From assembly GCF_012272835.1 (NCBI RefSeq), contig NZ_JAAWWK010000003.1, positions 434,001 to 498,000 of the forward strand: a DNA stretch of 64,000 bases, written 5' to 3'. The notes beneath the pieces are model-generated. The model saw nothing but the letters and a program-made list of their open reading frames with translations. It searched no databases and was not told the DNA's origin. Source of the DNA: Spongiibacter thalassae (GTDB lineage: Bacteria > Pseudomonadota > Gammaproteobacteria > Pseudomonadales > Spongiibacteraceae). Positions 1 through 64,000 of this stretch are shown here, one piece after another. How positions within the stretch are numbered: position 1 is the first letter of the stretch; the number at the start of each line of letters is the position of its first letter. The translations under genes and the position numbers were made by a program.

Positions 1-1
1 T

Positions 2-328
2 TGCCTTGACCGACTGGACGCCAATGGCAATAACGCCAGCTATCATCAGCCCCACGACAGCTATATCCGGAACCTGATCCGGCAGTGGGAGGATGAGCAA
101 AGGTGGGTGAATGCGATGTCGAACTCAAGCCTCAGGGGAGGTGGTTCGTACGCCACCAATGGCAGCCCCGTGGCAGAACCGACATTATGTATCCTCAATA
201 CCGCCTTCAGCCTGGGCGGAATGAAAGCGCCCCAGCGCCTGTTCGGGTTTTCCCTGAATCAGAAAGGCAGTCCCTCGCAGGTTATGGTTGGATGCAATAA
301 ACTACGGAAAAAACAAAGGATTCCGTAA
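2..328 (+). CDS. C-terminal part of an unrecognised protein
   Basis: An open frame runs in from the left edge and ends with TAA immediately before the ATG of the ketopantoate reductase gene, so the two look co-transcribed. The visible 108 residues begin inside a hydrophilic stretch (DSYIRNLIRQWEDEQRW) and continue through a Gly/Ser-rich part. I see no signal peptide, membrane segment or catalytic motif and do not recognise the family. The lysine/arginine-rich last ten residues look untidy, so the end may be degraded like its neighbours. Confidence 0.4.
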   Translation, partial: CLDRLDANGNNASYHQPHDSYIRNLIRQWEDEQRWVNAMSNSSLRGGGSYATNGSPVAEPTLCILNTAFSLGGMKAPQRLFGFSLNQKGSPSQVMVGCNKLRKKQRIP

Positions 329-1273
329 ATGCTCAAACTGTTGATGGTGGGTGCCGGCGGCATTGGTGGTTACTACGCAGCAAGGTTTCTGGAAGCAGGG
401 CATCAGGTTGTACTTACAGCCCGCGGGGCTCATTTGCATGCGCTTAAGCGGAGCGGCTTGACAGTCCACTATGAAGGTCGCGAGCCGGTCCATATGGCGG
501 CTGCTCATGACCATCAGGAACTTGTCACCCGATATAAGTCTGACGAGTTTGACCTTATCATCATCACACTCAAAGCCACGGCAACAGTTTCGGTGGTGAG
601 TGAGCTCGGCGACTGGCTGAAGCAGGGACGGGCACCCGTGCTTTCCTTGCAGAACGGAGTCGATAATGAACCACTGCTAGCGAAAGCAGTTGGTGCTGAA
701 AGAGTCATCGGTGGACTTGCGGTCCTTATAGGAGGACACATTGCGAGGCCGGGCGTTATAGAAGCCGAGGGCCTCGCGCAAATCGTGATGGGGGAATGGC
801 CCAAAGTCAGCGGTAGGCAGGATTCCCGAACTCCGCTACTCAAGATCCTGGTTGCCGCTTTTAATGATGCCGGTATTCCAACTAGGTATTCCGATAACAT
901 TAACTATTAGCTCTGGCGTAAACTCCTGATTAATAACGGGGTTAACCCACTCTCTGCCCTTACTGGCTTGGATACTCGAAGCCTTACCCATCACCCCGGA
1001 TTCAGAAAAATCGTGTATGGAATGATGGCTGAAACCGTCGAAGCCTCAAAGGCAGACGACGTGAATCTCGGAAAGAAGGACCTGGGCGAGATGTTTGAGC
1101 TGATCAGTAGCTTCAATGCGATCAAGACGTCAATGCTTGTCGATAGGGAAAGAGGTCGCCCGCTGGAACTGGATACCATTGCCGGGGCGGTACTGCGACG
1201 CTGCGAGCGTCTGGGGATTAAGGCTCCCTATACTGAGGCAGTCCACACATTATTGATGCACTCAGGTGATTGA
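329..1273 (+). pseudogene. panE: 2-dehydropantoate 2-reductase, interrupted by one stop
   Basis: The frame encodes an NADPH-dependent ketopantoate reductase (PanE/ApbA family), which makes pantoate for coenzyme A. The Rossmann signature GAGGIGG is at residues 8-14. The C-terminal domain motif LWRKLLINNGVNPLSALTG lies just after codon 194, which is TAG at 908-910. Both halves are in the same frame and together span about 314 codons, a normal length, so a single nonsense change (for example GAG to TAG) explains the break. The downstream part could restart only at an internal codon near 968 and would lack the cofactor domain. I infer loss of function. It follows the upstream frame without a gap. 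Confidence 0.85.
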
Positions 1274-1335
1274 AACCTTGGGATGAATTCATTGACGGGC
1301 GGGCATTGAAGCAACCGGAGGCTTGCCTGCGCTCG

Positions 1336-1704
1336 CTATTTGAACCTGTCCCAGTACGGAGGTTCGCCGAAAAAACTGTCGATAAAGTCGACAAAGCTAG
1401 GAACCTTGCTTGCCAACAACTGCCGGTGTGCATATACCGCATAAAGTACCATGGGCTCTGGTTCATGCTCTGGCAGGACGACCTTCAGTTTTCCTTCCCT
1501 GATCGCCGCCCCAGCAATGAAGGTGGGCTGCAGGGCGGTGCCGGCTACGGCAATCGCCGTTTCTATCAATACGTCACTGTTATTGCTGATCATCTCCCTA
1601 GTTTCGTCGCGACCACTGCCTTGTAGCCACTTCTGTACCGTGTGATCTGCATCCAGGGTAAGTAGTCGCCCCTGAAAAATAAAAACCTGAGTAAATGCAA
1701 TTAT
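1336..1704 (-). pseudogene. LysR-family regulator, C-terminal remnant
   Basis: About 120 codons on the minus strand match the end of a LysR-type effector-binding domain: a stretch reading LQPTFIAGAAIREGKL, then LPEHEPEPMVLYAVYAHR and a tail FVDFIDSFFGEPPYWDR, all typical of the last third of these regulators. The frame is closed upstream by TAA at 1705-1707, and no helix-turn-helix part is present before the IS66 end at about 1782. The rest of the gene appears to be lost. It lies convergent with the panE pseudogene, 62 bp away. Confidence 0.7.
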
Positions 1705-1863
1705 TTACCGTGAATCTGGGGTATACAATCCACCATAAATTTACCCGTTTCGCTCAAAAACCGGGAAAATGCCCATGATCCGTAAGCGGCCGATAATCCC
1801 ATCTTGAGCCAGGCGCTGCCGCCGTCAGGATAGTGTCCACTTATTTTCTAGTGGACACTTAAC

Positions 1864-2229
1864 ATGAACGAAGTAAGCGTAACCAAGCCCTACCAACGCC
1901 GTCGCCGGTTTTCCGGGGAATTCAAAGCCCAGATTGTTGCTCAATGCCTGGCACCTGGTGCCTCCGTTTCCCGGATCTCCCTGGATAACGTCCTCAACGC
2001 CAACATGGTCCGGCGCTGGATGAGTGAAGCGCAGCGAGCGGATAAAACACCGGAATTTGTACCGGTCAAACTGCCAGCGGCAACCTCAGCACCGAGCAAC
2101 CCGTCGGTCTCGGACAAGCGTAGCACCATCCGCATTGAGATTCCCCGCGCCGGCGGTGCGGTCGTGGTGGAGTGGCCTGCGGAGCAGGCTCACCAGTGTG
2201 CTGCCCTTTTGCGGGACCTGTTGGGATGA
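1864..2229 (+). CDS. tnpA: IS66 family accessory protein TnpA
   Basis: This 121-residue protein is the small TnpA of IS66 elements, a helix-turn-helix protein related to the IS3/IS911 OrfA group and needed with TnpB and TnpC for transposition. The motif YQRRRRFSGEFKAQIVAQC near residues 11-29 and ISLDNVLNANMVRRWM near 39-54 are characteristic. The length is normal. The stop overlaps the start of tnpB (ATGA at 2226-2229), the translational coupling usual in this family. It is probably intact, although its partner tnpC is truncated. Confidence 0.85.
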   Translation: MNEVSVTKPYQRRRRFSGEFKAQIVAQCLAPGASVSRISLDNVLNANMVRRWMSEAQRADKTPEFVPVKLPAATSAPSNPSVSDKRSTIRIEIPRAGGAVVVEWPAEQAHQCAALLRDLLG

Positions 2230-2561
2230 TACGCATCGACGAGATCTGGCTGGCCACTGAGCCGCTGGATATGCGGGCGGGGCCCGACAAGGCCCTGGCC
2301 CGGGTTATTCAGGTGTTTGGTTCAGCCAGACCCCATTGCGCCTACCTGTTCGCCAACAAAAGGGGCAACCGGATGAAGGTACTGATCCACGATGGCCTCG
2401 GCATCTGGCTCTGCGCCCGCCGGCTGAACCGAGGCAAATTCCACTGGGGCGAAACCTGGCGCGGTGAGCAACTGCGCCTGACCGAAGAGCAGTTGTCCGC
2501 CCTGGTTCAGGGCCAGCCCTGGCAACGCCTTGGGGCCGACGGCGTTATCTCCATCCTGTAA
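2226..2561 (+). CDS. tnpB: IS66 family accessory protein TnpB
   Basis: This 111-residue protein is the IS66 Orf2/TnpB family. The diagnostic stretches are IWLATEPLDMRAGPDKALA near the start, YLFANKRGNRMKVLIHDG in the middle and FHWGETWRGEQLRLTEEQ near the end. The start ATG overlaps the tnpA stop, which decides it over an upstream in-frame ATG at 2172 that would lie inside tnpA. Its molecular role is not known beyond being required for transposition in studied IS66 elements. Confidence 0.85.
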   Translation: MIRIDEIWLATEPLDMRAGPDKALARVIQVFGSARPHCAYLFANKRGNRMKVLIHDGLGIWLCARRLNRGKFHWGETWRGEQLRLTEEQLSALVQGQPWQRLGADGVISIL

Positions 2562-2636
2562 CCACAAGTGCCGTGATGCCGCTATAGCCAGAACCGCGAA
2601 TCGCTTGCCGCACAGGGACTTGGCATATTAGGTGGC

Positions 2637-2891
2637 ATGACTCAGCGCCCCGACATCAACCAACTCTCTGCCGATCAGCTCCGTGCCCTGGCGACGGAAC
2701 TGATGGACTCTCTGGACGCCAAGGATCAAGTCTTGGGCCTGAAGGAGCGAGAGTTGGTGCGCAGCAACGCCATCATCGAGAAGCTGACCCACGAAGTAGC
2801 CATCCTCAAGCGTCACAAGTACGCCAGGCGCAGTGAACAACTCGATGCGGATGGTGCTACGCTTGTCCGAGACCGATTGGTTGCCCGATAA
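2637..2891 (+). pseudogene. tnpC: IS66 transposase TnpC, N-terminal fragment
   Basis: The first about 70 residues match the coiled-coil N-terminus of the IS66 transposase (repeated Leu/Glu, then EVAILKRHKYARRSEQLDAD). A full TnpC is about 500 residues. From about 2847 the DNA is the reverse complement of an IS66 tnpA, so the last residues before TAA are out-of-frame read-through and not TnpC. No catalytic residues remain. Confidence 0.8.
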
Positions 2892-3113
2892 AGCAGTTGC
2901 CACAGGCAGATTAACCGGAACAAATCCCGGCGTTCCTGGTGTTTTATTCGCTCGCTGCGCGCCCTTCATCCAGCGCCGGACCATGTTGGCGTTGAGACCG
3001 TTATCCAGTGAGATCCGGGAAACCGAAGCACCGGGTTCCTGGCACTGGGCAACAATCTGAGCTTTGAATTCCCGAGAAAACCGGCGACGGCGTTGGTAGG
3101 GTTTGTTTACGCT
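2841..3113 (-). pseudogene. tnpA: Second IS66 TnpA, truncated at both ends
   Basis: On the minus strand, codons from SVNKPYQRRRRF through SDKRSTIRIE are colinear with the TnpA encoded at 1864, with substitutions (CQEPGAS for CLAPGAS, MKGAQRANKTPGTPG for MSEAQRADKTP). It is therefore a related but different IS66 copy and not a simple duplication. It lacks its start codon (cut at about 3113-3118 against the GGDEF fragment) and its last about 25 codons (cut at the junction with tnpC of the first copy). Confidence 0.75.
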
Positions 3114-3622
3114 TAATTCTGCACTTCCCCCAATACGCATGACACACACGACCCATCTGAGTCTTGCGATCCTTCCGATCGCTCACCGGATCGGGCCCTT
3201 GAAAAAACCACAAAACGGAAGTTCGGTGAGGCTTTGGCCCTTGTCTTGGCGAAGCTGGCGAATTCTGAGATTTGATCGGCCGTCACCTTCTCGTCGGGGC
3301 CTACCTCTACAGTGCCCGCTGACAGAGATACCAGTGGAAAACGGCAGGGCTGGCCGTTTCGGTCTTCGGATTCAATAAACCCGCTTTTCAGTATGCAATC
3401 GCTGTAAAAGCGCCGGCTTCGTTCGGCGAATAGTGACTGTACGGTACCAGCATTATAATTAGCTGAGGACGAAGAGCTGATGACGACAAAATCGTCCCCA
3501 CCTATGTGCCCGACAAAGTCATCACTGGCATGGAATACCTCTTTCAAAAGCTCAGCCAGCAAAACTATTACCTGGTCACCAACCCGGTAGCCGAGGACAT
3601 CGTTCAAAGGTTTGAACATGTT
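3113..3622 (-). pseudogene. GGDEF-domain protein, truncated 5' end
   Basis: The minus-strand frame encodes most of a GGDEF (diguanylate cyclase-like) domain. FKPLNDVLGYRVGDQVI matches the nucleotide-binding start of these domains. The active-site loop reads HIGGDDFVVI, that is GGDDF in place of GGDEF or GGEEF; Asp for Glu at that position may or may not keep activity. The frame is open right up to the terminal repeat of the Tn3-family element at 3623, so the upstream part has been lost, and I do not find it on the far side of the element. The stop at 3113-3115 falls at the IS66 junction and may not be the native one. Confidence 0.7.
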
Positions 3623-3703
3623 GGGGTACTAGGGATTTTCCGTCCAAAAACGACAAAAATCGCTGAAAGCCCCGCCATCCGTGGCCTCTCAGGGAGTATT
3701 ACT
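3623..3703. repeat. Left terminal inverted repeat of Tn3-family element
   Basis: The first 37 bases are identical to the reverse complement of the other end, the next is a mismatch, and CGCTG matches again. The similarity then continues with ten further mismatches to GTATTACT at 3696-3703, about 70 of 81 positions by hand count. It ends just before the transposase stop codon at 3705. Confidence 0.85.
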
Positions 3704-3704
3704 A

Positions 3705-6700
3705 TTACCGAACCGGTAAATATCCCTCGATTGTGCGCATCAGTTCCTCCAGATCCGGTAACTTTTCACTCAATTCGAAGGTATAGATACCCTTTAAGTT
3801 GATGTTATACCAAGCCACTGGAGAAGCCTGTTTGACTATCTGTATTCGTTTATCGTCATTCTGATATTCGAAGCTGGTAAGCAGCTGGCTGAGTATGCTG
3901 GAGTTAAAATAGATGATGGCGTTGGTGACCAGACGTGCACATTCGTTCCAAAGTTGGATTTCTTCATCAGAGCTACCCCGGAACTGATCCCCATTGACGT
4001 TACTAATCGCTCGACGCAATTGGTGATAGGCCTCCCCCCGGTTAAGGGCGCGCTGAACATAGTTGCGCAGACTGGCATCATCGATGTAGTTAAGCAGGTA
4101 ATTCGCTTTTACCAGGCGATTGTACTCGGTCAGGGCCTCCAACAAGGGATAGTTTTTCTTGTATCCGGAGAGTTTCCGAACCAACGTGGCCTGTGTTGTC
4201 TTTCGTTCTTTGAGAGACACTGCGATTCGTTGGATAGTGTCCCTGTGCTGCATGATACGTTTGGTGTTGATGGGCTTTTTCAGGTGTAGCTGGATTCTCT
4301 GATCCTTCCCTTCCTTTACATCAAACATCTCATTGATGACGCGGCCAACCTGCGCGTAGCGCGGCGCAAAGCTGTAACCGAACAGATCCAACAGAGCGAA
4401 GTTGACGTGATTGACCCCATGGGTATCGGTAGAGAGGACATCCGGAATGATCTCGGAGCTGTTGTTCATCAGCAAGTCAAAGATGTGGTGGGATTCGTGT
4501 TCATTCGCACCGATCACCCTGGCGTTAACGGCAGCGTGATTGGCGATTAAGCTCATGGCCGAGACGCCTTTCTGAGTGCCAAAGTACTTCGATGAGTAGC
4601 GCGTTTTGAAGGTTTCGCGCCGAGCCTCGAACTTTTGGCCATCGGCACTGGCGTGGATAATATCCTCTTGGATGTTGTAATGCTTGAAGATGGGCAGCTT
4701 GGCCGTCGCGTTGTTGATGTTATCGCTGGCTACATTCAAAGTTTCCAGTCGTAGATAGTTTGCCTGGATGGTGCTGAGTTGATCATAGGTGCGATCGGAG
4801 ATTTGAGCCATGCCGTAGATGCCTTGGTTTGTCGCATTTCCCACCAGAATCGCTAGCAGGTCATATTCGTGGACTCGGCTCTTGGACTGGGAACCCATTA
4901 CATGTTCAAAGCAATCAATGAACCCTGTGTCGCGGTCAACCATGCGCAACACATCGGCGACGCCCGTCGTCGGTATCTGCTGGAAGAAGGGGTTGTTGAC
5001 CAGGTACTTTTTACTCGCTGTCGGTAACCGCCATAAGCGCTTACCCTTGGGATTGCGCAGGATGATATTACGGTTATCATCTTGTTCCAGGTAATCACTG
5101 ACCTCATGAAAACGGATCTCCAGATCCCTGGCCATTTGCTCGATCAGTTTATGCGGTTCAGCGGTCAATTTTGGTAGCTGGGTTTGATCCAGCAACTCAG
5201 CCTTTTCTCTTTGCCAGCGTCCTCGACTCACCAGATCAGCCTCCAAAGCCCGGTATTTAACGACATTCGGCAAGGTCAGTTGCCCATTCAATCGGTCAGG
5301 GATTTGTAGATACAGGTACCATTCGTAGCGACCTGGGTTAAAATTTCCGCCCTCGTCCTGCAAGAAAGGCAACTGTTTTTTGGGTGGCAGCCGGCCGTCT
5401 ATATTTGCCGTTGAGATGACTCCTGGGGCTGAGAAGTCAAGTCGGGCGTGATCCAGTACTGCTGCTAGGCGTTGAGTGCCCTCACTGCCTTCGAAGCGCA
5501 GGCAAAGAAACAGCTGCCGGAGCAAACCTTCCCTTAAGCTATCTCTCTGGTCATAATACTGCCACGTAGCTTCTTCAACGGAACGCTTTTGTTCATTCAG
5601 AAACAGACAGACGGACTCCAGGTCTTTCTCCGCAAGAAGCTTCAGGGCTTTCTGCTTTACCGACCCAAACGGTTGCTGTTGATCAATGCTGCCATCAATG
5701 AATAGGTGCAGAACTTCTGCCGCCTTGCTGACATTTTTAGCAGCTTTTTGCCAGTCCTTATAAACTGCTTCCTGCGCATAGGTCTTGGCTTTTTGCTTGA
5801 TCTGTCGGACATGATGAACAAAACCATCAGCTATGCGCTCCAATGCCTGCTGCCAGCGGGACTGCAGATAGCACAGGAGATAAAGCCGCTGATTGCCCAC
5901 AGACTGCCGTTTCATCTTGGCACCATAGTAGTCGACCCGCTCAGCAAGATGTTGTTGATTTTTCTGGGACAACGATAGTCCGCTCAAGAGGGAATTCACT
6001 TCCGGCATCCAGTGCTGGATATGGAAATGTACGGCCAGCTCCTTCTCCAGCTCGGTACCAGTAAAGTTACGGGCATATTGACGCAACTGTCGTAATGTAA
6101 GCGTTCCGTCACCATTTACAAGGGTGGCCAATGCTTGTTTTAAATCCGGAGACAGCTCAAATTCTACGTGGGTAATCAGCCGTTCTTGTTCCTGACCAAC
6201 AACCTGGCTGATGATTTTTTGCAGTGTGCTGTAGGCTGGGATCGCAATTTTCTGCCCTGACAAATACTCAATGGCTGCATCGAAGAGGTATCTCGGAGCA
6301 GACCAAGCTTTGGCCTGCTTGATTAGGTGGGCTACCAAGGCAGATTCATGGCCTTTAGAGCTCCAGCGCTGGTATTCACAGAGTTCGAATATCCGCTGGT
6401 AAATCCGCTCGTTTTCTTTCTGAGATAGATTGAACGGCCTAAAGCCCGGTCCTGGTAGTACTGTTTGGTGGACGTGCTTGAGATCATGTTTTATCTGATG
6501 AAAACCAAGGTTTAGCGCGACAGGCTTAGCCTTAAAATAACCCAACAACAAGAAAAACATGTAGCGCTGGCCACGATTTCGGAATTTATTGCCAACTGCC
6601 AGTTCCTTGTCGTTAAGAGAGAAAAAGAATCGTTGATCGTTAGATGTGAAAATTGGGGGGCCGTAAAAATCATCTTGTTCTGCATCAGACAGGATCTGAA

Positions 6701-6719
6701 CACGTTCTTCATATGCCAT
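3705..6719 (-). CDS. tnpA: Tn3 family transposase
   Basis: A 1004-residue DDE transposase of the Tn3 family that would carry out replicative transposition. The N-terminal half is of the DUF4158 type (RFFFSLNDKELAVGNKF and FHQIKHDLKHVH near the start). The C-terminal catalytic domain shows the three acidic residues in their usual contexts: Asp near residue 691 (HASADGQKFEARR), Asp near 763 (STDTHGVNHVNF) and Glu near 896 (NRGEAYHQLRRA). The length and motifs are complete, so it may be active. The ATG at 6719 is followed by a start typical of the family (MAYEERVQILSDAEQD). Confidence 0.93.
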   Translation of the reverse strand: MAYEERVQILSDAEQDDFYGPPIFTSNDQRFFFSLNDKELAVGNKFRNRGQRYMFFLLLGYFKAKPVALNLGFHQIKHDLKHVHQTVLPGPGFRPFNLSQKENERIYQRIFELCEYQRWSSKGHESALVAHLIKQAKAWSAPRYLFDAAIEYLSGQKIAIPAYSTLQKIISQVVGQEQERLITHVEFELSPDLKQALATLVNGDGTLTLRQLRQYARNFTGTELEKELAVHFHIQHWMPEVNSLLSGLSLSQKNQQHLAERVDYYGAKMKRQSVGNQRLYLLCYLQSRWQQALERIADGFVHHVRQIKQKAKTYAQEAVYKDWQKAAKNVSKAAEVLHLFIDGSIDQQQPFGSVKQKALKLLAEKDLESVCLFLNEQKRSVEEATWQYYDQRDSLREGLLRQLFLCLRFEGSEGTQRLAAVLDHARLDFSAPGVISTANIDGRLPPKKQLPFLQDEGGNFNPGRYEWYLYLQIPDRLNGQLTLPNVVKYRALEADLVSRGRWQREKAELLDQTQLPKLTAEPHKLIEQMARDLEIRFHEVSDYLEQDDNRNIILRNPKGKRLWRLPTASKKYLVNNPFFQQIPTTGVADVLRMVDRDTGFIDCFEHVMGSQSKSRVHEYDLLAILVGNATNQGIYGMAQISDRTYDQLSTIQANYLRLETLNVASDNINNATAKLPIFKHYNIQEDIIHASADGQKFEARRETFKTRYSSKYFGTQKGVSAMSLIANHAAVNARVIGANEHESHHIFDLLMNNSSEIIPDVLSTDTHGVNHVNFALLDLFGYSFAPRYAQVGRVINEMFDVKEGKDQRIQLHLKKPINTKRIMQHRDTIQRIAVSLKERKTTQATLVRKLSGYKKNYPLLEALTEYNRLVKANYLLNYIDDASLRNYVQRALNRGEAYHQLRRAISNVNGDQFRGSSDEEIQLWNECARLVTNAIIYFNSSILSQLLTSFEYQNDDKRIQIVKQASPVAWYNINLKGIYTFELSEKLPDLEELMRTIEGYLPVR

Positions 6720-6780
6720 ATTTTTAGCCTAAAAAAGCTAAATTTTAACCAAAATCGGTGTAAATATGGACTTCAGAGAA

Positions 6781-6861
6781 AGTAATACCATTTGGGAGAC
6801 TACGGATGGCGGGGGCTACAGCGTTTTTTGTCGTTTTTGGACGGAAAATCCCTAGTACCCC
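6781..6861. repeat. Right terminal inverted repeat of Tn3-family element
   Basis: This is the reverse-complement partner of the repeat at 3623-3703. The similarity also extends 6 bp outside the conventional GGGG end: the left flank reads CATGTT and the right flank, reverse complemented, also reads CATGTT. Confidence 0.85.
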
Positions 6862-6892
6862 AACATGAAAGGTGATCCATCCGCCAATTTAG

Positions 6893-6908
6893 TGTACGGT
6901 ATCGTACA
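6893..6908. promoter_or_regulatory. Palindromic operator-like site before tetR gene
   Basis: TGTACGGTATCGTACA has perfect 6-bp arms (TGTACG/CGTACA) around GTAT and sits 22 bp upstream of the GTG start of the TetR-family gene. Self-regulation through a palindrome in the promoter is usual for TetR regulators, so this is the likely operator. Confidence 0.5.
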
Positions 6909-6929
6909 GTAATTAAGAGGTACGCACCA

Positions 6930-7589
6930 GTGTCAAGCAAGCAGGCCAAAGCCGCACCGTCCTCTACCGCGAGCAACGCCCGGCCCGGGCGACCGCCCGA
7001 CCCGGCCAAGCAACGCGCCATTCTCGACGCCGCGCGGTCACTGCTGTTCCAGGGGGGCCCGGGTGAGCTCTCCATGGAGGCCGTAGCGCGCCGGGCGGGT
7101 GTCTCGAAGGTGACGATCTACGCCCGCTATGCCAATCGCGAAGCCCTGCTCGACGCCGTAATTGGCGACCAGGCCAACAGCCTGATGGACAGCCTCAATC
7201 TGCAACCGGAAGACGCCTCCAGTGCCCGCAAGGCGCTGTGCAGCTTCGGCCAACAGCTGCTGAGCTTCGTCCTCGGTGAGGAGCACCAGGGCTTCCTGCG
7301 CCTGGTACTGGCCAGCCCCGCTTCTTCCCAGGCGATCCTGGCGCGTATCTACCGCTCGGGACCGGAAGCCACTCACGCGCAGCTGGAACACTGGATGACC
7401 CGGGCCGATGCCGCCGGCCTGCTGCGCATACCGGACCCGCCACAAAGCACGGAGCTGTTGATTGGCATGCTGCTGGGACTGGAGTTGATCCGGCTACTCT
7501 ACGGCCAGCCGGCAAAATTCACGGGCGAGTCCCTGGAAACGCATGTCGAGCAGGTGGTGGACCGCTTCCTCAGCCTGCACGGGACCTGA
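6930..7589 (+). CDS. TetR/AcrR family transcriptional regulator
   Basis: A 219-residue repressor-type protein with a GTG start. A Pro/Ala/Arg-rich tail (RPGRPPDPAKQRAILDAAR) leads into a TetR helix-turn-helix at about residues 30-76, where MEAVARRAGVSKVTIYARY is the recognition region. The C-terminal part is a TetR ligand-binding domain with a LIGMLLGLELIRLLYG helix near residue 180. Its ligand is unknown. The stop overlaps a possible downstream ATG, and the next gene, a phosphoenolpyruvate synthase, starts 83 bp on and is truncated. Composition is clearly GC-richer than the transposons on both sides, suggesting a separate origin. Confidence 0.85.
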   Translation: MSSKQAKAAPSSTASNARPGRPPDPAKQRAILDAARSLLFQGGPGELSMEAVARRAGVSKVTIYARYANREALLDAVIGDQANSLMDSLNLQPEDASSARKALCSFGQQLLSFVLGEEHQGFLRLVLASPASSQAILARIYRSGPEATHAQLEHWMTRADAAGLLRIPDPPQSTELLIGMLLGLELIRLLYGQPAKFTGESLETHVEQVVDRFLSLHGT

Positions 7590-7672
7590 TGGCTCCGGCG
7601 CCATGCCTGCGCGCCACAACGCCTGCCCTGGTCTATCCTGTAGCGGCAAGCCCACAAGCAGGAGATGATGCG

Positions 7673-9025
7673 GTGAACCAACCAGAAACCGTCCTGTGGT
7701 TCGACACCCTTGACCTCTCGTGCCTGCCGCAAGTCGGTGGCAAGAACGCCAGCCTGGGGGAAATGTACCAGCGCCTGAGCGAGGAAGGGATCCGGGTCCC
7801 CTTCGGTTTTGCCACCACGGCGCAGGCCTTCCGCGACTACCTGGCGGACAACCGGCTGGAGGCCCCCATCCGCGAGGCTGTGGCTGCCATGCGTCGAGGC
7901 AGCCAATCGCTCGAAGCCACCGGCGGAGCCATCCGCGAGCTGATCCGCAGGGGGAATTTTTCCAACCGCCAGCGCACCCTGATCACGGGCGCCTACCGCG
8001 AACTCTGTGAGCGCCTGCAGACCCCCTCCCTGGCTGTCGCCGTGCGCAGCTCCGCCACCGCGGAAGACCTGCCCGAGGCTTCCTTTGCCGGACAACAGGA
8101 GAGCTTCCTCAATGTCCGCGGCGAGGAGGCCCTTCTGCAGGCCTGCCGCGAATGCTACGCCTCCCTCTACACCGATCGCGCCATTGCCTACCGGGAAGAG
8201 CGAGGCTTCGAACACGAACAGGTCGCCCTGTCCGTCGGTGTCCAGCAGATGGTGGAATCCGCCGCGGCGGGCGTGATGTTCACCCTGGATACCGAGAGCG
8301 GCTTTCCCGACGTGGTGCTCATCAGTGCTGCCTGGGGCTTGGGGGAAACCGTCGTGAAGGGTTCGGTCAATCCCGACCGCTACATGGCCTACAAGCCCTT
8401 CCTCGAGGAGCGCGCACTGAGCCCCGTGATTGAAGCGAGCGTGGGCAGCAAGCTGGTGAAAATGCGCTATGCGCTACCGGAGGATAGCCAGCCCTCGGAT
8501 GCCGACGATGATCAGGGGCCCACTGTCACCGTCCCTACCAGCACGGCAGAACAACGCAGCCGGGTGCTGGATGACGTAGCGGTCCTGCACCTGGCCCGCT
8601 GGGGAGCCAGAATCGAGGCGCACTACGGGCGGCCCATGGATATCGAGTGGGCCCGGGACAGCGACGGGCAGCTGTTCATTGTTCAGGCCCGGCCGGAAAC
8701 CATAGAATCGCAGAAGGACCGCAGCGTCCTGGTGAGCTATCACCTGAAGGAAAAAGGTCGGGTGCTGCTTGAGGGGGCAGCCGTGGGCAGTGCCATCGCC
8801 GGCGGGCCGGTCTGCGTGGTGGACCGGCCGGGCGATGTCGATGCCTTTCCCGAGGGTGCCATCCTGGTCACCGAGCGCACCGACCCGGACTGGGTACCCA
8901 TCATGCGCTATGCTTGGTATGTATTCAAACAAAAGAATCAACCTCGCAATCTTCGCATGTTCTGTCGTGGTATTCGTGCTCTCGTTTTGGCTGGTGCGCA
9001 GCCAGGTCACTGTGTCAGGATCTAG
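7673..9025 (+). pseudogene. ppsA: Phosphoenolpyruvate synthase, C-terminal half lost
   Basis: The frame encodes the N-terminal ATP/pyruvate-binding domain of PEP synthase: VGGKNASLGEMYQRL near the start, VRSSATAEDLPEASFAGQQE, then HYGRPMDIEWARD and LFIVQARPE. Homology runs to TDPDWVPIMR, the opening of the phosphohistidine domain, and stops at about 8909. The catalytic His motif (normally GGRTCHAAI) and the whole PEP-binding barrel are absent; a full enzyme has about 790 residues. The remaining codons are read through DUF305-gene DNA in the wrong frame. The GTG at 7673 is preferred because AGGAG precedes it by 9 bp; an in-frame ATG at 7589 would add 28 atypical residues. Confidence 0.85.
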
Positions 9026-9311
9026 CTACATGCGAGCAATGATTCCGCACCACTCCATCGCAGTTATGACTTCGGAGCGTGCGCAGATTCGCGACCCCCG
9101 CGTGCGTAAGCTTGCCGACGAAATTATTGGAGCCCAGCGGCGCGAGATCGCCGAAATGCGCTACCTGATCGCTGATGTCTCGGCCGGTAATGTTGTTGAA
9201 AGGATATACGAAGATCCTCCTGCTAAAGTGGGAACGGTGGGCGATGCATTAAGAGGGTCGGCCGTCATTCTGGAAAAATTCGCCAAAGTTCATCTAATTG
9301 CATGTTTTTAA
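8910..9311 (+). pseudogene. DUF305 family protein, truncated at both ends
   Basis: From MLGMYSNKRINLAIFACSVV the frame matches DUF305 membrane-anchored proteins, commonly found beside copper and other metal genes. A hydrophobic segment (LAIFACSVVVFVLSFWLV) is followed by the hallmark YMRAMIPHHSIAVMTSERAQ and the pattern QRREIAEMRYLI. The first membrane segments usual in this family (about 60 residues) are missing because the gene is joined to ppsA. The last 19 codons are not native: they are translated from the inverted end of the 14-kb Tn3 transposon, which begins at 9253-9255. Confidence 0.75.
9253..9286. repeat. Left inverted end of the metal-resistance transposon
   Basis: These 34 bp start GAGGGTCGGCC and end TTCGCCAA. 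They are identical to the reverse complement of 23525-23558; similarity stops right after. The first two bases (GA) may be coincidental, in which case the conventional end starts GGGT at 9255. Confidence 0.85.
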
Positions 9312-9461
9312 TATAGTTTTTTACTACATCTTGATGTCCTTACTAGTCTAGTTAAGCTCACTGCGGACTGTGTGGGAGCCTTACACATCGTAAAAAAATT
9401 AAGACAATATAAGAAAATACCCAGCAGTCGGTCATCTGTGCTCACCGTCCAACTCTTTATT

Positions 9462-10463
9462 TTATTTTGGCTCCGGCGCTTTTGTTTTTTCCTCCAGTAA
9501 ACGATTCATCATATCAGTCTTGATTGAAATTTCTGCTTCCAGTTTGCCTATCGATACCGACGCTTCTGCCTTCCAGGCTTGCAGCTCTTCGTTCAGCTTC
9601 TTAACTTTATCGAGTTCCTCTACTTGAGCTGCGAGCTCGGAAAGTTGAATTTTAAGCGAGTCAGACTCTTCCGCTTTGGAATCCAGATCCGTGGTAAGTT
9701 TACGTTGCTCGGTTTCCAGCTTTGCTGCTGCTTTCTGTATGGAGCCAAGCTCAGCCGCGAGCCGCCCGTTGTCCTTGTTTAACTGCGTGATATCAGATTG
9801 TTTAACTGAAAGAGTTTGATTCAGGGCGCGAATTTCAGACTGAAGCTGTTGGCTGTATTGCTCGTGCTTCCGTTGATCCTGATCGCGCTGTTCTTTTACC
9901 GACTGGCGATAATGCTCCATTGCCTCTCGACTGTGGCGATGTTTCTCTTCCAGTGACTCGATTTGGGTTTGTTTTTCAGCTAATAGCTCTCGAAGCTTTT
10001 CTTCGGTTTGAGTGGCTTTGGCTTCTTTTGCTTTTAGCTCTTCTTCGGAGGCTTTGCTCTCCTTCAGTTCAGCGAGCGTGCTTTGTAATTCGTGTTCTTT
10101 CTCTGAGAACGTTTTATTAATAGAGGCAAGCGAGCTTTCGAGTTCTTGAATTCTACCTGTAAGGGACTGCACTTGGTGCTGATGCTTGGACTGGCTTTCA
10201 TCAATTGCGGCTTGTGCTTCCTGTTTCAGCGCTGAAGCTAAACGACCAATTAGTTCCTTGATGGGCTGACTGAGCAATGCTTCGTCATCCAGGCGGGCCG
10301 AAGCCTCTTCCTCTATCTCTCGTAGGTATCGATGAATGGTGGACTTGGAGCCAGTATTGCCAAGTTCCACGCGAATAGCGTCAATTGAGGGGTTTTCGCC
10401 TCGACGGACCAAGGTTTCACGCGCTTTGGATACCAGTGCTTTGTTGACGCCGCCTCTTGCCAT
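9462..10463 (-). CDS. KfrA-like DNA-binding coiled-coil protein
   Basis: A 333-residue protein of the KfrA_N type. The first about 55 residues (GGVNKALVSKARETLVRRG ... SKSTIHRYLREIEE) form the winged-helix DNA-binding part known from plasmid KfrA. The rest, about residues 75-320, is a nearly unbroken Gln/Glu/Lys-rich coiled coil. On IncP plasmids KfrA is an autorepressor connected to partition; a role in a Tn3 transposon is not established. It is the gene nearest the left end and points toward it. An AGAGGTGG ribosome site precedes the ATG, and the upstream region holds repeated CGTAC motifs that may be its operators. Confidence 0.8.
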   Translation of the reverse strand: MARGGVNKALVSKARETLVRRGENPSIDAIRVELGNTGSKSTIHRYLREIEEEASARLDDEALLSQPIKELIGRLASALKQEAQAAIDESQSKHQHQVQSLTGRIQELESSLASINKTFSEKEHELQSTLAELKESKASEEELKAKEAKATQTEEKLRELLAEKQTQIESLEEKHRHSREAMEHYRQSVKEQRDQDQRKHEQYSQQLQSEIRALNQTLSVKQSDITQLNKDNGRLAAELGSIQKAAAKLETEQRKLTTDLDSKAEESDSLKIQLSELAAQVEELDKVKKLNEELQAWKAEASVSIGKLEAEISIKTDMMNRLLEEKTKAPEPK

Positions 10464-10628
10464 ATACCACCTCTCACTATATTTCGTACTGTATTACGTA
10501 CCACGTATATACATACTATATTATATCGCTTTTCGAGACTTGAATAGCTTAAATTTAACTTTAAATAATCAAGAGTTATTGAATGTCAGGTGGATTTCGA
10601 GGCGGATTCCTTCAAAATTCAGTACGAA
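10464..10628. promoter_or_regulatory. AT-rich kfrA upstream region with CGTAC repeats
   Basis: This strongly AT-rich stretch between kfrA and ynfA carries TTCGTACTG (10483-10491), TACGTACC just after, and CAGTACGAA (10620-10628), which is the exact inverse of the first. Repeated and inverted CGTAC cores are plausible KfrA operators or part of a recombination site. This is inference only. Confidence 0.35.
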
Positions 10629-10960
10629 TTTGGTACATTCCAACCAATCACGATAATACCCATACCGATCAATGCGATGCAGGCTCCCAGCCAGTCCATA
10701 GGAGAAAGTCGTACCCCATCAACCACGCGAAGCCAAACCAACGCTGTCGCCACGTAGACCCCGCCATAGGCCGCATATACCCGACCGCTGGCGGCGGGAT
10801 GCAGTGTTAGCAACCAGACGAATAGCCCAAGGCATAATGCAGCAGGTAACAGAAGCCAGGTAGATCCCCCCTTGCGCAGCCAAAGATAAGGCAAAAAACA
10901 CCCTACGATTTCCGCAATCGCGGTGAACACGAAAAGGCCAGCAGTTTTGATTAACAGCAT
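10619..10960 (-). CDS. ynfA: YnfA family (UPF0060) small membrane protein
   Basis: A 113-residue protein with four predicted membrane helices. The family hallmarks are [18 protein letters not shown] in helix 1, the [19 protein letters not shown] segment in the middle, and [15 protein letters not shown] in the last helix. YnfA proteins are related in fold to small multidrug resistance transporters, but their substrate is unsettled. It starts 3 bp after the czcD-like stop codon, so the two are very likely translated from one message. Confidence 0.9.
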
Positions 10961-10963
10961 ACG

Positions 10964-11851
10964 TCACTCCTTTGGCACGTCATCACGACAAGGCTCATTG
11001 TGTAGTTCAAACTCAACGGTTGTGTGACTTAACTCAAACTCGGCCAGCACAGCGGACAAACGGCGTTTTAAATTTCTTTGATCCTCCAGTGATACATCTG
11101 CTGCAAGTTCGATATGAACCGTTAATACATGGCTTTCGCCATCCAGCGACCACAAATGCAGATGGTGAAAATGTTTAAACTCAGAAATGCTTTTAAGTTT
11201 CTCTTCGATTCCTTTTGCAATGCCTTGATCGGGTACGCCCTGTAAAAACAGCTTTAAGGTTGAGCCGATGTTTCGAACAACATTCACCAAAATAAATAAG
11301 GTGAAGCCGATCGCTAAAATGGGGTCGAGGATCGGCCACTCCACAAACATCAACACAACTGACACAATAAAAACAGCAACCCATCCGAGGACGTCCTCTA
11401 GCAAATGCCAGTTGAGCACTTTTTCATTCAGTGTCTCCCCTTTGCTGAGCTTAAATGCGGCGAACCCATTCACGGCAATACCGAAAATGGACAGCGCCAA
11501 CATACCTTCTGTTACAGGCATTTCCGGATTGAAAAGACGAGGAATGGATTGATATAACACCCAACCTGAACCGGCGATAAGGACAATACCATTGATGAGC
11601 GAACCCAATAGCGATAAACGTTTGTAGCCGTAGGAAAATGAACTGGAAGCGGGCTTTTTTCCCAGTTTCGCGAGGACCCACGCCAAACCAATAGACAAAC
11701 TATCTCCGAGGTCGTGGACGGCATCCGCCATAATCGCGGTGCTATTGGTCAGCACCCCGCCAATAAACTCAATAATCGTGAATCCAACATTGAGAAAGAA
11801 TGCCCAGCCGATTCGTGTACTACTGTTGTCGTCGTGTGAATGAGAATGCAT
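10964..11851 (-). CDS. czcD: Cation diffusion facilitator, CzcD/ZitB type
   Basis: A 295-residue CDF proton/metal antiporter that would move Zn(II), Co(II) or Cd(II) from cytoplasm to periplasm. The N-terminus is His-rich (MHSHSHDD). Six membrane helices hold the HD-HD metal site of zinc-type CDFs: HDLGD in helix 2 (ADAVHDLGDSLSIG) and HLLED in helix 5. The C-terminal cytoplasmic domain has HFHHLHLWSLDGESHVLTVH, the typical dimeric metal-sensing fold. An AGGAACA site precedes the ATG. A terminator separates it from the upstream czcCBA genes, so it may have its own promoter or rely on read-through. Confidence 0.9.
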   Translation of the reverse strand: MHSHSHDDNSSTRIGWAFFLNVGFTIIEFIGGVLTNSTAIMADAVHDLGDSLSIGLAWVLAKLGKKPASSSFSYGYKRLSLLGSLINGIVLIAGSGWVLYQSIPRLFNPEMPVTEGMLALSIFGIAVNGFAAFKLSKGETLNEKVLNWHLLEDVLGWVAVFIVSVVLMFVEWPILDPILAIGFTLFILVNVVRNIGSTLKLFLQGVPDQGIAKGIEEKLKSISEFKHFHHLHLWSLDGESHVLTVHIELAADVSLEDQRNLKRRLSAVLAEFELSHTTVEFELHNEPCRDDVPKE

Positions 11852-11894
11852 TGTTCCTCCAGCTCTTTTCTTTTTCTGTTTAGATTCAAAAAAA

Positions 11895-11920
11895 GTCGGC
11901 TCCGGCTTGTGCCGGAGCCA
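11895..11920 (-). terminator. Rho-independent terminator after czcA
   Basis: On the minus strand a perfect 9-bp GC stem (GGCTCCGGC/GCCGGAGCC, loop of four) is followed by G-A-C and seven T. It lies 6 bp beyond the czcA stop codon and would end the czcCBA message before the CDF gene. Confidence 0.85.
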
Positions 11921-11925
11921 GACGA

Positions 11926-15054
<3,129 letters not shown>

Positions 15055-16026
15055 TTAGTGTTCGTGTTCGGCTTCGGATTTTTCGATATCGGCTTTGATC
15101 AGGTAGCTGTTTTTACTGACATATTCATCGCCGGACTCAAGCCCATCGACGACCTCATAAAAATGGTCGTCACTTTGACCCAGCACGAGCGGTTTAAAAC
15201 GATATTCATCATTGATCTTTACAAAAACACCCTGCCGACCACCAAGTATTTGCACCGACTCTTTTGTAACAGCCAAAGAAACTGGAAAGCGACCGACCTG
15301 TACACGCGCTTCTACCATCATTCCCGGAGATAAGGTTTGCTTGCTGTTGTCCAGTTTGACTCGCGCTAACTGATAAGGGGATTCCAGCGAGGGCACAATA
15401 TGATTTACTGTGGATTCGACACTGCCATCGGCAGTCAGAATATGGACGTCCTGACTTTCTGCAACCGAGGACTGCTGAGCGGGATAGACCCGCAGTTCCG
15501 CCCACACAGTGTCAAAGTTAGCAATGGAAAACAGAATTTGATCCTGGGTTACTTCGCCGGTGTTGGCGTGACGCTGAACGATGCGGCCTGAAATAGGCGA
15601 GTGGAGTTGGTAAGTCTTAAGGCTTTCATTGGATTCAATTTCCGCCAACAGATCACGGGTTTTTACTCGATCACCAATGGTCACACGTACAGATTTGACT
15701 AAGCCTTCGAAGCGGGCACGCACATGAATTAATTGTTCTGGCCCCGACACCAACGAGCCGTAAACAGTAATGGTTTGATTAAGTTCCTGCGAACCTACAC
15801 GACTGGTTACGATCCCCACTTGCTGTGCCATCTCGCCATTAATACGACTGCTGTTTTCTTCGCCGTGGCCATGCTCATCCTCTCCATCATCCTCATGGCC
15901 ATATTCTTTGTGATCTGCCGAGGGATTCTCTTCGTGATTAATATGGTCGCCAGCCGCGTATAGGTAAGTGCTGAAAACAAGGATTAAGACTGTAAGACCG
16001 GTGATAATTGCATTTTTCATAGTCAT
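15055..16026 (-). CDS. czcB: CzcB-type periplasmic adaptor protein
   Basis: A membrane fusion protein of about 323 residues linking CzcA to the outer-membrane channel. The N-terminus has a signal/anchor (IITGLTVLILVFSTYLYAA), followed by a His/Asp/Glu-rich segment (HKEYGHEDDGEDEHGHGEE) likely to bind metal. Then come a barrel-sandwich/lipoyl domain (VRARFEGLVKSVRVTIGD) and the beta-barrel part (TLSPGMMVEARVQVG). The start ATG at 16026 (MTMKNAI) is chosen because CAGGAA lies 5 bp upstream; an upstream in-frame ATG at 16053 is possible. A 20-bp gap separates it from the end of czcC. Confidence 0.92.
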   Translation of the reverse strand: MTMKNAIITGLTVLILVFSTYLYAAGDHINHEENPSADHKEYGHEDDGEDEHGHGEENSSRINGEMAQQVGIVTSRVGSQELNQTITVYGSLVSGPEQLIHVRARFEGLVKSVRVTIGDRVKTRDLLAEIESNESLKTYQLHSPISGRIVQRHANTGEVTQDQILFSIANFDTVWAELRVYPAQQSSVAESQDVHILTADGSVESTVNHIVPSLESPYQLARVKLDNSKQTLSPGMMVEARVQVGRFPVSLAVTKESVQILGGRQGVFVKINDEYRFKPLVLGQSDDHFYEVVDGLESGDEYVSKNSYLIKADIEKSEAEHEH

Positions 16027-16073
16027 AAATTCCTGAGGTCTGATGGTGATCAAACCCGGTGTAAACGATTGAT

Positions 16074-17345
16074 TTAGCGGTTAAGAGCTTCACTGGATAG
16101 CTTTTCTATCAGCGCCTGACAGATGAGAGCTGTCGATGCCGCATCGATACGCGCCTGCTTGGTCGCCAGCAACTCTTCCTGAGCGGCAATCAAATCGAGA
16201 TAGCGATAACGACCATTTTCGTAAGCTTCACGGGTTAATTTAAGTGCGTTTTCTAGCGCTGGGATCACCACATTTTGGGTTTTATTGGCGGCCGCGATGC
16301 TTTGCTTTCTGAGCGACCAGGCTTCAAAAAGTTGGGCATGCAAACGCAAGAGCAGATCCTGTCGGGCATAATCCACGGCATTGCGATTGGCCAGAGCCGC
16401 TTTCACTTCACCGCTGTTTCTCTTATTAGAGAACAAGGGAATGGAGAGCCCCACGGTGAATGCTGAATCGCCTGTTTCTTCGAAGCGTTTGATGCCTGCA
16501 CGCCACGTCAGATCACTGCGTCCACCGGCGCGAGCCAATGTCACTGCGGCATCCCTGATCCGCGCCTCACTTGCAAACACCTGAATAGTCGGGGAAGTTT
16601 TTATTCGCGCATACAGCTGCTCAAAGCCTGAATTTTCTCCGAATTCAAAAAGGCTCCCCTCCAGTGTGCTAAATGCCGGGGTGGTGTCACCCCAAAACCG
16701 TGCGAGCTGCACTTTCTGGCGCTGAAACTGTTCCTCCAACGAAGCAAGACGGATTTCCGCACGCGCAACGGCGGCTTGCCCACGCATGACTTCCGCTTCA
16801 GGTGCCGCTCCCTGTTTGGAGCGTGTTTTGAGGGTTTTTAACAACGATTGGGACAGTGCTAGAGATTCCTCAGCGAGCCGAATGTTGGCCTGGGTTGCCA
16901 AGCCCTCTATATAGGCGGTCGTCAGCTCACCGAGCACATCAAGGGTAGTGGCTTGTTGTTCCCATTCCGCCTGATTGATACGAGCATCTGTATAGGAAAC
17001 GCGGGCCTGACGTTTACCTGCCAGTTCAATCACTGACGATAGCGCCAGTGTGGTTTCTGCTGAATCATATCCTGCCGTACTGCCGGATCCAGCGAAGTTT
17101 TCTACCTCAAGTTCAAATGCCATCGCTGGGCGTAAGGCGCTGGTTTGCCTTCGGGCGCTCAGCGCTTCCTGTGTGAATCTGTATTGGTAGAGTTGTGGAT
17201 TGTTTGACAGCGTGCGGGCTAGCGCGTCATTTAGAGTCAGCTTGGTATCGGCGTACGCAGCATTTGCCGTGATGGTCAAACTGCAGAGTAGAAAAGCAAG
17301 CCAAGCACAGGGCTTATGGCACCTGTAAAAAGTGAGTAATTGCAT
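16074..17345 (-). CDS. czcC: CzcC-type outer-membrane efflux protein
   Basis: A 423-residue TolC-family channel protein. After a signal peptide (AWLAFLLCSLTITANAAYA) come two repeats of the efflux-protein coiled-coil domain: LTLNDALARTLSNNPQLYQYR near residue 37, and REAYENGRYRYLDLIAAQEE near 375. It is the first structural gene of the czcCBA operon and forms the outer conduit of the pump. Length and motifs are complete. Confidence 0.92.
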   Translation of the reverse strand: MQLLTFYRCHKPCAWLAFLLCSLTITANAAYADTKLTLNDALARTLSNNPQLYQYRFTQEALSARRQTSALRPAMAFELEVENFAGSGSTAGYDSAETTLALSSVIELAGKRQARVSYTDARINQAEWEQQATTLDVLGELTTAYIEGLATQANIRLAEESLALSQSLLKTLKTRSKQGAAPEAEVMRGQAAVARAEIRLASLEEQFQRQKVQLARFWGDTTPAFSTLEGSLFEFGENSGFEQLYARIKTSPTIQVFASEARIRDAAVTLARAGGRSDLTWRAGIKRFEETGDSAFTVGLSIPLFSNKRNSGEVKAALANRNAVDYARQDLLLRLHAQLFEAWSLRKQSIAAANKTQNVVIPALENALKLTREAYENGRYRYLDLIAAQEELLATKQARIDAASTALICQALIEKLSSEALNR

Positions 17346-17372
17346 GGATAAGTCCTAATATAAGTCGTAATT

Positions 17373-17384
17373 CCGCACGTGCGG
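17373..17384. repeat. Perfect palindrome in the czcI-czcC gap
   Basis: CCGCACGTGCGG is a 12-bp perfect palindrome in the 60-bp gap between the czcI-like gene and czcC. It could form a short hairpin in the message that tunes czcCBA relative to czcI, or be a protein site; there is no direct evidence for either. Confidence 0.35.
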
Positions 17385-17405
17385 GTAAAAAACGGTACTT
17401 AGGGC

Positions 17406-17771
17406 TTATGCTTTAGGAGGGCGCAGGATGGTTTCGAAGGTATTGGGAAAAGCGCTTTCCGAATAAAAGGAAACAGGTGATGAACTCTTCGTCAATAAAA
17501 GCTGATCGGTAGAGACTAGAATAGCGGGACAAAAATGAGCGTGACCGTGGCAGCAGTGATGACAATCCAATGTCGAAGAGGCCGACGTATCTGTAGTAAG
17601 AGTTTTGACGTCGTGTTTTTCAACTTCAAGCACGCCAAGATGTTGATGGGCCTCGTCGAAAGTCACATGCTCAGAACTTGACTGGTGCAGTTGATGTGCG
17701 TCGCCCATAGACATACCGGATTGCAAAACAATCAGTGCAAGCAAAAAATATGTCAGGACACGTTTAAGCAT
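17406..17771 (-). CDS. Small periplasmic metal-binding protein, CzcI-like
   Basis: A 121-residue protein with a signal peptide (MLKRVLTYFLLALIVLQSG), then a His-rich stretch and a dense Cys/His cluster DCHHCCHGHAHFCPA near residues 83-97. It resembles the small CzcI/CopL-type proteins that precede heavy-metal efflux operons and modulate them, but the match is by position and composition rather than a firm family signature. It stands directly upstream of czcC in the same direction, so it probably heads the operon. Confidence 0.65.
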   Translation of the reverse strand: MLKRVLTYFLLALIVLQSGMSMGDAHQLHQSSSEHVTFDEAHQHLGVLEVEKHDVKTLTTDTSASSTLDCHHCCHGHAHFCPAILVSTDQLLLTKSSSPVSFYSESAFPNTFETILRPPKA

Positions 17772-17811
17772 TTTTTAATCTATCTGATCACTTGATCTCG
17801 AAAACAGGTCG

Positions 17812-18708
17812 CTATCGTAGCAGAAGTATACGCCGAGCGCCGTTTAAAACAATAAAGCCAATAATAACCCCAACCACCAAATCCGGAATGTGTGATCCCG
17901 TCATCGCCACTAGAATGCCGGCAATGATGACGCCGGTATTGGCCAACACATCATTGGCTGAGAATATCCAGCTGGCCTTCATATGTGCCCCTTGGTTACG
18001 CGATTTGAAGATTAGCAAGAGGCAAGCAATATTCGCTACCAAGGCAACGGCGCCTGCCCCCATCATGAGTACTGAAACGGGTTCGCTCCCGTAGACAGCT
18101 CGCCTAAAGACTTCGAGTAGGACGCCCACAGCAAGCGCGAGCTGTAGCCAGCCAGAGAAATGGGCAGCCTTGAGCTTAAGTCGAGCGGCCTTACCCACCG
18201 CATACAGCGACGCACCATAGACCGCAGCATCGGCAAACATATCCAGCGAGTCAGCGATTAAGCCAGTGGATTGCGCCACAATGCCCACGCCAAACTCAAG
18301 TGCAAACATGACCGCGTTGATTGCCAGCAACCACCGTAATACCCGCGCCTCTCTTACTTCGTCGGACTTTGCCGTTACCTGGGCTTGCCGAACGGCATCA
18401 AAATCTACCGGCTCCAATGAAATCAGTTGTGCCCGAAGACCAACAGAGATCATGGTTTTTTCCACTGTCTCCGCAATATCTGGGTGATATATCCGCACCC
18501 TGCGGTTGGAAATGTCGAATTCGAAGGTGAGCCCCTCATCAAAACTAGCAAATGCAGTGCGAATCAGGTTCTCTTCTGACGGGCAATCCATATCAGTGAC
18601 ATGAAACACGCTTACGTGGCTGGCTCCAGCCTGCATATCGCTGTTCGCTTCAGCCTGTGTTGGCGCTGTGCTGCTAGAGCCGCAGCACACTTTCGAATCT
18701 GTTGACAT
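17812..18708 (-). CDS. CDF cation transporter with N-terminal metal-binding domain
   Basis: A 298-residue protein. The N-terminus has CC and a HMA-like domain with a DMDCPSEE motif (about residues 39-46), which would load or sense metal. Five to six membrane helices of the cation efflux family follow; helix 2 has DSLDMFADAAVYG and helix 5 NDVLANTGVIIAG. The metal site is therefore D/D with N/D, unlike the HD-HD site of the CDF at 10964, and specificity may differ. It is transcribed divergently from the MerR regulator through a ZntR/CadR-type promoter, which suggests Cd, Pb or Zn induction. Confidence 0.85.
   Translation of the reverse strand: MSTDSKVCCGSSSTAPTQAEANSDMQAGASHVSVFHVTDMDCPSEENLIRTAFASFDEGLTFEFDISNRRVRIYHPDIAETVEKTMISVGLRAQLISLEPVDFDAVRQAQVTAKSDEVREARVLRWLLAINAVMFALEFGVGIVAQSTGLIADSLDMFADAAVYGASLYAVGKAARLKLKAAHFSGWLQLALAVGVLLEVFRRAVYGSEPVSVLMMGAGAVALVANIACLLLIFKSRNQGAHMKASWIFSANDVLANTGVIIAGILVAMTGSHIPDLVVGVIIGFIVLNGARRILLLR
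17825..17852 (-). promoter_or_regulatory. Candidate sigma-70 promoter for czcI-czcCBA
   Basis: On the minus strand TTGTTT (17847-17852) and TATACT (17825-17830) are separated by 16 bp, about 55 bp before the czcI-like ATG. It overlaps the 3' end of the preceding CDF gene. Confidence 0.35.
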
Positions 18709-18736
18709 AGCCGACTCTTGTTAGATGGATATACCA

Positions 18737-18767
18737 AGGCTACACTCTATAGTAACAATAGAGTCAA
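18737..18767 (-). promoter_or_regulatory. MerR-type promoter/operator of the CDF gene
   Basis: On the minus strand, -35 TTGACT (18762-18767) and -10 TAGCCT (18737-18742) are 19 bp apart, the long spacer activated by MerR regulators. An inverted repeat ACTCTAT-N7-ATAGAGT (18744-18764) fills the spacer. The layout closely follows the zntA and pbrA promoters (established knowledge). Confidence 0.8.
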
Positions 18768-18778
18768 GGGGGAAACCT

Positions 18779-19204
18779 ATGAAAATTGGTGAGCTCGCTA
18801 AACGCAGTGGCTGTTCGATCCAAGCGATACGCCACTACGAAAAGGAAGGCTTAATCTCCGAGCCTGCTCGTACTGACGGCAACTTCCGTATATATAGTAC
18901 TGGCGCGCTTGAAAAATTGTCATTCATCAAGAATTGCCGTGCGCTGGATCTGACGTTAAGCGAAATCAAACACCTCATCTCGCTACAACACTCACCAGGC
19001 ACACCGTGTGAAGCGGTGAATGACATGATTGATGCTCACCTGCACATTGTCGAGACCCGTATCACGGATCTCCAAAATCTTCAGCGTGATCTAAAGCGGT
19101 TGCGACATAAATGTGGTCGCGCACGATCTATCGATCAGTGCGGAATATTAAATGAACTATCGCCAAAATCGCAGCATACGTTTACAGATAACAAAAGGAA
19201 GTAA
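18779..19204 (+). CDS. Cd(II)/Pb(II)/Zn(II)-responsive MerR regulator
   Basis: A 141-residue MerR protein. The N-terminal helix-turn-helix is MKIGELAKRSGCSIQAIRHYEKEGLI; the C-terminal metal loop CGRARSIDQCGIL matches the CadR/PbrR pattern, and a further Cys sits in the PGTPCEAV segment before the dimer helix. The ATG at 18779 is preferred over an upstream in-frame start at 18725, which would place codons across the operator. GGGGGAAA before the ATG is the ribosome site. It is divergent from the CDF gene and 2 bp ahead of the recombinase GTG, so it may also drive recombinase expression. Confidence 0.9.
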   Translation: MKIGELAKRSGCSIQAIRHYEKEGLISEPARTDGNFRIYSTGALEKLSFIKNCRALDLTLSEIKHLISLQHSPGTPCEAVNDMIDAHLHIVETRITDLQNLQRDLKRLRHKCGRARSIDQCGILNELSPKSQHTFTDNKRK

Positions 19205-19206
19205 GG

Positions 19207-20457
19207 GTGACAGACCTTGATCACTATATCCGGGCGGCAACACGCGATAACACGCGTTTAAGTTACCGTGCGGCTGTTGAACATTTTGAAAGTCACTGGG
19301 GTGGTTTTCTTCCTGCGACCGCCGATAGCGTGGCTCGCTATTTGGTGGATTATGCAAATACTTTGTCAGTAAACACACTGCGTCAACGACTAGCTGGTCT
19401 AGCGGCCTGGCATCTTGATCAGGGCTTTCCTGACCCGACCAAAGCCCCGCATGTAAAAAAAGTGTTAAAGGGCATCGCCGAATTGCACCCAGTCGTCCCA
19501 AAGCAAGCCAAACCAATTCAGCTTGACCAGCTAACGCTACTGGTAAGCTCGTTTGATCATTTTATTGAAACTGGCTCACCAAAAGAAGCGCTGCAATCGA
19601 TCCGGGATAAAGCCCTATTGTTGATCGGTTTCTGGCGTGCGTTCCGCAGTGATGAATTAGCCCGACTTAGTGTAGAGCATATTCAGGCGGAGTCTGGAAA
19701 AGGGATGGACATATTTGTCCCCCGCAGTAAAGGCGATCATTCTAGACTGGGGCGGCGATACAAGGCTCCTGCATTAAAACAACTTTGTCCTGTCGAAGCT
19801 TATTTAGATTGGGTCAGTGCGGCGCAAATAAAGGTCGGGCCGGTTTTTCGTTCGATTAATCGTTGGGGACATATATCCGAAGACGCACTTCATCCCGCAA
19901 GCATCATCGGCATTATTCAGCAGTGCTGTTCACGAGCCGACATAGATGAGGCGAACTTGTTTAGCAGTCACTCTCTAAGAAGAGGTTTCGCCACCTGGGC
20001 AAATGCGCAAGGTTGGGATACGAAATCCTTGATGGAATACGTGGGTTGGAAAGATGTTCAGTCCGCGATGCGATACATAGACTCGCCAGATCCATTTGCT
20101 CAGTATCGTACAGAAACGGGAATTGCTACGGTAATTGCGCCAATCGAACAAGATGAACAAAAAACCATCCAAACGCTATTAGAGGTTCTTCTCGTTCTAG
20201 AGCCTTATAGCAAGCTTTCCAAGCGCACTGACAGAGCAAAAAAATTAATCGAGGGGTATTGCTTGTCGCCGTTGTCAATGAATAAAGTCAATTTAGAAGG
20301 AAGGCATTACGAGATTATGGTCGAGCACAGTGACTACGATTCATTGGATGAAATCCTAGATGAACTACTTCACCGAATGCACGAGATCGCGTCAGAGAAT
20401 CAATGCATGCTGGAGGTTAGCGTTCGCGATCCTCGCACCGATAAACACTGGGATTAA
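19207..20457 (+). CDS. Tyrosine recombinase of the transposon
   Basis: A 416-residue phage-integrase-family recombinase with a GTG start. An N-terminal SAM-like core-binding domain (DNTRLSYRAAVEHFESHW, about residues 14-31) precedes the catalytic domain. Catalytic residues in context are Arg in FRSDELARL (about 147), His and Arg in HSLRRG (about 255 and 258), Trp in VGWKD replacing the second His, and Tyr in MRYID (about 290). About 110 extra residues follow the Tyr, which is unusual. Placed directly before a Tn3 transposase (29 bp), it most likely resolves cointegrates, as TnpI does in Tn4430. The resolution site is not identified. Confidence 0.88.
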   Translation: MTDLDHYIRAATRDNTRLSYRAAVEHFESHWGGFLPATADSVARYLVDYANTLSVNTLRQRLAGLAAWHLDQGFPDPTKAPHVKKVLKGIAELHPVVPKQAKPIQLDQLTLLVSSFDHFIETGSPKEALQSIRDKALLLIGFWRAFRSDELARLSVEHIQAESGKGMDIFVPRSKGDHSRLGRRYKAPALKQLCPVEAYLDWVSAAQIKVGPVFRSINRWGHISEDALHPASIIGIIQQCCSRADIDEANLFSSHSLRRGFATWANAQGWDTKSLMEYVGWKDVQSAMRYIDSPDPFAQYRTETGIATVIAPIEQDEQKTIQTLLEVLLVLEPYSKLSKRTDRAKKLIEGYCLSPLSMNKVNLEGRHYEIMVEHSDYDSLDEILDELLHRMHEIASENQCMLEVSVRDPRTDKHWD

Positions 20458-20486
20458 CAGACTCTGTTTTTAAAGGAATTTGAAAT

Positions 20487-23400
20487 ATGAGCAGTCTGCA
20501 TGAAACTGCCTATCCTCGACTGCGCAACACCATCACAGATAAAGAGCTCAAGGAGTATTACACTCCAACACCAGAAGAACTAATACTGATCTCATCAGAA
20601 AAAAGGCCGATTCTACGTGTCGGGCTCATTCTGAATTTAAAATTACTTCAACGACTCGGATACTTTGTGCCTGTGGCCTCAGTGCCACGCTCGATTATGC
20701 AGCATGTGCTCGATGCGATGGGTATAAAACGACCGATTACTCTTAAACAGCTCAAAGACTACGACCGGTCGGGGTCTCGATCACGTCAGCAACAACAATT
20801 AAGGGAATATCTCGGCATAAAGCCATTCGATTTAAGCGACCAGCCTTGGCTCACTCAAATTGCTGAAAATGCATCAGAGACAAAAGAGATGCTCGCAGAT
20901 ATCATCAACGTGATGCTAGAGGAATTGGCGCATCATCATTTCGAGCTGCCCGGATTTACAGTCCTCAAACGAATCGCTCGCGCAGCAAGAAATAAAGTCA
21001 ATGATGCCTGTTTTCGCGAGATTGGACTGGATCTCTCGCCAGAAGCCAAACAAAAAATTGATGAATTACTGAACCCGTCCGATGGCGCTTACAGTGCCTG
21101 GAATATTCTTAAACGTGAACCCAAAAAGCCGGGTAACAAAGAAGTTCGAAGTTATCTTCAGCATGTTCATTGGCTCCAAACATTAGGTGAAACTCTCCCT
21201 GAGGCCAACATTCCGGTTGTGAAATATCGGCAGTTTGCCCTAGAGGCTCGTGCATTAACAGCCCCCGAAATGGCACGACTCAAAGTCCATAAGCGCTATG
21301 CACTTGCCGTAATATTGATTCGCCAACAACATAGTAAAGCCTTGGACGATGTTGCAAACTTGTATATCAAGATGCTGCGAAGCATGGAAGCTGGTGCCCA
21401 GGCCGCATTGAACAAATATATCCTGGAGCACCAAAAACAAATCGATGCCTTGATTGCAAAATTTCGCGACGTTCTTATCGCTTACGACCAAGATTCTGAA
21501 CAATTAGCCAAACTGCAAGCGATTGGAGGTGTCTTGGGCGATGACGCTAGCGCGCTGATTGATCGTTGCAATCAGCACATTGCTTATGCCGGAAACAATT
21601 ACTACCCCTTCATGTTAAGCAATTACCGCCAGAAACGCGCTTTGCTTTTCAATTGTCTGGATATACTGGATTTGCAATCAAGCTCCAGCGATACCAGCAG
21701 CACGACATTGCTTATCCTGCTAAAGAGTTTGCGTAGTACTCGATCAGAATTTATCAGCGAAGAGACACTTAATCAGCATTTGCCTGAGCCATTTGATACC
21801 AGTTGGTTTACAGAAAAATGGCGCAAGCTGATCCTGTCGAACACGAAGAACGAAACCGGAATAACTCAACGACTTTTCCATAGAAAATACCTTGAACTCT
21901 GTTTGTTGTTACACATCAAGCACGAGCTCTCATCGGGCGATTTGTATATTCCGTTTAGCGTCGAATTTGATGACTATCGCGAGCAACTGGTGGACGATGA
22001 AACATTGGATGACGAATTAGACGAGTATAGTGAACAGGTGGAGATGCCACTGAATAATGCGCATTTGTTTGTTACTAACTTAAAGCAGGAGCTATCAGAT
22101 CGATCAAAACAGGTAGACGAGCGATTTCCTGCCAATCTTCACGCCTCGATCAAAGAGGGTAAGCTGTCGATCAGTCCGATAAGAAGTGAACAACCGTTAG
22201 CCGAACTGCAAAAACTCGATGCACTGATTACGGAAAACCTCCCTGAAGTAAGCATTATTGACATCCTTACCGACACTGAAAAGTGGCTTGGTCTGCATAA
22301 ACTATTTGGGCCGTTGTCAGGGAATGAATTACGTATAGATGAACCCGAAAAGCGTTTCATCACCACGTTATTTTGCTATGGCTGTAATCTAGGGCCAGTT
22401 CAAACAGCCAAGTCTGTGAAGAATATCAGCAGAAAGCAGATTGCCTGGCTCAACCTTAGACATGCTTCCGAAGATCGCTTGGACAAAGCGATCACCCAAG
22501 TCGTCAATGCTTACAATAAATTTGATCTACCTAAATACTGGGGCAGCGGCAAGCACGCGTCGGCTGATGGAACGATGTGGGATCTGTACGAACAGAACCT
22601 GTTAACGGAATACCATATTCGATATGGCGGTTATGGTGGTATTGGTTACTACCATGTTTCCGATACCTACATTGCATTGTTCAGTCATTTTATTCCATGC
22701 GGTGTCTATGAAGCGGTGTACATACTAGACGGACTAATGAACAACAAATCTGACATCCAGCCCGATACGTTACATGGCGACACACAGGCGCAAAGCTATC
22801 CAGTATTTGGTTTGTCACATTTGCTGGGCATCAATCTCATGCCTCGAATCCGCAACATTCAGGATTTGTTGCTTTTCCGACCTGACAATCGATATCGATA
22901 CAAAAGTATTGAGCCCTTGTTTGCAGGAAGCATAGACTTCAAATTAATCGAGCGGCATCTTCGAGATATGCTTCGCGTCGTCATATCGATCAAGAAAGGC
23001 AAAATTACCGCCTCAACGATTTTGCGTAGGCTTGGGACCTACAGTCGTAGAAACAAGCTATATTTGGCATTTAAAGAGCTGGGAAAGGCGATAAGAACAC
23101 TCTTTTTACTGCGCTATATCGATGAAATTGAGCTTCGAAAAACCATTCAATCAGCCACAAACAAAAGTGAGGAATTTAACGGTTTTATTAAATGGCTCTT
23201 TTTTGGAGGTGAGGGCATCATTGCAGAAAACGTCCGTCATGAGCAGCGGAAAATCGTTAAATACAACCAGCTAGTAGCTAATATGGTGATTCTCTATAAC
23301 GTTGAGAAAATGACCCATGTTCTGAAGCATTTGTCGAAAGAGGGTGTGATAATCAACAAAGAGCTGCTTAATGGGCTCTCACCATACCGAAATTCTAATA

Positions 23401-23495
23401 TTAATCGCTTTGGTGACTACAATTTGGATCTGGAAAAAGTAATTCCGCCGCTGGATTTTGGAATCAAGATACTGGAGACAGAAAAAGCGAAATAA
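20487..23495 (+). CDS. tnpA: Tn3 family transposase of the metal-resistance transposon
   Basis: A 1002-residue Tn3-type DDE transposase with a DUF4158 N-terminus (TDKELKEYYTPTPEELILI). Catalytic acids in context: Asp near 693 (HASADGTMWDLYE), Asp near 765 (LHGDTQAQSYPVFG), Glu near 895 (NKSEEFNGFIKW). It is only distantly similar to the transposase at 3705. The gene is complete and ends 29 bp before the right inverted end, the normal arrangement for Tn3 elements, so it should act on the ends at 9253 and 23558. Confidence 0.93.
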   Translation: MSSLHETAYPRLRNTITDKELKEYYTPTPEELILISSEKRPILRVGLILNLKLLQRLGYFVPVASVPRSIMQHVLDAMGIKRPITLKQLKDYDRSGSRSRQQQQLREYLGIKPFDLSDQPWLTQIAENASETKEMLADIINVMLEELAHHHFELPGFTVLKRIARAARNKVNDACFREIGLDLSPEAKQKIDELLNPSDGAYSAWNILKREPKKPGNKEVRSYLQHVHWLQTLGETLPEANIPVVKYRQFALEARALTAPEMARLKVHKRYALAVILIRQQHSKALDDVANLYIKMLRSMEAGAQAALNKYILEHQKQIDALIAKFRDVLIAYDQDSEQLAKLQAIGGVLGDDASALIDRCNQHIAYAGNNYYPFMLSNYRQKRALLFNCLDILDLQSSSSDTSSTTLLILLKSLRSTRSEFISEETLNQHLPEPFDTSWFTEKWRKLILSNTKNETGITQRLFHRKYLELCLLLHIKHELSSGDLYIPFSVEFDDYREQLVDDETLDDELDEYSEQVEMPLNNAHLFVTNLKQELSDRSKQVDERFPANLHASIKEGKLSISPIRSEQPLAELQKLDALITENLPEVSIIDILTDTEKWLGLHKLFGPLSGNELRIDEPEKRFITTLFCYGCNLGPVQTAKSVKNISRKQIAWLNLRHASEDRLDKAITQVVNAYNKFDLPKYWGSGKHASADGTMWDLYEQNLLTEYHIRYGGYGGIGYYHVSDTYIALFSHFIPCGVYEAVYILDGLMNNKSDIQPDTLHGDTQAQSYPVFGLSHLLGINLMPRIRNIQDLLLFRPDNRYRYKSIEPLFAGSIDFKLIERHLRDMLRVVISIKKGKITASTILRRLGTYSRRNKLYLAFKELGKAIRTLFLLRYIDEIELRKTIQSATNKSEEFNGFIKWLFFGGEGIIAENVRHEQRKIVKYNQLVANMVILYNVEKMTHVLKHLSKEGVIINKELLNGLSPYRNSNINRFGDYNLDLEKVIPPLDFGIKILETEKAK

Positions 23496-23513
23496 GACTT
23501 ATATATCAATAAT

Positions 23514-24455
23514 TTAAGGTACAATTGGCGAATTTTTCCAGAATGACGGCCGACCCTCAGGGTGCTCGATACGAAAGCCGATGGAAAAGGGTTTGGCTTC
23601 CATATACACCCCCTGATCGCGCAGGGTGGCGAAGGTGTCCCGGGCGCTGTGGCCAATGGCCAGAATAATATGCTTGCTGTGCAGGGTTTCTCCGCTGCTC
23701 AGGGTTACCCCGGACACTTGCCCATTACCGTCAGCGGTCGCCTCCCGGTGAAATGCCACAACCTTGCTGTCAAAACGAATTTCACCGCCCAGTCGAATTA
23801 TCTCTGCGCGAATATTCTCCACCATTTTGACCAACTTGAAGGTGCCGATATGGGGCTTGCTCACCATAAGGATTTCTTCCGGCGCCCCGGCTTTGACGAA
23901 CTCGGTCATTACCTTGCGGCCGAGAAAGCGCTTGTCCTTCACCTGGCTGTACAGCTTGCCGTCAGAAAAGGTTCCCGCGCCACCTTCGCCGTATTGCACA
24001 TTGGATTCGGTATTGAGCTTGCGCTTGCGCCACAGTCCCCAGGTATCCTGTGTACGCTGACGTACATCCTGCCCGCGATCCAGCACAATCGGCTTCAACC
24101 CCATCTGCGCCAGAATCAATGCGGCCAGGATGCCACAGGGGCCAAAGCCCACAACAATAGGGCGCTGCTGATCAGGTTTGGGAAAATCACTGACCTGGGC
24201 GACAAAAGCGTATTCCATGTTCGGACTTGGGGACAAACCCCGTGATAGCAGCTTCCCTTCCTGCTCCGCTGGCAGACAGACATCGACGATGTAAATCAGC
24301 TGAATCGCGTGTTTTTTCCGCGCATCATAGCTACGTTTGAACACCGTATACGACAGTAGGTCAGACTCCGGTACGCCCAACCGAGCGATTACGGCCTTGC
24401 CCAAGGCGTCGTCCGGGTGGTTGAGGGGGAGTTTGATGTCATTAAGTCTGATCAT
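23514..24455 (-). pseudogene. FAD-dependent dehydrogenase, C-terminal part lost to transposon
   Basis: The first about 300 residues match the COG2509 group of uncharacterised FAD-dependent dehydrogenases (about 540 residues when whole). An N-terminal domain is followed by the dinucleotide fold VVGFGPCGILAALILAQMG near residue 102, the family motif NVQYGEGGAGTFSDGKL near 150, and ILAIGHSARDTF near 270. Native sequence stops at FSIGFRIEHPE. The remaining 12 codons are read from the inverted end of the Tn3 transposon at 23558. The missing C-terminus is not found elsewhere in the window. Confidence 0.85.
23525..23558. repeat. Right inverted end of the metal-resistance transposon
   Basis: This is the exact reverse complement of 9253-9286. 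It also codes, on the minus strand, for the foreign tail (GRPSFWKNS) of the broken FAD-dependent dehydrogenase, which places the insertion point inside that gene. Confidence 0.85.
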
Positions 24456-24551
24456 GCGCCTACCGGTTGTGTTGAAAAGGCTATTTCGCGCGGGATTCTA
24501 GCATGTTCAGGGCGCTCAGCAGAGTCATCGTATAGAACAGGCGGGCACAAA

Positions 24552-24573
24552 AAAGCCGCCCGAAGGCGGCTTT
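24552..24573 (-). terminator. Rho-independent terminator of acnB
   Basis: A perfect 9-bp stem, AAAGCCGCC with GGCGGCTTT around a CGAA loop (TTCG on the minus strand), is followed on the minus strand by further T. It lies about 45 bp downstream of the acnB stop codon. Confidence 0.85.
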
Positions 24574-24619
24574 CCGTGTTGATCAAGCTACGTCGATCAA
24601 ACTGCGCAAAGGAAGTTTC

Positions 24620-27247
24620 TTACAGGGAAACTTCAGTAACCTCAACGGCTGCGATGCGCTTGCCTTCCTCGGCGCCTTTCTGGAAAGACTCGATCTGGTC
24701 GAAGTTCATGTAGCGGTAGATATCCGCAGACATGCTCTTCAGATCTTTACAGTATTCCAGGTACTCCTCAGGCGTAGGCAGGCGACCAACTATTGCCCCC
24801 ACCGCAGCCAGTTCGGCTGAAGTCAGGTAAACATTGGCGCCAGTACCCAGGCGGTTGGGGAAGTTACGGGTCGAGGTAGACAGCACGGTAGCGCCGTCGG
24901 CAACACGCGCCTGGTTACCCATACACAGTGAACAGCCGGGCATTTCCATACGGGCGCCCGCTGCGCCAAAGATGTTGTAGTAACCTTCTTCCATCAGGGT
25001 GTGCTGATCCATCTTCGTCGGCGGCGACAGCCACAGACGAGTAGACAGGTTGCCTTTGTGGGCGTCCAGCAGTTTACCCGCTGCGCGGAAGTGACCAATG
25101 TTGGTCATGCAGCTGCCGATAAAGACTTCGTCAACCTTGTCACCGGCCACTTCAGACAGCAGCTTGGCGTCGTCGGGGTCGTTCGGGCAACATACAACAG
25201 GCTCTTTCAGCTCGTTCAGGTCGATTTCAATAACCGCGCAGTACTCGGCATCGGCATCGGCCTCAAGCAGGCTTGGGTTAGCCAGCCACTCTTCCATTTT
25301 GGCAGCGCGGCGTTCCAGAGTACGCTTGTCGCCGTAACCTTCGCTCACCATCCAGCGCAGCAGGGTGATGTTGGAACGCAGGTATTCGGAGATTTCTGCG
25401 ACACCCTGTTTGATGGTACAGCCAGCCGCTGAACGCTCTGCTGACGCATCAGACAGCTCAAATGCCTGCTCTACAGTCAAACCTTCCAGACCTTCGATCT
25501 CGAGAATACGGCCAGAGAAGATGTTCTTCTTGCCTTTTTTCTCAACGGTCAGGTGACCATCTTTAATCGCCTGGTAGGGAATAGCGTGTACCAGGTCACG
25601 CAAGGTGATGCCGGGTTGCATTTCGCCCTTAAAGCGAACCAATACCGACTCAGGCATATCCAGCGGCATTACGCCGGTTGCTGCGGCAAAGGCCACCAGG
25701 CCGGAGCCCGCAGGGAAGGAAATACCCATCGGGAAACGAGTGTGGGAGTCACCACCGGTGCCGACAGTGTCAGGCAGCAGCATACGGTTCAGCCAGCTGT
25801 GGATGATGCCGTCACCAGGGCGCAGTGATACACCGCCACGGGTCATAATAAAGTCGGGCAGGCTGTGCTGGGTGTCGATATCAACGGGCTTGGGGTAGGC
25901 CGCGGTATGACAGAAAGACTGCATGGTCAGGTCTGCTGAGAAACCCAGGCAGGCCAGATCTTTCAGTTCATCGCGGGTCATTGGCCCAGTGGTATCCTGA
26001 GAGCCCACTGTGGTCATTTTCGGCTCGCAGTAAGTGCCGGGGCGAACGCCTTTGCCTTCGGGCAGGCCACAGGCGCGGCCAACCATTTTCTGGGCCAGGG
26101 TGTAACCCTTGCCGCTATCTTCAGGCTGTGAGGGCTGACGGAACAGGGTAGAGGGCTCAAGACCCAGAGACTCGCGGGCTTTGGTGGTCAGACCACGGCC
26201 GATAATCAGGTTGATACGGCCACCTGCACGAACCTCGTCCAGCAGAACCTGTGATTTCAGCTCGAAGCTGCTCAGGGTTTCGCCGGTTTCAACGTTTTTG
26301 ATCACACCGTCATAGGGACGAATTTCAATCACGTCGCCCATGTTCAGCTGGTCAACGTCGGCTTCAAATACCAGTGCGCCGGCATCTTCCATGGTGTTGT
26401 AAAAGATGGGAGCAACCTTGCCGCCGATGCAGACACCGCCGCCGCGCTTGTTGGGTACGCCGGGAATATCGTCACCGAAGAACCACAGAACGGAGTTGGT
26501 GGCTGATTTACGTGAAGAACCGGTGCCGACAACGTCGCCCACCATGGCGATGGGGTGGCCTTTTTTCTTCAGTTCTTCGATTTGCGTCAGTGGTCCGATT
26601 TGACCCTGTACGTCGGGCTTGATGCCATCGCGCTCCATTTTGTACATTGCCAGGGCGTGCAACGGAATATCCGGGCGTGACCAGGCATCAGGGGCGGGGG
26701 ACAGATCGTCGGTATTGGTTTCGCCGGTGACTTTGAAAACGGTTTTAACAATGCTTTCGGGGACTTCAGGACGTTTGGTAAACCATTCGCCATCGGCCCA
26801 GCTTTGCATAACACCCTTGGCGTGCTCGTTGCCCGCCTTGGCTTTTTCTTCCACGTCGTGGAAGGCGTCAAACATCAGCAGGGTGTGTTTCAGCTCTGTC
26901 GCAGCAAGAGGAGCCAGTGCTGCGTCGTCGAGCAGTTCAACCAGAGTTGCGATGTTGTAGCCGCCGTGCATATTGCCCAGCAGAACGACCGCTTCTTCCT
27001 TGCTGATAAGAGGGCTGCTTGCCTCGCCTTTAACGATGGCTGACAAAAAACCGGCTTTTACGTAAGCCGCTTCGTCAACACCCGGTGGCACGCGGTTGGA
27101 AATCAGCTCAACCAGCGTTTCTTCTTCGCCAGCTGGCGGATTTTTGAGCAGCTCAATAAGGCCTGCTACTTGCTCAGCGTTCAAGGGCTTGGGGACGATA
27201 CCTTGCGCCGCGCGCTCCTCGACATGCTTCCGATATGCTTCTAGCAC
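24620..27247 (-). CDS. acnB: Aconitate hydratase B
   Basis: An 875-residue bifunctional aconitase B/2-methylisocitrate dehydratase of the TCA cycle. Domain order is as in AcnB: the N-terminal HEAT-like domain ([21 protein letters not shown]), then the swivel domain ([20 protein letters not shown] near 245), then the catalytic domains with [15 protein letters not shown] near 500. The iron-sulfur cysteines are in GSCMTNIGH near 710 and [10 protein letters not shown] near 770. The length is normal and the gene looks intact. It stands alone on the minus strand with its own terminator, 107 bp past the end of the damaged FAD gene. Confidence 0.97.
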
Positions 27248-27449
27248 AGTAAACTCCTCTTTTCAGTTTCGGTACCCGTAGCTCCGGGATCGCCGGAGTC
27301 CGGGGCTATCGATGCCCGTCATCGATGCGAACCAGGGGGACGCAAGTATACTGAAAAACCCTACATACGTTAAGCGAATTACCTGCCTTGCCAGCTTAAC
27401 GCCGGTGCCTTACCCTTTAGGCCCGATAATCACCCCCTCGGAGAGAACG

Positions 27450-27917
27450 TTGTCCGATCTGCTACGCCGTATTGCAACCCCGTGTATTGGTGTCTGTTCC
27501 ACCGGTATCGGCGACGACGTGTGCCGCGGCTGCAAACGCTTCAGCCACGAGGTGATTCACTGGAACAGCTACAGCCAGGAACAAAAGCGCAGCATTGACC
27601 AGCGCCTCGACCGTTTTCTGGTGCAGGTCATGGCCGATAAACTGAGCATATCCGACGTGAATTTGCTGCGCTGGCAGCTCGATGTGCAGCGTATTCGCTA
27701 TAATCCGCAAAAAGATATCTACGTGGCACTGTTTCAACTGCTGCGTGCCGGTGCCGCGCAGATTGACGACCCGAAGTCCTTTGGATTTCAACTGAACCAC
27801 GATTGGCAGGGATACACACTGCTGGCCTTGCGGGAAATCATCGATCGCGAGTTTTACCTGCTGTCCGCCGCCCACTACGAGCGTTATATCGGGCGCTACC
27901 TGTCCAAAGAAGGCTGA
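27450..27917 (+). CDS. DUF1289 domain protein
   Basis: About 155 residues. A short Cys-containing DUF1289 domain opens the protein: TPCIGVCSTGIGDDVCRGCKR, which has the CxGxC...CxGCxR spacing. An uncharacterised helical C-terminal part follows. I chose the TTG at 27450 because GGAGAG lies 6-7 bp before it and the domain starts right after. Upstream in-frame codons (ATG at 27312) would add a leader unlike the family. It faces away from acnB, and miaE follows 49 bp later. The function of DUF1289 is not known. Confidence 0.75.
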   Translation: MSDLLRRIATPCIGVCSTGIGDDVCRGCKRFSHEVIHWNSYSQEQKRSIDQRLDRFLVQVMADKLSISDVNLLRWQLDVQRIRYNPQKDIYVALFQLLRAGAAQIDDPKSFGFQLNHDWQGYTLLALREIIDREFYLLSAAHYERYIGRYLSKEG

Positions 27918-27966
27918 GTCGAGTCGACGCTGCTGATATAATCCGCCTTTTTGCTCAGGTGGTAGC

Positions 27967-28578
27967 ATGGCCGTAGACATTAGCGAAATACTCGCATTCC
28001 TTCCCTGTGAAACCCCCGATGCATGGGTGGAAGCGGCACTGGCTCATCCCGAAGAGTTGTTGATCGACCACGCCAACTGCGAGAAAAAGGCGGCGGGTAC
28101 CGCGCTGAACCTGATGTTCCGCTACGTGGACAAGCTGGACCTGCTCAATAAAATGTCGCGCTTGGCCAGGGAGGAGTTGCGTCACTTTGAGCAGGTATTG
28201 GCGATTATGAAAAAGCGCGGGGTAGAGTATCGCCATCTTTCGTCGGCGCGCTATGCCAACGGCCTGCGCGGCATCGCCCGTACCAGCGACCCGAATAAAC
28301 TGGTCGATATATTGATATGCGGCGCCTTGATCGAGGCACGCAGCTGTGAGCGGTTTGCCAGAATTGCCCCCCACCTGGATGATGAACTGCAGGACTTTTA
28401 TCTATCGCTGCTCAAGTCGGAGTCCCGGCATTTCAAAGATTACCTCGCGCTGGCCCAGCGCTATGCAGTGGAATCTATTGATGATCGCGTAGAGGCCTTC
28501 CGTCAAAAGGAGCGGGAACTGATTCTCGGCGAAGACAATGAGTTTCGATTCCACAGCGGCCCGCTGCGCGCGGCCTGA
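27967..28578 (+). CDS. miaE: tRNA 2-methylthio-N6-isopentenyladenosine-37 hydroxylase
   Basis: A 203-residue diiron monooxygenase that hydroxylates ms2i6A37 of tRNAs. The ferritin-like four-helix bundle carries the iron ligands in REELRHFEQVL (about residue 75), ALIEARSCERFARI (about 120) and KSESRHFKDY (about 155). The length equals that of the family. A CAGGTGG-like ribosome site precedes the ATG. It is probably co-transcribed with the DUF1289 gene. Confidence 0.95.
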   Translation: MAVDISEILAFLPCETPDAWVEAALAHPEELLIDHANCEKKAAGTALNLMFRYVDKLDLLNKMSRLAREELRHFEQVLAIMKKRGVEYRHLSSARYANGLRGIARTSDPNKLVDILICGALIEARSCERFARIAPHLDDELQDFYLSLLKSESRHFKDYLALAQRYAVESIDDRVEAFRQKERELILGEDNEFRFHSGPLRAA

Positions 28579-28595
28579 CTCCTGGTCCTTGGTGA

Positions 28596-28659
28596 CACTA
28601 ATTGCATCACCGCAATTGCGGCTAACCAAGCACCTCCAGCGGCCATGATTCAATTAGTG
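28596..28659. repeat. Inverted repeat between miaE and nasT
   Basis: CACTAATTG (28596-28604) and CAATTAGTG (28651-28659) are exact inverses 46 bp apart in the gap between two convergent genes. There is no adjoining T-run, so a terminator role is uncertain. Confidence 0.35.
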
Positions 28660-28685
28660 TGAACAGGCCCTGGTGTAAAGAGCCC

Positions 28686-29255
28686 CTATACAAAGGAGCC
28701 AGTCTCCAGCAGCTGTTGGGCCAGTTCGGTCACACTGCGCTGCTGACGGCTGGCGTTCTTGTTCAACAAATCCTGCGCCTGATCCTCCGCAAGATCGTAG
28801 GTGTCCATGATGTACATCAGCGCCTTGTTCACGAAGTGGCGCTGTTCGACAGCGGGCTTCATCGCCTGAACCTCCATCCGCAGTCGATCGATGCTGTGAA
28901 AGTAACTGATGGTAATGTCGATTAACGCCTGCAACAGACTGGCGCGCACATCGTTAATGGCATAAAGACTCAATCCCACCTCGGCGGCGAGGCGGTTTAT
29001 GCCCTCGGAGTGGTCTCCGTTCAGGGTGAATACTGTTTGCGGGCTATCCGGCTTCAACTGGGCCAGATGTTCCAGGGTGTCACGACGGGGAGAGTTGGTG
29101 TCTACCAAAATGATTTCGGGGTTTAATTCGCGGATGGAGTGATAAAGGTCAATATCGCTCGGTTCCAACCTTATCAATTCCATGCCGACCCAGGATAGGA
29201 TCGGGTCAAGTTTTTCCGCCTGTTTGGGGTCTATATCCAGAAGCAAAACCTTCAT
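28686..29255 (-). CDS. nasT: ANTAR-domain antitermination regulator NasT
   Basis: A 189-residue response-regulator-like protein. The receiver domain (VLLLDIDPKQAEKL at the start; Asp in IILVDTNSPR near residue 52) is followed by a C-terminal ANTAR RNA-binding domain (about residues 134-185: HFVNKALMYIMDTYDLAEDQ ... LAQQLLE). NasT-type proteins bind leader RNA hairpins and let transcription of nitrate-assimilation genes continue when NasS releases them. It is the last gene of the nrt-nas block, 5 bp after nasS. Confidence 0.88.
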   Translation of the reverse strand: MKVLLLDIDPKQAEKLDPILSWVGMELIRLEPSDIDLYHSIRELNPEIILVDTNSPRRDTLEHLAQLKPDSPQTVFTLNGDHSEGINRLAAEVGLSLYAINDVRASLLQALIDITISYFHSIDRLRMEVQAMKPAVEQRHFVNKALMYIMDTYDLAEDQAQDLLNKNASRQQRSVTELAQQLLETGSFV

Positions 29256-29260
29256 GCAGC

Positions 29261-30559
29261 TTATTTCTCGTTATCGGTGTTAATCAATCGCAATGCGGGA
29301 ATATCCGCCTGGGACAGGCTTTGCTGTTCCAGATATTTAATGATGCCGCCCACTGAGATCACCTTGCCGTCCATAAACTGATTGGGGCCAAGGTGCTGTG
29401 ATTTGGGCAGCATCATTTTTTCGTGCAGGTTACCTTCGGTCTTACGGTCGATATTGGGGCTGTCCAGACCGATTGCAGCAGCAGCTATCCTGAATTCAGC
29501 GGGTTTGTAGACCGCGCGTACAGTTTCGTCGATGTTCAGGGCAACGTTGAGCTGGCCCCAGCGGTACATCTGGGAAATAAACCATTCACCGTGATTCAGC
29601 CAGGGAAAGTTGGCCGAATAACGGTGAAAGACATGGAAGTCATCGACTCGCTCCGGGGGCTTGCCATGATGTTTCAGTGAAAAGCCGGTAAGAGAGAGGG
29701 CGACAGTTTCCTCCGGAAGGGCAATATAAGCCGCCTGGCTAATGATTTTTGCTGCGCTGCGGCGATTTTCCTTTTTGTCCAGCCAGATACAGGCGCGCAG
29801 CAGTGCGCGGAGAATCGCCTGATGGGTGCCCGGATGCTTTTTAGCCCAGGACTCACTGACGGCAAAAACCTTTTCCGGGCTGTTATTCCACAACTGGTAT
29901 TTGGTGGCGACCACATGTCCCAATTGCTGTTGAACAGCCAGTGTATTCCAGGGTTCACCAACACAAAACCCGTGGATATCACCTTCGCTCATTGCCTGTA
30001 CCATTTTGGGCGGCGGAACCACCACAATCTCGATATCGGTGTCGGGGTTGATGCCGGCACTGGCAAGCCAGTAGCGCAGCTCATAACTTTGGGTAGAGCA
30101 GGGGTAAACAATACCAAAACGCAGCTTGGGACGTTTCGCGCGTTTGTTTTCCTCGACGAGACACTGCAAAGCCTGGGCCGCGATCAACGGGCTGAATTCG
30201 CTGCGCGGATCGATGTCGTAGAGGTGGTTGTACAGCTCGTTATTGATGGTAATGGCATTGCCATTCAAATCCAGCACCATCGCGCTGATAAGGTCGATGC
30301 GGGGACCACCCACTCCCAATCGCGCGGCAACCGGCATCGACGCCAGCATTTGTGCACCATCCAGAATTTCCAGCCCTACCTTGTCGCGGATACCCGCCCA
30401 GGACGACTCCCGTTGCAGGTTAACGTTGAGTCCCTCGGCGTTGAAAAATCCCTTTTCCTGAGCAATAACCAAGGGAGCGCAGTCAGTAAGCGGAATAAAA
30501 CCCAGATTAATATCGCTTTTTTCAAGCTCGGGTGTGCTTCCGCTACGGGCGCTGGGCAT
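29261..30559 (-). CDS. nasS: Nitrate/nitrite sensor NasS
   Basis: A 432-residue protein of the NrtA/CmpA binding-protein family (INLGFIPLTDCAPLVIAQEKG near residue 16; HGFCVGEPWN near 210) with no signal peptide. That fits the cytoplasmic sensor NasS, which sequesters NasT until nitrate or nitrite binds. It is similar in design to the secreted NrtA at 32520, so the operon holds one transport and one sensing version. It lies between the ATPase gene (1-bp gap) and nasT. Confidence 0.85.
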   Translation of the reverse strand: MPSARSGSTPELEKSDINLGFIPLTDCAPLVIAQEKGFFNAEGLNVNLQRESSWAGIRDKVGLEILDGAQMLASMPVAARLGVGGPRIDLISAMVLDLNGNAITINNELYNHLYDIDPRSEFSPLIAAQALQCLVEENKRAKRPKLRFGIVYPCSTQSYELRYWLASAGINPDTDIEIVVVPPPKMVQAMSEGDIHGFCVGEPWNTLAVQQQLGHVVATKYQLWNNSPEKVFAVSESWAKKHPGTHQAILRALLRACIWLDKKENRRSAAKIISQAAYIALPEETVALSLTGFSLKHHGKPPERVDDFHVFHRYSANFPWLNHGEWFISQMYRWGQLNVALNIDETVRAVYKPAEFRIAAAAIGLDSPNIDRKTEGNLHEKMMLPKSQHLGPNQFMDGKVISVGGIIKYLEQQSLSQADIPALRLINTDNEK

Positions 30560-30560
30560 G

Positions 30561-31433
30561 TCAGGCTCCTACGACTTTATCAAGTTTTTGATCGGTATCG
30601 GCGGCGTCCGCCGGCGTTGCAGTGGCCGACTTGGCCACTATGGGCACATCCGGCTTCGCCTGTTTCTGGTGAAGGAAAGTCAATACCTCGGCGCGATAGT
30701 GGTTGTAATCCGGCGAATCCGCCAAAGCCAGACGATCGCGAGGCCGCGGCAGATCGATCGACAGTATGTCGCCGACGCTGGCGGCGGGGCCATTGGTCAT
30801 CATTACGATGCGGTCAGAGAGCAGCACCGCCTCATCGACATCGTGGGTAATCAGAATAACCGTGTTATTCAGCTCCGCCTGTATTTCCATCAATGCGTCC
30901 TGTAAGTGAGCACGGGTCAACGCGTCCAGAGCACCAAAGGGTTCGTCCATCAACAGCACCTTCGGCTCCATCGCCAGCGCCCGGGCAATGCCCACTCGTT
31001 GTTTCATGCCGCCGGATATTTCTGCCGGATATTTGTGCAAAGCGTGGCTCATGTGCACTAGTTCGAGGTTGTGCGCCACCCAGTCGCGGATTTCCGCCTT
31101 ATTCTTTTTGCCCTTGAACACCTGTTTTACCGCTAACTCCACGTTTTCGTACACCGTAAGCCAGGGAAAGAGGCTGTGGTTCTGGAATACTACAGCACGA
31201 TCCGGGCCAGGTTCATTCACCTCTTTGGACTCCAGCACCACGGCGCCCTCTGTCGCCTGATAAAGTCCAGCGACGATATTGAGTACCGTCGACTTGCCGC
31301 AGCCCGAGTGACCAATCAGGGAGATAAACTCCCCCCGGGCAATTTTTAAATCGACCTTGTCCAGCGCCTTGAACGGCCCGTTTTTCGTGGGGAACTCAAT
31401 ACTGATATGGGATATATCCAGGTAGTGTGACAT
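30561..31433 (-). CDS. Nitrate ABC transporter ATP-binding protein
   Basis: About 290 residues. Walker A GHSGCGKST is at 41-49, the signature SGGMKQRVGIARALA near 137, and Walker B VLLMDEP near 158, all intact. It belongs to the NrtD/SsuB/TauB group and energises the nitrate/nitrite importer. The ATG at 31433 is chosen because GGAG sits 6 bp before it; the in-frame ATG at 31463 would overlap the permease gene. The C-terminal extension (about 35 Ala/Asp-rich residues) is unremarkable. NrtC-type fused sensor domains are absent; NasS is a separate gene. Confidence 0.9.
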   Translation of the reverse strand: MSHYLDISHISIEFPTKNGPFKALDKVDLKIARGEFISLIGHSGCGKSTVLNIVAGLYQATEGAVVLESKEVNEPGPDRAVVFQNHSLFPWLTVYENVELAVKQVFKGKKNKAEIRDWVAHNLELVHMSHALHKYPAEISGGMKQRVGIARALAMEPKVLLMDEPFGALDALTRAHLQDALMEIQAELNNTVILITHDVDEAVLLSDRIVMMTNGPAASVGDILSIDLPRPRDRLALADSPDYNHYRAEVLTFLHQKQAKPDVPIVAKSATATPADAADTDQKLDKVVGA

Positions 31434-31443
31434 GGTGAACTCC

Positions 31444-32475
31444 TTACGAGACGGCGTCGTCATGGGCGACGAGTTTGTGAAGGGACTGCATCATAGAGTC
31501 GAGAATGAAGCCGATCAGACCGATGGTGATAACCGCAAACATAATACGAGCCAGGGATTCCGAGCTGCCGTTCTGGAATTCATCCCAGACAAATTTGCCC
31601 AGACCGGGGTTTTGCGCCAGCATTTCCGCAGCGATCAGCACCATCCAGCCGATACCCAGCGAGATACGCAGGCCGGTGAAGATCATCGGCAGCGACGCCG
31701 GTATGGCGATTTTTCTGACCTGGGTCATCCAGCCCAACTGGATGACTCGACCGACATTGATCAGATCCTTGTCGATATTTGCGACGCCCATGGCAGTGTT
31801 GATCAGCGTCGGCCACATACAGCACAGGGTGACGGTAATGGCGGAATTAACGAAGGACTTTGGCATCATCGGGTCGTCGCTTACATAGAGCGCGCTGACT
31901 ACCATAGTCACCAGCGGCAGCCAGGCCAGCGGCGAAACCGGCTTCAGCACCTGAATAATCGGAGAAATCGCGGTGTTGAGCAGGGGACTGAGACCACAGG
32001 CCACACCGATAGGGATGGCGATCACCGATGCCACCAAAAACCCGGTAAACACGGTTTTCAGGCTGGTGACAATCTGATCGAGGTAGGTCGGCTTGCCGGT
32101 GTAGGGCCGAATTTTAACTTCCGCGTCGGGGTTTTTCGCCAGCTTGGCCTCATTGCGCTTGTGTTGGCGCTCGTAAAAGGCCTCGGCTTTTTGCCGTTCG
32201 GCTTTGTGTTCCTGCCACAGGGACTGTCCTGCCTCGACAACGGCACCGGGGCCGGGCAGCGTACCCAAGCTGGTCACCACTTTCGCCGCACCGGTTGACC
32301 ACATGGCCAAAAACAGCAGTATCGCCACAATGGGCAGGCCAATTTGCCGGGCAATTTCTGCCCCCTGTTCCCGGGGGTTGTCCCACATGGCTAGCTTAAC
32401 CACCGGTATCATCCATTTGAAACCGGCAAGATTTAAGTAGTGAAGGGCGTTTTGCTTGAACATCTTTTTCTCCAA
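31444..32475 (-). CDS. nrtB: Nitrate ABC transporter permease
   Basis: A 343-residue inner-membrane permease. A first helix (GLPIVAILLFLAMWSTGAA, about residue 45) is followed by a soluble Lys/Glu-rich segment of about 60 residues, then five to six helices of the BPD_transp_1 domain. The coupling loop is near LISVGRVIQLGWMTQVRKIA-like sequence at about 225. It partners the ATPase gene 10 bp downstream and the binding protein NrtA 44 bp upstream. Confidence 0.9.
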   Translation of the reverse strand: MEKKMFKQNALHYLNLAGFKWMIPVVKLAMWDNPREQGAEIARQIGLPIVAILLFLAMWSTGAAKVVTSLGTLPGPGAVVEAGQSLWQEHKAERQKAEAFYERQHKRNEAKLAKNPDAEVKIRPYTGKPTYLDQIVTSLKTVFTGFLVASVIAIPIGVACGLSPLLNTAISPIIQVLKPVSPLAWLPLVTMVVSALYVSDDPMMPKSFVNSAITVTLCCMWPTLINTAMGVANIDKDLINVGRVIQLGWMTQVRKIAIPASLPMIFTGLRISLGIGWMVLIAAEMLAQNPGLGKFVWDEFQNGSSESLARIMFAVITIGLIGFILDSMMQSLHKLVAHDDAVS

Positions 32476-32519
32476 AGGCCCGCCACAGGGGCGGGCTTAC
32501 CGAATACTGCTATGGATGC

Positions 32520-33881
32520 TTACAGGCTATCGCCTTTCTTCAGCCCAATTTTGAACTTATTCAAGTATTCATTAGGCTTGCTGCCGTCAAAGGTAATACC
32601 GTCGATAAATTCAGACTGAGGTGGCTTGAAGCCCGTCTCGGTGGTGAAATCGGGGAATTCGCTGGCCTTCATTTTGCCTTCTGCGATCAGCTCCTGAGCG
32701 GCAATGGCGTAGATGTCAGGGCGATAAACCTTTTTGGCAATGTCCATATACCAGCTGTCTGGCTTATGCTCGCCAATTTGTCCCCAGCGGCGCATCTGCG
32801 TCAGGTACCAGATAGCATCGGAGTAGTAAGGGAAGGTCGCGTTGTAGCGGAAGAACACGTTGAAGTCAGGGACCTCACGCTTGTCGCCTTTCTCGTACTC
32901 GAAAGTACCGGTCATGGAGTTGGCAATAACGTCGTAGTCAGCGCCCACGTAATTTGAGCGGGAGAGAATTTTTACCGCTTCCGGACGGTTGGCGTTGTTG
33001 TTGTCGTCCAGCCACTTGGCGGCGCGGATCATCGCCTTCACCACGGCAATATGTGTTTGCGGATATTTATCAGCCCACGCCTTGCTCACACCGAAGACTT
33101 TCTCGGGGTTATTTTTCCAGATTTCGTAATCGGTAATCACCGGTACGCCAATACCCTTGAACACCGCTTGTTGGTTCCAGGGCTCACCCACGCAATATCC
33201 GTAGATGGTGCCAGCTTCCATCGTCGCCGGCATTTGCGGCGGGGGGGTTACTGAAAGCAGCGCATCCGCATTGATCTGACCGCTGATGTCGCCTTTGGCG
33301 GGCGCATAGTAGCCGGGGTGAATACCACCGGCTGCCAGCCAGTAGCGCAGCTCATAGTTGTGGGTCGATACCGGAAATACCATGCCCATTTTGAAGGGTT
33401 TGCCTTCAGACTTGTATTTATCGACCACCGGTTTGAGGTAATCGGCTTTGATCGGGTGTACAGGCTTGCCATCTTTTTGCTTGGGAATATGGGGCTTCAT
33501 TTCTTCCCATACCGAGTTGGAAACGGTGATGCCGTTGCCGTTCAGATCCATACTGAATGCGGTAATGATGTGCGCCTGGGTGCCGAAGCCGATGGTCGCC
33601 CCCAGCGGTTGCCCCGCCAGCATATGCGCGCCGTCCAGCTCGCCGGTGATAACCCGATCAAGCAGCACTTTCCAGTTAGCCTGGGCCTCGAGCGTGACAT
33701 AAAGGCCCTCGTCCTCGAAGAATTGCTTCTCGTAGGCGATGGCCAGTGGGGCCATATCGGTAAGCTTGATAAAGCCGAATTTAAGTTCTTCCTTTTCAGG
33801 TTCAACGGCGATGCTCAATGAGCTAACACCAAGGGCCAGTGCGCTCAGGGTGGCGGTAAGTGCGCTTTTATACCAGGACAT
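32520..33881 (-). CDS. nrtA: Periplasmic nitrate/nitrite-binding protein NrtA
   Basis: About 453 residues from the ATG at 33881, which puts a signal peptide first ([19 protein letters not shown]). The upstream in-frame start at 33926 would spoil this, and GGAGACAG lies just ahead of the chosen ATG. Family motifs are [20 protein letters not shown] near residue 32, [16 protein letters not shown] near 235 and [20 protein letters not shown] near 340. It captures nitrate or nitrite for NrtB. As first gene of the operon it is preceded by a sigma-54 promoter. Confidence 0.9.
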
Positions 33882-34002
33882 TGTCTGTCTCCGTTCAGAA
33901 AATCCGGGTGCCAAGTGGGTGATCAAGCCCTGGGCTCCCTTAGTCGATCCCGCCAGTATTGGCAGAGTGAGTTTTCAGTCAGAACGTTCTGGTAAGCGAA
34001 AG

Positions 34003-34018
34003 AGCAATTGCTATGCCA
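34003..34018 (-). promoter_or_regulatory. Sigma-54 promoter of the nrt-nas operon
   Basis: On the minus strand TGGCATAGCAATTGCT matches the sigma-54 consensus (TGGCAC-N5-TTGCW) with the invariant GG and GC ten bases apart. Transcription would start near 33990, about 110 nt ahead of the nrtA ATG. Nitrogen control through NtrC is the expected input. Confidence 0.8.
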
Positions 34019-34137
34019 CAAACAATATTTCTATAAAAATCAGTTAGATATGTTTATTTCGGCGCGACCTGCCCCGAGCTCGGTGCGCTAAAGGTGTGCT
34101 TTTTTCAGGCGAAAATGGATTCGTGTGGCGGCGTAGT

Positions 34138-34154
34138 GGGGCAATATTGGTGCA
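34138..34154 (-). promoter_or_regulatory. Candidate NtrC enhancer site
   Basis: TGCACCAATATTGCCCC on the minus strand has one perfect half (TGCACC) and one weak half of the NtrC consensus TGCACC-N4-TGGTGCA. It lies about 120 bp upstream of the sigma-54 promoter, a usual enhancer distance. Confidence 0.4.
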
Positions 34155-34233
34155 GTAAAGACTGGTTTGATATGCGGCTTAATGCCCCCAAGTGGTGAAT
34201 GCCGGGGACAAAGGCCCCGGGGGCAGAGTCAAT

Positions 34234-34956
34234 TCAGAGCGGAAAGTGCTGTAGATCAATCACATCATCACGCACGTCCAATACCCAGCCCTGACTGTCC
34301 CAGTCGCCGAGCACAATGCGCTCTGCCGACTCACCGGCAAGGTCGATGTGATGCCGTTGGGGGCGATGGGTATGGCCGTGAATCAAACGCAGGCACTGGT
34401 AGTCGAGCATTTGTCGCTGCACTTCAGCGGGATTTACATCCATGATGTCGGCTGCTTTATTACTATTGGCCTCGTTACTGGCCATGCGCAGCTGCCGGGC
34501 CAAGGCACGTCGCTCCTCGAGGGATTTACTCATCGCCTCCTGCTGCCACGCCGGGCTGCGCACCATGGCACGAAACTGCTGGTATTGGGGATCGTCAATA
34601 CACAGGCTATCACCGTGCATCAGCAGGGTAGGCTGGCCAGCGAGCTCCAGCTGAAAAGGGTCGGGCAGCAGCGTTGCGCCCACCGCCTTGCAGAAATCGT
34701 CTCCCAGCAGAAAGTCGCGATTGCCGTGCATCAGGTAGAGGTCAGTACCGTTTTCGGTCAGCGCCCTGAGCGCCGCGGCGACCTGCTGAGCAAGGTCACT
34801 GTCATCATCATCGCCAACCCACATTTCAAAGAAATCGCCGAGGATATACAACTCGTCAGCGGCACGGGCTCTGGTCTCCATAAAATGAAAAAACGCCCGA
34901 AGAATCTCCGGGCGTTTTTCATCCAGATGGAGGTCTGAAATAAACAGACGCTGCAT
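34234..34956 (-). CDS. lpxH: UDP-2,3-diacylglucosamine diphosphatase
   Basis: A 240-residue lipid A biosynthesis enzyme that hydrolyses UDP-2,3-diacylglucosamine to lipid X at the inner membrane face. The calcineurin-like metal motifs are all present: SDLHLDE at the start, GDFFEMWVGDD near 41, GNRDFLLGDDF near 80, MHGDSL near 113 and HGHTHRP near 195. The start is ATG at 34956; the preceding TTG (34957-34959) directly follows the ppiB stop (TGATTGATG), so the two genes are coupled. Confidence 0.95.
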   Translation of the reverse strand: MQRLFISDLHLDEKRPEILRAFFHFMETRARAADELYILGDFFEMWVGDDDDSDLAQQVAAALRALTENGTDLYLMHGNRDFLLGDDFCKAVGATLLPDPFQLELAGQPTLLMHGDSLCIDDPQYQQFRAMVRSPAWQQEAMSKSLEERRALARQLRMASNEANSNKAADIMDVNPAEVQRQMLDYQCLRLIHGHTHRPQRHHIDLAGESAERIVLGDWDSQGWVLDVRDDVIDLQHFPL

Positions 34957-34959
34957 CAA

Positions 34960-35454
34960 TCAGCCCTGCCAAACAGCCTGTTCAATGATAACGTCCTCAG
35001 CAGGAACATCCTGGTGGCCGCCGGCACTGGTTGTACGCACGGCTTTGATCGCGTTGACCACATCCATGCCTTCAGTCACTTTACCAAACACCGCGTAACC
35101 CCAGCCCTGCATGTTTTTGCCGCTGTGGTTGAGGAAATCGTTGTTCTTGACGTTGATAAAGAACTGGGCGCTGGCCGAGTGGGGGTCCATGGTGCGTGCC
35201 ATCGCCAGAGTGCCCACTTCGTTTTTCAAGCCGTTGTCCGCTTCGTTTTCAATTGGGTCACGGGTCGCCTTTTGCTTCATGCCCGGCTCAAAGCCGCCGC
35301 CCTGTACCATGAAGTTGTCGATAACACGGTGGAAAATGGTGCCGTCGTAGAAGCCTTCTTCTACATACTGCTTGAAGTTTGCGGCAGTTTTAGGTGCATT
35401 GTCGAAGTCCAGTTCGATCTTGATTTCGCCAAAATTTGTTTTAAAGATAACCAT
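34960..35454 (-). CDS. ppiB: Cytoplasmic peptidyl-prolyl cis-trans isomerase B
   Basis: A 164-residue cyclophilin without signal peptide. The active-site motif [16 protein letters not shown] is at about residues 41-56, with [17 protein letters not shown] near 90 and [15 protein letters not shown] near 120. It accelerates proline isomerisation in the cytoplasm. It is the first gene of a ppiB-lpxH pair and divergent from glnS, with a 153-bp gap between them. Confidence 0.95.
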
Positions 35455-35484
35455 TTGCGCTGATCTCGCTTATAAGCCGAATTT

Positions 35485-35506
35485 AAAGCCGGTATAATAC
35501 GGCTTT
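35485..35506. promoter_or_regulatory. Hairpin enclosing a TATAAT box between ppiB and glnS
   Basis: AAAGCCG and CGGCTTT form a perfect 7-bp inverted repeat around GTATAATA, so the only good -10 box in this divergent gap (TATAAT, 35493-35498, plus strand) lies in the loop. The -35 is poor (TTATAA-like, about 17 bp upstream). It probably drives glnS with a leader of about 100 nt. Confidence 0.4.
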
Positions 35507-35607
35507 TGGCTCGAGGGTGAAACCAACCGGCTAGGCTTGACCCCGAGACTTCACAATTGCCGCTATACGCGCATAACATCGCGCGCTGACATGAGATTTT
35601 CAATTCA

Positions 35608-37290
35608 ATGAGTGAACAAGACGCCGCCGGAAACAATTTTCTGCGCAGTATTATCCGCAAAGACATTGAAGCTGGCCGCCTGGAGGGAGAACTGGTCACC
35701 CGTTTTCCCCCTGAGCCAAATGGCTTTCTCCACATCGGACACGCCAAGTCCATCTGCCTGAATTTCGGCCTGGCCGAGCATTTTGGCGGCAAATGCCACC
35801 TGCGTTTTGACGACACCAACCCCGCAAAGGAAGAACAGTCCTACATCGACGCCATCCAGGAAGATATCACCTGGCTGGGTTTCAACTGGTCTGGCCCGGT
35901 GCGCTATGCCTCGGATTACTTTGATACGCTCTATGAATACGCCCTGCACCTGATTCGTGAAGGCAAGGCCTATGTCTGCGAACTGTCGGCAGATGAAGCC
36001 CGGGAGTATCGCGGCACACTGACCGAGCCGGGCCGCAACAGCCCTTATCGCGACCGCAGCAGCGAGGAAAATCTGGCGCTGTTTGAAGCCATGCGGGCAG
36101 GGGAGTTTGACGAAGGCAGCAAGGTGTTGCGGGCTAAAATTGATATGTCGGCACCCAATATCAATCTGCGCGACCCGATTATTTACCGCATCCGCAAACA
36201 GCACCACCACCAGACTGGCGACAAGTGGTGTATTTACCCCACCTATGACTTCACCCACGGCCAATCCGATGCAATCGAGGGGATTACCCACTCGATATGC
36301 ACCCTGGAATTTGAGGATCACCGGCCTTTATACGAGTGGTTTATCGAGAACCTGCCGGTTCCCGCTCAACCCAGGCAATACGAGTTTGCCCGGCTGAATG
36401 TCAACTACACGGTGACCAGCAAGCGCAAACTGAAGGCGCTGGTTGACGAGCAGGTTGTGGCAGGCTGGGACGACCCCCGTATGCCTACCATTGCCGGCAT
36501 GCGCCGTCGCGGCTTTACGCCCCGATCATTGCGCCACTTTTGTGAAATGGTCGGTGTAGCCCGCAGCGAAGGGGTGGTCGATGTGGCGATGCTGGAGCAC
36601 GCCATTCGCGACGATCTGGACAAAAACGCCCCCCGGGCAATGTGCGTGATGGCGCCGCTGAAGCTGGTGATTACCAATTATCCCGAGGACAAGGTTGAAT
36701 GGCTCAGTGCCCCCGGACACCCGAATCGCGATGACCTCGGCACACGCTCGTTGCCCTTCACCCGCGAAGTGTTCATTGAACAAGACGACTTTCGCGAAGA
36801 GGCCAATAAGAAATTCAAGCGCCTGGTGCTGGGTAAAAAAGTCCGATTGCGCAACGCCTATGTCTTGCTGGCCGAAGAGGTCATCAAAGACGCCGAGGGA
36901 AATATTGTCGAAGTGCATTGCAGCTACGACGCCGACACCTTGGGAGAAGACCCGGCAGACGGCGTCAAACCCAAAGGGGTAATTCACTGGGTATCGGCCA
37001 GCCACGGCCGCCGCGCCGTTGTACGCTGCTACGACCGGCTGTTCAATCACGAGTCGCCGGACCGAGGTGGCGAAGACTTTATGCAGCACGTAAATCCCGA
37101 CTCCCTGCAGGTGTTCAACGATTGCTGGATAGAACCGGGACTTGCCGACGCGCCCGCAGAAAGCCACTTTCAGTTTGAGCGCACTGGCTATTTCGTCAGT
37201 GACCGCATCGATCACTCCACGGAAAACCCGGTGTTCAACCGTACGATTGCCCTGCGCGACAGCTGGGCCAAAGCAGGTGGTGCCGAGTAG
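35608..37290 (+). CDS. glnS: Glutaminyl-tRNA synthetase
   Basis: A 560-residue class I synthetase that charges tRNA-Gln. HIGH appears in [14 protein letters not shown] (about residue 37); the KMSKS counterpart is VTSKRKL (about 272); the binding motifs DDTNPAKEE and [14 protein letters not shown] are present. The anticodon-binding beta-barrels follow. Length is normal. A proper glutaminyl enzyme means the organism need not rely on transamidation for this tRNA. It is followed 81 bp later by cysS. Confidence 0.97.
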
Positions 37291-37371
37291 GGCTTGCGGG
37301 CGAGCCGCTCCCCCTACGTCATACATACTTTGGGCAGCCCAGCGCTGCCCCTAACGAGAAATCGCAGGTTC

Positions 37372-38775
37372 ATGAGCATACATATCTACAACACCCTGAG
37401 TCGCAGCAAGCAGCCGCTTAATCCAATAGAGCCTGGCAAGGTGAAAATGTATGTTTGCGGCATGACCGTCTACGATTACTGCCACCTCGGCCACGCCCGG
37501 GTCCTTGTTGCCTTTGACGTCATCAGCCGCTATCTGCGGGCCAAGGGCTTTGAGCTGACCTATGTGCGCAACATCACCGATATCGACGATAAGATACTGC
37601 GTCGGGCAGAGGAGAATAACGAACCCTTTGAGGCGCTGACATCACGCTTTATTCAGGCCATGCACGAGGATGCGGAGCGCCTGGGTATCGAGGCTCCCGA
37701 CGCCGAGCCTCGGGCCACCGCCCACATCGCAGACATTGTGACAATGACCGCGACCCTGATTGACAAAGGCTACGCCTACCACGCTGAAAATGGCGATGTT
37801 TACTACCGGGTAAGTCGTTTTGACGGCTACGGGAAACTCTCGGGCAAGAATCCCGAGGAGTTGCTCTCCGGTGCTCGAATTGCCGTAGACGAAGCCAAGG
37901 AAGACCCTCGGGATTTCGCCCTGTGGAAGGCGGCAAAAGCCGGTGAGGTCAGCTGGGAGTCCCCTTGGGGGGCAGGCCGCCCAGGCTGGCATATTGAATG
38001 CTCGGCGATGTCTACCTGCTGTCTGGGGGATAATTTCGATATTCACGGCGGCGGCCCCGATCTGGTATTCCCCCACCACGAGAATGAAATCGCCCAATCT
38101 GAAGCGGCTACCGGCAAGGCCTACGCCAACACCTGGATGCACGCGGGTGCGGTGCGGGTAGACAATGAAAAAATGTCCAAGTCGCTGGGCAACTTCTTCA
38201 CTATTCGGGAAATTCTGGACAAATATCACCCCGAGGTAGTGCGCTATTTCCTGATTTCCAGCCACTACCGCAGTGCCATTAACTACTCCGAGGACAATCT
38301 GCAAATTGCCAAGCAGAACCTTGAGCGTTTTTACCATGCCCTGAAAGGTCTGGGGAATATCGCCGAACGGCCCTACGCCGAGCTGGATCTGGCCGAGCCC
38401 TATGTAGCGCGCTTTGACGCTGCTATGGCCGACGACTTCAATGCCCCCGAAGCACTGGCGGTACTCTACGAAATTGTTCGCGATATGAACAATGCCGGGG
38501 CCGCTGGCGACACTGAGCGACAACAGGAATTGGCTGCATTACTCAAGTCGTTGGCCGCAGTGCTGGGCATTCTGCGCACAGGCGCAGAAGAATTTTTACA
38601 GACAGCCACAGAGGGAGCCATCAGCGCAGAGGAGATCGACGCGTTGATTGCCGACCGTGCCCAGGCAAAAAAAGACCGGGACTTCGCCCGCGCCGACCAG
38701 ATTCGTGCAGAACTGACTGATCGGGGCGTAGTACTGGAAGATAGCCGCGAAGGGACTACCTGGCGCCGCGCTTGA
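37372..38775 (+). CDS. cysS: Cysteinyl-tRNA synthetase
   Basis: A 467-residue class I synthetase. The zinc-binding Cys is in MYVCGMTVYDYCHLGH (about residue 25; HLGH is the HIGH motif), with further zinc ligands in GWHIECSAM and HHENE. KMSKSLGNFF is near residue 266, and the C-terminal helical bundle and anticodon domain are complete. The ATG at 37372 gives the usual MSIHIYNTL start; an in-frame ATG at 37294 would add 26 atypical residues. Its last 20 bp overlap the opposite-strand VanZ-like gene. Confidence 0.97.
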   Translation: MSIHIYNTLSRSKQPLNPIEPGKVKMYVCGMTVYDYCHLGHARVLVAFDVISRYLRAKGFELTYVRNITDIDDKILRRAEENNEPFEALTSRFIQAMHEDAERLGIEAPDAEPRATAHIADIVTMTATLIDKGYAYHAENGDVYYRVSRFDGYGKLSGKNPEELLSGARIAVDEAKEDPRDFALWKAAKAGEVSWESPWGAGRPGWHIECSAMSTCCLGDNFDIHGGGPDLVFPHHENEIAQSEAATGKAYANTWMHAGAVRVDNEKMSKSLGNFFTIREILDKYHPEVVRYFLISSHYRSAINYSEDNLQIAKQNLERFYHALKGLGNIAERPYAELDLAEPYVARFDAAMADDFNAPEALAVLYEIVRDMNNAGAAGDTERQQELAALLKSLAAVLGILRTGAEEFLQTATEGAISAEEIDALIADRAQAKKDRDFARADQIRAELTDRGVVLEDSREGTTWRRA

Positions 38776-39154
38776 CGGCACGCTTAGCCGCGCGGCGCTC
38801 CCTGCGCGCGGCCAGCAACAGGCTGACACAGCTCATCAGAATAAATGCGCAGATAACCCCAAGGGCATTGGCGATAAAATCTTCAATAGACGGTACCCGA
38901 TTGGGGGTGAGTCGCTGTAAATATTCGATAAACCCACTGTAGGCGAGCACGGTAACCGCCCCCAGAAACCGGGTCAGGGCTGTGTTTGCCAGTGGGTAGG
39001 CAAATACCATAAACAAAAAATAGGCGATAAAGTGCTGGGCCTTATCCCACAAGGTCACGCTCGGCAAGCTGCTGCTGGGCAGTACCGAGAGCACAGTGAT
39101 GGCAGTGGCGTAGGTGGCCAGCAAGGCAGCTTGCTGCCAGCGTCGAAGTGTCAT
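38756..39154 (-). CDS. VanZ-like family membrane protein
   Basis: A 132-residue protein with three to four membrane helices and the family stretch WDKAQHFIAYFLFMVFAYPL near residue 36, followed by FIEYLQRLTPNRVPSIEDFIAN near 75 and a basic C-terminal tail. VanZ-like proteins are poorly understood; no antibiotic role should be inferred. The start overlaps the stop of the acyltransferase gene upstream (ATGA at 39151-39154), and the 3' end overlaps cysS on the other strand. Confidence 0.8.
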   Translation of the reverse strand: MTLRRWQQAALLATYATAITVLSVLPSSSLPSVTLWDKAQHFIAYFLFMVFAYPLANTALTRFLGAVTVLAYSGFIEYLQRLTPNRVPSIEDFIANALGVICAFILMSCVSLLLAARRERRAAKRAVKRGAR

Positions 39155-39804
39155 GCAGGGGCTCGATAGTCGTCAGTCAGTAGCGCCCGCATTCTTTCCT
39201 GGGCGTCTTTCATAATGACTTCGACATCGATGTCGCTACTATAGTTCTCCAGCGGGAATCGCTCGGTGTGAAATGTAACCTTTGCGCCGGGGTAGGGGAT
39301 TTTGAACTTGTCCCAGGTAGACTCTACCCGCCAGCCCTTAACCTCGGTTCTGGCCAGATACAATGGCATTTTTGCCTTGCGCGCCAGCATTATGGCCCCG
39401 GCTTTCATCTCGTGGCGTGGTCCCCTGGAACCGTCAACGGTAAAGGCCACTGTGCGGCCTTCTCTGGCGGCACGCAGTAGCTGAAAGAAAGCGTCGCGAC
39501 CGCCACGGCTGGGGGAGCCCAGTGCCACCTCATAGCCATACTTCTCCATTGCTTTGCCAATGGAATAACCGAAGTGATTCTGTGACGCGATGGTGGCGAA
39601 GTCGCTATGGGCGTAATAGCGGCAAATAGCCAACAATTCATCGTGGAACACTGCAATAACACAGGGCTCCTCTATTTCCGGCTTATTGGTGAAACGCAAT
39701 GTTCCGCACAGCGCGAACAGGCCGTGCATAAAGCTGATTAGAATCCCGCGAGCCAGCTTTTGAGCTGGCCCGATGACTTTTTCTTTACGTTGTCGTCTTG
39801 CCAC
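39151..39804 (-). CDS. DUF374 lysophospholipid acyltransferase-like protein
   Basis: A 217-residue protein of the DUF374/LPLAT type. Motifs are a FHDELLAICRYYAHS block near residue 50 (acyltransferase His), GSPSRGGRDAFFQLL near 95 and FTVDGSRGPRHEMKAGAIML near 118. Such proteins are thought to acylate lipid A-like or lysophospholipid acceptors at the inner membrane. It forms an overlapping pair with the VanZ-like gene and is 10 bp from the end of folD, so folD may be in the same transcript. Confidence 0.82.
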   Translation of the reverse strand: MARRQRKEKVIGPAQKLARGILISFMHGLFALCGTLRFTNKPEIEEPCVIAVFHDELLAICRYYAHSDFATIASQNHFGYSIGKAMEKYGYEVALGSPSRGGRDAFFQLLRAAREGRTVAFTVDGSRGPRHEMKAGAIMLARKAKMPLYLARTEVKGWRVESTWDKFKIPYPGAKVTFHTERFPLENYSSDIDVEVIMKDAQERMRALLTDDYRAPA

Positions 39805-39814
39805 AGCTAGATAC

Positions 39815-40660
39815 TCAGGCCAGGGCTTTTTCGCCGGAGTCTACACTCTGGAAAATCAGGGTATTAATGGTCATGGGGCCAACACCGCCGGGAACCGGGG
39901 TGAGGGCGCTGACGCGATCGTGCAGGGGCGCAAGTTCAATATCGCCGACGCCACCCGGGTGATAACCGGCATCAACAACCACAGCACCGTCCTTGATCCA
40001 GTCTGCTTTGATAAACTCCGGCTTACCCACAGCGCCCACCAGAATATCCGCTTGTTTGATAAGCTCGGGCAGGTTTTGTGTGCGCGAGTGGCAAATGGTC
40101 ACCGTAGCATTGGCCTCCAACAGCATCATCGCCATTGGCTTACCGAGGATGGCGCTGCGACCCACCACAACGGCGTGTTTGCCTTCTATGTCGATCTGGT
40201 AGTGCTCCAGCAAGCGCATAATGCCCTTGGGGGTTGCACAGCCATAGGCGTCTTCTCCCATCGCCATACGACCGAAGCCAAGGCAGGTCACGCCATCTAC
40301 GTCCTTGCTCAGACTGATGGCGTCAAAACAGGCGCGCTCGTCGATTTGCTCTGGCACCGGGTGCTGAAGCAGTATGCCGTGCACGTCGGGATTGTTATTG
40401 AGTTCGTCGATCTTTGCCAGCAGCTGTTCCGTGGTGGTTGAACCAGGCAGCTCAACTGCCATGGAGTCCATGCCTACGCGCCTGCAGGCATTGCCCTTCA
40501 TCTTTACATAGGTCGCCGAGGCGGGGTCGTCACCGACCAATATGGTCGCCAGAATTGGCGTCTTGCCAGCCGATTTTTCCTTGAGTTGGGCAACCCGCTT
40601 TGCCAGTTGCTCTTCCCAGCTTGCCGCCAGTGCCTTGCCGTCCAGAATCTTCGCCGCCAT
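39815..40660 (-). CDS. folD: Methylenetetrahydrofolate dehydrogenase/cyclohydrolase
   Basis: A 281-residue bifunctional enzyme interconverting 5,10-methylene- and 10-formyl-tetrahydrofolate with NADP. The catalytic Tyr/Lys region [13 protein letters not shown] is near residue 50, [15 protein letters not shown] near 120, the Rossmann motif [15 protein letters not shown] near 163 and [12 protein letters not shown] near 260. All are intact. Confidence 0.96.
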
Positions 40661-40761
40661 CCGGATGTATCCCCAAAAAGATGATTGAAATTAAGCTGTT
40701 ATTGTCGCACGGTGGAAAAGTAGAGGCCAAGAAAACTGTATAAAAAATTTTGGCAAAACCG

Positions 40762-40790
40762 TTGACGAGAAAGTGGGGGCTGCGTATCAT
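40762..40790 (+). promoter_or_regulatory. Sigma-70 promoter of the tRNA cluster
   Basis: TTGACG (40762-40767) and TATCAT (40785-40790) are 17 bp apart. A GC-rich discriminator (GCGCAGC) follows, as in stringently controlled tRNA promoters. The first tRNA starts 37 bp after the -10 box. Confidence 0.8.
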
Positions 40791-40827
40791 GCGCAGCTCC
40801 TGTAGCGGGGCATAGGATTACACACAT

Positions 40828-40904
40828 CGGGGTATAGCGCAGTCTGGTAGCGCGCCTGCTTTGGGAGCAGGATGTCGGGAGTTCGAATCTCTCTACCCCG
40901 ACCA
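40828..40904 (+). tRNA. tRNA-Pro (anticodon TGG)
   Basis: 77 nt including encoded CCA. Acceptor stem CGGGGTA/TACCCCG, D arm with AGTCTGGTA, anticodon stem CCTGC/GCAGG with loop TTTGGGA, and T arm GGGAG-TTCGAAT-CTCTC (one G-T pair). Confidence 0.96.
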
Positions 40905-40930
40905 CTTTTTGTAATGTTATGGCGTTTGCT

Positions 40931-41007
<77 letters not shown>

Positions 41008-41032
41008 TTTATACAGGAGTGTCATTGTTAAT

Positions 41033-41109
41033 GGTGGCCGTAGCTCAGTTGGTAGAGTCCAGGATTGTGATTCCTGTTGTCGCGGGTTCGAGCCCCGTCG
41101 GCCACCCCA
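41033..41109 (+). tRNA. tRNA-His (anticodon GTG)
   Basis: 77 nt with the extra 5' G typical of tRNA-His encoded (GGTGGCCG) and CCA encoded. Anticodon loop TTGTGAT on CAGGA/TCCTG. The D stem closes with a G-T pair (GCTC/GAGT). It is the third member of the Pro-Arg-His cluster. Confidence 0.95.
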
Positions 41110-41277
41110 TTCTTTGATAACCCCCTTCGATAAGTTACCGATTTCTCTGATTCTCTCGCTTTATCTGCTGGAAATTACCTTCGGAACACTGGCGCTTGCA
41201 TTGCGTTGCATTGCCGAAAAATATCTCTTGTGTGGTGTATTAATGAGGGATGTCGCCCGACCGGGTTTTAAAGCAAC

Positions 41278-42036
41278 TTAGGCCAGGCGTTCGAGATAGG
41301 CCGCTATCGCGCGATCCAGCCCCAGATCAATGGCATCTACCGTAAATGCATGACCAATCGAGACTTCCAGCAAGTGATGTACGCGCTGCTTAAACAGGGC
41401 GAGATTGTGCAGATTAAGGTCGTGACCGGCGTTGAGCCCTAGCTCGCATTCAGCTGCCACTTCGCTAGCCACCACAAACTGCTGGAGCACTTCGTCGCGC
41501 CGCGCGCCGGCAAAGGCATCGGCATAAGGACCGGTATAGAGCTCAATGCGATCTGCACCGACCTCCCTGGCCAGCCGAATCTGCTCCGGAACAGGGTCCA
41601 TAAACAAGCTGACCCGCGCCCCCAGGCTTTTTAATTCAGCAATCACTGGCGCCAAGCGCTCGCCATCGCGGGTCAAGTCGAAGCCGTGGTCTGAGGTGAG
41701 CTGATCGTTGTTATCAGGCACCAGCGTGCACTGGGCAGGCCGGGTGGCGCGGATAATCTCCATAAATCCCGGGTAGTCGCTTACGCCCTGGCGGTCGCTT
41801 TTCATCGCCGCAGCAAAGGGGTTGCCTTCAATGTTGAATTCCACATTCAACACCTTGGCCAGGTCGTAGCAGTCGTCGGCCCGAATATGGCGTTGATCCG
41901 GGCGGGGATGCACGGTAATACCGTGGGCTCCTGCGGCTATGCAACGCTGCGCGTGGTGGATAACACTGGGATATTCGGTATCGCGAGAGTTGCGAATCAG
42001 CGCAATTTTATTGAGATTGATACTTAGCGCGGTCAT
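41278..42036 (-). CDS. pdxJ: Pyridoxine 5'-phosphate synthase
   Basis: About 252 residues, a TIM barrel that condenses 1-deoxyxylulose 5-phosphate and 3-amino-2-oxopropyl phosphate to vitamin B6. Motifs: INLNKIALIRNSR at the start, GITVHPRPDQRHIRADD near 37, FNIEGNPF near 66, CTLVPDNNDQLTSDHG near 100 and LNAGHDLNLHN near 200. The ATG at 42036 gives the MTALSIN start close to the family; an upstream in-frame ATG (42069) overlaps the cyclophilin gene. In Escherichia PdxJ often starts LLGVN; here Lys replaces Gly-Val after Asn-Leu, a known variant in some lineages. Confidence 0.93.
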   Translation of the reverse strand: MTALSINLNKIALIRNSRDTEYPSVIHHAQRCIAAGAHGITVHPRPDQRHIRADDCYDLAKVLNVEFNIEGNPFAAAMKSDRQGVSDYPGFMEIIRATRPAQCTLVPDNNDQLTSDHGFDLTRDGERLAPVIAELKSLGARVSLFMDPVPEQIRLAREVGADRIELYTGPYADAFAGARRDEVLQQFVVASEVAAECELGLNAGHDLNLHNLALFKQRVHHLLEVSIGHAFTVDAIDLGLDRAIAAYLERLA

Positions 42037-42046
42037 GCTGACACCC

Positions 42047-42631
42047 CTAGGGTTGTGGCGAATGTACAACGACAGCGTTCAGTACCACAGGCTCCAGCGG
42101 CACGTCATCGAAATCTCCCACGCGGTGGGTTTTTACTCTGGCGATATCCTCGGCAACGTTATGGCCGCTGATTACTCGGCCAAACACCGCGTAACCGTCC
42201 TTGCCCATACGGGCATCCAGCGCCAGATTCATGCGCATATTGATGTAAAACTGCGAGCGGGCGCTGTTCGGGTCATCGGTGCGAGCCATGGCTACGCTCC
42301 AACGCTCATTGCGCAGGCCGCTGCTTTTCGATTCATTGATAATAGGGTCGCCATTGGGTTTTTCGACCAGGTCAGGGGTAAAGCCGCCACCCTGGATGGC
42401 GAAGCGCTTGATGACCCGATGAAAGATAGTGCCATCATAGAACCCGCTATTGGCGTAGCCGAGGAAGTTGGCGACGGTGACCGGAGCCTTTTCCGGGAGT
42501 AACTCAATGACGATATCACCCTTGCTGGTTTGCAGCGTCACCAGGGGGTTGCTCTCCGTCGCATTAAGGGCAGAGCACAACAGGGTAAACAGCAGGATAA
42601 CGCGCGTAATATAAGTCACGATCAACCCCAT
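42047..42631 (-). CDS. Periplasmic peptidyl-prolyl cis-trans isomerase (cyclophilin)
   Basis: A 194-residue cyclophilin with an N-terminal signal peptide (YITRVILLFTLLCSALNA), so exported, unlike PpiB at 34960. Core motifs are FHRVIKRFAIQGGGFTPD near residue 70, ARTDDPNSARSQFYINM near 115 and GYAVFGRVISGHNVAEDI near 147. It lies 10 bp ahead of pdxJ and overlaps the end of the SH3 protein gene by 10 bp, so the three are co-transcribed. Confidence 0.92.
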   Translation of the reverse strand: MGLIVTYITRVILLFTLLCSALNATESNPLVTLQTSKGDIVIELLPEKAPVTVANFLGYANSGFYDGTIFHRVIKRFAIQGGGFTPDLVEKPNGDPIINESKSSGLRNERWSVAMARTDDPNSARSQFYINMRMNLALDARMGKDGYAVFGRVISGHNVAEDIARVKTHRVGDFDDVPLEPVVLNAVVVHSPQP

Positions 42632-43305
42632 TCCGAGCGGCGTTTAGGCATTAAGCGGGGAATAATCAGTGTTAGCATGACCCCGATCAACACCGCAAAT
42701 GCGCCATTGAGAAAAAACTCATTTTCCTTGTTTTCGCGCAGCCGAGCGTTATCGGTTTTCAGAACATCAACCTCACTACTGAGCATTTGATTGCTCTCAA
42801 GCAAACGTCGATTATCGGTATCCAGTTTCACTGCAGCGGCGGATATGCGCTTAATTTCTTCCAGCTCTTCAGTTAACGCAGCGTTTTCCCGCTCCAGCTG
42901 CGCCGCCGTGGCTGAGGTCTGGCTGCTGGTCTGACTGGTATCCTTTAGCTGCTCGCGCAATTCCTTGTTAGTGGCCTCCAGAGAGGCGACCCGTGCATTG
43001 GCCTTGTCCAACAGGGCCGCCGCCACCGGACGCTCGGTCAGGTAGTGGCTGGGTAGCCAGCCTTCTATACCGGAATCGGTGCGCACCAGCGAATAGCCAC
43101 TGTCGTCGTTACTGTCGAGCAACTGCAGTCGCGTACCACTGGGCAGGCCGCGATGCACAATCCGGTGTTTCACGCTGTCACCCACCCGCAGGGGCACGTA
43201 TATTTTATCGCTGATATAGCGGGTTTCAGCTGCTGTGGTCATGGCGCTTGCCATCAGCAGGGCAAAGAGTCCGAGCAAAATCGCTTTGTTCACTGGAATA
43301 TCCAC
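42622..43305 (-). CDS. TIGR04211-type SH3 domain membrane protein
   Basis: 227 residues: a signal peptide, a bacterial SH3 domain (RYISDKIYVPLRVGDSVKH ... GIEGWLPSHYL, about residues 29-92), a long coiled coil (about 97-195) and a single C-terminal membrane helix (FFLNGAFAVLIGVMLTLII) with a basic tail. This is the layout of the TIGR04211/YgiM-like family, whose role is not settled; the SH3 part would face the periplasm. Confidence 0.85.
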   Translation of the reverse strand: MDIPVNKAILLGLFALLMASAMTTAAETRYISDKIYVPLRVGDSVKHRIVHRGLPSGTRLQLLDSNDDSGYSLVRTDSGIEGWLPSHYLTERPVAAALLDKANARVASLEATNKELREQLKDTSQTSSQTSATAAQLERENAALTEELEEIKRISAAAVKLDTDNRRLLESNQMLSSEVDVLKTDNARLRENKENEFFLNGAFAVLIGVMLTLIIPRLMPKRRSEWG

Positions 43306-43377
43306 TTTAATTAATTGCGATAAGATATTAATGGAAAAGAATAAAACACTTATTGAAGCAGTTCAATTTTGCGCCGC

Positions 43378-43677
43378 TCATGGCAGTACTTTTTTAAACG
43401 GCTTGACCGTCACCCGGGCATAGACACCTGCCTCAATATAGGGGTCGCAGTCGGCCCAGGCCTGGGCATCATCGAGACTGGGGAATTCGGCGATCACCAG
43501 GCTGCCGGTAAATCCCGCCGCGCCGGGATCGGGATTGTCGATCGCAGGGTGGGGGCCAGCCACGAACAGTCGGCCCGCCGCTTTCAGCTCTTCCAGCCTG
43601 GCGAGATGGGCGGGGCGCGCAGCCATGCGTTGTTCAAGGCTGTTTTCAATGTCTTCACTAATAATGGCGTAAAGCAT
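43378..43677 (-). CDS. YciI family protein
   Basis: A 99-residue dimeric alpha-beta barrel protein. The family signature is [20 protein letters not shown] at the start, then [19 protein letters not shown] with the conserved His near 24 and the Asp-containing [20 protein letters not shown] near 68. The enzymatic role of most YciI proteins is unknown. It ends 2 bp after the neighbouring membrane protein gene, suggesting an operon. Confidence 0.88.
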
Positions 43678-43679
43678 GC

Positions 43680-44387
43680 TTACTCCTCATGCAGTCGAAA
43701 GATGTCTTCAAGCCCCAGCGATGTGAGCTTGCGAATGCGGTTCAGCAAATAAAACAGGGCTCCCATCATTACCAGCGTGCAGGGCAGGGCAATTACGGGA
43801 AAGCTCAGTCCGGTCATTTTGCCAAGTTCTGCACTGTATTCCGGCGTTCCAGGTGGACTGACCAGCAGCACTTTGGCGAGAATGTAGTTCAATGTTGACG
43901 ACAGAAAAAATGAAAATGCGAGCATATAGGTCGCGTTGCGCAACGACTGTTCAAAGTCCTGCTCGGCGTCCCTTGCCTTCAACGCCTCTGCGACCTTGTC
44001 AACATCCATGACCTTATCGTTATAGAGAAAGGTTTTGATAAGGGGGTAGGGGGTATACAGGGAAATCAATGTCGCCAGCCCGATGAGCGCAGGAATACTG
44101 GCCTCTTTGATAGCGATATATTTCGCGTCCAATTCCAGCAAGCTGATGCCGCCGGTCAGCAGCACACTGACAAAACCAAGAATTGAAAAGAAATTGGCTC
44201 GCCGGGTTTGAACGAAATCCCACATACCAAAGCCCAGCGGAAAGGCCAGCGCGACCACAATGCTTAAACGCGGCCCCAGCGAATCCACATCGCTGAGCTT
44301 GGTTAAAATGAGCGTCGGGATAATGATGTTGAATAAAAGGTTGGTCAAAACATTATGTTGTGACTCAGCCTTTGCCCCATTAGGCAT
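43680..44387 (-). CDS. VC0807-like membrane protein
   Basis: About 235 residues with five to six predicted membrane helices ([15 protein letters not shown] near 20, [19 protein letters not shown] near 40, [20 protein letters not shown] near 65, a central [18 protein letters not shown], and two near the C-terminus). The pattern fits the VC0807 family of unknown function. The start is set at the ATG at 44387 (MPNGAKAE); codons upstream to 44462 read through likely leader. Confidence 0.75.
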
Positions 44388-44612
44388 AAGCGATCCCGTT
44401 GATTTGCATGTGAGAGCGGAGATGTGTCGGCCAATTACGCGGGCCACTATAACCATTTTCAAAAAGCATCACTAGTGCCCGATAGAACATGAATGCCGTC
44501 AGAAAGAGGCCAGACGATGGCAATTGGTATATCGGGTGAGCAGAGCAAGTACAAAAGGAGTAGAATTGCCCTTTACCGGGCCAATACGACACGAAGTGAG
44601 AGGATACGCCCT

Positions 44613-45434
44613 TTGATAGTTGATTTGCATACCCACACGACCGCCTCCGACGGTGGCCTGACGCCCCAGGCGCTGGTGGAGCGCGCAATCGAGCGGGGCG
44701 TGGATATGCTGGCGATTACCGACCACGACACCCTCGACGCTTACCAGCAGCTGGGTACGGAGCTGCGCAACGCCATTCACCTGGTAGTGGGCGCGGAATT
44801 CTCCTGCAATTGGCAGGGCGTGAACATCCATATCCTGGGGCTTAACCTCGACCCCACCCAAACATCAATGATTACCGCGATTGACGTGCAGAAACGCGCG
44901 CGGGAACAGCGCGGCGAAGAAATTGACCGGCGTCTGGCCAAAAAAGGAATTTCCGGGGCGCTGGCGGCGATTCGCGAGACGGTAAAGGATCGTCCGATTG
45001 GTCGGCCGGATTTCGCCCGCTATATGGTGGAGCAGGGTCACGCGTCGTCGATGAATGACGCCTTTGATCGCTATCTCGGGGCGGGAAAAATCGGCGATGT
45101 AAAAGCCATGTGGCCTGGCTTGCCGGAAATTGTCGCGGCAATACATCAGGCCGGAGGTGTCGCTGTCATCGCCCACCCCATGCACTATAAAATGACCAAC
45201 GCCAAGCTGCGTCGGCTGATTGTCGAATTTTGCGAACTCGGCGGCGACGGCCTTGAAGTCGCCAACGGTCGCCCTCCCGAAGTGGAGCTGCGCTATCTTC
45301 GCGACCTGTGCAACCACTATGGATTGAAGGCATCGGTCGGTAGCGACTTCCACAATTTAACGACCTGGAGTGACCTGGGTTGCGCGGCAGACCTGGTGGG
45401 CAATTGTTCACCAATATGGCAACACTGGCAGTAA
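44613..45434 (+). CDS. rnm: PHP-domain 5'-3' exonuclease, RNase AM (YciV)
   Basis: About 273 residues. PHP phosphoesterase motifs: DLHTHTTASDGGL at the start, AITDHDTLDAYQQL near 35, VVGAEFSCNW near 59, AVIAHPMHYK near 188 and ASVGSDFHN near 242. In Escherichia the homologue trims 5' ends of rRNAs and other RNAs. The TTG at 44613 is chosen because GAGAGGA precedes it by about 9 bp and the motif starts immediately; other starts upstream would add about 40 unrelated residues. It heads the run rnm-yciO-scpA-scpB-rluB. Confidence 0.88.
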   Translation: MIVDLHTHTTASDGGLTPQALVERAIERGVDMLAITDHDTLDAYQQLGTELRNAIHLVVGAEFSCNWQGVNIHILGLNLDPTQTSMITAIDVQKRAREQRGEEIDRRLAKKGISGALAAIRETVKDRPIGRPDFARYMVEQGHASSMNDAFDRYLGAGKIGDVKAMWPGLPEIVAAIHQAGGVAVIAHPMHYKMTNAKLRRLIVEFCELGGDGLEVANGRPPEVELRYLRDLCNHYGLKASVGSDFHNLTTWSDLGCAADLVGNCSPIWQHWQ

Positions 45435-45484
45435 GGTTGGCAAATCCCCGACAAGTTGGGGTAACACAATGATTAAGGACAGCA

Positions 45485-46114
45485 ATGAGCCAGTTTTTTC
45501 AAATACATCCCGAGAATCCCCAGGCGCGCCTGATTAAGCAGGCGGCGGATATTATCCGTGGTGGCGGGGTGGTAGCCTATCCCACCGACTCGGCCTATGC
45601 CCTGGGTTGCCATCTCGGCGACAAGGATGCGCTGGAACGTGTGCGACGTATTCGTCGCCTCGACGAAAAGCACAACTTTACGCTGATGTGCCGCGATTTA
45701 TCCGAGCTGGGCAATTACGCCCGGGTCGATAACTCGGCCTTTCGGCTGTTGAAGGCGCTGATACCCGGGCCCTATACCTTTATCCTAAGAGCCACCCCGG
45801 AAGTGCCGAAACGCCTCCATCACCCCAAGCGTAAAAGTGTCGGGCTGCGTGTGCCCAACAATCAGATTTGTCTCGATCTACTGGCGGAGCTTGGCGAGCC
45901 GCTGATGAGCGTCACCCTGATTCTCCCCGGTGACGATCTGCCGATGACCGACCCCTACGATATTCGCGACACCCTGGGCAATCAGGTCGACCTGGTCATC
46001 GACGGTGGATACTGCGGCATGGAACCCACCTCGGTAGTCGACCTGATAGATGATGTCCCGGTGGTACTACGTCGCGGCCTGGGTGATGTCAGTCTGTTTG
46101 AGGAAGCACTGTGA
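45485..46114 (+). CDS. yciO: YciO-type Sua5/YrdC family protein
   Basis: A 209-residue YrdC-fold protein: AYPTDSAYALGCHLGDKDAL near residue 35, KHNFTLMCRDLSELG near 62, LIPGPYTFILRA near 92 and KSVGLRVPNN near 115. This is the YciO branch, related to threonylcarbamoyl-AMP synthase, whose own activity is less clear. Adjacent rnm and yciO genes are also seen in Escherichia. Confidence 0.88.
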   Translation: MSQFFQIHPENPQARLIKQAADIIRGGGVVAYPTDSAYALGCHLGDKDALERVRRIRRLDEKHNFTLMCRDLSELGNYARVDNSAFRLLKALIPGPYTFILRATPEVPKRLHHPKRKSVGLRVPNNQICLDLLAELGEPLMSVTLILPGDDLPMTDPYDIRDTLGNQVDLVIDGGYCGMEPTSVVDLIDDVPVVLRRGLGDVSLFEEAL

Positions 46115-46172
46115 CGGCGACGCCGTTCACCGTATAATCGCGACCGATACCGACAGAAGGCGAGAACCAGGC

Positions 46173-47084
46173 GTGCAGGACGAGGATAATCAGCGGAAGT
46201 CAACGGATGCCACGGTAGTGATGCTGCCGGTAGCCCCGCGCCCCGCACCTCGCCAGCAGGCGATGGAAATACTCAGCTTGCAGGCGTTGCGGTCGCAGCC
46301 CTCCCAGGGGGAAATGCCCTTTGCCATTGTTCAGGGCAAGCCGCTTACCCAGCTGCCCAAAGACCTGTACATCCCCCCCGAAGCCCTCGAAGTCTTTCTT
46401 GAAGCCTTTGAGGGGCCGCTCGATCTGCTGCTATACCTAATCAAACGGCAGAATCTGGATATTCTCGAAATTAACGTCGCTCAAATCACCGAGCAGTATA
46501 TGCAGTATGTGAATATGATGAATGCCATGCAGTTCGAGCTGGCTTCAGAATATTTGCTGATGGCGGCCATGCTGGCGGAAATCAAGTCGAGAATGCTGCT
46601 GCCGCGCTCTGCCGAGACACTGGAGGAAGAGGAAGACCCCAGAGCCCAGTTGATTCGCCGGCTGCAGGAATACGAGCGCTTTAAACAGGCCGCAGAAAAT
46701 ATCGACGCCATGCCGCGCATCGGCCGCGACTTCTATCAAGCGGAGATAGCACCGCCGCCGATGGAACGCACTGCCCAGGAGCCGGATATCGACCTGAAGG
46801 AATTGATGTTGGTGCTGGGTGAGGTCTTGCAGCGGGCCGACCTCTACATCAGCCACCAGGTAGAGCGCGAAAAACTTTCGACCCGGGCACGCATGTCCGA
46901 AGTCATGGCACGGTTACGAGACGACACCTTTGTTCCCTTCGTCAGCCTGTTTCGGCCTGAGGAAGGACGCCTCGGTGTAGTGGTGACCTTTCTGGCGATA
47001 ATGGAACTGATCAAGGAGTCGCTGGTGGAAATCGTGCAGACCGAATTTTTCGGGCCGATACACGTAAAAGCCAAGTCCGCATGA
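46173..47084 (+). CDS. scpA: Segregation and condensation protein A
   Basis: About 303 residues, the kleisin of the SMC-ScpAB condensin-like complex. After a variable N-terminal tail of about 65 residues the kleisin start is clear (VFLEAFEGPLDLLLYLIKRQ near residue 72), then NILEI-like helix, ASEYLLMAAMLAEIKSRMLLP near 125, and a winged-helix C-terminus (VVTFLAIMELIKESLVEIVQ near 270). GTG at 46173 is the probable start; no ATG fits downstream of yciO before the domain except at about 46263. The stop overlaps the scpB start (ATGATG). Confidence 0.9.
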   Translation: MQDEDNQRKSTDATVVMLPVAPRPAPRQQAMEILSLQALRSQPSQGEMPFAIVQGKPLTQLPKDLYIPPEALEVFLEAFEGPLDLLLYLIKRQNLDILEINVAQITEQYMQYVNMMNAMQFELASEYLLMAAMLAEIKSRMLLPRSAETLEEEEDPRAQLIRRLQEYERFKQAAENIDAMPRIGRDFYQAEIAPPPMERTAQEPDIDLKELMLVLGEVLQRADLYISHQVEREKLSTRARMSEVMARLRDDTFVPFVSLFRPEEGRLGVVVTFLAIMELIKESLVEIVQTEFFGPIHVKAKSA

Positions 47085-47764
47085 TGATTGATGAACAAAA
47101 GCTGAAACGCATACTCGAAGCAGCGCTGATGGCCGCCGGCAAGCCCCTGTCCACCCAGCAGCTGATGGATCTTTTTGACCTTGAAGGCAAGCCTTCGGCC
47201 AGTGAACTGCGCGACGCCCTGGCTGAACTCGAGCGGGACTGCGCCGACAGGGGCTATGAGCTAAAGCTTGTGGCCAGCGGCTACCGCTACCAGGTCAGGG
47301 AAGAACTTGCGCCCTGGGTTGGCCGACTCTGGGAGGAGAGACCCCAGCGCTACTCACGGGCACTATTGGAAACACTGGCGTTAATTGCCTACCGGCAACC
47401 CATCACGCGTGGCGATATTGAAGAAATTCGCGGTGTTGCCGTCAGCTCTCAGATAATGAAAACACTGATAGAACGCGAGTGGGTGAGGATTGTCGGCCAC
47501 AAAGATGTGCCCGGGCGACCCGCGCTATATGCCACTACCCGAAAATTCCTGGATTACTTCAACCTGAGTAACCTCGATGAACTGCCCAGCTTGGCGGAAA
47601 TCGCCGATCTGGACTCCCTGAACGCGGAATTTGAGTTTGAACAGACCGACCTTGCGGGCACTCCCGAAGAGGCGGACACTGATTTAGCCGAAGCCGAAGC
47701 CGAAGCCGAAGCCGAAGCAAAACTCGTCGATGAGGACGACACAATGAATGAGTACAAAGACTGA
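47081..47764 (+). CDS. scpB: Segregation and condensation protein B
   Basis: A 227-residue partner of ScpA. Two winged-helix domains are visible: [21 protein letters not shown] at the start, and [29 protein letters not shown] split over about residues 90-118 with [15 protein letters not shown] near 145. The acidic tail includes a run of Glu-Ala pairs (about residues 205-214) encoded by a six-base repeat. The gene overlaps scpA and touches rluB. Confidence 0.93.
47691..47717 (+). repeat. Six-base tandem repeat inside scpB
   Basis: About four to five copies of GAAGCC code for alternating Glu-Ala in the disordered ScpB tail. Slippage would add or remove two residues per unit without breaking the frame. 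Confidence 0.8.
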
Positions 47765-48567
47765 TGACCGGAGCTGACGAGAAATTACAAAAGGTACTGG
47801 CGCGAGCCGGTATCGGTTCACGCCGTGAAATGGAACGCGCGATCAGCGACGGTCGCGTACGTGTCAACGGCGTGGTTGCCACATTGGGCGACAGGGTCGA
47901 TGCCAGCGCAAAGCTGCAGTTCGACAATAAGCCGGTAAAACTGGACAGCGCCAGCAAAAAACCGCGGGTGCTGCTCTACAACAAACCCGAGGGAGAAATT
48001 TGTTCGCGCAAAGACCCGGAGGGTCGACGTTCGGTATTCGATCGCCTGCCCAGGCTGAATGGCGAGCGCTGGATCTGCGTTGGGCGCCTGGACTTCAACA
48101 CTACCGGCCTGCTGCTGTTCACCACCGACGGCGACTTGGCAAACAAGCTGATGCACCCGTCAACGGTTATCGAGCGGGAATACCTGTGCCGGGTTATGGG
48201 CACGGCAACTGAAGACAGCCTTAAACAACTGGTGACCGGCGTACAACTGGAAGATGGTGCCGCCCGCTTCAGCGATATCGTCGATGGCGGTGGCGAGGGG
48301 ATCAACCACTGGTATTACGTGGTCATTATGGAGGGACGCAACCGGGAAGTACGCCGCCTGTGGGAATCACAGGGCTTGCAGGTCAATCGCCTGAAACGGG
48401 TACGCTACGGCACGGTATTTATTCCCTCCAAGGTCAAAGTAGGGCAGTGGACAGAGTTGCCGGAAAAAGAAGTCAGCGATATCTACGCCATGGCGGGGCT
48501 GGAAATGCCAGTACAGGAGACAGAGGTCAAACCCCGTGGCCGCAGGCAGCAGCGCGAGCGTCGATAA
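47764..48567 (+). CDS. rluB: 23S rRNA pseudouridine(2605) synthase
   Basis: 267 residues. An N-terminal S4 RNA-binding domain ([20 protein letters not shown] near residue 7) precedes the catalytic domain with the Asp in [20 protein letters not shown] (about residue 102) and the family motif [13 protein letters not shown] near 187. The tail is basic ([10 protein letters not shown]). It is the last gene of the rnm-yciO-scpA-scpB-rluB run and closes with a strong terminator. Confidence 0.95.
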
Positions 48568-48587
48568 GCCGGGCTAAGCCCAATGAG

Positions 48588-48611
48588 AAAGGCCCGCTTG
48601 AGCGGGCCTTT
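48588..48611. terminator. Bidirectional terminator between rluB and rmf
   Basis: A perfect 10-bp stem, AAAGGCCCGC with GCGGGCCTTT around TTGA, has A and T on its two sides. It ends rluB on the plus strand and rmf on the minus strand. Confidence 0.9.
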
Positions 48612-48645
48612 AAAATATATTGCTTACGATGAAAGTTCGAGGTTG

Positions 48646-48849
48646 TTAGTGAAACGCCTGTTTTTGGAGCGACGCGGCAGTGTCCAATCCGTCCCAGTGG
48701 TCAGTGCGTCCTTCTCTCCAGCCTGAGAGCCATTCCTGACGAAGTTGTTGTTGGCTGTGTGGGCAGTTCTCCTTCTGTCGGCCGGAAATGCCAGCCTGAT
48801 AACCACGTTGGTATGCGCGCTCGGTCATGTCGCGTTTCTGTCTTCTCAT
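48646..48849 (-). CDS. rmf: Ribosome modulation factor
   Basis: A 67-residue basic protein that turns 70S ribosomes into inactive 100S dimers in stationary phase or starvation. MRRQKRDMTERAYQRGYQAG at the start and EWLSGWREGRTDHWDG near residue 40 match RMF closely. The ATG at 48849 is used; longer in-frame starts upstream lack homology. It is slightly longer than the Escherichia protein (55 residues), with an extra C-terminal tail. Confidence 0.93.
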   Translation of the reverse strand: MRRQKRDMTERAYQRGYQAGISGRQKENCPHSQQQLRQEWLSGWREGRTDHWDGLDTAASLQKQAFH

Positions 48850-49099
48850 AGGGCAAATGCCTCCATTGTTCAACGTGCACCCGCTGCGGAAAAGGGTCAA
48901 AACCCGCAGCGAACCTACATTGTGGAGCCGGTTTATCTGTCTCCACAATGGACTTATCATGTAACCAAACTTTCACACTTTTAGTCTACGACCGTTTTAG
49001 TATAAGCCTGCGCGCCTTTATAGGCATGCCGTATAAAGCGGACAACTTATTGAATAGTAACTATTTTATGCCAACACGCAACGTCACTTCGGGTGCTGA

Positions 49100-51286
49100 A
49101 TGAGTCAAATAATGGAAATCACATTGAGCTGCCCAAAGGGGCTTGAGGCCTTGCTGGCAGATGAAGCCCGCAGTCTTGGCGCCGAGCCATTGAAGGAAAC
49201 GGTGGGGGCAATACAGGTTACCTGCGATCTCAACACCACCTACCGGCTGTGTTTGTGGTCGCGCCTGGCCAACCGCGTATTACTCCCCCTCACAGAGTTT
49301 CGCGGTGACACCGCAGACGCCTTGTACGAAGGGGTGAGCAGTATTGACTGGGGCAGACACATTGCCCCGGCGTCCAGTCTGGTGGTGGACTTTGGCGGCA
49401 AGAGCGACGATATCCGCAACAGCCACTTCGGCGCGTTGCGCTGCAAAGATGCGATCGTCGATCACTTTACCCGACAGGGCCTTGAGCGGCCGTCGGTGGC
49501 CAAAAGCCAGGCGGATGTGCGCGTACACGTGCGCCTGCGCAAGGGCCGTATTCAGGTGTCCCTGGATCTGTCCGGCGAAAGCCTGCACCGCCGCGGCTAT
49601 CGCCAGAGTGTCGCTCTGGCGCCCCTAAAGGAAAACCTGGCCGCCGCCCTGCTGATGCGTGCAGATTGGCCCGGCATCGCCAGTCGCGGCGGAGCCCTTA
49701 TCGACCCGATGTGTGGCAGTGGTACGCTGTTGATCGAAGGCGCGATGATGGCGATGAATATCGCCCCGGGCTTGCACCGGGAATATTGGGGGTTCAGCGG
49801 CTGGCTCGGTCACGACGGTGCTCTTTGGCAGGACGCACTCGCCGCGGCCAGGGCCCAGCGGGAGCTCGCCATGCAGCGCAACTGGCCGGAAATCCGTGGC
49901 TATGATGCCAGTCCCAAGGTCATCGACCAGGCCGAGGAAAATATTCTGCGCGCAGGGCTCGAAAAAGTAGTGCGGGTGTCCCGCAGGGATCTTGCAGGCC
50001 TGAAAAAACCCAGCCACCGCGATACCGACTTTGGCTTGCTGATTACCAACCCGCCCTATGGCGAACGACTGGGGGATGAGTCGGAGCTACTCCACTTGTA
50101 TCGCCGTCTTGGGCAGGGGATGCGCGACGAATTTTTCGGCTGGGAAGCGGCGGTATTTACCGGCAACCCTAACCTGGGCAAACGCATGGGTTTGCGCAGC
50201 CGCCGTCAGTATCAACTTTTTAACGGCACCATTCCCAGCAAATTATTGTTGTTTACCATTAACGACGAGGCCGTGGTTAATGAGCGCCCCGCCGGTGACA
50301 AGCCCGCCAACCACAGCAACAATGACCGGGCACCGTTGACCGCCGGCGGGCAGATGTTTGCCAATCGGCTACGCAAGAACCTCAAACGTCTGGAAAAATG
50401 GCGGCGAAAGGAAGATATCAGCTGCTTTCGTGCCTACGATGCAGACATGCCCGAGTACGCCGTCGCCGTGGATTGTTACGGCAGCGCGGTACATGTCAGT
50501 GAATATGTTGCGCCGGCGTCAGTCAGTGAGGAGGATGCTACCCGCCGGCTAAGGGAGGTGCTGGACGCCTGCTCCGAAGTGTTCAACATTTCTGCCCGGG
50601 ACATCGCGGTCAAAGAGCGCCGCCGCCAGCGTGGCGTAGCCCAATACGAACGCATCGCGCCTACAGGGAAAACCCTTGAAGTGCGCGAAGGGCAGGCACG
50701 GCTGATTGTGAATCTTCGAGATTATCTCGATACCGGCTTGTTCCTCGACCACCGCCCGGTGCGCCTCGATATTGCTGCACGGGCCAAGGGCAAGCGCTTT
50801 CTGAATCTGTTCTGCTACACCGCTGTAGCCAGCGTTCACGCGGGACTGGGCGGCGCTCGCTCAACCACATCGGTGGATATGTCGCACACCTATTTGCGCT
50901 GGGCGAAACAGAACCTGGCGCTTAATGGCCTGAGTGAAGGTCGTCATATGACGGTGCGGGGCGATTGCCGAAAATGGCTGGCGGAGTGCCAGGACAAGTA
51001 TGATTTGATCCTGCTCGATCCACCGACCTTTTCGAATTCAAAGAGAATGGACGATGTACTGGACACCCAGAGGGATCACCCCGAACTTATAGCCCAGGCG
51101 ATGAAGTGCCTCAGTAAGGATGGTCTGCTGATATTTTCCACGAACAAACGGGGCTTTATACTTGAGCCCTCACTGGAGCAACAGTACCGGATTGAAGATC
51201 GCTGCCGCTGGTCACTCGACGAAGACTTCAAACGCCGCAGTAAGCCTATCCACTATTGTTGGTATATTCAGCACGGCGGTAAATAA
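49100..51286 (+). CDS. rlmKL: 23S rRNA methyltransferase RlmKL (m7G2069 and m2G2445)
   Basis: A 728-residue fused methyltransferase. A THUMP domain (about residues 45-155) is followed by the N-terminal RlmL domain with DPMCGSGTLLIEGAMMA near 208 and NPPYGERLGDE near 316, and then the C-terminal RlmK domain with FLNLFCYTAVASVHAGLGGA near 572 and DLILLDPPTFSNSKRM near 636. Both catalytic NPPY/DPPTFSNS motifs are intact. The full length shows both activities are in one protein, as in other gammaproteobacteria. Confidence 0.96.
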   Translation: MSQIMEITLSCPKGLEALLADEARSLGAEPLKETVGAIQVTCDLNTTYRLCLWSRLANRVLLPLTEFRGDTADALYEGVSSIDWGRHIAPASSLVVDFGGKSDDIRNSHFGALRCKDAIVDHFTRQGLERPSVAKSQADVRVHVRLRKGRIQVSLDLSGESLHRRGYRQSVALAPLKENLAAALLMRADWPGIASRGGALIDPMCGSGTLLIEGAMMAMNIAPGLHREYWGFSGWLGHDGALWQDALAAARAQRELAMQRNWPEIRGYDASPKVIDQAEENILRAGLEKVVRVSRRDLAGLKKPSHRDTDFGLLITNPPYGERLGDESELLHLYRRLGQGMRDEFFGWEAAVFTGNPNLGKRMGLRSRRQYQLFNGTIPSKLLLFTINDEAVVNERPAGDKPANHSNNDRAPLTAGGQMFANRLRKNLKRLEKWRRKEDISCFRAYDADMPEYAVAVDCYGSAVHVSEYVAPASVSEEDATRRLREVLDACSEVFNISARDIAVKERRRQRGVAQYERIAPTGKTLEVREGQARLIVNLRDYLDTGLFLDHRPVRLDIAARAKGKRFLNLFCYTAVASVHAGLGGARSTTSVDMSHTYLRWAKQNLALNGLSEGRHMTVRGDCRKWLAECQDKYDLILLDPPTFSNSKRMDDVLDTQRDHPELIAQAMKCLSKDGLLIFSTNKRGFILEPSLEQQYRIEDRCRWSLDEDFKRRSKPIHYCWYIQHGGK

Positions 51287-51294
51287 TTGCAGGC

Positions 51295-51404
51295 ATAAAA
51301 AAACGGCGGTTGCCGCTCATCTCAGATTTGCTGCAGTGCGTAACTGCAAACGCCTGTCACAACCAAGGGGTTGAGCCAGAACTGTGATGGGGGAACCGCC
51401 GTTC
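51295..51404 (-). terminator. Large structured terminator of the cold-shock gene
   Basis: AACGGCGGTT (51302-51311) and AACCGCCGTT (51394-51403) are exact inverses 82 bp apart, and seven T follow on the minus strand. An inner hairpin with TGCAG/CTGCA arms (51332-51348) sits inside. It is a terminator with an unusually large branched stem. Confidence 0.65.
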
Positions 51405-51416
51405 TCAATGACGCAT

Positions 51417-51623
51417 TTACAGGACAGTAACGTTCGCTGCCTGTGGGCCTTTCTGGCCGCTTTGTACGTCGAATTCTACCGCTTGACCTTCGGCCAGAGT
51501 TTTAAAACCTGAACCGCTGATCGCGCTGAAGTGAACGAAAACGTCTGGGCCTGAGTCCTGCTCAATGAATCCAAAGCCTTTAGTTTCGTTGAACCATTTT
51601 ACTTTACCAGTACTTCTGGACAT
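51417..51623 (-). CDS. Cold-shock domain protein (CspA family)
   Basis: A 68-residue single-stranded nucleic-acid-binding protein. The RNP1 motif KGFGFIEQ and RNP2 motif DVFVHFSAI are present, with the start [15 protein letters not shown]. It is an OB-fold RNA chaperone of the CspA/CspD type; which paralogue cannot be told. A long leader (about 135 nt) is likely, as a TATAAT box on the minus strand lies at 51766-51771. Confidence 0.95.
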
Positions 51624-51765
51624 TGTATTAAACCTCGTTGTTTAAGTTTGCCTTGTTTGGCGAGAGCTGAGATAGGCAGGGTAGTTATGAAACAGAACGA
51701 GGTACTAAAAACGACTTCGTGGTGCTTTTACATAAAACCAAGCTGCATCTATTGCCAGCTCGCTC

Positions 51766-51771
51766 ATTATA
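51766..51771 (-). promoter_or_regulatory. Candidate -10 box of the cold-shock gene
   Basis: TATAAT on the minus strand, with only a weak -35 (TCTATA) 17 bp upstream. It implies a leader of about 135 nt, in line with the long leaders of csp messages. Confidence 0.4.
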
Positions 51772-51824
51772 TACACAGGAAATACCGGTATAGAAAGCCT
51801 TTTGGCCGCTATAAAATGAATTTT

Positions 51825-53951
51825 TTATGTCCTTTTTCGCGGCGGCAACCCGGTGTGCTGGGTGAGAATACGTTTGCCCTTGCCATTTTTAGGCACCCAG
51901 TTCGCCGGTTGACGAGGTGGCACCAGATGTTTTTTACCGTAGCCAATCAAATCCTTACGGCCCATAGCTAACAGGGAAGCACGCAGCGCTGGCCAACCTT
52001 CAGGGTCGTGGTAACGCAAATACGCCTTGTGCAAACGGCGCTGTTTCAAGCCCTTGGCACTGAACACTTCCTCGCTGTTGCGGGTCACCTTGCGCAGCGG
52101 GTTTTTACCCGAATAGTACATTGCCGTCGCGTTGGCCATTGGCGAAGGATAAAAAGCCTGCACCTGATCTGCCCGGAAACCGTTTTGTTTCAACCACAGG
52201 GCCAGGTTCATCATGTCTTCATCGCGGGTGCCCGGATGGGCAGCAATAAAGTAGGGGATCAGATACTGTTCCTTACCCGCTTGTTTTGAATATTTGTCGA
52301 ACATCGCCTTGAAGCGGTCGTAGCTACCCATGCCCGGCTTCATCATCTTCGACAAGGGCGAATCTTCCGAGTGCTCCGGCGCAATTTTCAGGTAACCGCC
52401 GACATGGTGGGTGACCAGCTCCTTGACGTATTCAGGGGTTTCCACTGCCAGATCGTAGCGCAGTCCCGATGCTATCAGCACTTTTTTCACGCCCTTGACT
52501 GCGCGTACATCCCTATACAGGTCAATCAGAGGGGTCTGGTCGGTGTTCAGGTTTTTACAAATACCGGGATAAACACAGGACAAGCGCCGACAACTTTTTT
52601 CTATTTCCTCGCTCTTGCAGGTCAACTGCCACATATTTGCGGTCGGTCCACCCAGGTCGGACACCACGCCGGTAAAACCCGGTGTGGTGTCGCGGATTTT
52701 TTCCACTTCGCGAACAATCGATTCCTGGGAACGACTCTGAATAATTCGCCCCTCGTGTTCGGTGATTGAACAGAAGCTGCAACCGCCAAAACAGCCCCGC
52801 ATGATGTTCACCGAGGTACGGATCATTTCATAGGCGGGTATTTTCGCGCTGCCGTATTTAGGGTGGGGCAGACGCTGGTAGGGTCTTTCGAAAACCCAGT
52901 CCAGCTCCTCAGTGGTCAGCGGAATCGGCGGAGGGTTCAGCCACACCTCTTTGTCGCCGTGGGCCTGCACCAAGGCGCGGGCATTGCCCGGGTTGGTTTC
53001 CAGGTGAAGCACTCGGGCCGCGTGGGCGTAGCTGACCGGATCACTTTTTACCGTTTCGTAGGCCGGTAGCCGAATGACCGTGGTTTCCGCGGCGGCACCA
53101 CTTTTGCGCGCGTGGCGGGGATCGATAATCGTCACCGTTTGCACTTCATCAGCGGGAGCGGCTTGTTGTTCGGTTTTGCACGCGGGATCGGCGCTGGTGT
53201 CTACATAGGGGCTGGTAATCGGATCGACCTTGCCCGGCTGATCGACATGACTGGAATCGACAACCGTCCAGCCATTAGGGACTGCATCGGCAATATAGGC
53301 AGTACCACGGAGGTCGCGGATGCTGTCAATGGCTTCACCCCGGGAGAGGCGATGGGCCAGGTCGACAATCGCGCGCTCGGCATTGCCATAGAGCAACAGG
53401 TCTGCACGGGAGTCCATCAATATCGAGCGACGTACCTTGTCACTCCAGTAGTCGTAGTGGGCGATGCGGCGCAGACTGGCTTCAATAGAGCCGATCACAA
53501 TGGGGCTGTCTTTATAGGCCTCGCGACAGCGCTGGGCGTAGACAATCACCGCGCGGTCCGGCCGCTTTCCGCCAACGTTATCGGGGGAGTAGGCGTCGTC
53601 GTGGCGCAAACGTCGATCTGCGGTATAGCGGTTTATCATCGAGTCCATATTGCCCGCCGCAACCCCAAAGAACAGGTTGGGCTGGCCCAGTGCCTTGAAC
53701 GGCTCCGCTGACTGCCAGTCAGGCTGGTCGATAATTCCCACCCTGAAACCCTGGGCTTCCAGCACACGACCGATTACTGCCATACCAAAGCTGGGGTGGT
53801 CGACGTAGGCATCGCCAGTGACAATTATTATGTCGCAACTGTCCCAGCCCAGCGCATCCATTTCCTTGCGGCTGGTAGGCAGGAAAGGCGCTGTGCCGAA
53901 GCACTCTGCCCAGTACTGGCGGTGGCTGAAAATAGGTGGGGGTAAAGACAT
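51825..53951 (-). CDS. YgiQ family radical SAM protein
   Basis: About 708 residues. The start [19 protein letters not shown] and the YgiQ N-terminal domain ([20 protein letters not shown] near residue 45) are typical. The radical SAM cluster motif is [12 protein letters not shown] (CxxxCxxC) near residue 380, and [16 protein letters not shown] and KIAPEHSED follow. The reaction is unknown. The ATG at 53951 is chosen over one at 53981, which adds ten residues outside the family start. Confidence 0.9.
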
Positions 53952-54119
53952 ACAACATACACTCTCGATACAGGCGCGCATTGTAGCTGATCCGGCGGCT
54001 TTTTGCTGGCCTGATCAGCACTTGAGATATGTGAATTTGGGGGTGTTATGCTTGCTATTACTGTCGATACTGGCTAAATAAAGCGTCTTACACACGAGTG
54101 GTTAACAGGAGTCGTTAAA

Positions 54120-54575
54120 ATGGAGTGGTTAGACGCCAATATTCAATACTGGCACTGGATGGTTTTTGGACTGCTGCTCGTGGCTAGCGAAGTGTTCGTG
54201 CCCAGCTTTGTAATGTTGTGGTTCGGAGCGAGCGCCATTGCAGTGGGGTTGATTACCGCAGTGGTGCCACTGAGTATCACAGTGCAGCTACTTATCTGGG
54301 GCGCACTGTCCGCTATTGATCTGTTTATCTGGTTCCGCTTTGTGCACCCGAAGATGAAAAGTCGCAGTTATTCCGGGATGGGCCGAGAGCAGATTGTTGG
54401 CAAGGAGGCGATGGTGATTGATGTGTCGGAGCGGGGCCAGGGGCATTTGCGCTTCAGTGTACCCATTCTCGGCAGCGAGGAGTGGAGCTTTCGCTGTGAA
54501 TCTGCCGTCGCGATTGGCGACAAGGTCGTAGTTCTGGACGTCACCGGTAACTCACTTCTGGTTAGACCCAGCTGA
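54120..54575 (+). CDS. NfeD family membrane protein
   Basis: A 151-residue short NfeD protein: two to three N-terminal helices (WMVFGLLLVASEVFVPSFVM near residue 14, and LLIWGALSAIDLFIWFRF near 60) and a soluble OB-fold C-terminus (GKEAMVIDVSERGQGHLRF near 95). These proteins pair with a stomatin-like partner, here the next gene 99 bp downstream, and are linked to membrane microdomain quality control. Escherichia YbbK is the equivalent (with QmcA). Confidence 0.9.
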   Translation: MEWLDANIQYWHWMVFGLLLVASEVFVPSFVMLWFGASAIAVGLITAVVPLSITVQLLIWGALSAIDLFIWFRFVHPKMKSRSYSGMGREQIVGKEAMVIDVSERGQGHLRFSVPILGSEEWSFRCESAVAIGDKVVVLDVTGNSLLVRPS

Positions 54576-54674
54576 GTTGAACAAATGCCGGACGGCGATT
54601 TCAGCCATGACATACCCCTACCTATGGAATACTGCGCCCAACAGCGAGTGGGCGCCACACTAAAGGACAACACT

Positions 54675-55520
54675 ATGGATGGCTTAGCCATTACCGGAGC
54701 ACTTCTCGTACTGGTTTTCGTGACCCTCTCAATGGGCATCAAAACTGTTCCCCAAGGCTACAAGCATATTGTGCAACGCCTGGGGAAATACCACAGCACC
54801 CTTAACCCGGGCCTGAACTTTATTATTCCCTACATTGACAACGTCGCCTACAAGCTGACGACCAAGGATATTGTGCTCGACATTCCCTCACAGGAAGTCA
54901 TTACCGAAGACAATGCGGTTATCATTGCCAACGCGGTGGCCTACATCAACATCGTCTCTCCGGAAAAGGCGGTTTACGGGGTAGAAGACTACAATATCGC
55001 CATCCAGAATCTGGTGCAGACCGCGCTGCGGTCAATCATTGGTGAAATGGCGCTGGACTCAGCACTGTCCTCACGGGATCAAATCAAAGCGAAACTGAAG
55101 GCGGCAATTTCCGACGATATCTCTGACTGGGGCATCACCCTGAAAACCGTCGAGATACAGGACATTAACCCATCGACAACCATGCAGCGTGCCATGGAAG
55201 AGCAGGCGGCCGCCGAGCGCCTGCGTCGCGCGGCGGTCACCAAGGCCGAAGGGGAGAAACAAGCCGCGATACTGGAGGCAGAAGGGCGTCTGGAAGCCTC
55301 TCGTCGCGACGCCCAGGCCGAGGTGGTACTGGCCAAGGCGAGCAGTGCCGCCATCGAAGTGGTGTCCGAAGCGGTAAAAGGCGACGAACTGCCAGTGATG
55401 TATCTACTCGGCGAAAAATACACCCAGGCCTTGCAGGAGCTGGCATCGTCGAACAACGCCAAAACCGTAGTGCTGCCCGCAGACCTTCCCCAGGCACTGC
55501 GCGGCATGTTGAACAAATAG
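54675..55520 (+). CDS. qmcA: SPFH/stomatin-like protein QmcA
   Basis: About 281 residues. An N-terminal membrane anchor (GLAITGALLVLVFVTLSMGI) leads into the SPFH domain (VPQGYKHIVQRLGKYHSTLNP near residue 24; TEDNAVIIANAVAYINI near 78) and an Ala/Glu-rich coiled coil (EEQAAAERLRRAAVTKAEGE near 175). The ATG at 54675 is chosen because the anchor starts there; earlier in-frame starts give an unrelated leader. It forms an operon with the nfeD gene and is expected to build large ring or raft-like assemblies in the inner membrane. Confidence 0.92.
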   Translation: MDGLAITGALLVLVFVTLSMGIKTVPQGYKHIVQRLGKYHSTLNPGLNFIIPYIDNVAYKLTTKDIVLDIPSQEVITEDNAVIIANAVAYINIVSPEKAVYGVEDYNIAIQNLVQTALRSIIGEMALDSALSSRDQIKAKLKAAISDDISDWGITLKTVEIQDINPSTTMQRAMEEQAAAERLRRAAVTKAEGEKQAAILEAEGRLEASRRDAQAEVVLAKASSAAIEVVSEAVKGDELPVMYLLGEKYTQALQELASSNNAKTVVLPADLPQALRGMLNK

Positions 55521-55552
55521 TGTAAACAGACCCAAAGGATCTAGCAGGATTT

Positions 55553-56407
55553 ATGGAACACACTTATCGACTCATTACCCATTGTCCCGATCAGGTGGGT
55601 ATCGTCGCCCGCGTCAGCCAGTTTGTCGCAGAGCACGGGGGCTGGCTGACCGAAGCCAACTACCACGCCGACGCCGAGAGCAACTGGTTTTTCATGCGCA
55701 ATGAGATCAAGGCGGATTCCTTGACCATGGGCGCCGACGCGGTACGCGAAGCGTTCCGGCCTATCGCAGAAGAATACGGCATGAACTGGGAACTGGTCGA
55801 CTCGGCCAAGCGCCGCCGAGTGGTGATTCTCGCCAGCCATGCCTCCCACTGCATTGCCGACCTGTTGCACCGCTGGCACAGCGATGAACTCTACTGCGAT
55901 ATTCCCTGCGTTATTTCCAACCACGAAAACCTGCGCAGCATGGTCGAATGGCACGGCATCCCCTTTGAATACGTGCCGGTCGACCCCGCTAACAAAGCCC
56001 CGGCCCACGCCAGGGTGCAGCAGCTCACCGCTAAATATCAGGCAGACTGCGTAGTGCTGGCGCGCTACATGCAAATTATTCCAGCGGAATTCTGCCGTGC
56101 CTATGCGGGGCGCATGATTAATATCCACCACAGTTTCTTGCCGTCCTTCATCGGCGCAAATCCCTACCAGAAGGCCTTTGATCGCGGCGTGAAACTGATT
56201 GGTGCAACAAGCCACTATGTGACAGAACAACTCGATGAAGGGCCGATTATCGAGCAGGATGTCATTCGAGTGTCACACAGGCACAGCAAGGAAGACTTGG
56301 TAAGACTGGGCAAAGATGTAGAAAAAGCCGTTCTGGCCAGAGCCTTACGTAATCATCTTGAGGATCGGGTGCTGGTTCACGGAAACAAGACCGTTGTTTT
56401 TGATTAG
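55553..56407 (+). CDS. purU: Formyltetrahydrofolate deformylase
   Basis: 284 residues that release formate from 10-formyl-tetrahydrofolate, balancing the one-carbon pool and supplying formate for purine synthesis. An N-terminal ACT domain (YRLITHCPDQVGIVARVSQF) is followed by the formyltransferase domain: VISNHENLRSMVEWHGIPF near residue 120, then MINIHHSFLPSFIGANPY near 190 (Asn-His-Ser catalytic set) and HYVTEQLDEGPIIEQD near 220. Confidence 0.95.
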   Translation: MEHTYRLITHCPDQVGIVARVSQFVAEHGGWLTEANYHADAESNWFFMRNEIKADSLTMGADAVREAFRPIAEEYGMNWELVDSAKRRRVVILASHASHCIADLLHRWHSDELYCDIPCVISNHENLRSMVEWHGIPFEYVPVDPANKAPAHARVQQLTAKYQADCVVLARYMQIIPAEFCRAYAGRMINIHHSFLPSFIGANPYQKAFDRGVKLIGATSHYVTEQLDEGPIIEQDVIRVSHRHSKEDLVRLGKDVEKAVLARALRNHLEDRVLVHGNKTVVFD

Positions 56408-56424
56408 GCCTCAACGTCGCGCCT

Positions 56425-56442
56425 CTGTCATAAAATCGTCAT
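56425..56442 (+). promoter_or_regulatory. Pho box upstream of phoB
   Basis: CTGTCAT-AAAA-TCGTCAT is two 7-bp PhoB half-sites with the standard 4-bp A/T spacer, 51 bp before the phoB ATG. It indicates autoactivation of phoBR under phosphate limitation. Confidence 0.85.
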
Positions 56443-56493
56443 CAAATGTCGTTTTAATGCACTCTAAGTATAAGTATTGGTAAAGGTAATCTT

Positions 56494-57201
56494 ATGAGCA
56501 CAAAAACCATACTCATCGTAGATGACGAGGCAGCGATACGTGAAATGATTCGCGTTGGCCTGGAACTGGCCGGCTACGATTGTCTTGAGGCAGCCAACGC
56601 CCAGGATGCCCACGGCATCATCATAGACCAGCGGCCAGACCTGGTATTACTCGACTGGATGATGCCCGTAACCAGCGGCATTGAACTGCTGCGCCGGCTG
56701 CGCCGGGAGGAGCTCACCCGCGACCTTCTGGTGATTATGTTGACCGCCAAGGACGATGAAGACAACCGTGTGCAGGGGCTGGACGTCGGTGCCGACGACT
56801 ATATCACCAAGCCATTTTCCTCGCGGGAGCTGATGGCACGCATCAAAGCAGTGATGCGCCGACTGTCGTCGCCGGAGAATGAGGAGAGCATCGAAGTTGA
56901 CGGTCTGAAGCTCGATCCTGCCAGTCACCGAGTGTTTGCCGACCAAAATCCCTTGGAGATGGGGCCAACAGAATTTAAACTCCTCAAGTTTTTTATGACC
57001 CACCAGGAGCGGGCCTACAGTCGCGGACAATTACTGGACCAAGTTTGGGGTACCAACGTATATGTCGAAGAGCGCACAGTCGATGTGCACATTCGGCGTT
57101 TGCGCAAGGCACTGCTGACCGACACCCGAGATTTCGGCCAGTTAATTCAAACCGTTCGCGGCACCGGCTATCGCTTTTCAGCCACCGGAGTAAGCGCCTA
57201 G
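56494..57201 (+). CDS. phoB: Phosphate regulon response regulator PhoB
   Basis: A 235-residue OmpR-type regulator. The receiver domain has DDE at 10-12, phosphorylated Asp54 (VLLDWMMP) and the Lys in DDYITKPFS near 106. The C-terminal winged-helix domain has [21 protein letters not shown] near 160 and [17 protein letters not shown] near 195. It activates genes at Pho boxes, three of which are seen in this block. It is followed 10 bp later by phoR. Confidence 0.96.
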
Positions 57202-57211
57202 CGCCGGACGC

Positions 57212-58504
57212 ATGCGGTATTACAACTGGAAGACCGAACTTGTTCGCGTCACTCTCCCTTTGGCCACAGCGGCCATATTTTCAACAGCTTTTGATCTTGG
57301 CGTATGGCCGGTATTCATCGTGGCCGCTGCTGTTTGCACCTGGCTGCTTTGGCAAATGCAAAGATTAAACGACTGGCTGTACCGAGGTTCAGGGACTGAG
57401 CCACCAGAGGCGATAGGAATGTGGGGTCAGATTTTCGACACAATATATGACATGCAGAAAACCTCCGTGGCAGGCCACGAGCGTTTGCAGGCTCTTATCG
57501 ACTACCTGCAAGCCTCCTTTGCGTCAATGTCTGACGCGGTGGTGATGCTGGACGCCTACGGCAATATCGAATGGTGCAATGACGCGGCCAATACGCTGCT
57601 CGGGCTGCGCAGCGAAGACGTTGGCACGCCCCTGTTGAATTTGCTGCGAAGTCCAGGTTTTCTACGCTATTACGAAGCTGAAAAATTCGCGCTGCCCTTC
57701 GAGATGGTGTCACCGCGCAATTCCGAGATACAGCTGAGCATTAGTATCAGCTTCTTTGCCGAGCGCAATCGGCTGCTGTTCGCCCGGGATGTGACCCGCA
57801 CCTACCGACTGGAAAAGATGCGCAAGGACTTTGTCGCCAACGTCTCCCACGAGCTGCGCACCCCGTTGACCGTCATTAATGGCTACCTCGAAACCTTTGC
57901 CGAGCATGGCGGTGAAAATCCCCGCTGGGACCGGGCAATAGCGCAAATGCTGCAGCAGTCGCGGCGTATGCACCAGTTGATTCAGGACCTGATGCTGTTA
58001 TCGCGACTTGAGTCGCTGCCCAAGGCCGCAGACCATCAGGTTATCCATATGCATTCGCTGATGGATATGATTCGCGAAGAGATCCTCGCTGCCGCCAAAG
58101 GCCCCCGCACCGTGGTGATCGAATGTGACGATGCCATTACCCTCAAGGGGCAGTCGGCGGAAATTCGCAGTGCATTCTCCAACCTGGCGGTCAACGCCGC
58201 CCGCTATACCGGCGACAACGACACCATCACCCTGCGCTGGCGGCAGGATCAGGGGCACCTGGTGTTCGAAGTGGAGGATACCGGAATCGGCATCGAACCC
58301 CAGTATATCCCCAGACTCACCGAGCGCTTTTACCGGGTAGATCAAAGTCGCTCACTGGATACTGGCGGAACCGGCCTTGGACTGGCAATTGTCAAACACG
58401 TACTTTTGCGCCACCGGGGTGAATTAAAGATACAGAGCGTCCCGGGGAAGGGCAGTATCTTCGCCTGCTACTTCCCACTGGCCCTGGCGGCCAAGGTCGA
58501 TTAA
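57212..58504 (+). CDS. phoR: Phosphate regulon sensor kinase PhoR
   Basis: A 430-residue histidine kinase. Two close N-terminal helices (about residues 10-48) anchor it; a PAS domain (SMSDAVVMLDAYGNIEWCND, about 108-128) follows, then the dimerisation domain with phosphorylated His213 in NVSHELRTPLTV, and the ATPase domain with N box (FSNLAVNAARYT, near 328) and G boxes (DTGIGIEPQY and GGTGLGLAIVK). The short periplasmic loop is normal for PhoR, which senses through the Pst transporter rather than directly. Confidence 0.95.
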   Translation: MRYYNWKTELVRVTLPLATAAIFSTAFDLGVWPVFIVAAAVCTWLLWQMQRLNDWLYRGSGTEPPEAIGMWGQIFDTIYDMQKTSVAGHERLQALIDYLQASFASMSDAVVMLDAYGNIEWCNDAANTLLGLRSEDVGTPLLNLLRSPGFLRYYEAEKFALPFEMVSPRNSEIQLSISISFFAERNRLLFARDVTRTYRLEKMRKDFVANVSHELRTPLTVINGYLETFAEHGGENPRWDRAIAQMLQQSRRMHQLIQDLMLLSRLESLPKAADHQVIHMHSLMDMIREEILAAAKGPRTVVIECDDAITLKGQSAEIRSAFSNLAVNAARYTGDNDTITLRWRQDQGHLVFEVEDTGIGIEPQYIPRLTERFYRVDQSRSLDTGGTGLGLAIVKHVLLRHRGELKIQSVPGKGSIFACYFPLALAAKVD

Positions 58505-58545
58505 GAAAACAGAAATATTACAAAGCGGCGACAGGGCGCGTCTCG

Positions 58546-58563
58546 CTGTAACAATTGTGTCAT
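58546..58563 (+). promoter_or_regulatory. Pho box upstream of pstS
   Basis: CTGTAAC-AATT-GTGTCAT is a two-half-site Pho box 54 bp before the pstS start codon. Confidence 0.8.
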
Positions 58564-58617
58564 ATTGCAGCGATAGAATTGCCCCAGCTACAACAATGAA
58601 GGTTTCAGGAGAAGTCG

Positions 58618-59586
58618 GTGAAATTTACAAAATGTCTCGCACTCGTTGCAATGTCCCTTACTCCGGTACTGGCCTCAGCCGCTCCCGCGGTTGACCCCAA
58701 CCTGCCGGTATACCAAAAATCAGCCGGCGTATCCGGGAACGTGTCCAGTGTCGGCTCTGACACCCTGGCCAACCTGATGACGCTCTGGAGTGAAGACTTC
58801 AAGCGGGTTTACCCCAATGTCAATGTTCAAATACAGGCGGCGGGTTCCTCTACAGCTCCTCCGGCGCTGACCGAAGGCACCTCGAACATGGGGCCGATGA
58901 GTCGCAAAATGAAGGACAAGGAAATCGAAGCCTTCGAAAGCAAGTTTGGCTATAAACCAACAGCGGTTCCCGTCGCGATCGACGCCCTGGCGGTTTTCGT
59001 GCACAAGGACAACCCCATTGAAGGCATGAGCCTTGAGCAAGTCGACGCGGTATTTTCCAGCACTCGCAAGTGCGGCGCGGCAGACGATGTTCGCGACTGG
59101 GGCCAGCTCGGTATGACCGGCTCCTGGAAAGGGCGCGACATTCAGATGTTTGGCCGCAACTCGGTGTCTGGCACCTATGGCTACTTCAAGGAAAAAGCGC
59201 TGTGTAAGGGCGATTTCAAAAACGGCGTAAACGAGCAGCCTGGCTCCGCCTCCGTTGTTCAGTCGGTATCGACCTCCATTAACGGTATTGGCTACTCGGG
59301 CATCGGTTACAAAACCTCAAGCGTACGCGCAGTGCCTATTTCCAAAAACGAAAAAAGCGGCTTTGTAGAAGCCAACTCTCAAAATGCCATCAGTGGAAGC
59401 TACCCGCTGTCGCGTTTCCTCTATGTCTATGTGAACAAGGCCCCAAACAAGCCTCTGGCGCCGATGGAGCGTGAGTTTATCAAGCTGATCTTGTCCAAGC
59501 AGGGCCAGGAAGTTGTCGTGAAAGACGGCTATATTCCGCTCCCGGCGACGGTTGTAGAGCGCATCAGCAAGAAGCTGGAGCTCTGA
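58618..59586 (+). CDS. pstS: Phosphate-binding protein PstS
   Basis: A 322-residue periplasmic phosphate receptor of the PstS-like (PBP) family common in pseudomonads. A signal peptide ([20 protein letters not shown]) comes first; phosphate-binding loops follow in [15 protein letters not shown] near residue 39, [20 protein letters not shown] near 80 and [14 protein letters not shown] near 180. The start codon is GTG at 58618, with AGGAGAAG ahead of it. A strong terminator follows the gene, so pstCAB need separate or read-through transcription, and pstC has its own Pho box. Confidence 0.93.
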
Positions 59587-59599
59587 TCCAATGCCGAAG

Positions 59600-59633
59600 G
59601 AACGGCGTCGCAAATAAGCTTGCGACGCCGTTC
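59600..59633 (+). terminator. Rho-independent terminator after pstS
   Basis: A perfect 14-bp stem starting GAACGGCG, loop of six, is followed by six T. It would cap most pstS messages and lower pstCAB expression relative to the abundant binding protein. Confidence 0.92.
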
Positions 59634-59641
59634 TTTTTTGT

Positions 59642-59670
59642 TTGTCACAAAACTGTAACAATTTCGTCAT
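59642..59670 (+). promoter_or_regulatory. Triple Pho half-sites upstream of pstC
   Basis: Three 7-bp half-sites in phase with 4-bp spacers: TTGTCAC (59642-59648), CTGTAAC (59653-59659) and TCGTCAT (59664-59670). They sit 35 bp before the pstC ATG, just behind the pstS terminator. Confidence 0.8.
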
Positions 59671-59705
59671 AATATTCGCCCTGTAATCCCAAGAGCATCC
59701 TAGGC

Positions 59706-61928
59706 ATGAACCATTCCGAAGTGCGGGCTACGGCATCTGCGCAACGCCGGTGGCGTCAGATCAAAGATATGATGACCACAACGACGATCACCGCTGGTGG
59801 TATCGGCGTTCTGTTGTCGATTCTGCTGATATTTTTCTATCTGCTATATGAAATCATGCCGCTGTTCCGCACCGCAGGCATCGAAAGCCACTCTCACTAC
59901 AGCTTGCAGAGTGACTCTCCCGCGATATTTCTGGCCATGGAAGAACAGGCTGAGGTGGGCTTTCGTATTTCCGAGTCAGGTCAGGTGCTGTTTTTTCAGG
60001 TAGCCGACGGCAAAGTGGTACTGGAGCCAGACCTTCCGCTGTCTGCCCCGGTGCGCAGCTTTGCCCTCGAATCAGAGGACTCCCGGGTCTTTGCGCTCGG
60101 CATGGAAGACGGCAACTTTGCTATTGCCAAGCACGATTACAAAGTCAGCTACCCCGGCGACCAGCGCCTTATCACCCCCAGTGTTAGCTATCCCTACGGC
60201 GAAGACCCCCTGTTTTTGAGCGACAGCCCGATTACCCAGCTGGCAATTCGCGACAGCGAGGAAGCGCTGGTTGTGGTCGGTGTTGCCGATAACCATCTGG
60301 TGGGTCGTCGCTGGAACAAGGAAGAAGACTTTCTCAGTGATGAAATTACTCTGGTCGATGAAACCCTGAACCTGCCGACATTGGACATCAACGCCGACCG
60401 TCTGTTGATTGGACCTACCCAGCAATGGCTGTACGTCGTGAGCAATGAAGGTGACTACCGACTGATAAGCCTGCGCACTCTGAAAATTGCCGACCGCGGC
60501 CGCCTGTTCGAGGATGCGGGGCTAAGTGACGTGCGCTTTTTGCTTGGGGGAATTTCGCTGATCGCCTCCAGTGACGACGGCAGAGTTGCCCAGTGGTTCG
60601 TTGTGCGGGACAAGGCGAGGGAATCAGGCTACCGCATGCAGTTTGTCCGCGACTTCAAGGCCAAAAAGGTTGCGAGTAATCTGGTGACCGAACATCGCCG
60701 CAAGGGCTTTATTACCCTTAGCGACGACGGCGAGCTGAATATTTTCCACAGCACCTCCGAGCGACGATTGCTGCGGGAAGACCTCGACATTGGCAACATC
60801 CAGAGCATCGCGATCGGGCCCCGTGCCGACACCTTGCTCGTCGAGACCGTCGACCGTGAAATCCATACCTACGCTATTGAGAACGAACACCCGGAAGTGT
60901 CCTGGTCGGTACTGTGGAGCAAAATCTGGTACGAAAGCTACCCGGAACCGAGCTACGTATGGCAATCCTCGGCGGCCAATAACGATTTCGAACCCAAATA
61001 CAGTTTCGCGCCACTGGCCTTTGGCACCCTGAAAGCGGCGTTCTACGCCATGCTTATCGCGGCGCCACTGGCCATTTGTGGCGCAATCTACACCGCTTAC
61101 TTCATGGCCCCGGCACTGCGACGCAAGGTCAAGCCGTTGATCGAGCTGATGGAAGCCCTGCCAACGGTTATCCTCGGTTTCCTTGCCGGGCTTTGGCTGG
61201 CACCGTTTATTGAGCGGAACATGCCCGCTGTCATGTCGATATTTATCGTCATGCCCATCGGTATTCTATTGTTTGCCTGGCTGTGGTCGCGCCTTCCCGT
61301 TGGGCTGCGCAGCAAAGTGCCAGAGGGGTGGCACCCCGTGCTGCTGGCGCCAGTGATTATCTTTATTGTGTTGGGTTGCGTGGAAGCCAGCGCGCCGATG
61401 GAGCGGGCCTTCTTTGCTGGCGATATGCGCGCCTGGCTGACCAACGACCTGGGTATTTCCTTTGACCAGCGCAACGCAATGGTCGTCGGTATCGCCATGG
61501 GCTTCGCGGTTATTCCCACGATTTTCTCCATTGCCGAAGACGCCATATTCTCTGTGCCCAAACACCTGAGCTACGGTTCGCTGGCATTGGGCGCAACCAC
61601 TTGGCAGAGCCTGGTAGGGGTGGTCATGCCAACTGCCAGCCCGGGGATATTCTCCGCACTGATGATAGGTATGGGGCGCGCCGTCGGCGAGACCATGATC
61701 GTGCTGATGGCCACCGGCAATACCCCGATTATGGACGCCAATATCTTTGAGGGTATGCGTACTCTTGCGGCCAATATCGCGGTAGAGATTGGTGAAACCG
61801 AAGTCGATAGTAGCCACTACCGAGTGTTGTTCCTCGCGGCATTTGTGCTGTTTATGTTCACCTTTATTGTCAATACCGTTGCCGAAACTGTCAGGCAGCG
61901 TCTGCGTCAACGCTACGGCAATCTCTGA
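59706..61928 (+). CDS. pstC: Phosphate ABC transporter permease PstC, extended
   Basis: A 740-residue permease, more than twice the size of Escherichia PstC. After the first membrane helix (about residues 28-50) comes a periplasmic insert of about 370 residues rich in beta strands (repeats such as LFLSDSPITQLAIRDSEEAL), before the usual permease helices from about 435. The EAA loop is near LSYGSLALGATTWQSLVGVV at about 620. Pseudomonads have a similar extended form. The insert may act in phosphate capture or signalling to PhoR; this is inference. Confidence 0.92.
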   Translation: MNHSEVRATASAQRRWRQIKDMMTTTTITAGGIGVLLSILLIFFYLLYEIMPLFRTAGIESHSHYSLQSDSPAIFLAMEEQAEVGFRISESGQVLFFQVADGKVVLEPDLPLSAPVRSFALESEDSRVFALGMEDGNFAIAKHDYKVSYPGDQRLITPSVSYPYGEDPLFLSDSPITQLAIRDSEEALVVVGVADNHLVGRRWNKEEDFLSDEITLVDETLNLPTLDINADRLLIGPTQQWLYVVSNEGDYRLISLRTLKIADRGRLFEDAGLSDVRFLLGGISLIASSDDGRVAQWFVVRDKARESGYRMQFVRDFKAKKVASNLVTEHRRKGFITLSDDGELNIFHSTSERRLLREDLDIGNIQSIAIGPRADTLLVETVDREIHTYAIENEHPEVSWSVLWSKIWYESYPEPSYVWQSSAANNDFEPKYSFAPLAFGTLKAAFYAMLIAAPLAICGAIYTAYFMAPALRRKVKPLIELMEALPTVILGFLAGLWLAPFIERNMPAVMSIFIVMPIGILLFAWLWSRLPVGLRSKVPEGWHPVLLAPVIIFIVLGCVEASAPMERAFFAGDMRAWLTNDLGISFDQRNAMVVGIAMGFAVIPTIFSIAEDAIFSVPKHLSYGSLALGATTWQSLVGVVMPTASPGIFSALMIGMGRAVGETMIVLMATGNTPIMDANIFEGMRTLAANIAVEIGETEVDSSHYRVLFLAAFVLFMFTFIVNTVAETVRQRLRQRYGNL

Positions 61929-61944
61929 CAGGGGCGAGTAATCC

Positions 61945-63651
61945 ATGACGACTTTGCATAAAAACGAAACCGACGGGCTGCGTGCGTGGTTCAAGCGCGG
62001 CGAGCCGATGATATGGATCAATGCCTCGGCGGTGACCGTGAGCACCCTCGCGGTTATTGGTCTGCTGGTATTGCTGGCGGTGCGCGGTTTTAGTCACTTC
62101 TGGCCCGCAGATGTGTTTGTGGCGGAGTACCAGCTACCCGGTGAGGGCTCGGCGGTATTGATGGCCGAGCGCGTCGAGAGCGAAAGCGTTGCCATAGAGC
62201 AATTGCGCAGCGCCGGATTCAAACTTGATACTGAAGACCCGTTTATCGAGCGCGAACTGGTAAAGATCGGTAACCGCGATGTCTACGGTTCCGACTTCCG
62301 CTGGGTACTGACACGCTACCTGAAGGAGGTGGATTATCCCGTCGACGCGGTGGTCATGGAACGACGCGAGTGGGGTAATTTCTATGGTTTCCTCAAGGCC
62401 TTGAATACCGGCGACGGCCGCACCGACCTGAGCCAGGGCGATGCTGAACTGTGGCAGGCTTTTCAGCATAGCATCGAGCGGGCTGAAACCATCCATGAGG
62501 ATATAGAGCGTATCGAGAAGAAAGACATCGGTGCCATCAACTATCGTCTTGAAAAACTGCGCCTTAAAGAGCGCGGTCTGGAGCTGGATACGGATTTATC
62601 CGACACTGTGCGCCAGCAGCGGCAAATGGAAATCGACGCCGAAATCGCCGAGCTCGACGCGAAGTACGAAGTATTACAGCGCGAGTTGCGCGAGCTCTAC
62701 CAGCAATGGAATCGAGATACCTTTATCGCCGCTACCGTGGCTGGCGACGAGCGCGAGCTGCGGGTTTCGACGGTCGTTAAAGCGTTTCGCCCCAACGCGA
62801 TGTCAGGTTTTGACAAGGTTGTGTTCTACGTGAAGAAGTTTGGTGACTTCCTCACCGATGAACCCCGCGAGGCCAACACCGAGGGCGGCATCTTTCCGGC
62901 GATTTTCGGCACTGTGATTATGGTGTTAATCATGTCGGTGCTGGTGACCCCCTTTGGCGTTGTCGCGGCCGTGTATCTGCGGGAGTACGCCAAACAGGGC
63001 GTAATGACGCGAATTGTCCGTATCGCGGTAAATAATCTGGCAGGGGTGCCATCCATCGTCTACGGTGTATTTGGTCTGGGTTTCTTTATTTATTTTATCG
63101 GCGCGGAAATAGACCAGGCATTGTTCGCTGAGGCACTGCCTTCGCCAACCTTTGGTACTCCGGGCCTGCTGTGGGCCTCAGTGACGCTGGCGTTGCTCAC
63201 CCTGCCCGTGGTTATTGTCGCTACCGAAGAGGGCTTGTCACGCATTCCCAGAAACCTGCGCGAGGGCAGCCTGGCGCTGGGAGCGACCAAAGCGGAAACG
63301 CTGTGGCGCGTGGTGCTGCCGATGACCAGCCCGGCGATGATGACCGGCTTGATTCTGGCGGTTGCCCGCGCAGCGGGGGAGGTGGCACCACTGATGTTGG
63401 TGGGTGTGGTGAAACTCGCACCATCACTGCCGGTGGACGGCAATTTCCCGTATTTCCACCTGGATCAAAAATTTATGCATCTGGGTTTTCACATCTACGA
63501 TGTTGGTTTTCAAAGTCCCAATGTCGAGGCAGCGCGGCCATTGGTGTACGCTACAGCATTACTGCTGGTAGTGATTATCGCGTTGCTCAATCTCAGTGCG
63601 GTGGCACTGCGCAATCATTTGCGCGAAAAATACAAATCATTGGAAATGTAA
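61945..63651 (+). CDS. pstA: Phosphate ABC transporter permease PstA, extended
   Basis: A 568-residue permease, longer than the about 296 of Escherichia. The first membrane helix (about residues 30-52) is followed by a periplasmic insert of about 260 residues that includes a Glu/Lys/Arg coiled coil (about 170-250). The permease core runs from about residue 315 with the EAA loop at LREGSLALGATKAETLWRVV near 440. It pairs with the extended PstC, 16 bp upstream. Confidence 0.93.
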   Translation: MTTLHKNETDGLRAWFKRGEPMIWINASAVTVSTLAVIGLLVLLAVRGFSHFWPADVFVAEYQLPGEGSAVLMAERVESESVAIEQLRSAGFKLDTEDPFIERELVKIGNRDVYGSDFRWVLTRYLKEVDYPVDAVVMERREWGNFYGFLKALNTGDGRTDLSQGDAELWQAFQHSIERAETIHEDIERIEKKDIGAINYRLEKLRLKERGLELDTDLSDTVRQQRQMEIDAEIAELDAKYEVLQRELRELYQQWNRDTFIAATVAGDERELRVSTVVKAFRPNAMSGFDKVVFYVKKFGDFLTDEPREANTEGGIFPAIFGTVIMVLIMSVLVTPFGVVAAVYLREYAKQGVMTRIVRIAVNNLAGVPSIVYGVFGLGFFIYFIGAEIDQALFAEALPSPTFGTPGLLWASVTLALLTLPVVIVATEEGLSRIPRNLREGSLALGATKAETLWRVVLPMTSPAMMTGLILAVARAAGEVAPLMLVGVVKLAPSLPVDGNFPYFHLDQKFMHLGFHIYDVGFQSPNVEAARPLVYATALLLVVIIALLNLSAVALRNHLREKYKSLEM

Positions 63652-63663
63652 ACTGGCGTAGTT

Positions 63664-64000
63664 ATGACGGTAAATTATATGGACACGAAGAAGGCACCGG
63701 GCAGTCACGGCATAAATCTTGAGTCACTGGGTCGTTCCCGCAGTGACGTCGCGTTCGAAGACGAAGATATCACCCTGACCGTCGACAATCTGGATTTGTT
63801 CTATGGCGAAAAGCAAGCGCTTTACGACGTCAGTATGAGCATTCCCCGGCAAAAGGTAACAGCCTTTATCGGCCCCAGCGGCTGCGGTAAATCCACCTTG
63901 CTGCGCTGTTTCAATCGAATGAATGACCTGGTAGATACCTGCCGGGTAGAAGGCAAGATCAGCCTTGACGGTGACAATATTTACGAGCGTGGCGTCGATG
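63664..64000 (+). CDS. pstB: Phosphate ABC transporter ATPase PstB, partial
   Basis: The first 112 codons of PstB, cut by the window edge. The Walker A motif GPSGCGKST is at residues 70-78, followed by [12 protein letters not shown], which is diagnostic of PstB. An N-terminal extension of about 35 residues precedes the ATPase core; an internal Met at residue 6 is an alternative start. It follows pstA by 12 bp, so it is in the same operon. phoU is expected next but lies outside. Confidence 0.95.

Follow-up and report, generated by a model that had tools for sequence, protein, structure and literature searches.

The window analysed here, a 64-kb stretch of Spongiibacter thalassae DNA, contains a metal-efflux transposon in which a tyrosine recombinase is accompanied by a KfrA-like coiled-coil protein. 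The question raised by this locus is whether these genes form a new combination, with a KfrA captured from a plasmid, or a resolution system of a known kind. It is chiefly from plasmids that KfrA-type proteins are known. Judged by the comparisons described below, the element very probably belongs to the Tn4651/TnXax1 kind of replicative Tn3-family transposon and would resolve its cointegrates via TnpS and TnpT at the site rst. The kind is already known, since the two-part TnpS/TnpT resolvase characterizes the Tn4651/TnXax1 group, and this element is an added member. The following features were located in the window:

9253-9286, + strand: left terminal inverted repeat, begins GAGGG
9462-10463, - strand: tnpT homologue, 333 aa, KfrA_N and coiled coil (PF11740, E=2.7e-25)
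10470-10633, + strand: rst resolution site (nhmmer, 70 bits, E=5.5e-21)
10493-10518, + strand: putative rst accessory (TnpT-type) box, by homology to the Acc. site given in PMC4619425
10554-10590, + strand: rst core region; inner core 10563-10580
10620-10628, + strand: distal conserved CAGTACGAA motif of rst, doubling as the last YnfA codons on the opposite strand
10619-10960, - strand: YnfA/UPF0060 family protein (PF02694; NF002586 above cut-off)
10964-11851, - strand: cation diffusion facilitator (PF01545; TIGR01297 above cut-off)
11926-15042, - strand: CusA/CzcA heavy-metal RND pump (TIGR00914, 1549 bits)
15055-16053, - strand: RND periplasmic adaptor, CzcB type (best NCBIfam matches below cut-offs)
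16074-17345, - strand: outer-membrane efflux protein (PF02321)
17406-17771, - strand: small ORF of no family (no Pfam match)
17812-18708, - strand: cation-efflux protein with N-terminal extension (PF01545)
18744-18764, + strand: dyad ACTCTATAGTAACAATAGAGT, in the gap separating merR from the cation-efflux gene
18779-19204, + strand: cargo regulator, a Cd(II)/Pb(II)-type MerR (above the TIGR02047 cut-off with 165 bits, query starting at 18773)
19207-20457, + strand: tnpS, tyrosine recombinase, 416 aa (Phage_integrase, PF00589)
20092-20457, + strand: TnpS C-terminal region, homologous to serine-resolvase extensions
20487-23495, + strand: tnpA, Tn3-family transposase, 1002 aa (PF01526, PF13700, NCBIfam transpos_Tn3)
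23525-23558, - strand: right terminal inverted repeat

Limits of the element and its transposase

The element has two features of the Tn3 family, a DDE transposase of about 1000 aa and long terminal inverted repeats, which here are 34 nt long and 100% complementary. The transposase matched PF01526 (E=1.2e-144) and PF13700 in Pfam, and reached 711 bits with the NCBIfam model transpos_Tn3 against a cut-off of 500. Zhongshania marina carries, at another genomic place, an element that is likewise 14,306 bp long, shows 13 differences and is flanked by the direct repeat TATAT. Thus the ends of the unit are true transposition ends, and the possibility that it is a chance composite was rejected because of this near-identical copy with its target duplication. 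The repeats, the full transposase and the Z. marina copy bear out the proposal of the earlier note that this is a single Tn3-family unit; as also stated there, no serine resolvase was found within the unit (9253-23558).

Target duplications of 5 bp were found in five related copies (TATAT, AACAT, GGGAT, AATAA and AAGAA), the last three of them with ends lying on different contigs that were paired by us. The window copy, which splits a FAD-oxidoreductase gene, has no target duplication (flanks CATTAA on the left, AGGGTG on the right), and a putative deletion beside the element is the likely cause. With a query taken from the Z. marina locus L084, in a search run without a positive control, the other half of the split gene gave no match in the genome.

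The KfrA-like protein and its partner

Over residues 1-257 the KfrA-like protein shares 44.6% identity with a protein annotated as 'Tn4652, cointegrate resolution protein T', in which KfrA_N is also present. Judged from this homology, the 'KfrA-like' protein of the element is a TnpT homologue, the partner of TnpS. Like the KfrA proteins of plasmids, it has a KfrA_N domain followed by a coiled coil, the latter suggested by SMC-type matches below the cut-off; its gene, however, lies inside the transposon adjoining rst and not among the replication or maintenance genes of a plasmid, and it is divergent to tnpS, as is usual for the helper TnpT. That a plasmid-type KfrA was captured and represses or maintains the element, unconnected with the recombinase, is very improbable, since the KfrA_N domain that would speak for it is shared by TnpT, the position and sequence fit TnpT, rst is conserved upstream, and compact divergent tnpT-tnpS units exist; capture of a plasmid maintenance gene was rejected on these grounds.

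The earlier note had correctly recognized a tyrosine recombinase and a KfrA-type coiled-coil protein in the unit (PF00589, PF11740). It had taken them for a new combination, which the Tn4652 homology contradicts, and had cited TnpS/TnpT of Tn4651 as a contrast, while the element turns out to be that very system. Among the three roles it had offered for KfrA, assistance to recombination is the one that the TnpT homology favours. Thus 'KfrA-like' genes within Tn3 elements can be TnpT. Autoregulation by TnpT would be compatible with resolution by TnpS and TnpT.

The trio of tnpT, recombinase and transposase recurs with different cargo in relatives, as had been proposed as a check. Its expected constancy among close relatives of the transposase was found only in part: in the 11 genomes with a close TnpA (best segment at least 87% identical; the number takes in fragments and the window's own genome), TnpT was at least 74% identical in five, only 37-52% identical in three and absent from three, two of which are metagenome bins with only a TnpA fragment. 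In the Gilvimarinus element tnpS is broken, and TnpT was found nowhere in its genome. The note had also named recombinase and transposase in unrelated contexts as a finding that would speak against it. When the class was sampled evenly, own genome included, tailed TnpS was present at five places and abutted a transposase gene or fragment at each.

Comparison with known elements

The nearest named group of the transposase among the matches listed was TnXax1 (55.9% identity to transposases so labelled), with seven plasmid records, over 60% identical at their best place, lying outside those matches, and a nearer named relative is possible. The divergent tnpT and tnpS, rst, the inverted repeat beginning GAGG and the 5-bp duplications (seen in relatives) are likewise shared with the TnXax1/Tn4651 subgroup; the TnXax1 repeat beginning GAGG is given in PMC4619425. 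According to the same source TnXax1 has no genes between tnpS and tnpT, whereas in the window 8.7 kb with metal cargo separate them. TnXocp1, TnPsd1 and TnSml1, compared by their published description only, share with the element the close linkage of tnpA to tnpS, passengers located between tnpS and tnpT, and czc genes in the cargo; the passages of PMC4619425 that describe them do not mention a merR-tnpS junction.

The Tn4652-like locus of Pseudomonas veronii (L006) has the same rst layout, with a TnpS 59% identical over 298 aa in addition to the 44.6% identical TnpT, but its TnpS lacks the C-terminal domain, and the 12.8 kb of this locus yielded no tnpA. The TnpT and TnpS homologues are adjacent and divergent there and in L101, and compact tnpT-rst-tnpS-tnpA units were found in Idiomarina (L042), Klebsiella (L097) and Proteus (L098).

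The resolution site and the cargo

A search for a conserved recombination core near kfrA, as the earlier note had advised, yielded rst, adjoining tnpT. The regions upstream of 19 distant tnpT genes went into the nhmmer model; left out of it were the window and close relatives (TnpT identity above 53%), sequences with TnpT identity below 34%, identical stretches, and L117, L121, L115, L005 and L063. L005 was omitted because the region upstream of its TnpT homologue (52%), from Agarilytica, has no recognisable core. Since the model was built in this way and rst was its only significant match in the window, the detection supports the reading of TnpS/TnpT resolution. The outer arms of the core are perfect over 16 bp in Teredinibacter and imperfect in the window.

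By homology, the process would run as follows. TnpA would fuse donor and target to form a cointegrate; at the rst core TnpS would then cut and rejoin, and TnpT, a KfrA-like coiled-coil DNA binder, would help it by binding the accessory box, so that the two copies of the element are separated. The imperfect core arms of the window, the coreless Agarilytica region, the broken tnpS of Gilvimarinus and the duplication missing at the window copy are points against this explanation of the element.

As in the TnpS+TnpT group, rst lies between the two genes, here whole and beside tnpT, with the cargo between it and tnpS, about 8.6 kb off. Instead of being directly adjacent, tnpS and tnpT are 8.7 kb apart; since published members have their passengers in the tnpS-tnpT interval (PMC4619425), adjacency is not a required feature. 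The interval from rst to tnpS is the cargo bay of the element. The left-arm homology to the window ends at 10586 in G373, at 10600 in one Spongiibacter copy (resuming at 10982) and at 10667 in the other, while about 12.4 kb extra lie between window positions 10964 and 10977 in the Teredinibacter element. On the right side, homology starts just inside tnpS, at 19234 in L040 and 19225 in L044. The same interval holds chromate cargo in a Variovorax element, and cargo between rst and tnpS has already been published for TnXocp1 (PMC4619425). The present element shows the position of the resolution site when cargo parts tnpT from tnpS. A GTAC-like sequence near tnpS was considered as a second cargo border and dropped, as it was present in two relatives only.

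The merR-tnpS junction

Compact relatives have a promoter in rst, from which tnpS would be distant in the window; here tnpS comes almost directly after a Cd/Pb-type merR, the merR stop being 2 bp ahead of tnpS. Such abutting or overlapping was seen in four of the six close relatives with sequence there, namely the window, L037 (gap also 2 bp), L039 (11 bp) and L038 (overlap of 14 bp). The dyad ACTCTATAGTAACAATAGAGT, which we take to be a CadR/PbrR-type operator, has similar counterparts in L037, L038 and L039. In a distant Lysobacter element a merR, mercury-type by eye, ends 10 bp ahead of tnpS. The abutting merR suggests that expression of merR-tnpS-tnpA might be linked to metal, and the junction offers a direct test of metal-linked transposition. 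In six other elements (L040, L044, L053, L099, G274 and G367) tnpS has no abutting MerR gene, so that metal control is not general.

The C-terminal domain of TnpS

TnpS is a tyrosine recombinase, as in the other members of the TnpS+TnpT group, and its residues R144, R147, H255, R258, W281 and Y290 are invariant in all eight aligned sequences. Since PF00589 covers residues 128-293 and Cre-type homology extends over residues 34-295, the tail beyond residue 297 or so is genuine; it has about 119 residues, close to the 110 or so first estimated. The catalytic part reaches to about residue 297 and the C-terminal domain, predicted as beta-alpha-beta-alpha-beta, spans about 321-416.

This tail is homologous to the extension of about 110 residues of the long serine resolvases (hhalign E=1.5e-20), and the TnpS-tail model matched seven of the seven serine enzymes tested, all chosen as extension carriers. 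The shared part is a C-terminal domain of about 95 aa. The catalytic part of those enzymes is, by contrast, a serine recombinase (PF00239) unrelated to TnpS, which matches Phage_integrase and not Resolvase. The conserved positions of the domain, including a near-terminal W, are kept in serine and tyrosine enzymes of Pseudomonadota and Bacillota. The tail tree does not show the tyrosine-type tails to be a single clade, nor does it reject such a clade (AU p=0.266). The tail gave no match of note in Pfam, PHROGs or NCBIfam, and Foldseek returned nothing for it at 0.001 or lower; for the serine version the PDB sequences contained no convincing match (best E 0.012). The best VIA score of the tail was Z 8.7, the many matches including Cas2 and eIF2-alpha chains; the fold comparison indicated a common ferredoxin-like arrangement only, and no relative is claimed. 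The long serine resolvases of Tn3 elements are described in PMC12217951 as proteins of about 310 aa with an extension of about 110 aa, which the text concerned mentions without an assigned function. In the open-licence literature no paper was found that treats TnpS together with TnpR and a 'C-terminal extension'. As far as homology can tell, a single domain absent from the catalogues is joined to two recombinases of unrelated chemistry; this is new here, and it is the part worth following.

Since the same domain accompanies unrelated chemistries, it would act on a common task and not on strand exchange. Tentatively, it could be a module for controlling resolution, passed from enzyme to enzyme, that serves in choosing, synapsing or timing cointegrate or dimer resolution. 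The extension without an assigned function thereby becomes a testable module; if it works alike on serine and tyrosine enzymes, this would point to shared control of how cointegrates are resolved.

It is somewhat less likely that the tail is a dispensable leftover, or a dimerisation aid without specific role. An ISXc5 resolvase truncated by about 115 C-terminal residues has reportedly been used as an active enzyme, and tailless TnpS proteins occur in the same clade as tailed ones, but the positions conserved across both enzyme types and both phyla argue against dispensability.

That the tail ties TnpS to the transposase, by contact with TnpA or its complex, and is kept only where tnpS adjoins tnpA, seems unlikely, even though among the rows kept all 16 tailed TnpS lie 4-90 bp from tnpA, versus none of the 29 tailless ones within 200 bp, and both sorts are mixed in one 100/100 clade of the tree. 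About half of the tailed rows were obtained only through TnpA, a bias in this count, and as the contrasts comprise only two supported independent pairs (four on all branches), where at least six concordant ones are needed, the association cannot reach significance. Moreover, the domain is found on serine resolvases (L160, L168, L169, L170) with no tnpA within 1.5-4.5 kb on either side, which together with the few contrasts weakens the tie to TnpA, and in L095 and L096 tnpA is convergent, outside the same operon. In L007 a TnpS copy (4506-5732) that breaks off at residue 235 has no tail and yet lies 34 bp from tnpA.

This copy is among the rows dropped from the tree and the counts as they did not contain about residues 30-265 of the query, the others being both L039 pieces, L077 2585-3448, L148, L149, L153, L155 and L156; duplicates were dropped as well. 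L102 is tailless in the tree labels and was counted as tailed and adjacent in the contrasts, because its tail is frameshifted and followed by a DUF4158 piece. Negative tnpS-tnpA gaps (L040, L041, L007/L130) reflect overlapping stop-to-stop frames. In the dropped L039 the tail part adjoins tnpA.

The transposon and its flanks

Positions 9253-23558 hold a single 14,306-bp transposon bounded by perfect inverted repeats of 34 bp, and the window containing it is part of a 554-kb contig in a 4.4-Mb genome. It encodes a Tn3-family transposase, a 416-aa tyrosine recombinase and a 333-aa KfrA_N protein, together with an 8.6-kb cargo block of mainly metal-efflux genes and a Cd/Pb-type MerR regulator. 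The well-formed element is an ordinary system; it joins the TnpS/TnpT group as a new member and is not the distinct module proposed in the earlier note. Its non-cargo parts are the following:

9462-10463, minus strand: tnpT, the KfrA-like protein
10470-10633: rst, the resolution site of TnpS/TnpT
19207-20457, plus strand: tnpS, the tyrosine recombinase
20487-23495, plus strand: tnpA, the transposase

The element of Zhongshania marina has the same length, differs from that of the window at 13 positions and is flanked by TATAT repeats. The target repeats of the related elements were AACAT in Teredinibacter, GGGAT in genome G373, and AATAA and AAGAA in Spongiibacter pelagi; in G373 and S. pelagi each pair of ends was matched up by us across separate contigs. 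The flanks of the window copy differ from each other (CATTAA and AGGGTG). On its right side this copy interrupts a FAD-oxidoreductase gene, whose other half was not detected in the S. thalassae genome sequence; on its left side it interrupts a DUF305 gene. The unlike flanks are likely to have arisen by deletion beside the element. At 7589-9311 an apparently truncated ORF with a pyruvate-phosphate-dikinase-type N-terminal domain and the DUF305 fragment stop at or near the left side of the transposon, pointing to an earlier rearrangement.

TnpT, TnpS and the resolution site

The KfrA-like protein is 44.6% identical over residues 1-257 to a protein that bears the annotation 'Tn4652, cointegrate resolution protein T', which also carries the Pfam domain KfrA_N, and the recombinase adjoining the latter shows 59% identity to that of the window over 298 residues. 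The match of KfrA_N to TnpT proteins is a result of the Pfam search in the present analysis; a single paper in the open-licence literature searched names both KfrA and TnpT, and it gives kfrA as a plasmid locus. In the published figure legend for TnXax1 the roles of TnpS and TnpT are swapped.

In most cases the sequence upstream of a tnpT homologue contains an accessory box of the type ATTACATACCATGTAATTACATACTA and, approx. 90-130 bp before tnpT, a core palindrome around GATAAT/ATTATC; many of these regions also have a GTACGAA-like motif about 45-60 bp beyond the core. The Agarilytica homologue (52%) is an exception to this layout. In the window, a model built from 19 distant regions found a single significant match (70 bits, E=5.5e-21), which is the rst; the next-best match had E=10. 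The core palindrome has perfect 16-bp arms in Teredinibacter and imperfect ones in the window, and the YnfA gene has its final codons within the distal motif.

Cargo between rst and tnpS

In the compact relatives from Idiomarina, Klebsiella and Proteus, tnpT, rst, tnpS and tnpA are contiguous, while the rst-tnpS interval is filled by cargo in the window, Z. marina, Teredinibacter, Variovorax (chromate genes) and genomes G274 and G367; the 29,113-bp Teredinibacter element has about 12.4 kb of extra cargo there. Nucleotide comparison with the window showed that the close relatives vary in this interval. Homology of the left arm ends at 10586 in G373 and at 10667 in Spongiibacter copy 1, and in copy 2 it stops at 10600 and restarts at 10982; on the right side it starts at 19234 (L040) and 19225 (L044). 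Passengers between tnpS and tnpT have already been reported (PMC4619425). It is plausible that the cargo differences reflect exchange at rst through recombination between related elements.

The end of merR is 2 bp from tnpS in the window and in L037 and 11 bp in L039, and the two genes overlap by 14 in L038; no merR precedes tnpS in the close relatives L040 and L044. The merR of the Lysobacter element ends 10 bp before tnpS, with the mer genes on the other strand as read by eye, and no MerR gene abutting tnpS was seen in L053, L099, G274 and G367. A dyad, presumably of the CadR/PbrR kind, is located between the efflux gene and merR. It may be that merR and tnpS are transcribed jointly and induced by metal; stimulation of Tn501 transposition by mercury is a precedent.

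A C-terminal domain shared with serine resolvases

The surplus of the study is a class-spanning C-terminal domain. The AlphaFold model of TnpS (8 sequences, mean pLDDT 71) contains a separate beta-alpha-beta-alpha-beta unit at 321-407, and the tail predicted alone gave a mean pLDDT of 81; averaged over ten residues, the values from residue 31 onward were 81-94. No match of note was obtained in Pfam, PHROGs or NCBIfam. Among the collected loci, only serine resolvases matched the tail besides TnpS. The TnpS-tail model matched all seven serine enzymes tested (36 to 56 bits); since six of them had been chosen from plasmid matches to the extension of the seventh, this result speaks for homology and not for frequency. 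Profile-profile comparison of the tail with the serine-resolvase extension gave a probability of 99.3 (E=1.5e-20, 92 columns). Among 369 genomes of the class, 5 held matches to the TnpS-tail model, at 6 places (five TnpS, one serine resolvase). Among 398 genomes of the phylum, a sample overlapping the former, 5 likewise held matches to the serine-tail model, again at 6 places: four were TnpS, that of the window included, and two were serine resolvases, of which the L169 enzyme is broken. A plasmid search with one serine extension and a cut-off of E<=0.001 matched 747 of 72,556 records; some of these are redundant plasmids, and TnpS tails may be among them. An extension of about 110 aa is mentioned for some resolvases (PMC12217951); no statement that TnpS shares it was found in the open-licence literature searched.

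Forty-six TnpS sequences were kept: 16 labelled tailed, 29 tailless, and L102, whose tail is frameshifted. All 16 tailed ones, about half of which were obtained only through the TnpA search, lie 4-90 bp from tnpA (two with tnpA convergent), and tnpA was found within 200 bp of none of the 29 tailless ones; one of these (L076/L038) is 519 bp from the end of the tnpA of another element. The inspected tailed TnpS found by recombinase queries were all adjacent to tnpA (G098, G274, two in G367, and L095-L099, the last being 5 of 40 listed plasmid entries). A tailless TnpS copy in L007, dropped from the set and cut at residue 235, is 34 bp from tnpA. The core-domain tree requires four tail changes with L102 taken as tailed and five as first labelled, and only two supported independent pairs bear on tail and adjacency. 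A Tn3 transposase or its remnant is located near the tailed serine enzymes of L049, L051, L054 and L162-L167; at the loci L160, L168, L169 and L170 neither was found. The domain thus belongs with resolvases, and a link of it to TnpA is possible.

In L160 (925-3277), a locus without a detected transposase, the tailed serine resolvase adjoins a KfrA_N coiled-coil gene. Those of L169 (the broken enzyme) and L170 adjoin genes of ParA-like ATPases, recognized by eye, and are perhaps plasmid-type resolution systems. In the Cupriavidus and Burkholderia elements (L095, L096; tnpA convergent), the tails of TnpS look by eye like serine-resolvase tails, and the tail tree places the two kinds together in a region of weak support.

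Other transposases

TnpA fragments of the same identity, length and flank occur in two metagenome bins named Halioglobus and Cycloclasticus, a pattern suggestive of an artefact of binning or of a shared contig. In the window, 3617-6867 holds a second Tn3-type transposase gene (3705-6719), which is distant from the first (about 24%) and enclosed by 96-bp inverted repeats (84%); no resolvase was seen within. A further copy on this contig, located about 44 kb upstream, matches the query with nearly equal score. At 1870-3119, inverted repeats of 182 bp (88%) and 94 bp (82%) extend over two facing transposase-like ORFs, and the one tested matches HTH_Tnp_1.
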